A DNA stretch of 16,284 bases from Clostridiaceae bacterium. Lineage in GTDB: Bacteria; Bacillota; Clostridia; DSM-8532. Below are positions 1 to 16,284 of this stretch, one piece after another. The first letter of the stretch is position 1. Each line of letters begins with the position of its first letter. The notes beneath the pieces were generated by a model. It was not told where the DNA came from. It saw nothing but the letters and a program-made list of their open reading frames with translations, and ran no database searches. Location of the stretch: NCBI GenBank assembly GCA_025361665.1, contig JANYKF010000469.1, positions 1 to 16,284 of the forward strand, written 5' to 3'. The translations under genes and the position numbers were made by a program.

Positions 1-996
1 GTTCATGTAGTCATACGGATCTTCTCCTGTTGTTTTGGCCAAAGCCTCCTCCACCTGGGCAAAGTTGTTGCGCATCCACTTGTAGCTGAGGCCGGTGCTG
101 GAAAGAACGGCGATGAGCATATGAAGCCCGGGTATGCAGTGCGGGTACGTGATCGTGGTGGGATGGCTGATGACCTCCGCCGCATTCACGACGACATTGG
201 CCCCTGAACCAACGGACAGGTAGCATTGCCCTTCCCGGACCGCGCCGGTCGCGATGGCGACGGGAGAGGCGTCATCGACCCCGCCCAGCACAGGCGTGCC
301 CGGCGCCAGACCGGTCTCGAGCGCGGCCTGTTCCGTGACATGGCCCATGACTTCCCAGGCATCATGCAGCTTCGGGAACATGTCCCTGCGCAATCCCGCC
401 TTTTCGATGATCTCATCATCCCATTGGCCCGTTCCGGCATTGTATTGGCCGTAGAAACCCGCTTCCGTCCGGTTCCAGCCCCATATGCCGGTGAGTCTGA
501 AGTTGACCCAGCTGACTTCGGTCGAAAAATAGGCCGCTTTCCCGTAAACCTGCGGCCTGTGCTTCATCCACCAGTATTGCTTGGCAAGCCCGCTGTACAT
601 GCCCGGGAAGTTGCCGTTTCTTTCCACGCAGAGCGGGCCCACGGCGGCGTCAAGCTCCGCCACATCTGCCATGTGCCGCATGTCGTTGTAGTGAACGGGA
701 TTGCACAGCGGTTTGCCCTGCGCGTCCACCAGAAACGCCATCACCGCCCAGCCGCCGAAGCAGATACCCGCCACCAGCGAAGGATCGACGCCTGCCGCCC
801 ACCCTTTTTTTAGCAGGTCCCCTATGTGTTTCCACCATTGTTCCGCATCATATTCGATCCAATCCGGATTTTCCGCCTTGACCGGGAAGATCTCCGCCGT
901 CTGCGTCGTCACCAGCCGGCCGTCGACAGCATCCAGAAAAACAGCCTTCATCATGGTCGTCCCGATGTCGATTCCAATGAGATATCTTTTGTCCAT
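1..996 (-). CDS. FGGY-family carbohydrate kinase, 3' end truncated by window edge
   Basis: This is an ATP-dependent sugar kinase of the FGGY family (xylulokinase/ribulokinase-like), cytoplasmic. It probably phosphorylates the ketose that feeds this operon. The visible 332 residues cover the N-terminal domain and part of the C-terminal domain; complete members have about 500. The phosphate-binding strand GIDIGTT is at residues 8-14. A sugar-site stretch with YNDMR is at about 103-107. The expected catalytic aspartate lies in GGVDDA (D241). The start at 996 follows a GGGAGGG ribosome site 6 nt upstream. The gene begins 36 bp after the epimerase stop, so it is a late gene of the operon. The substrate cannot be read from the sequence. 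Its UlaE-like neighbour suggests an L-xylulose/L-ribulose-type sugar, but the altered active sites of its neighbours argue for caution. Confidence 0.92.
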   Translation of the reverse strand, partial: MDKRYLIGIDIGTTMMKAVFLDAVDGRLVTTQTAEIFPVKAENPDWIEYDAEQWWKHIGDLLKKGWAAGVDPSLVAGICFGGWAVMAFLVDAQGKPLCNPVHYNDMRHMADVAELDAAVGPLCVERNGNFPGMYSGLAKQYWWMKHRPQVYGKAAYFSTEVSWVNFRLTGIWGWNRTEAGFYGQYNAGTGQWDDEIIEKAGLRRDMFPKLHDAWEVMGHVTEQAALETGLAPGTPVLGGVDDASPVAIATGAVREGQCYLSVGSGANVVVNAAEVISHPTTITYPHCIPGLHMLIAVLSSTGLSYKWMRNNFAQVEEALAKTTGEDPYDYMN

Positions 997-1032
997 TCGG
1001 AACCCTCCCAAAAAATGAACGGTGGAATGATC

Positions 1033-1872
1033 CTAGTAGTCTGCCATCTTCCTTTTTAAAAACGCGATTGCCGTGTAGATTTTCTCATGATTCGCCGGAT
1101 TATCGTGGGACCACATCTCCGCCGCCATGAACCCCTGGTACCCGATGTCATGAAGCGCCCTGAAACAGGCATCGAAATCCATGATGCCCTCGCCGAATGC
1201 GACATCCCGCACGATGCCCGGGAGCACGTCCTTGAACTCCACTTCTACAATGTGCTTTCCCCCGATCGGAAAATCCACGAGCGGGTTGTTCCCCATGGCC
1301 GCGATATTGCCGGGATCCACGCCGACCTGCAGGAAAGCGCTGTCGAACGCGCGGACATAGTTCATCGCCTTATGCGTGGTATCCATGAAATCGCTGTCCA
1401 TCGTCTCCAGTGAAATAATGACGCCCCGGATGGCGGCATGATTCAGGCAACGCTCCAGGGATTGCCTGAAATAGGCCTCCGTCATCATGTTGCGGCGGGC
1501 AGTCTCATACTCATCATAGCTGGCGATTTGCACCGTTCTTGCCCCGACAAACGCAGCAAAGTCAATGGCGGCATCCAGGAGCTCTACACCTTTCTCCCTG
1601 ATGGACGTATCCTCGCTCCCCAACGGAAAAAAGCGGTTTGCGGTAAAGGCGAATGTGTAAAGCGGCACATCCATTTTTTCGGACATGCGCCGGATTTGCA
1701 GCTTTTCATCCCGGTCGTAAAGGCGGCGCAGCCGCTCCGGTGTGGCGTCGATGGAAATCTCCAGGTAATCATATCCCGCCGCTTTGACGAGGGAAAATTT
1801 TTCTTCCCAGCTCAGGCTGTTGCAGATGGATTTTTCATACAATCCAAAGGGCAGGTCCCGCAGTTTCAGCAT
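1033..1872 (-). CDS. UlaE/SgbU-like L-ribulose-5-phosphate 3-epimerase family protein with an altered metal ligand
   Basis: This TIM-barrel sugar-phosphate epimerase/isomerase has 279 aa. The E. coli enzyme UlaE, about 284 aa, interconverts L-xylulose-5-P and L-ribulose-5-P. Similarity runs along the whole length: the GLYEKS start, FPLGSEDTSIR at 82-92, LETMD at 155-159, DPGN at 186-189, FGEGIMDF at 226-233 and AEMW at 251-254. UlaE, as I recall, binds its metal through Glu155, Asp185, His211 and Glu251. Three have counterparts here (E155, D186, E252). The His of UlaE's VHVKD is a Glu in VEFKD (E212). That change may alter the metal or the substrate, so the UlaE reaction is not certain. The start has AGGAGGGAA just upstream. 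The gene lies 27 bp after E2 and 36 bp before the kinase, within one operon. Confidence 0.88.
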   Translation of the reverse strand: MLKLRDLPFGLYEKSICNSLSWEEKFSLVKAAGYDYLEISIDATPERLRRLYDRDEKLQIRRMSEKMDVPLYTFAFTANRFFPLGSEDTSIREKGVELLDAAIDFAAFVGARTVQIASYDEYETARRNMMTEAYFRQSLERCLNHAAIRGVIISLETMDSDFMDTTHKAMNYVRAFDSAFLQVGVDPGNIAAMGNNPLVDFPIGGKHIVEVEFKDVLPGIVRDVAFGEGIMDFDACFRALHDIGYQGFMAAEMWSHDNPANHEKIYTAIAFLKRKMADY

Positions 1873-1885
1873 ATTCCCTCCTGAG

Positions 1886-1940
1886 GAAGCACCTTCACGC
1901 TATTGCGACAAGAAAAAGTCTTGGAGAAGCACCTTCACGC
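1886..1940. repeat. 15-bp direct repeat, two copies 40 bp apart, at the E2/epimerase junction
   Basis: GAAGCACCTTCACGC occurs at 1886-1900 and again at 1926-1940. The second copy is inside the last codons of E2. The first spans the base after the E2 stop and the gap before the epimerase. It looks like a partial tandem duplication of the E2 3' end. Confidence 0.8.
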
Positions 1941-3156
1941 GCCTCAGGAACCTGGAAGCGGGCGCTCCGTCAATCACCCTGTGGTCATATGTCAGCGACA
2001 GCATCATGATCTTGCGTGGCGCGAGTATTTCACAGGCTTCATCCGCATATCGCGGCAGCGTCCTGACAGTGCCTGCGCCAAGAATGGCCGTCTGCGGATA
2101 GTTGATGATGGGCGTGAAGAAATCGACATCGAGCATGCCGACATTCGAGACAGTGAACGTGCCATTCTTCATTTCCTCGTTCGTCAGCCTGCCCATCTGC
2201 GCCTTGGAGGAAAAATCGGCGATCTCCTGCGAGATGACAAGAAGATCCTTCGTGTCAGCCTTTCTGACGACAGGAACAACCAAACCTCCCGGGATATCCA
2301 CAGCACAGGAAATATTCACCTCGCTCCTGAAAATGATTTCATCCGAGGCCTCGTTCAATGAGGTATTGATGATCTCAAACTCCCGCAATGCCAGCGCACA
2401 GGCTTTGACAATCACGGCAGTGACGGAAGGTTTCTTCCCTTCGTCCTTCATGGCCTTCAACATCCGAAAGGTGTCCGTCATGTCCACTTCCATGAAATTA
2501 GTCAGTCTCGCGGTCCTGCCGCAGCTCTCAGACATGTTTTTCGCGATGGATTTCCGCATGGCGGACATCTTTTCGCACCGGTCGCCAACAGCCGTTTCCA
2601 CAGACTTGACGGTTGCCGCCCGGCTCCTCTGAAACGCCAGAACCTCATCCTCCGTAATTCTCCTCCCGGCGCAGAAAGCAGCCAGGGCAGCAGGATCGAT
2701 GTTCAGATCCCTGACAAGGTTTCTCACCTTCGGCATCATTTTCAGCGGAATCTCCGGTTCTTTGCCTGCAGCCGGTTCCATGTCCACAGCCATTTGCCTG
2801 CCGTCAAGCGGCGGATGGCCACTCGCATCAGGCGTGCCCGGCTGCCCGGATTGACTCGTCGCATCAGGCGTGCCGGGTTTGCTGCCGATTTGTGCAAGCA
2901 AGCCCGAGATATCCTCTCCCGGGCTTCCGATGATGGCGATAGGCGCCGCGACAGGGTATTCAGAACCTTCTTCGCCAATCCGCCTCAGCAGGGTTCCGGC
3001 GACCATGGACAGCATGTCCTCTGTTTCCTTCGCATTCTCGATCGAGCACAGGGGCTCATCGACTGCGACAGTTTCCCCCACGGCCTTGTGCCATTTTGCC
3101 AGATACCCTTCTTCCATTGTGAGGTTCATTTTCGGCATAACGATGATTTCTGCCAT
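1900..3156 (-). CDS. Dihydrolipoamide acyltransferase (E2) of a 2-oxoacid/acetoin-dehydrogenase-type complex
   Basis: This is the E2 core enzyme: it takes an acyl group from E1 on a swinging lipoyl arm and passes it to CoA. Domain order is a lipoyl domain at about 1-80 with the lipoylated lysine at K43 (IENAKE in place of the common ETDKA), a Pro/Gly/Asp-rich linker at about 90-138, a peripheral subunit-binding domain at about 140-175 (MPKVRNLVRDLNID, RITEDEV), and the acyltransferase domain from about 195. The catalytic motif DHRVIDG is intact (H392, D396). The 418-aa length is normal for a one-lipoyl E2. The start follows GGAGGGA at a suitable distance. The gene follows E1 beta by 39 bp. 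The acyl group could be acetyl, glycolyl or longer. No E3 is present in the window; it may be shared or lie past the left edge. Confidence 0.93.
   Translation of the reverse strand: MAEIIVMPKMNLTMEEGYLAKWHKAVGETVAVDEPLCSIENAKETEDMLSMVAGTLLRRIGEEGSEYPVAAPIAIIGSPGEDISGLLAQIGSKPGTPDATSQSGQPGTPDASGHPPLDGRQMAVDMEPAAGKEPEIPLKMMPKVRNLVRDLNIDPAALAAFCAGRRITEDEVLAFQRSRAATVKSVETAVGDRCEKMSAMRKSIAKNMSESCGRTARLTNFMEVDMTDTFRMLKAMKDEGKKPSVTAVIVKACALALREFEIINTSLNEASDEIIFRSEVNISCAVDIPGGLVVPVVRKADTKDLLVISQEIADFSSKAQMGRLTNEEMKNGTFTVSNVGMLDVDFFTPIINYPQTAILGAGTVRTLPRYADEACEILAPRKIMMLSLTYDHRVIDGAPASRFLRRVKVLLQDFFLSQ
2824..2874. repeat. In-frame 36-bp-spaced duplication in the E2 linker
   Basis: CGCATCAGGCGTGCC occurs at 2824 and at 2860, exactly 36 bp apart. 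In the E2 protein this gives two PGTPDA(T/S) segments (residues about 94-100 and 106-112) in the flexible linker after the lipoyl domain. The spacing keeps the reading frame. Confidence 0.8.
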
Positions 3157-3195
3157 GTTGGGAGTCCCTCCAATATTGCATCGTTCCCGCGTCCA

Positions 3196-4173
3196 TTACG
3201 CCATCAATTTACGGATCGCGTCCACGACATCCTTCATGCCGATGCTGATGCCCTCGATGAGCCTGCGGTTCGAGGGGCACGGGACATCCTTGCCTGCCAC
3301 GCGCAGAATGGGCGCACTCAGGTCTTCGATGCATTCCTCGGCGATGAAGGCGGCGATTTCCGCGCCGATGCCACCGGTCTTGTATCCTTCATAGGTGATG
3401 ACGACGCGCGAAGTCTTGGCCACGGATTTTCGGATCGCGTCCTTGTCATAAGGCAGCACCGTGCGAAGATCCAGCACTTCCACGCTGACACCTTCCTTTT
3501 CCAATTCCTCGGCCGCGCCCAGTGCGTCATGAACACCCACACCGTACGTAATGACCGTGACGTCCTTGCCTTCGCGCTTGATATCGGCCTTGCCGATCGG
3601 CACGATGTATTCCTCTTCCGGCACATCGCCTTTCAGCGTGTAGAGAGGCGAGTATTCCATGAATACAACCGGATCATTGTCCCTGATGGACGCCTTGATG
3701 AGCCCCTTCGCATCGTACGGGGTGGATGGGATGACCAGCTTGACGCCGGGGGAGTTCATGAATGTCGCGTCGAGATTGCCGCAGTGATGCGGACCGGATA
3801 TGATCCTCATCCAGTTGCATGTGCGGATGACCATGGGGCATGGGATTTTACCGCCGCTGACATAGTAAAGAGATCCCGCCTGGTTGTGAACCTCGTCCAC
3901 CACAAGTGTCATCAAGGAGCCGAACATGATTTCGACCACCGGCCGCATGCCGAATGCCGCAGCCCCCACGGCCACCCCGCCCAGCGCCCCTTCGGAAATG
4001 GCGGTCTCGATGACCCTGTCCTTGCCGAATTCCTCCTCCAGCCCTTTCGTGACGCCGAAAATACCTCCCTGCATCCCGCCTATGGCCTCGCCAATCTGGA
4101 ATACATCGGGGTCGCGGCGCATTTCCTCTATCATGCCTTCGCGCAGCGCATCAACGAATTTCATCTGTCTCAT
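3196..4173 (-). CDS. E1 beta subunit of a ThDP-dependent acetoin/2-oxoacid dehydrogenase-type complex
   Basis: This is the beta subunit of the ThDP-dependent E1 component; with E1 alpha it cleaves the substrate and loads the acyl group on E2. The sequence is AcoB/PdhB-like: FGVTKGLEEEFG, ISEGALGGVAVGAA (the Glu that activates ThDP), GPHHCGNLDATF where relatives have GPQHSQ (second His retained), PSTPYDAKGLIKA, DPVVFMEY, and a C-terminal transketolase-type domain with CPSNRRLIEG. I chose the start MRQMKFVDAL at 4173 because GGGAGGAA sits 7 nt upstream. An in-frame ATG at 4194 would place that ribosome site inside the coding region. The resulting length is 325 aa, normal for the family. It lies 174 bp after E1 alpha, with a tandem repeat array between them, and 39 bp before E2. 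Confidence 0.93.
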   Translation of the reverse strand: MRQMKFVDALREGMIEEMRRDPDVFQIGEAIGGMQGGIFGVTKGLEEEFGKDRVIETAISEGALGGVAVGAAAFGMRPVVEIMFGSLMTLVVDEVHNQAGSLYYVSGGKIPCPMVIRTCNWMRIISGPHHCGNLDATFMNSPGVKLVIPSTPYDAKGLIKASIRDNDPVVFMEYSPLYTLKGDVPEEEYIVPIGKADIKREGKDVTVITYGVGVHDALGAAEELEKEGVSVEVLDLRTVLPYDKDAIRKSVAKTSRVVITYEGYKTGGIGAEIAAFIAEECIEDLSAPILRVAGKDVPCPSNRRLIEGISIGMKDVVDAIRKLMA

Positions 4174-4230
4174 GGTTCCATTCCTCCCTGTCATTGCATC
4201 GGCAACCTTTTGGGACCTGTCGTGCGGACC

Positions 4231-4363
4231 CCGGCAATGGCTGAACCTATACCGGCAATGGCTGAACCTATACCGGCTGGCTGAACCTATACCGGCAATG
4301 GCTGAACCTATACCGGCAATGGCTGAACCTATACCGGCTGGCTGAACCTATACCGGCTGGCTG
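4231..4363. repeat. Short tandem repeat array, 21/19-bp units, between E1 alpha and E1 beta
   Basis: Six copies of the core CTGAACCTATACCGGC start at 4241, 4262, 4281, 4302, 4323 and 4342. Spacings are 21, 19, 21, 21 and 19 bp: the spacer is either AATGG or TGG. The last copy overlaps the end of E1 alpha and supplies its stop codon (4348-4350). The array fills most of the gap, ending about 40 nt before the E1 beta ribosome site. There are no unique spacers, so it is not a CRISPR array. Confidence 0.95.
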
Positions 4364-5307
4364 TAGACTTCATCGATGCCGTCGTACCGGTCCGGCACTG
4401 GGCTTGCCAAGGCAAAGCTCAAGGCGCCCTGCAGTTTCTGCCGAACATTTTCCTTAATCTGCAGATCCAAGGAATCCGTTAGTACGCCATCTATCCTGAG
4501 TCTCGTCTCAAACCGCAGGACGGGATCAAAATCGGGCTTCTTCATCGCTTCAACATTCTCCGGCAGGTTCCTCAGGTTGCTGACGCTGTCCGTCCATTTC
4601 GCCGTGATGCATTCCAGCAGGCAGGGACCGGATCCCTCCCGGATCTTCCGAACGAATTCAGCGGCTTTGGCATGGATGGCCAGGACATCGTTTCCATCCA
4701 CCGAGGCGCCTTCCATGCCATAAGCGAGCGCCCGTGTGGCGATGCGCTCGCCGGCCGTCGTCTCCGAGCACACATTCCACATCTGGCGGTCATTGTATTC
4801 GATCACGTAAAGAATGGGCAGTTTCTGCACCGCTGCCATATTCAAGCTTTCATGGAATACCCCCCGGTTGGTGGAACCTTCTCCGCCTACGGCAACGACC
4901 ATGACGCCGCGCTTCCGTGCGACAAAGCCCGCCCCGGTGGCAATACCCCACTGCTGCCCGACGACGGCGTTTCCGGTCATCGCCTTTTTGGTCATGTCCA
5001 TCAGGTGGATCTGGCCTCCGCGGCCTTTGGTGACGCCATCCACCCGCCCATAGAGCTCCGCCCACAGCGCATTGTAGTCGCAGCCGCGGGCGACGTAGTG
5101 CCCTCCACCGCGATGCCCTGTCACAAGATAGTCCGTGTCCGCATATACTTTGGCCAGCGAAGCGGGGATGGCTTCCTGCCCGAGGCAAGGCAGCATGTGT
5201 CCTTCGATCTCCCCTTTTTTGAACAGTTCAACCATCTTCAGTTCAGTTGTCCTGATCAACAGCATTGTTTCATAGATACCGAGCATTTCGCCACTTGTCG
5301 GTTGCAT
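4348..5307 (-). CDS. E1 alpha subunit of a ThDP-dependent acetoin/2-oxoacid dehydrogenase-type complex
   Basis: This is the alpha subunit of E1, holding the ThDP-Mg site at the alpha/beta interface. AcoA/PdhA-like features are LLIRTTELK, GHRGGGHYVARG (relatives often have RGHGH), KGRGGQIHLMD, and the ThDP fold GGEGSTNRGVFHESLNMAAV followed by VIEYND. The usual Gly-Asp-Gly of this motif is Gly-Glu-Gly (142-144); N172 matches the second metal-ligand position. I chose the start MQPTSGEMLG at 5307 because GGAGGG lies 7 nt upstream; the in-frame ATG at 5337 has no such site. The protein is 319 aa, normal for acetoin-type E1 alpha. The C-terminal codons and stop fall in a tandem repeat. The substrate is unknown; acetoin dehydrogenase itself seems unlikely next to a sugar kinase and epimerase. 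Confidence 0.92.
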   Translation of the reverse strand: MQPTSGEMLGIYETMLLIRTTELKMVELFKKGEIEGHMLPCLGQEAIPASLAKVYADTDYLVTGHRGGGHYVARGCDYNALWAELYGRVDGVTKGRGGQIHLMDMTKKAMTGNAVVGQQWGIATGAGFVARKRGVMVVAVGGEGSTNRGVFHESLNMAAVQKLPILYVIEYNDRQMWNVCSETTAGERIATRALAYGMEGASVDGNDVLAIHAKAAEFVRKIREGSGPCLLECITAKWTDSVSNLRNLPENVEAMKKPDFDPVLRFETRLRIDGVLTDSLDLQIKENVRQKLQGALSFALASPVPDRYDGIDEVYSQPV

Positions 5308-5354
5308 AACGCTTCCCTCCAGATCCATCCCTGTCATCTTCGCGGCCTGTTTGA

Positions 5355-5444
5355 CCGCCCAACACGAGCCTTTCCCTCTTCATCAGCCGAAAACCCGCCC
5401 AACACGGGCCTTTCCCTCTTCATCAGCCGAAAACCCGCCCAACA
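5355..5444. repeat. 40-bp tandem repeat between the aldolase-like gene and E1 alpha
   Basis: A 40-bp unit beginning CCGCCCAACACGAGCCTTTC is present at 5355-5394 and again at 5395-5434 with one visible change (CGAGCC to CGGGCC). A third partial copy (CCGCCCAACA) starts at 5435. It lies in the 224-bp gap upstream of E1 alpha and shares no sequence with the other arrays here. Confidence 0.95.
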
Positions 5445-5457
5445 ACCCCCTACCGCA

Positions 5458-5475
5458 CAGCCGGCCCTGCGGCTG
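5458..5475. other. Hairpin-forming inverted repeat in the aldolase/E1 alpha gap
   Basis: CAGCCG (5458-5463) and CGGCTG (5470-5475) are perfect complements around a 6-nt loop. There is no T tract on either side, so this is not a standard intrinsic terminator. It could be an RNA processing or stability element between the first two genes of the operon. Confidence 0.4.
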
Positions 5476-5531
5476 CACTTATGAGCAATCCACCGGCAGG
5501 CACGGGCTTCATCCGCATGCAGGACCCTGAT

Positions 5532-6191
5532 TCACTTGATATGCTGCCCCACGACAGACTTGGCGAATGCATGGGCGCGACGCGTTTCATCCGGCGTGAG
5601 GAAATAGGGCTTGCCCATCTGCTCGGCGATGAAAGTCGTCTGTGCCGTCACCTCGCACGTGATGATGTTCTCGATGGACTCCTCCACCGTGCTGCCGCCC
5701 ACGACAAGGCCGTGGTTGCGGATATTGACCGCATAACCGCTGCCCATGGTGTCCACGATGTCCTGGAGGTATTCCGGCGTATGAGGATCCGGGTGCACCC
5801 AATGGGTGCAGGGGACCGGACCGCCCACGAGGTTGCCCTGCGTGGTGGTGATGACGGGAATTTCCCTGTTGAGTGCCGAAAAAGCCGTGGCATATCTTGA
5901 ATGGGCATGGGTGACGCAGAGAATGTCCGGCCTTGCGCGCAGAACGGCCGTGAACATGTCGCTGGCGCAGGATGGCCTTCTCTTCCCGTCCACCGGTTTG
6001 AGCGTATCGATGTCGATGACGCACATGTCTTCCCAGGTAAGGTTTTCATACTCCATGCCGCTCGGGGTGATCACGACAAGGTTTGTCTCCGGGTCGCGGG
6101 CGGCCACCGTTCCGCCTGCCATGACGATCAGGTCATATTCGCGCAGTTTCTTTCCTGCAATCAGGACGCGTTCCCTCAATTCTCTCAGCAT
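5532..6191 (-). CDS. Class II aldolase/adducin-family protein (FucA/AraD-like) with non-canonical active site
   Basis: This belongs to the metal-dependent family of L-fuculose-1-phosphate aldolase (FucA) and L-ribulose-5-phosphate 4-epimerase (AraD). It has TPSGMEYENLT at 42-52, RPDILCVTHAHSRYATAF at 87-104 with zinc ligands H95 and H97, and NHG with H160. At the place of FucA Glu73 (AraD has Asp) it has Ala76 (PSCASDMF). The phosphate-binding Asn of GNxS is Thr28 (GGTVAAR), and the Ser-Ser pair is Ser-Cys. It may therefore use an unusual substrate or mechanism. The start at 6191 has AAGGAAGG about 10 nt upstream and gives the usual 219 aa; an in-frame ATG at 6233 lacks a ribosome site. It is the first gene of the minus-strand operon, divergent from the SorC-type regulator. 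Confidence 0.88.
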   Translation of the reverse strand: MLRELRERVLIAGKKLREYDLIVMAGGTVAARDPETNLVVITPSGMEYENLTWEDMCVIDIDTLKPVDGKRRPSCASDMFTAVLRARPDILCVTHAHSRYATAFSALNREIPVITTTQGNLVGGPVPCTHWVHPDPHTPEYLQDIVDTMGSGYAVNIRNHGLVVGGSTVEESIENIITCEVTAQTTFIAEQMGKPYFLTPDETRRAHAFAKSVVGQHIK

Positions 6192-6267
6192 ATGGACCCA
6201 ACCTTCCTTTTTCTGATGCGTCTGTGGTTCCATGATTCATCAAATCGGTCATTCCATCGGTATTGTA

Positions 6268-6284
6268 TCACCGGCATGCGGTGA
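6268..6284. promoter_or_regulatory. Candidate operator palindrome
   Basis: TCACCG-GCATG-CGGTGA has perfect 6-bp arms around 5 nt. It sits directly upstream of the TACAAT minus-strand -10 candidate, where a bound repressor would block transcription of the aldolase-E1-E2 operon. The binding protein would most simply be the adjacent SorC-type regulator, which is inference. Confidence 0.45.
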
Positions 6285-6308
6285 ATCATACATGGCGGGC
6301 CATGACCC

Positions 6309-6337
6309 TTGCACATATGAGCATGTTGTTGTATGAT
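6309..6337 (+). promoter_or_regulatory. Candidate sigma-70-type promoter for the SorC-type regulator
   Basis: TTGCAC (6309-6314), a 17-bp spacer, and TATGAT (6332-6337) give a reasonable -35/-10 pair on the plus strand, about 80 bp before the regulator start. The -10 overlaps the TGTATGAT half-site, which would allow autoregulation. Confidence 0.4.
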
Positions 6338-6418
6338 CGCCATGCCATTGCTGCGCCATCGGGAAACCAGAATTGGCTTTCCAACGGAAATTCTGCAGTC
6401 GGAAGGAGGCATCAGGAT

Positions 6419-7393
6419 ATGCTGTTCGAGGAGAATCGGGAATCCCTGGGCAAAATCGCCACCTTGTACTATCTGGGCGAGTTGTCCCAGGATGAGATAG
6501 CGGAAATGTACGGTATATCCCGGTTCAAGGTTTCCCGCATCCTGAAAAAATGCCGGGAGTACCATATCATCGAGTTTCACATCAACAACAAACCAGAATA
6601 CTATCGCAAGCTGGAGACGCAATTGTGCGAGTGGATGAAGATTGACGCAGCGGTGATCGTCGCATCCGGGTCCACCCTCAATGAATCCAAGACCAATGTG
6701 GGACGCGCGGCGGCAAGGTACCTGGGTGAATCGCTGAAAGACGGCATGACGGTTGGCCTTGACTGGGGAACCACGCTGCAGGCGATGGTACGGGAGTACA
6801 ACTACCCCGGTCAATGCAAGGATTGCCTGTTCGTACAGATATCCGGCAGCGTCGCATCCCAATCCACCGTCAGCACGGACTATGTGGACGGCCATGACCT
6901 GGTCAGGAATCTGGCCGCGAAGGCCGGGGCAAGCTGGTCCCTTTTTCCCGCCCCTTACATCGTGAAGGACCGGCTGCTGTGCACTATGCTGCTGGAAGAA
7001 CCCGCCATTCGGAAACACATTGATCTGTTTGACAAAATCGACACGGCCATCTTCGGCATCGGTTCTTCGGTTTCACAGAACCTCAGTGCATTCTATCGGA
7101 TCTTTCTGTCGCCGGAGGAATGGGAACAGCTTCTGACCTATGATAGCGCAGGAGAAGTATTCAGCAACAGGCTGACGATGGAAGGCACGGTCATCGAAAC
7201 GTTTCTGACCGGCCGCGTGCTGACCATCGGGCTGGCACAGCTGAAGCGCATCCCGAACGTCGTCGTGCTGGGCGCGGGCGCAGACAAGGCCCTATCGCTC
7301 ATCGCCGCGGCGAAAGGCGGTTTCTTCAATAGGATGATCATCGACGAAGTCACCGCGCTGAGCATCCTGCATCATTTCGAAACAACCGGGTGA
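6419..7393 (+). CDS. SorC/DeoR-type (sugar-binding domain) transcriptional regulator
   Basis: This DNA-binding regulator of the SorC family has 324 aa. The N-terminal helix-turn-helix is at about 16-45 (YYLGELSQDEIAEMYGISRF, then KVSRILKK). The C-terminal effector domain resembles a sugar-phosphate isomerase, with GLDWGTTL and the typical ending VVVLGAGADKALSLIAAAKG, FNRMIIDEVTA. The start at 6419 is supported by GGAAGGAGG 9 nt upstream and by matching the usual family start just before the helix-turn-helix; the frame stays open upstream to 6263 without a ribosome site. It is divergent from the kinase/E1-E2 operon and is most likely its local regulator. The effector is probably a phosphorylated intermediate made by that operon's kinase, which is inference. 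Confidence 0.93.
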   Translation: MLFEENRESLGKIATLYYLGELSQDEIAEMYGISRFKVSRILKKCREYHIIEFHINNKPEYYRKLETQLCEWMKIDAAVIVASGSTLNESKTNVGRAAARYLGESLKDGMTVGLDWGTTLQAMVREYNYPGQCKDCLFVQISGSVASQSTVSTDYVDGHDLVRNLAAKAGASWSLFPAPYIVKDRLLCTMLLEEPAIRKHIDLFDKIDTAIFGIGSSVSQNLSAFYRIFLSPEEWEQLLTYDSAGEVFSNRLTMEGTVIETFLTGRVLTIGLAQLKRIPNVVVLGAGADKALSLIAAAKGGFFNRMIIDEVTALSILHHFETTG

Positions 7394-7456
7394 TTCAACC
7401 CGGCATGGATATGACGCAGGATAATTGCCAGCGCTTATGAAACAGCACGTGAAACG

Positions 7457-8371
7457 TCATTCCGGTTCACGAATTCCCGGCCTCATCAGCCTGTGCAATG
7501 TCTCTCCGGCAAGTCTCATCTCTTCCGCGGATGGAATCCAGTCTTTTCTCCCGTTGTCTCCCAATCCCATCTGTTCACTCTTCGACCCGCCATAGGGATG
7601 ATAGGAAAGAAGCTCCACCCCGATGCAGTGTTTCAGACCGGAAGCCGTTTCCGCGAGCGAATGAAGATGTTCTTCCTCCAGGTTGATTCCTTTTGCCAGC
7701 ATGCTTCGCAGGAGGATTTTCGATCCCAGCGCATCCGCCGCGCGAAGGTTTTTCAGGATCAGTGCATTGGATACGCCTGTATATTCCTTGTGGCGTTTCG
7801 CGTTTCCATCCTTGAAGTCCCAGAGAAACAAATCCGTAAGCGCCGCAATCGGGGCAAGATGGGTTGCATCGAAATGGCCGGCCGTTTCCACGACTGTGTT
7901 CAGGCCGTTGTCCTTCGCGAGACGAAGGAGTTCCAGACAGCCGCCCGCCTGCAGCAAGGGTTCTCCGCCGGAAAGGGTGATTCCCCCCTTTTCCCCGTAG
8001 AACACTTTATCCTTCAGGACGATTTCCATGATTTCAACCGGATCCAGCATGCGGCTGACAGGTTCGACAGCCTTCGCAGGGCATGCCTCCGTGCATCGGA
8101 AACAGCCTTTGCAGAGGGTCGCATCATAATCATGCCTGCCGGTGCGTCCAAACGGATGCATCGAATGCGCGCCGTTCGGGCATGCCTTCACACAGGCTCC
8201 GCATCCGATGCATCTTCCGGCCACATAAAATAGCATCGGGCAGCCGGACTGCGTTTCCGGATTATGGCACCATGCGCACCGCAAGGGACAGCCCTGAAAA
8301 AACACGGTGGTTCGGACACCCGGCCCGTCATGCGTGCTGAAACGCTGGATGTTGGTGATGGAAAGCAGCAT
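7457..8371 (-). CDS. Glycyl radical enzyme activating enzyme (radical SAM)
   Basis: This radical-SAM activase (304 aa) places the glycyl radical on its partner, the GRE encoded just upstream. The radical-SAM cluster motif CPLRCAWC gives C28, C32 and C35. A ferredoxin-type insert carries two further 4Fe-4S motifs (C54/57/60/64 and C87/90/93/97), as in activases of dehydratase- and decarboxylase-type GREs. It is absent from PflA. The SAM-binding GGEPLLQ follows at about 138-144. The start is 4 nt after the GRE stop, and its ribosome site AAGGAG lies inside the last GRE codons, so translation is likely coupled. It converges on the SorC-type gene with a 63-bp gap that contains no clear terminator. 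Confidence 0.95.
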   Translation of the reverse strand: MLLSITNIQRFSTHDGPGVRTTVFFQGCPLRCAWCHNPETQSGCPMLFYVAGRCIGCGACVKACPNGAHSMHPFGRTGRHDYDATLCKGCFRCTEACPAKAVEPVSRMLDPVEIMEIVLKDKVFYGEKGGITLSGGEPLLQAGGCLELLRLAKDNGLNTVVETAGHFDATHLAPIAALTDLFLWDFKDGNAKRHKEYTGVSNALILKNLRAADALGSKILLRSMLAKGINLEEEHLHSLAETASGLKHCIGVELLSYHPYGGSKSEQMGLGDNGRKDWIPSAEEMRLAGETLHRLMRPGIREPE

Positions 8372-8375
8372 TCGA

Positions 8376-10508
8376 TCATACTCCTTGCGCAGTTCGTTCG
8401 ATCACCATTTCCTGCCACTCCGGACCCAGTGTCACAAATCGCGCGTTCCAGCCGGATACGCGGACAGAGAGGGTCTTGTAATCTTCCGGATTCGCCTGTG
8501 CCAGCCGCAGTACGGTGGCATCCACCACATCCGGCTGCAGGAAGAACCCCCCGAGCGCCACAAAACCCTTCAGGAGGGCGACAAGGGATTCGACCCCGTT
8601 CTCTCCCTGCACGGCCGTATGATGCAGTTTCACATCCAGGGCAGCGCCATTCGCCTGCCTGGACAGGTCGGCCTTGCAGTACGACCTGATCATGGCGGTT
8701 GCGCCGGCAGAATCCGTTCCCGGCGTGGGTGACGTGTTGGAAGAAAGGATGTCTCCCTTTCTGCGACCAAACGGAACGGCAGTCCGGAAAGGTGCCCACT
8801 CGATTTGACGTCCGAATGTGCTGACCCCTGCCGGAAACAGGATCGGGCAGCGTCCCTTCAGTTCCGCCACGATGCCGGCAAAATCGTTCAGGACATTGCA
8901 GGTGAATGCATCCGCCTCATCATGATCGTTCCCATAGTACGTGTATTGGTTCAGCACATATTGCCGCAGAGCTTCCTGTCCTTCCCAATTGCTTTGCAGG
9001 ATGGCCATCAGGCCACTGAAGGATACCTTGCGCTCCTCGAACACCAGCTTGTGAATCGCATACAGGCTGTTGCCTGCATCCGGTGCTCCGCCGATATGGG
9101 GAGACATGACATTGTAGCGCGCCCCCCCGCCCAGATAAGACAGTCCCGATTCGATGCACCCTTCGGTCAGCATGGAAACGGCGGAACAAGGGATGGCGGT
9201 GCGCCAGTGCCAATCGGCCCCCGGCAGCTGCCCTGTCCGGTCCCTGACAGTATCCCGGTAGATCCCTTCCACTGCCCGCTTCAAATCAGCCAGGTATTTG
9301 GCGTACAGGGAACCGAAATCGTCAAAAAGTGCCGGAGTGCCATTCAGGCCCAACGTATCGTTGAGCAGGATCTTCAGGCTGTCGAACGGGTAATATCCGA
9401 AGTGGGTCTTTCCCGGTACCTGCACTTCCCAGCAGCCATCGTTGGCGAAGCGGCGGGCCTCCGCGGTGGAGTATCCGAATTCCGTGAGGCTTTTGAGGAT
9501 CAGCGGTTCATTATAGGCCGCCACGATCCCACCGCCATGGCGTATGACTTCCGCCATTCGGGTCAGCAGTTTCTCCGGCGTATTTCCCCCGATACGGACG
9601 GAAACCGGAAAATCGCCGATGCCAAGTTCCTCGACGATGTCCAGAACCAGATAGGTCACTTCGTTGGTTACATCCTGGCCGTCCACGTCCATGCCGGACA
9701 AGACGATGTTCTGGTAATGGTGTGCATCTCCGCAGTCTTCCGGAATATCCCGGCGAATCCACTCGCAGCCCTTAATGAAGAATCCGGCCAAAATCTCCCT
9801 GGCTTCGTCCAGTGTCAGAACACCGGAAGCCAAATCCCGCTTGAGGAATCCCCCCAGCATTTCATCGATCCGGCCGATTCCCGGCCAGTTCCCGCAAAGG
9901 CGTTCGAAGGCAAAGACAAACCACAGGCTTTGAACCGCTTCGTGGAAATGGCGGGCCGGTTTGAACGGAACATGGATCAAATTGCCATGGATGGCAGGCT
10001 TCACGCGGGCCAATGCCTCCAGATACCTTTTGTGCCAGACACGCAAGGCACCGATCGTGTTTCGCATGCTCTCCAGGATTTCAATCTGCGGGGCACCCAG
10101 CGCCGGGTCAGCCAGACGCAAGATGAGTTCCTGAGCAATTCCGTCGATGCCGGTTTCCAGCACCTTGCCAAAACCAAGCGTGACGTGGCTGACGCTGTCC
10201 CACAGCTTTCCACCACGCCAAAATGCGGGAACCACGTGATCGATGGCACCCCCGAGCGTAGCGGCCCCGCTGACTGTTTCGAATTCGCAAATACGGATGG
10301 GCGCCATCTCGGCGATCCTGGCAATGGCCGCATCGTATTTCCCGTATTCCGTCATCCGTTCGAACCCGATGATGTCATCCACCGCAACCACGGGCGTTCG
10401 CAGGGATTCCTCGCCGTATCTGCCGTGCAGGGATTCCCAAGCGAATTCCCTGGTTTGCGCATTCAGCCGTATTGGCCGCTTTTCATTGAAGGCCGTGTAG
10501 AATTCCAA
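8376..10508 (-). CDS. Glycyl radical enzyme (PFL-like, dehydratase/eliminase type), substrate unknown
   Basis: This is a PFL-superfamily radical enzyme. The active-site loop is NDGCWEVQVPGKT, with thiyl cysteine C359 and the general-base glutamate E361 of the CxE motif that marks C-O or C-N eliminases (glycerol dehydratase, choline lyase). It is not the Cys-Cys pair of true pyruvate formate-lyase. A second family block, GCIESGLSYLGGGARYN, is at 450-466. The glycyl radical motif is RVSGWNARF with G686; the residue after Gly is Trp, where Tyr is usual. I call a TTG start at 10508, because GGGAGG lies 7 nt upstream and the longer frame would translate a 27-bp tandem repeat. The protein is 710 aa, shorter than most family members (about 780-850), mainly at the N-terminus. 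The activase follows immediately; an aldo/keto reductase precedes. It may dehydrate a polyol, sugar or sugar acid. Confidence 0.93.
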   Translation of the reverse strand: MEFYTAFNEKRPIRLNAQTREFAWESLHGRYGEESLRTPVVAVDDIIGFERMTEYGKYDAAIARIAEMAPIRICEFETVSGAATLGGAIDHVVPAFWRGGKLWDSVSHVTLGFGKVLETGIDGIAQELILRLADPALGAPQIEILESMRNTIGALRVWHKRYLEALARVKPAIHGNLIHVPFKPARHFHEAVQSLWFVFAFERLCGNWPGIGRIDEMLGGFLKRDLASGVLTLDEAREILAGFFIKGCEWIRRDIPEDCGDAHHYQNIVLSGMDVDGQDVTNEVTYLVLDIVEELGIGDFPVSVRIGGNTPEKLLTRMAEVIRHGGGIVAAYNEPLILKSLTEFGYSTAEARRFANDGCWEVQVPGKTHFGYYPFDSLKILLNDTLGLNGTPALFDDFGSLYAKYLADLKRAVEGIYRDTVRDRTGQLPGADWHWRTAIPCSAVSMLTEGCIESGLSYLGGGARYNVMSPHIGGAPDAGNSLYAIHKLVFEERKVSFSGLMAILQSNWEGQEALRQYVLNQYTYYGNDHDEADAFTCNVLNDFAGIVAELKGRCPILFPAGVSTFGRQIEWAPFRTAVPFGRRKGDILSSNTSPTPGTDSAGATAMIRSYCKADLSRQANGAALDVKLHHTAVQGENGVESLVALLKGFVALGGFFLQPDVVDATVLRLAQANPEDYKTLSVRVSGWNARFVTLGPEWQEMVIERTAQGV

Positions 10509-10533
10509 GTTGTTTCCTCCCGGTTCACGATGA

Positions 10534-10638
10534 ATGCGGTTCCATGGACTCTCCAGGATCATATGTTTATATGGACTCTCCAGGCTCATGCGGTTCCATG
10601 GACTCTCCAGGCTCATGCGGCTACATGGACTCTCCAGG
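10534..10638. repeat. 27-bp tandem repeat, four copies, just upstream of the GRE gene
   Basis: ATGGACTCTCCAGG occurs at 10544, 10571, 10598 and 10625, exactly 27 bp apart, joined by variants of CTCATGCGGTTCC. The array fills the 141-bp gap between the aldo/keto reductase and the GRE and ends about 12 nt before the GRE ribosome site. Read on the minus strand it is open in the GRE frame and would encode repeats of SLESPWNR. Each minus-strand unit also contains GGAGAG and ATG. Confidence 0.95.
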
Positions 10639-10649
10639 AAACTCGGGTT

Positions 10650-11762
10650 TCAGTATATGTCTTTGTCTGCCAGTTTATAATCGGCAATTCCCAGTTTCCG
10701 GATGATGTCGATGCCATACGGACACTTTGGCATGCAGATTCTGCATTCCGTGCAGCGATCCCCCTTGACAGACAGGTCCCTGTACAGGTTCCTCGCCATG
10801 CCATTGTTGCCGAACCAGAACCGCAGCCGTTGGCGCAGTGCGAAATCCGCCGTGTCTGTCACGGTTCCGTCCGCCATCTGGCGATCATAATATCCTTCAA
10901 GCCTGAAGATCTCCGGCATGTCGATCCCTTCAGGGCACGAGAGGCATTTTCCGCACTGGCGGCAAACATAGTTGCCAAGTTCCGGCGCGTCCCGATAGAG
11001 CTTCTCCTTGTCCTCATCGCTCATCGGCACGAATGCTTCGGCATAGGAAAGATCCGCTTCCAGCATGGCACGGCTGTTGATGCCCCCGACCACGACGGAA
11101 ACCGGCTGGCTGAAGGCATACCGGAAAGCCGGTTCGGCGGAGCGGTACAGGAGGCCGTCGGCAACAGGCTTCATCAGGATGACGGCAACGTTTTTGGCGT
11201 TGGCAAGTGGAAGAAGGGTTTCCTCGATTTCGGGAAAATTGAAATGATCATAGTAATTGATCGTCGTCATCACCGCTCGGAACGGGTAGCGCCGGAGCGC
11301 CTCCACCAGGACATCCGGCTGACCGTGCATCGATAGGCCGATGAACCGGACCTTTCCTTCCCGCATGGCCTGTTCCGCGCCGGCAACGGCGCCATCCGGC
11401 GCGAGGATGGCGTCAAGGTCTTCCATGGTGCCTACTGCATGCATCAACAGCACATCGACGTACTCTGTCTTCAGATTGGAGAGGCTTCGGTTCACGGAAT
11501 CCAGGCATCCCTGCCTGCCTCGTTCTCCGGTTTTCGTGACCAGGATGTATTCGTCGCGCCGATGAGATACGGAGAGCCCGATCTTGCGTTCCGATTCGCC
11601 ATCGCCGTACCCGAAAGCTGTTTCAATATAGTTTCCGCCCGCGTCCAGATATCCGTTGAGCAAGACCCTGGCTTCCGCAAGCGGGATCTCCAGCAGGTGA
11701 AATCCGCCGAAACCCAGAATGGATGTGCGCAGCCCCGTATTCCCAAAATCACGTTTTTCCAT
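10650..11762 (-). CDS. Aldo/keto reductase with C-terminal 4Fe-4S ferredoxin-like domain
   Basis: This is a fusion-type oxidoreductase (370 aa). An N-terminal aldo/keto reductase barrel covers about 1-255. A C-terminal domain carries two cysteine clusters (C267/270/273/276 and C337/340/343/347, ending CPYGID), typical of a group common in anaerobes. The catalytic tetrad reads Glu47 (IETA, where Asp is usual), Tyr52, Lys77 (VTKTG) and His108 (LLMHAV). The Asp-to-Glu change is unusual. It should reduce an aldehyde or ketone, or oxidise the alcohol; the iron-sulfur domain may link it to ferredoxin. The start has GAGGAGGG 7 nt upstream. It lies 35 bp after the Uma2-type gene and before the GRE, so it may process the GRE substrate or product. 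Confidence 0.93.
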   Translation of the reverse strand: MEKRDFGNTGLRTSILGFGGFHLLEIPLAEARVLLNGYLDAGGNYIETAFGYGDGESERKIGLSVSHRRDEYILVTKTGERGRQGCLDSVNRSLSNLKTEYVDVLLMHAVGTMEDLDAILAPDGAVAGAEQAMREGKVRFIGLSMHGQPDVLVEALRRYPFRAVMTTINYYDHFNFPEIEETLLPLANAKNVAVILMKPVADGLLYRSAEPAFRYAFSQPVSVVVGGINSRAMLEADLSYAEAFVPMSDEDKEKLYRDAPELGNYVCRQCGKCLSCPEGIDMPEIFRLEGYYDRQMADGTVTDTADFALRQRLRFWFGNNGMARNLYRDLSVKGDRCTECRICMPKCPYGIDIIRKLGIADYKLADKDIY

Positions 11763-11797
11763 GTCATTTCCCTCCTCAAGCCACCGATTTTTCCATA

Positions 11798-12532
11798 CTA
11801 GCCGAAAATTGAATGTACCGGTATGACCAGACCCTCGAACATGAATGACGCCGCATTTTCGCTGTCGTGGAAATTCCGGCTGTCGGCTACGTCCCCATTT
11901 TCAAATTTATATATTGTGATTTCCCGGTTGAAAGGATTTACGATCCAGTATTCGGAGACCCCGGTGGAGAGATAAAGATCCAGCTTCTTGACGGAATCCT
12001 TGCCAAGGGAGCTTTCCGACAAGATCTCGATGACCAGCGAAGGCACACCCATGTAGTAGCCCTTGTCATTCAAGTGCTCATCCAGGTCGCAGATCACCAT
12101 CAAGTCCGGCTGTACTACATTGGGTTTGTCAGCGCTTCGTTTCAGCGTGATGTCATAAGGGGCAAGCATGGGGCGGCAGCTTTTGTCGCGGAACCAGGCC
12201 GCAAAGTGATAATAAAGTTCACCCAGCGCCGTCTGGTGGATGGTCTTGGGCGAAGACATCCAATAGATCACGCCATCGATATACTCATACCGTTCCTCGC
12301 TCGAGTTGGTGAGTTCAAGAAATTCTTCAAAAGTGGCTTCCCGTGGATAAGCCGCATAGGCCGCCGCCCGTTCACTCACCATGAGAGTGGTTTCCGGATG
12401 GGTCTCAGGCTCTTTGTACGCGGTCAGCCGGGCCACTTTCTGGCCGTTGCTCAAGACGATGATGTCTTCGCGCATGGCTTCGCGCAGGTACTTGCCGAGA
12501 TTGTTTTTCAGATCGGTCGCATGTATCAACAT
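11798..12532 (-). CDS. Uma2-family (PD-(D/E)XK fold) protein with N-terminal Phd-like antitoxin domain
   Basis: This 244-aa protein has two parts. Residues 1-45 (ATDLKNNLGKYLREA, IIVLSNGQKVARLTAY) resemble the DNA-binding core of Phd/YefM antitoxins. Residues 65-244 match the Uma2/DUF820 family: RYEYIDGVIY at 81-90, PDLMV with D143, VIEILSESS with E169, KKLDLYLSTGVSEYWIVNP at 182-200. The D...ExL...K arrangement of the nuclease fold is kept. Uma2 proteins are widespread in some Bacillota and cyanobacteria, without a settled function. The start at 12532 follows GAGGAG by 6 nt. The frame stays open to an ATG at 12661 through two repeat arrays, but no ribosome site supports that start. It is the first gene of the minus-strand cluster and its relation to the metabolic genes is unclear. 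Confidence 0.87.
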   Translation of the reverse strand: MLIHATDLKNNLGKYLREAMREDIIVLSNGQKVARLTAYKEPETHPETTLMVSERAAAYAAYPREATFEEFLELTNSSEERYEYIDGVIYWMSSPKTIHQTALGELYYHFAAWFRDKSCRPMLAPYDITLKRSADKPNVVQPDLMVICDLDEHLNDKGYYMGVPSLVIEILSESSLGKDSVKKLDLYLSTGVSEYWIVNPFNREITIYKFENGDVADSRNFHDSENAASFMFEGLVIPVHSIFG

Positions 12533-12554
12533 ACGAATCTCCTCTGCATGACTA

Positions 12555-12588
12555 AAATAGCTGATTTGGCTTAAATAGCTAATATGGC
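12555..12588. repeat. Two imperfect 18-bp-spaced copies of AAATAGCT
   Basis: AAATAGCTGATTTGGC (12555-12570) and AAATAGCTAATATGGC (12573-12588) differ at two positions and are 18 bp apart. They overlap the candidate promoter of the Uma2-type gene. Confidence 0.7.
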
Positions 12589-12601
12589 CATTGTAACTCA
12601 A
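12572..12601 (-). promoter_or_regulatory. Candidate promoter for the Uma2/reductase/GRE cluster
   Basis: On the minus strand TTGAGT (12601-12596), an 18-bp spacer and TATTTA (12577-12572) form a plausible -35/-10 pair in a locally AT-rich stretch, about 40 nt before the Uma2-type start. The match is moderate. Confidence 0.3.
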
Positions 12602-12620
12602 CCACCCGAATAGCACAAGA

Positions 12621-12679
12621 TGAACGACCTTTGATTGAACGACCATTGATTGAACGACCATTGATGAACGACCATTGAT
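12621..12679. repeat. 15-bp tandem repeat, four copies, in the Uma2/enolase divergent gap
   Basis: TGAACGACCATTGAT-type units start at 12621 (one change, CCTTTGAT), 12636, 12651 and 12665; the third is one base short. On the minus strand each copy contains an ATG in the frame of the Uma2-type gene (MVVQS repeated), but the gene's own ribosome site favours a start far downstream. Confidence 0.92.
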
Positions 12680-12723
12680 GCCGGTTGCGCATTATGATAG
12701 GGTGAAGATTATCAGATCCGTAA

Positions 12724-12737
12724 CGAGTGACCACTCG
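12724..12737. promoter_or_regulatory. Inverted repeat abutting the ribosome site of the enolase-superfamily gene
   Basis: CGAGTG-AC-CACTCG has perfect 6-bp arms around 2 nt and ends directly before the GAAGGGAG ribosome site of the gene starting at 12754. It could be an operator. A 2-nt loop is too tight for a stable RNA hairpin with all 6 pairs, so a DNA site is more likely. Confidence 0.35.
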
Positions 12738-12753
12738 GAAGGGAGTCCAACAG

Positions 12754-14160
12754 ATGAATCAGTACGATCAGGCCCTGCAGCACGTAAATACCCATTCCCG
12801 CCCTTCAGAACTGAAGATCACGGACATCCGGTTTGTCGATTTGGCTGACGCCCCCATGCATTGCACCTTGCTGAAAATCTACACCAACCAAGGCATCGTG
12901 GGACTGGGCGAAGTGCGGGATTACGGATCAAGAACCTATGCGGCCTTGCTGAAAAGCCGCCTTCTGGGAGAAAACCCGTGCGACGTGGATCGCCTGTTTC
13001 GCCGCATCAAGCAGTTTGGAGGCACGGCAAGGCAAGGCGGCGGCGTCAGCGGGATTGAAATCGCTCTATGGGACTTGGCTGGAAAAGCATATGGCGTACC
13101 TGTCTTTCAGATGCTTGGAGGTAAATTCCGTGATTCAATCCCAGTTTATATGGACAAAGGGTTTGCCACACAGGAAGAAGTGAATACGGGTGCCGGGCAG
13201 GCGCGGGCGTTGAAAGAACGGGCAAGGCGCTTCGGCTGCGGAATGGTCAAGGCGGTTGTTGGTATCGAATTCATTCAGTCCCTTCATCCCGAAGAAATCC
13301 TCGTTGTGGGTCCGCCGGGATATTATGACAACCGGATGCGGCAGCAAGGCATCCAGATGGATTACATGAACCATTACCGGCTCGGGGAGAAGGATGGTCG
13401 GATGGATTACGCGCGCCGGAACCGGGCCTATGACGCCATCAATGTGCAGCACTTCATGACTGGCCTCCGCATCACGGAAAAGGGTCTGGACCGCTACGAG
13501 GAATACGTTGCGGATCTCAGGCACGAATTGGGAAATGACATCATGCTGGCCATTGATCATCTTGGCTACATGGGTCTTGAAGACGCGACAAAACTGCTGC
13601 GGCGCCTGGAGAAATATCACCTCACATGGGCGGAAGACGTGCTGCCCATGCAATACGTCCAGGAATACACGAGGCTTTCCCAAAGCACGACAACCCCGCT
13701 GGCCACGGGAGAAGACATCTACCTGACGGAAAACATCGAGGAGTTGTGCAAAAACCGCGGGGTCGCGTTCATTCATCCGGATATCTGTTCTTCCGGCGGC
13801 ATTCTCGAAACCAAAAAGATGGGCGACATGGCCCAGCGGTACCACGTTTCCATGGCCCTGCACATGTGCGAGACCCCCGTGGCGGCACTCGCGACAGCCC
13901 ATATGGGCGTAGCCACGGAGAACTTCTTCTCCATGGAGTTCAATGCCCCGGATGTGGCCTGGTGGGACGACATGGTGACCGGCACGGGCGGAAACCTGAT
14001 TCGGAACGGCCAAATCACGCCGTCGGAAAAACCCGGACTGGGGATCGACGATTTCAATGACGAAGTGCTGAAAGACCATCTTTTCCCCGGTTTCCCAGCC
14101 TTGTGGGCGCCTACGGATGAGTGGAATTTCGAGTACTCCAATGACCGGGCCTGGAGCTGA
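12754..14160 (+). CDS. Enolase-superfamily protein (mandelate racemase/muconate lactonizing type), probable sugar-acid dehydratase
   Basis: This member of the mandelate racemase-like enolase superfamily has 468 aa, longer than the usual 380-420. The capping domain leads to SGIEIALWDLAGKAYGVPVFQMLGG (99-123, given in part as SGIEIALWDLAGK). Probable metal ligands in the barrel are D268 (AIDH), E294 (AEDV) and E320 (TGED). D343 (HPDICSSGG) and H370 (ALHMCETP) fit the His-Asp dyad, and K166 (MVKAV) is a candidate second base. The KPGLGID ending is typical of acid-sugar dehydratases. Extra length sits at about 175-240, between the Lys strand and the first metal ligand. The start at 12754 has GGAAGGGAG 8 nt upstream. 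It probably dehydrates an aldonic or uronic-type acid; the substrate is unknown. A DUF4038 hydrolase follows 88 bp downstream. Confidence 0.9.
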   Translation: MNQYDQALQHVNTHSRPSELKITDIRFVDLADAPMHCTLLKIYTNQGIVGLGEVRDYGSRTYAALLKSRLLGENPCDVDRLFRRIKQFGGTARQGGGVSGIEIALWDLAGKAYGVPVFQMLGGKFRDSIPVYMDKGFATQEEVNTGAGQARALKERARRFGCGMVKAVVGIEFIQSLHPEEILVVGPPGYYDNRMRQQGIQMDYMNHYRLGEKDGRMDYARRNRAYDAINVQHFMTGLRITEKGLDRYEEYVADLRHELGNDIMLAIDHLGYMGLEDATKLLRRLEKYHLTWAEDVLPMQYVQEYTRLSQSTTTPLATGEDIYLTENIEELCKNRGVAFIHPDICSSGGILETKKMGDMAQRYHVSMALHMCETPVAALATAHMGVATENFFSMEFNAPDVAWWDDMVTGTGGNLIRNGQITPSEKPGLGIDDFNDEVLKDHLFPGFPALWAPTDEWNFEYSNDRAWS

Positions 14161-14248
14161 CCGGGTTGCCAGGACATGGCCATCCGGCACCACGTCATCC
14201 CATTTTCTGTCATATCCGGCTTGAAGTTATTCGGGAGGGATTGTTGAA

Positions 14249-15451
14249 ATGAACCAAATGGCTTTACACATCTCCGAAAGCGGCCGATACTTCGAGGACA
14301 TTGGCGGAGGCCCCCTGTTTTGGCTTGGCGACACGCAATGGAATCTTTTCCGCTGCCATACATTGGAAGAAGCCGGGCATATCCTGAAGAACCGCAAGGA
14401 GAAGGGGTTCACCGTCATCCAGGTCATGCTGCTCGGGTTCAGGGACCAGGTCGAAGCAAAGGCCGTGCCTGGCGAGGCATTCCCGGGCAATGACTTGTCA
14501 GTGCCGAACCTTGCCTACTTTGAACATGTTGATTCCATCTTGGAGTGCGCCCGGCAGTGCGGCATCGTATTGGCGATTGGCATCGATCATCCCGCGTTTC
14601 GTCTCTGCAGCCGGGAAAATGCCCGTGCATTCGGACAATGGCTGGGTGTTCGCTATCAGGCATGTCCAAATATCATCTGGGTCGCTTCGTATTACGTTCC
14701 GGCGGGAGAATTCCTCGAAATCACCCGAGAACTGGCCTGGGGCCTGCGTGAGGGCGATGCGGGCTCACACCTGATCACCTGCCATCCCGATCCCGCCCAT
14801 CCCGTGGCCACTTCCGGAATAGCCCATGGAGAAAGCTGGTTGGATTTCAACTGCATTCAGACATTCAGTTCCGTGGACCTCATCTTCGATTCAGTCATGG
14901 AAGACTGCCGCCGCATTCCGGCCAAGCCGGTCGTCATGGCGGAGGGGGCCTATGAAGACGGCCCTGAATACGGATTTGCCGTCACACCCCGCATCATCAG
15001 AAAGCAGGCATACCTTTCCTGTTTTGCGGGCGGTTTCCATAGCTACGGGCATAACGACAATTGGAGGGTGCCCGCCTCATGGCGAGCTTCGCTTGATTCT
15101 CCAGGAGCCCGGCAGATGACGGTATTGAAAAATATCTTCACTTCCACGCATTGGTGGGAATTGCAGGCGGATCAGTCCCTCATCGACAGCGAAGATACTG
15201 CCGCCAATCCGGTCAGGGTCCTCCGTTCCCCGGCAGGAGATTTTTGGATGCTTTATTCCGGCAGCCCGGTTCCCTTCACCATAAAAATGAATCGGTTCAA
15301 ATCACACGGACGAGTCACCGGGATATGGATCAATCCGGAAAATGGTGAAACCATCCAGGTGGACCCATTTCCCCTGCACGGATCCCATGCATTCCAGAGT
15401 CCGCCGGGATGGGAAGATTCGATTCTCACCGTGAAGTGTGGCAAGGGATAA
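14249..15451 (+). CDS. Apiosidase-like (DUF4038) glycoside hydrolase with collagen-binding-like C-terminal domain
   Basis: This is a DUF4038-type TIM-barrel glycosidase (related to GH140 apiosidases) of 400 aa, with no signal peptide, so probably cytoplasmic. The hallmark start is FEDIGGGPLFWLGDTQWNLF (15-34), followed by barrel segments NRKEKGFTVIQVMLLG, PNIIWVASYY (140-149) and VVMAEGAYEDG (228-238), with E232 a candidate catalytic acid. Residues about 305-398 (FWMLYSGSPVPFTIKM, WINPENGETIQV) match the small beta domain called the putative collagen-binding domain in these proteins. In relatives I recall, NIIW is followed by Gly-Gly-Asp; here it is Ala-Ser-Tyr-Tyr, so catalysis may differ. 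GGGAGGG lies 9 nt before the ATG. It probably forms an operon with the enolase-superfamily gene and acts on imported glycosides. Confidence 0.85.
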   Translation: MNQMALHISESGRYFEDIGGGPLFWLGDTQWNLFRCHTLEEAGHILKNRKEKGFTVIQVMLLGFRDQVEAKAVPGEAFPGNDLSVPNLAYFEHVDSILECARQCGIVLAIGIDHPAFRLCSRENARAFGQWLGVRYQACPNIIWVASYYVPAGEFLEITRELAWGLREGDAGSHLITCHPDPAHPVATSGIAHGESWLDFNCIQTFSSVDLIFDSVMEDCRRIPAKPVVMAEGAYEDGPEYGFAVTPRIIRKQAYLSCFAGGFHSYGHNDNWRVPASWRASLDSPGARQMTVLKNIFTSTHWWELQADQSLIDSEDTAANPVRVLRSPAGDFWMLYSGSPVPFTIKMNRFKSHGRVTGIWINPENGETIQVDPFPLHGSHAFQSPPGWEDSILTVKCGKG

Positions 15452-15473
15452 ATCGGCTTGCTCCTGACACTGG

Positions 15474-16284
15474 CTAAAAATAGGACACCGTCACAGGCTC
15501 CCGCTTTTTCGCTGATTCCAGGATGGCCAGAATGACAAGAGAAGTATTGGCGGCATCCTCCGGCGTCACAAGGAACGGCTTGCCGTCGAGAAGCCTGTCC
15601 ACAAAATGGCGGATGCTCTGGTAGGCGAAGCCCATCGCCCTGCCATGGACAAAGTGGTTCACAAGCACATCCGGCCTGTCGCTTTTCATGTCCGTGAACC
15701 GCTCAATCATCTGGTTGTTGGAAAGGTCCAGATTGAACATGCCTTTTGTGCCGGTGATGTTGAATTTGATGTCGTTCACACAGGGGTGGGAATTAGGCGT
15801 GATCCAGCCGTTCTCCATGGTGGCGATGCCGCCGTTCCGAAAAGTCAGAATGGTTTGGAACATGTCCTCCGTGTCCACGCCAAGGCCGGACAGGATGCCT
15901 TTCCGGCTGACGGCATACACGGTTTCCACTTCATCCGAGAAAAACCACCGGAGTGTATCCACACTGTGGGAACCAAGGAACCAGAGTATGGAGGACTCGG
16001 CGGCCCATGACAGCATATCCGTCGCCACCCACTTGGCGTCGTTCAGCCTGAAATAGGCACTGTACGGCTGGCCGATATCGCCGGCATCCAGGGAAGCTTT
16101 CGCAACGGCAAAAGGCGGATTGAAGCGGTTGTGCAGATCCACCATCATGCGGACGCCGGTGCGTTCCACGGCATTCATCACGTCCTCCGCATCCTGCCGG
16201 GTTGTCGCAAGCGGCTTCTCGATCAGCAGGTGCTTGCCGGCCAGGGCACAATCCACCGCGAAATCGCGGTGAAGGAAATCCGGC
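15474..16284 (-). CDS. Gfo/Idh/MocA-family oxidoreductase, 5' end truncated by window edge
   Basis: This is an NAD(P)-dependent sugar or inositol dehydrogenase of the Gfo/Idh/MocA family. The open frame continues to the right edge, and its first visible residues, PDFLHRDFAVDCALAGKHLL, with IEKPLATT following, match the family segment between the Rossmann nucleotide-binding core and the catalytic domain. The Lys of EKP is the conserved catalytic lysine. About 270 residues are present of the usual 330-390; the N-terminal glycine-rich loop lies outside the window. A GTG at 16256 is not the start, since coding similarity extends upstream of it. The gene converges on the DUF4038 hydrolase with only 22 bp between the stops. 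The substrate is unknown; such enzymes often oxidise or epimerise sugars released by neighbouring hydrolases. Confidence 0.92.
   Translation of the reverse strand, partial: PDFLHRDFAVDCALAGKHLLIEKPLATTRQDAEDVMNAVERTGVRMMVDLHNRFNPPFAVAKASLDAGDIGQPYSAYFRLNDAKWVATDMLSWAAESSILWFLGSHSVDTLRWFFSDEVETVYAVSRKGILSGLGVDTEDMFQTILTFRNGGIATMENGWITPNSHPCVNDIKFNITGTKGMFNLDLSNNQMIERFTDMKSDRPDVLVNHFVHGRAMGFAYQSIRHFVDRLLDGKPFLVTPEDAANTSLVILAILESAKKREPVTVSYF

Follow-up and report, generated by a model that had tools for sequence, protein, structure and literature searches.

Transketolase and phosphoketolase break the C2–C3 bond of ketose phosphates in a thiamine diphosphate (ThDP)-dependent manner. Acetoin dehydrogenase (AcoABC) pairs an E1α/E1β ThDP enzyme with a lipoyl E2, and in E1 enzymes of the pyruvate dehydrogenase (PDH) type a loop His is needed for reductive acylation. 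Among sugar pathways, the UlaE/UlaF/L-xylulose kinase module constitutes the L-xylulose 5-phosphate route, and Lsr (AI-2) catabolism involves a kinase (LsrK), LsrG, and CoA-dependent cleavage by LsrF. The locus described here has likenesses to all of these.

It lies at one end of the window, by which is meant the entire 16,284-nt contig; gene identities are from ORF calls with Pfam and NCBIfam profiles. On the reverse strand are an AraD/FucA-family protein of class II aldolase fold (5532–6233, with a conserved start near 6191), E1α (4348–5337; conserved start at 5307), E1β (3196–4194; Pfam Transket_pyr and Transketolase_C), E2 (1900–3156), a UlaE-like TIM-barrel sugar-phosphate epimerase/isomerase (1033–1872), and the N-terminal two thirds of an FGGY sugar kinase (1–1011), which runs off the contig end. 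A SorC/DeoR/LsrR-type sugar-responsive regulator is divergent on the forward strand (ORF 6263–7393; likely start near 6419, estimated from homologue length), with a Sugar-bind domain (Pfam, 173.6 bits) and NCBIfam matches to DeoR (153.9 bits) and LsrR (105.8 bits), both under cut-off. The first-pass annotation had read the same order, with E1α, E1β and E2 between an aldolase-like gene and UlaE-like and kinase genes on one strand, and a divergent SorC regulator; ORFs and profile matches agree. The window has no Rfam match. In all, this is very probably a dedicated sugar-catabolic operon. An apiosidase-like gene is also present in the window (14249–15451). It prompted consideration of D-apiose catabolism, since a set of FGGY kinase, TIM barrel and AraD/FucA aldolase presumably resembles apiose operons, but this was put aside; nothing was found in the open-licence papers searched.

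The E1α forms a clade of its own (support 100/100, stem 1.04; P0001–P0103, including fragments and one hybrid-like row, P0093). A tree had been proposed earlier as a check on its affiliation, and it places E1α apart from human PDH α and from rows annotated as pdhA or acoA, the acetoin references being such by annotation rather than biochemical characterization. Both curated PDH α models are missed by a wide distance (TIGR03182, 236.4 bits, cut-off 393.85; TIGR03181, 165.3 bits, cut-off 411.35). E1β just passes the PRK09212 subfamily cut-off (324.8 vs. 321 bits) and misses the equivalog PRK11892 (321.6 vs. 454). Among solved structures, human PDH E1α scores best with E1α (116.9 bits) and a bacterial PDH E1β with E1β (286.4 bits). 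Several E1α sequences of the clade are named acetoin or pyruvate dehydrogenase subunits by one source.

Clade E1α is rare in the sampled genomes. A clade profile gives 499.8 bits or more for seven members in genomes and no more than 322.2 for the next E1s. Of 391 genomes in the organism's own class, 12 have a match at E ≤ 1e-90, but only its own reaches the level of the clade (551.8 bits), with no more than 322.2 in the remaining 11, and the best match outside its own genome among 99 relatives is 37% identical. At E ≤ 1e-110 the searches returned 1 of 298 genomes (the class of G406), 1 of 151, 1 of 8, 1 of 147, and 2 of 35, in each case only genomes already known. The scan of genome contigs for clade members used two peptide patterns, by which members can be missed; a scan of viral contigs gave no relative.

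Two active-site regions set the clade apart. The HRGHGH segment, found in 24 of 26 outgroup E1α rows and from these taken here as a mark of acetoin dehydrogenase E1s, appears in none of the 100 readable clade rows (of 103): 92 have HRGGGH, six HRGGGY, and one each HRGDGH and HRGAGH. The loop His, present in all 26 outgroup rows (19 as GH), is lost in 97 of the 100 readable clade rows, which have an xxxD(S/T) loop; P0093 has GH, and P0087 and P0103 look broken there. The window's E1α has HRGGGH, GGEG, and a KWTDSVSNLR loop. Clade-specific residues are also found in E1β, where W128, R130, P135, C138 and G139 lie beside the His of the E1β loop (six clade rows compared with 12 others). The earlier comparison to acetoin dehydrogenase thus holds for fold and cofactors, including the Gly-Glu/Asp-Gly ThDP motif and the His-Arg of HRGxGH, but not for the two His motifs of that group, replaced in this clade by HRGGG(H/Y) and a KWTDS-type loop for GH(S); its sugar kinase, epimerase-like and aldolase-like partners are a further difference. 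With pyruvate dehydrogenase (TIGR03182, TIGR03181, PRK09212) the likeness is in fold and subunit organization, and the difference in the separate clade and low E1α scores. Loss of the loop His could speak against efficient lipoyl transfer.

The E2 itself appears intact. It has a lipoyl domain, a peripheral-subunit-binding-like segment (by eye), and an acyltransferase core (Pfam Biotin_lipoyl and 2-oxoacid_dh), and it retains the lipoyl Lys together with DHRxxDG (as DHRVIDG), as do the aligned E2s of two related loci (L032 and L033, below). With the E1 ThDP fold, E2 lipoyl Lys and HxxxDG, the sequence has the features of the broad lipoyl-dependent 2-oxoacid-dehydrogenase-type family. No E3 gene is present in the window, and other contigs may carry some of the operon. 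An E3 is found elsewhere in the genome, on contig C291, where its neighbors are a second E1/E2 set and ORFs that are LipA-like and LipB-like by eye; this second set could serve a general role.

Conservation of the neighborhood had been suggested as a further check, and the block is indeed conserved in one of the two E1α subclades, in Chloroflexota and on metagenomic contigs. The six enzyme genes recur together, adjoining ABC-transporter genes, in two Chloroflexota genomes at 48–77% identity. The Chloroflexi GWB2_49_20 locus (L032) has the order regulator / aldolase-like, aldo-keto reductase (AKR), E1α, E1β, E2, UlaE, kinase, ABC-transporter genes; a Pelolinea genome keeps this order, split across two contigs (L031 and L129) and with Dabb and UroD-like genes inserted. 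Identities to the window are 70–71% for E1α, 74–77% for E1β, 48–53% for E2, 70–72% for UlaE, 56% for the kinase (L032), and 74–75% for the aldolase-like protein. Regulators 45–48% identical to the window's are present at L031, L032 and L033. In metagenomes, contigs of exactly equal size were assumed to be one contig; by this criterion a UlaE hit shares the contig of 17 of the 103 clade E1αs, and an aldolase-like hit that of 18. When contigs are restricted to those of 5 kb or more, 16 E1αs are paired with UlaE and 14 with the aldolase-like gene, 23 different E1αs in all apparently sharing a contig, while controls (outgroup E1, UlaE and aldolase hits) gave no co-locations at that size. The arrangement is not a matter of chance, being present on many metagenomic contigs and in a second phylum.

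Association with individual partners varies. A Spirochaetota locus (L034) has an orthologous kinase (50% identical) and a similar solute-binding protein beside E1, but lacks UlaE, the aldolase-like gene and E2; their retention there links E1 with what the kinase makes. At the Eubacteriales locus L033 there are E1-E2, a SorC-type regulator and, divergently beside E1, an E3 (by eye), but over 13 kb no kinase, UlaE or aldolase-like gene. Because of this locus, and because the best kinase matches in its genome (30%) and those of L035 and L036 (33–34%) are so distant, E1 is not always tied to a kinase of the window's type. E2 directly follows E1β in all four subclade-I genomes read (the window, L031/L129, L032 and L033). 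At the subclade-II loci L034, L035 and L036 no E2 gene was found beside E1, the L035 contig stopping 0.7 kb past E1β; a search of genome G409 found none, and G408 has E2 genes elsewhere in the genome. Given these loci and G409, some members of the clade may not form acyl-CoA.

The kinase, UlaE-like and AraD-like proteins also depart from described relatives. The kinase is XylB/AI-2-kinase-like but under every curated cut-off listed. A second contig of this genome ends in a kinase C-terminus (C87, 2688–3200; 65% identical to the L032 kinase) that would supply the remainder, and the full-length L032 orthologue likewise scores below cut-off for XylB (322 vs. 380.25) and AI-2 kinase (250.5 vs. 528), with the AI-2 kinase 5ya0 its nearest solved relative (195.5 bits). 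The UlaE-like protein passes PRK13210 (236.5 vs. 200) and falls under TIGR00542 (216.6 vs. 272.15) and PRK13209 (236.5 vs. 317). Where UlaE has Glu, Asp, His and Glu, which we take to be metal ligands, it has Glu, Asp, Glu and Glu; Glu occupies the His position in 71 of its 78 nearest homologues (five His, two Gly), compared with His in all 31 more distant ones. In the AraD-like protein HxHS and the later family His motif are retained, but Ala and Asn align with AraD Asp76 and Asp120, presumably the catalytic residues of that 4-epimerase (the acid/base position being Asp76 in AraD and Glu73 in FucA); in homologues with a readable motif the Asp76 equivalent is Ala, Cys or Thr.

The three protein families are those of the Ula module in one operon, but the substituted metal His, the missing Asp pair and the added E1-E2 differ from it, and a plain UlaE-UlaF L-xylulose/L-ascorbate module was set aside on account of the first two. 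The Lsr system is similar in its kinase (by nearest PDB relative), LsrR/DeoR-like regulator, ribose-type transporter (by eye) and, in L031, a Dabb barrel protein, and CoA-dependent cleavage would be analogous; it differs in that no LsrF-type gene was seen here, cleavage would be ThDP/lipoyl-dependent, and the kinase scores higher with XylB than with AI-2 kinase. For the RbsB of L032, the PDB contains no relative at E ≤ 1e-15. A glycyl-radical enzyme, its activase and an Fe-S AKR nearby were considered as pathway members and dropped, as the Chloroflexota loci lack them next to the block. Between the separate E1α clade with its lost His motifs, the UlaE-like Glu, and the absent AraD-like Asp pair, the module is not simply one of the known acetoin, pyruvate or L-xylulose types.

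A second association of E1 with sugar phosphate genes is found on plasmids, in a separate E1 clade. DXR-II (deoxyxylulose-phosphate reductoisomerase type II) and two related uncharacterized families have been described (PMC3847144), in a main text from which "pyruvate dehydrogenase," "acetoin" and "E1 component" are absent; a DXR-II/E1 link was not found in print within the open-licence papers searched. Among the best 39 of 60 DXR-II records, E1α is directly next in 32, although many records are near-identical strains, several of them among the 32 (six records have E1α at ≥98% identity). For six of the 39 there is no E1 among the best 60 of 209 E1 records. Two of the seven records lacking an adjacent E1α were read; NZ_CP104972.1 shows no annotated E1 within 7 kb, and a Priestia record has one 8 kb away. 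The Rhizobiales plasmid operons, of the type E1-E2(-E3) and with a function that is inferred, resemble the window in having E1α-E1β-E2 beside sugar-uptake genes and a sugar-binding regulator, with a sugar kinase in two of three read. They differ in the presence of DXR-II and in having no UlaE-like or AraD-like annotation in the stretches read; their E1αs keep HRGHGH and the GHS loop, and score at or just under the PDH α cut-off (396.7, 388.9 and 384.2 vs. 393.85). The adjacency suggests, by gene order and for that different clade, E1-E2 cleavage of deoxyxylulose 5-phosphate.

The substrate of the window's E1-E2 is quite likely sugar-derived, other than acetoin or pyruvate. Kinase and transporter linkage, together with DXR-II directly before E1α in another E1 clade, make a chemistry of ketose phosphate, CoA and NAD+ more plausible. 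A sugar imported by a ribose-type ABC transporter (recognized by eye in the Chloroflexota versions) would be phosphorylated as a ketose by the FGGY kinase and rearranged by the UlaE-like and AraD-like proteins. E1α/E1β would then add ThDP to C2 and break the C2–C3 bond, passing the two-carbon unit to the E2 lipoyl arm. The product would be acetyl-CoA if the substrate is a 1-deoxyketose and glycolyl-CoA if it is an ordinary ketose, and the remainder would be released as aldose (triose) phosphate; an E3 in trans would reoxidize the lipoyl arm with NAD+. The cleavage itself would be that of transketolase and phosphoketolase, but with lipoyl/CoA as acceptor, NAD+ reduction, and an E1 of 2-oxoacid dehydrogenase fold. 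We put the probability of direct C2–C3 cleavage of a ketose (phosphate) to acyl-CoA, with substrate, bond, products and E3 in trans as postulated, at roughly 45%. Open-licence literature searched on E1 complexes, sugar catabolism and methylerythritol use yielded nothing on point.

It is also conceivable, though unlikely, that E1-E2 acts downstream of a true aldolase, the AraD/FucA-like protein splitting the sugar phosphate and E1-E2 oxidizing an aldehyde (glycolaldehyde, lactaldehyde) or derived 2-oxoacid to acyl-CoA. ThDP enzymes can add to aldehydes, an AraD/FucA-like gene with its His motifs is in the conserved block, and an AKR accompanies the block in L031 and L032 (in L031 nearest to a methylglyoxal reductase model, 177.6 bits against a cut-off of 550). 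The altered acid/base position argues against this, as does L034, with E1 and kinase but no AraD-like gene, though a divergent unit there includes an FBA-like gene of class II.

E1 might alternatively be basically a transketolase-like ketol transferase, with E2 an add-on in one subclade and E2-less members passing the two-carbon unit to an acceptor aldose, as has reportedly been proposed for D-apulose-4-phosphate transketolase. The E2-less subclade-II loci and G409 would fit, as would the lost loop His, linked with lipoyl acylation; but the four subclade-I genomes with E2 after E1β, the intact lipoyl Lys and catalytic motif where aligned, and the E3 beside E1 in L033 make this improbable. The least expected alternative is a standard acetoin or pyruvate dehydrogenase whose place in a sugar operon is incidental and which feeds acetyl-CoA formation from pyruvate: the PRK09212 match and the names given to several clade members agree with it, but E1α misses both PDH α models and belongs to a separate, long-stemmed clade with no HRGHGH in 100 readable rows and one GH loop in 103 (P0093), and the second E1-E3-E2 set could fill the general role.

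Direct cleavage may extend beyond this locus. We propose, tentatively, that bacteria have "ketose-phosphate dehydrogenase complexes," ThDP/lipoyl E1-E2(-E3) assemblies that would cut ketose phosphates oxidatively between C2 and C3 to acyl-CoA and aldose phosphate, conserving a thioester and NADH. Such complexes would have at least two origins: one in the HRGGGH clade, with triose phosphate and either glycolyl- or acetyl-CoA as products, and one among the DXR-II operons, where DXP would yield glyceraldehyde 3-phosphate and acetyl-CoA as part of methylerythritol catabolism. The clade-diagnostic E1α motifs ease re-annotation, and direct tests of the idea can start from the linked kinase, the solute-binding protein and the DXR-II operons. 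If it is true, some genes automatically annotated as acetoin or pyruvate dehydrogenase have another function, and besides aldolase and transketolase/phosphoketolase there would be a third route, in which a complex of the pyruvate dehydrogenase type splits sugar phosphates directly to acyl-CoA.

The window is an entire contig (C158) of a 2.6 Mb genome estimated to be 83% complete. ORF calls and domain matches bore out the gene set proposed in the first-pass annotation: on the minus strand, an FGGY kinase, a UlaE-like protein, E2, E1beta, E1alpha, and a class II aldolase family gene, with a regulator gene divergent from these six. The kinase gene is interrupted by the contig end; a C-terminal kinase piece, with 65% identity to the kinase of the Chloroflexi GWB2_49_20 locus (L032), lies at the end of another contig of the same genome (C87). 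Contig C291 carries a separate E1-E3-E2 set together with LipA-like and LipB-like ORFs (Lip names assigned by eye), so that lipoylation and E3, which reoxidises the dihydrolipoyl arm, are probably available to the window's complex from elsewhere in the genome. UroD-superfamily-like genes, identified by eye and little alike between themselves, adjoin the kinase in Pelolinea (L129:13237-14334) and on C87, downstream of the kinase piece (L128:1595-2905).

The rest of the window has several other features. Positions 7457-10616 (minus strand) encode a glycyl radical enzyme of PFL-like type, in which GCWE and RVSGW motifs were identified by eye, and its activase; the enzyme scores far under the NCBIfam cut-offs listed (best 276.4 vs 678.2). 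Adjoining it, at 10650-11762 (minus), is an aldo/keto reductase that has a 4Fe-4S region at its C-terminus, and at 11798-12661 (minus) lies a Uma2-family protein whose N-terminal part is Phd/YefM-like (the antitoxin match is under the gathering score). A second sugar-related cluster (12727-16283) comprises an enolase-superfamily enzyme, an apiosidase-like protein, and a Gfo/Idh/MocA oxidoreductase. Four short tandem repeat arrays (4231-4363, 5355-5444, 10534-10639, and 12621-12679), each with its own unit of about 15-40 bases, lie within or border intergenic gaps.

By sequence, the window E1 is a member of a distinct clade. Clade members in seven genomes score at least 499.8 bits against the clade profile, and other E1s at most 322.2 bits. 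In an E1alpha tree of 53 sequences (30 clade, 23 others, with human PDH alpha as outgroup), the clade has support of 100/100, and its stem measures 1.04 changes per column. Within it, the window falls in subclade I (17 sequences, support 100/99), and the Spirochaetota and Actinomycetota loci fall in subclade II (13 sequences, 95/87). Three E1s linked to type II deoxyxylulose-phosphate reductoisomerase (DXR-II) fall outside it, as do the acoA- and pdhA-annotated sequences. This tree, a kind of check suggested in the first-pass annotation, sets the window E1 apart from these and from human PDH alpha, acoA here being an annotation, not a biochemical characterisation of an acetoin E1. One clade member, P0081, is an E1alpha-E1beta fusion.

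The gene block recurs. A scan with the clade alignment and two patterns, covering 84,980 species at one genome apiece, returned 32 loci, 6 of them inside the clade. At L032 the order is regulator, divergent from aldolase-like gene, aldo/keto reductase (AKR), E1alpha, E1beta, E2, UlaE, and kinase (14035-15585), followed by ribose-type transporter genes (solute-binding protein at 15764-16771, ATPase, and permease, all identified by eye). Pelolinea, on two contigs (L031 and L129), keeps this order, with an extra small Dabb protein and the UroD-like gene; the six enzyme genes of these two genomes are 48-77% identical to those of the window. More widely, contig sharing was judged by equal exact “longest contig” sizes among protein matches: 17 of 103 clade E1alphas find a partner among 82 close UlaE hits, and 18 do so among 64 close aldolase-like hits, giving 28 different E1alphas paired with one or the other at all contig sizes. 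The conservation that the first-pass annotation proposed to test is seen in the two Chloroflexota genomes; among contigs measuring 5 kb or longer, equal sizes point to it for 23 different E1alphas (16 paired with UlaE, 14 with aldolase-like). Controls (17 outgroup E1, 27 outgroup UlaE, and 56 outgroup aldolase-like hits) yielded a single match, at 1,216 bp, and none from 5 kb upwards. All 28 matched E1alphas fall on the side of the clade that includes the window, within P0001-P0080 or as P0087, with no size match among the other 22 of P0081-P0103; the E1alpha-UlaE-aldolase block is thus a conserved unit of the window's subclade.

The active-site residues are also distinctive: unlike PDH and acetoin-type E1alphas, the window clade lacks both the second His of HRGHGH and the His of the GHS loop. 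The first motif, readable in 100 of the 103, is HRGGGH in 92, HRGGGY in 6, and HRGDGH and HRGAGH in one each; 26 outgroup sequences have HRGHGH (24), HRGHGY (1), or YRGNGH (1). The ThDP motif is GGE in 102 of 103, and mostly FGD in the outgroup. In place of the GHS loop of PDH, 97 of 100 readable clade sequences have an xxxD(S/T) loop, several residues shorter in alignments (of the remaining three, the hybrid-like P0093 has GH and two look broken); a loop His is present in 26/26 outgroup sequences, as GH in 19. E1alpha P50, W92, K247, D250, and R256 are among residues found in at least 95% of the 30 clade sequences and rare in the 23 others, and E1beta W128, R130, P135, C138, and G139, adjoining a conserved loop His, are clade-type (6 clade vs. 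12 other sequences). The new Arg residues could be phosphate binders.

The window's E2 keeps its lipoyl Lys and DHRVIDG. The UlaE-like metal site keeps Glu, Asp, and Glu, with Glu in place of His. Of the 78 nearest homologues, 71 have Glu at this position, 5 have His, and 2 have Gly; the 31 more distant ones all have His, in an alignment that left out the fused homologue P0158. The latter (482 aa, on a 29,956-base contig) combines the lipoyl and subunit-binding-like part of E2 with a UlaE-like protein in one reading frame, lacking the E2 catalytic core; it may have arisen by natural fusion, by deletion, or through misassembly. At the positions aligned with the two catalytic Asp residues of AraD, the AraD-like protein carries Ala and Asn; the Ala also occurs in wider relatives, and so is not specific to this block.

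Another E1 clade, with HRGHGH and GHS motifs, offers a parallel, in plasmid operons of the order regulator, DXR-II, E1alpha, E1beta, E2 (L142:5607-8967; L140:15780-21941; L144:9001-16215). Three were read (Rhizobium sp. K15/93, Sinorhizobium chiapasense, and S. meliloti Rm41, the last on plasmid pRM41A): two of them have E3 after E2, and one has lipA; sugar uptake genes are PTS glucitol-type or ABC. Of 60 plasmid records that matched DXR-II, the best 39 were compared with the best 60 of 209 E1 records; E1alpha lay 2-166 bases downstream of DXR-II on the same strand in 32 of the 39, many of these being closely related strains. Two of the seven without an adjacent E1alpha were read: in a Phyllobacterium record, DXR-II belongs to a sugar operon that has no E1, and in Priestia (L139) a DXR-II-like gene (43.9% identical) lies about 8 kb from E1alpha, within the same sugar cluster. 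The Rhizobium DXR-II protein matches the solved oxidoreductase 3upl, presumably Brucella DXR-II, over nearly its whole length (720.7 bits). In PMC3847144, DXR-II is described as converting deoxyxylulose 5-phosphate (DXP) to MEP. Our preferred reading of these operons is a possible route from methylerythritol phosphate through DXP to acetyl-CoA and glyceraldehyde 3-phosphate. Counting against it, the three E1alphas score at or just under the cut-off of the PDH alpha model (396.7, 388.9, and 384.2; cut-off 393.85), so that these E1s may have an ordinary PDH role. By analogy, the route would make plausible in nature the chemistry proposed in the first-pass annotation, cleavage of a ketose or 1-deoxyketose phosphate by E1-E2 to glycolyl- or acetyl-CoA and an aldose phosphate.

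The partners of E1 vary across the clade. In the window, Pelolinea, GWB2_49_20, and the Eubacteriales locus L033, which represent the genomes read from subclade I, E2 always follows E1beta. L033 also has an E3 (by eye), divergent from and adjoining E1alpha, and a regulator after E2, with no kinase, UlaE, or aldolase-like gene within its 13 kb. In subclade II, E1alpha and E1beta of the Spirochaetota locus L034 are accompanied by an SDR, a kinase orthologue (50%), and a similar solute-binding protein; L034 lacks E2, genes for which are found elsewhere in that genome. Neither E2 nor a kinase accompanies E1alpha and E1beta in L035 and L036; L036 has the SDR, and L035 ends 0.7 kb past E1beta. Searches of the seven clade genomes found PF00198 E2 domains in six, with none in G409, and E3-like proteins in all seven.

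Our best reading, at a probability of roughly 0.45, is that E1-E2 splits the C2-C3 bond of a ketose phosphate oxidatively; the two-carbon unit would be either glycolyl or acetyl. An Lsr-like variant, with a 1-deoxy- or dicarbonyl pentose as substrate and the AKR and Dabb proteins assisting, would fit the Pelolinea gene set. That the complex instead oxidises an aldehyde or 2-oxoacid downstream of an aldolase step seems unlikely; a transketolase-like E1 is somewhat more doubtful still, and an ordinary acetoin or pyruvate dehydrogenase the least probable of these. Cleavage of a ketose phosphate would employ an E1-E2 machine whose family is already known, in a pathway that, if confirmed, would be new within the literature searched.
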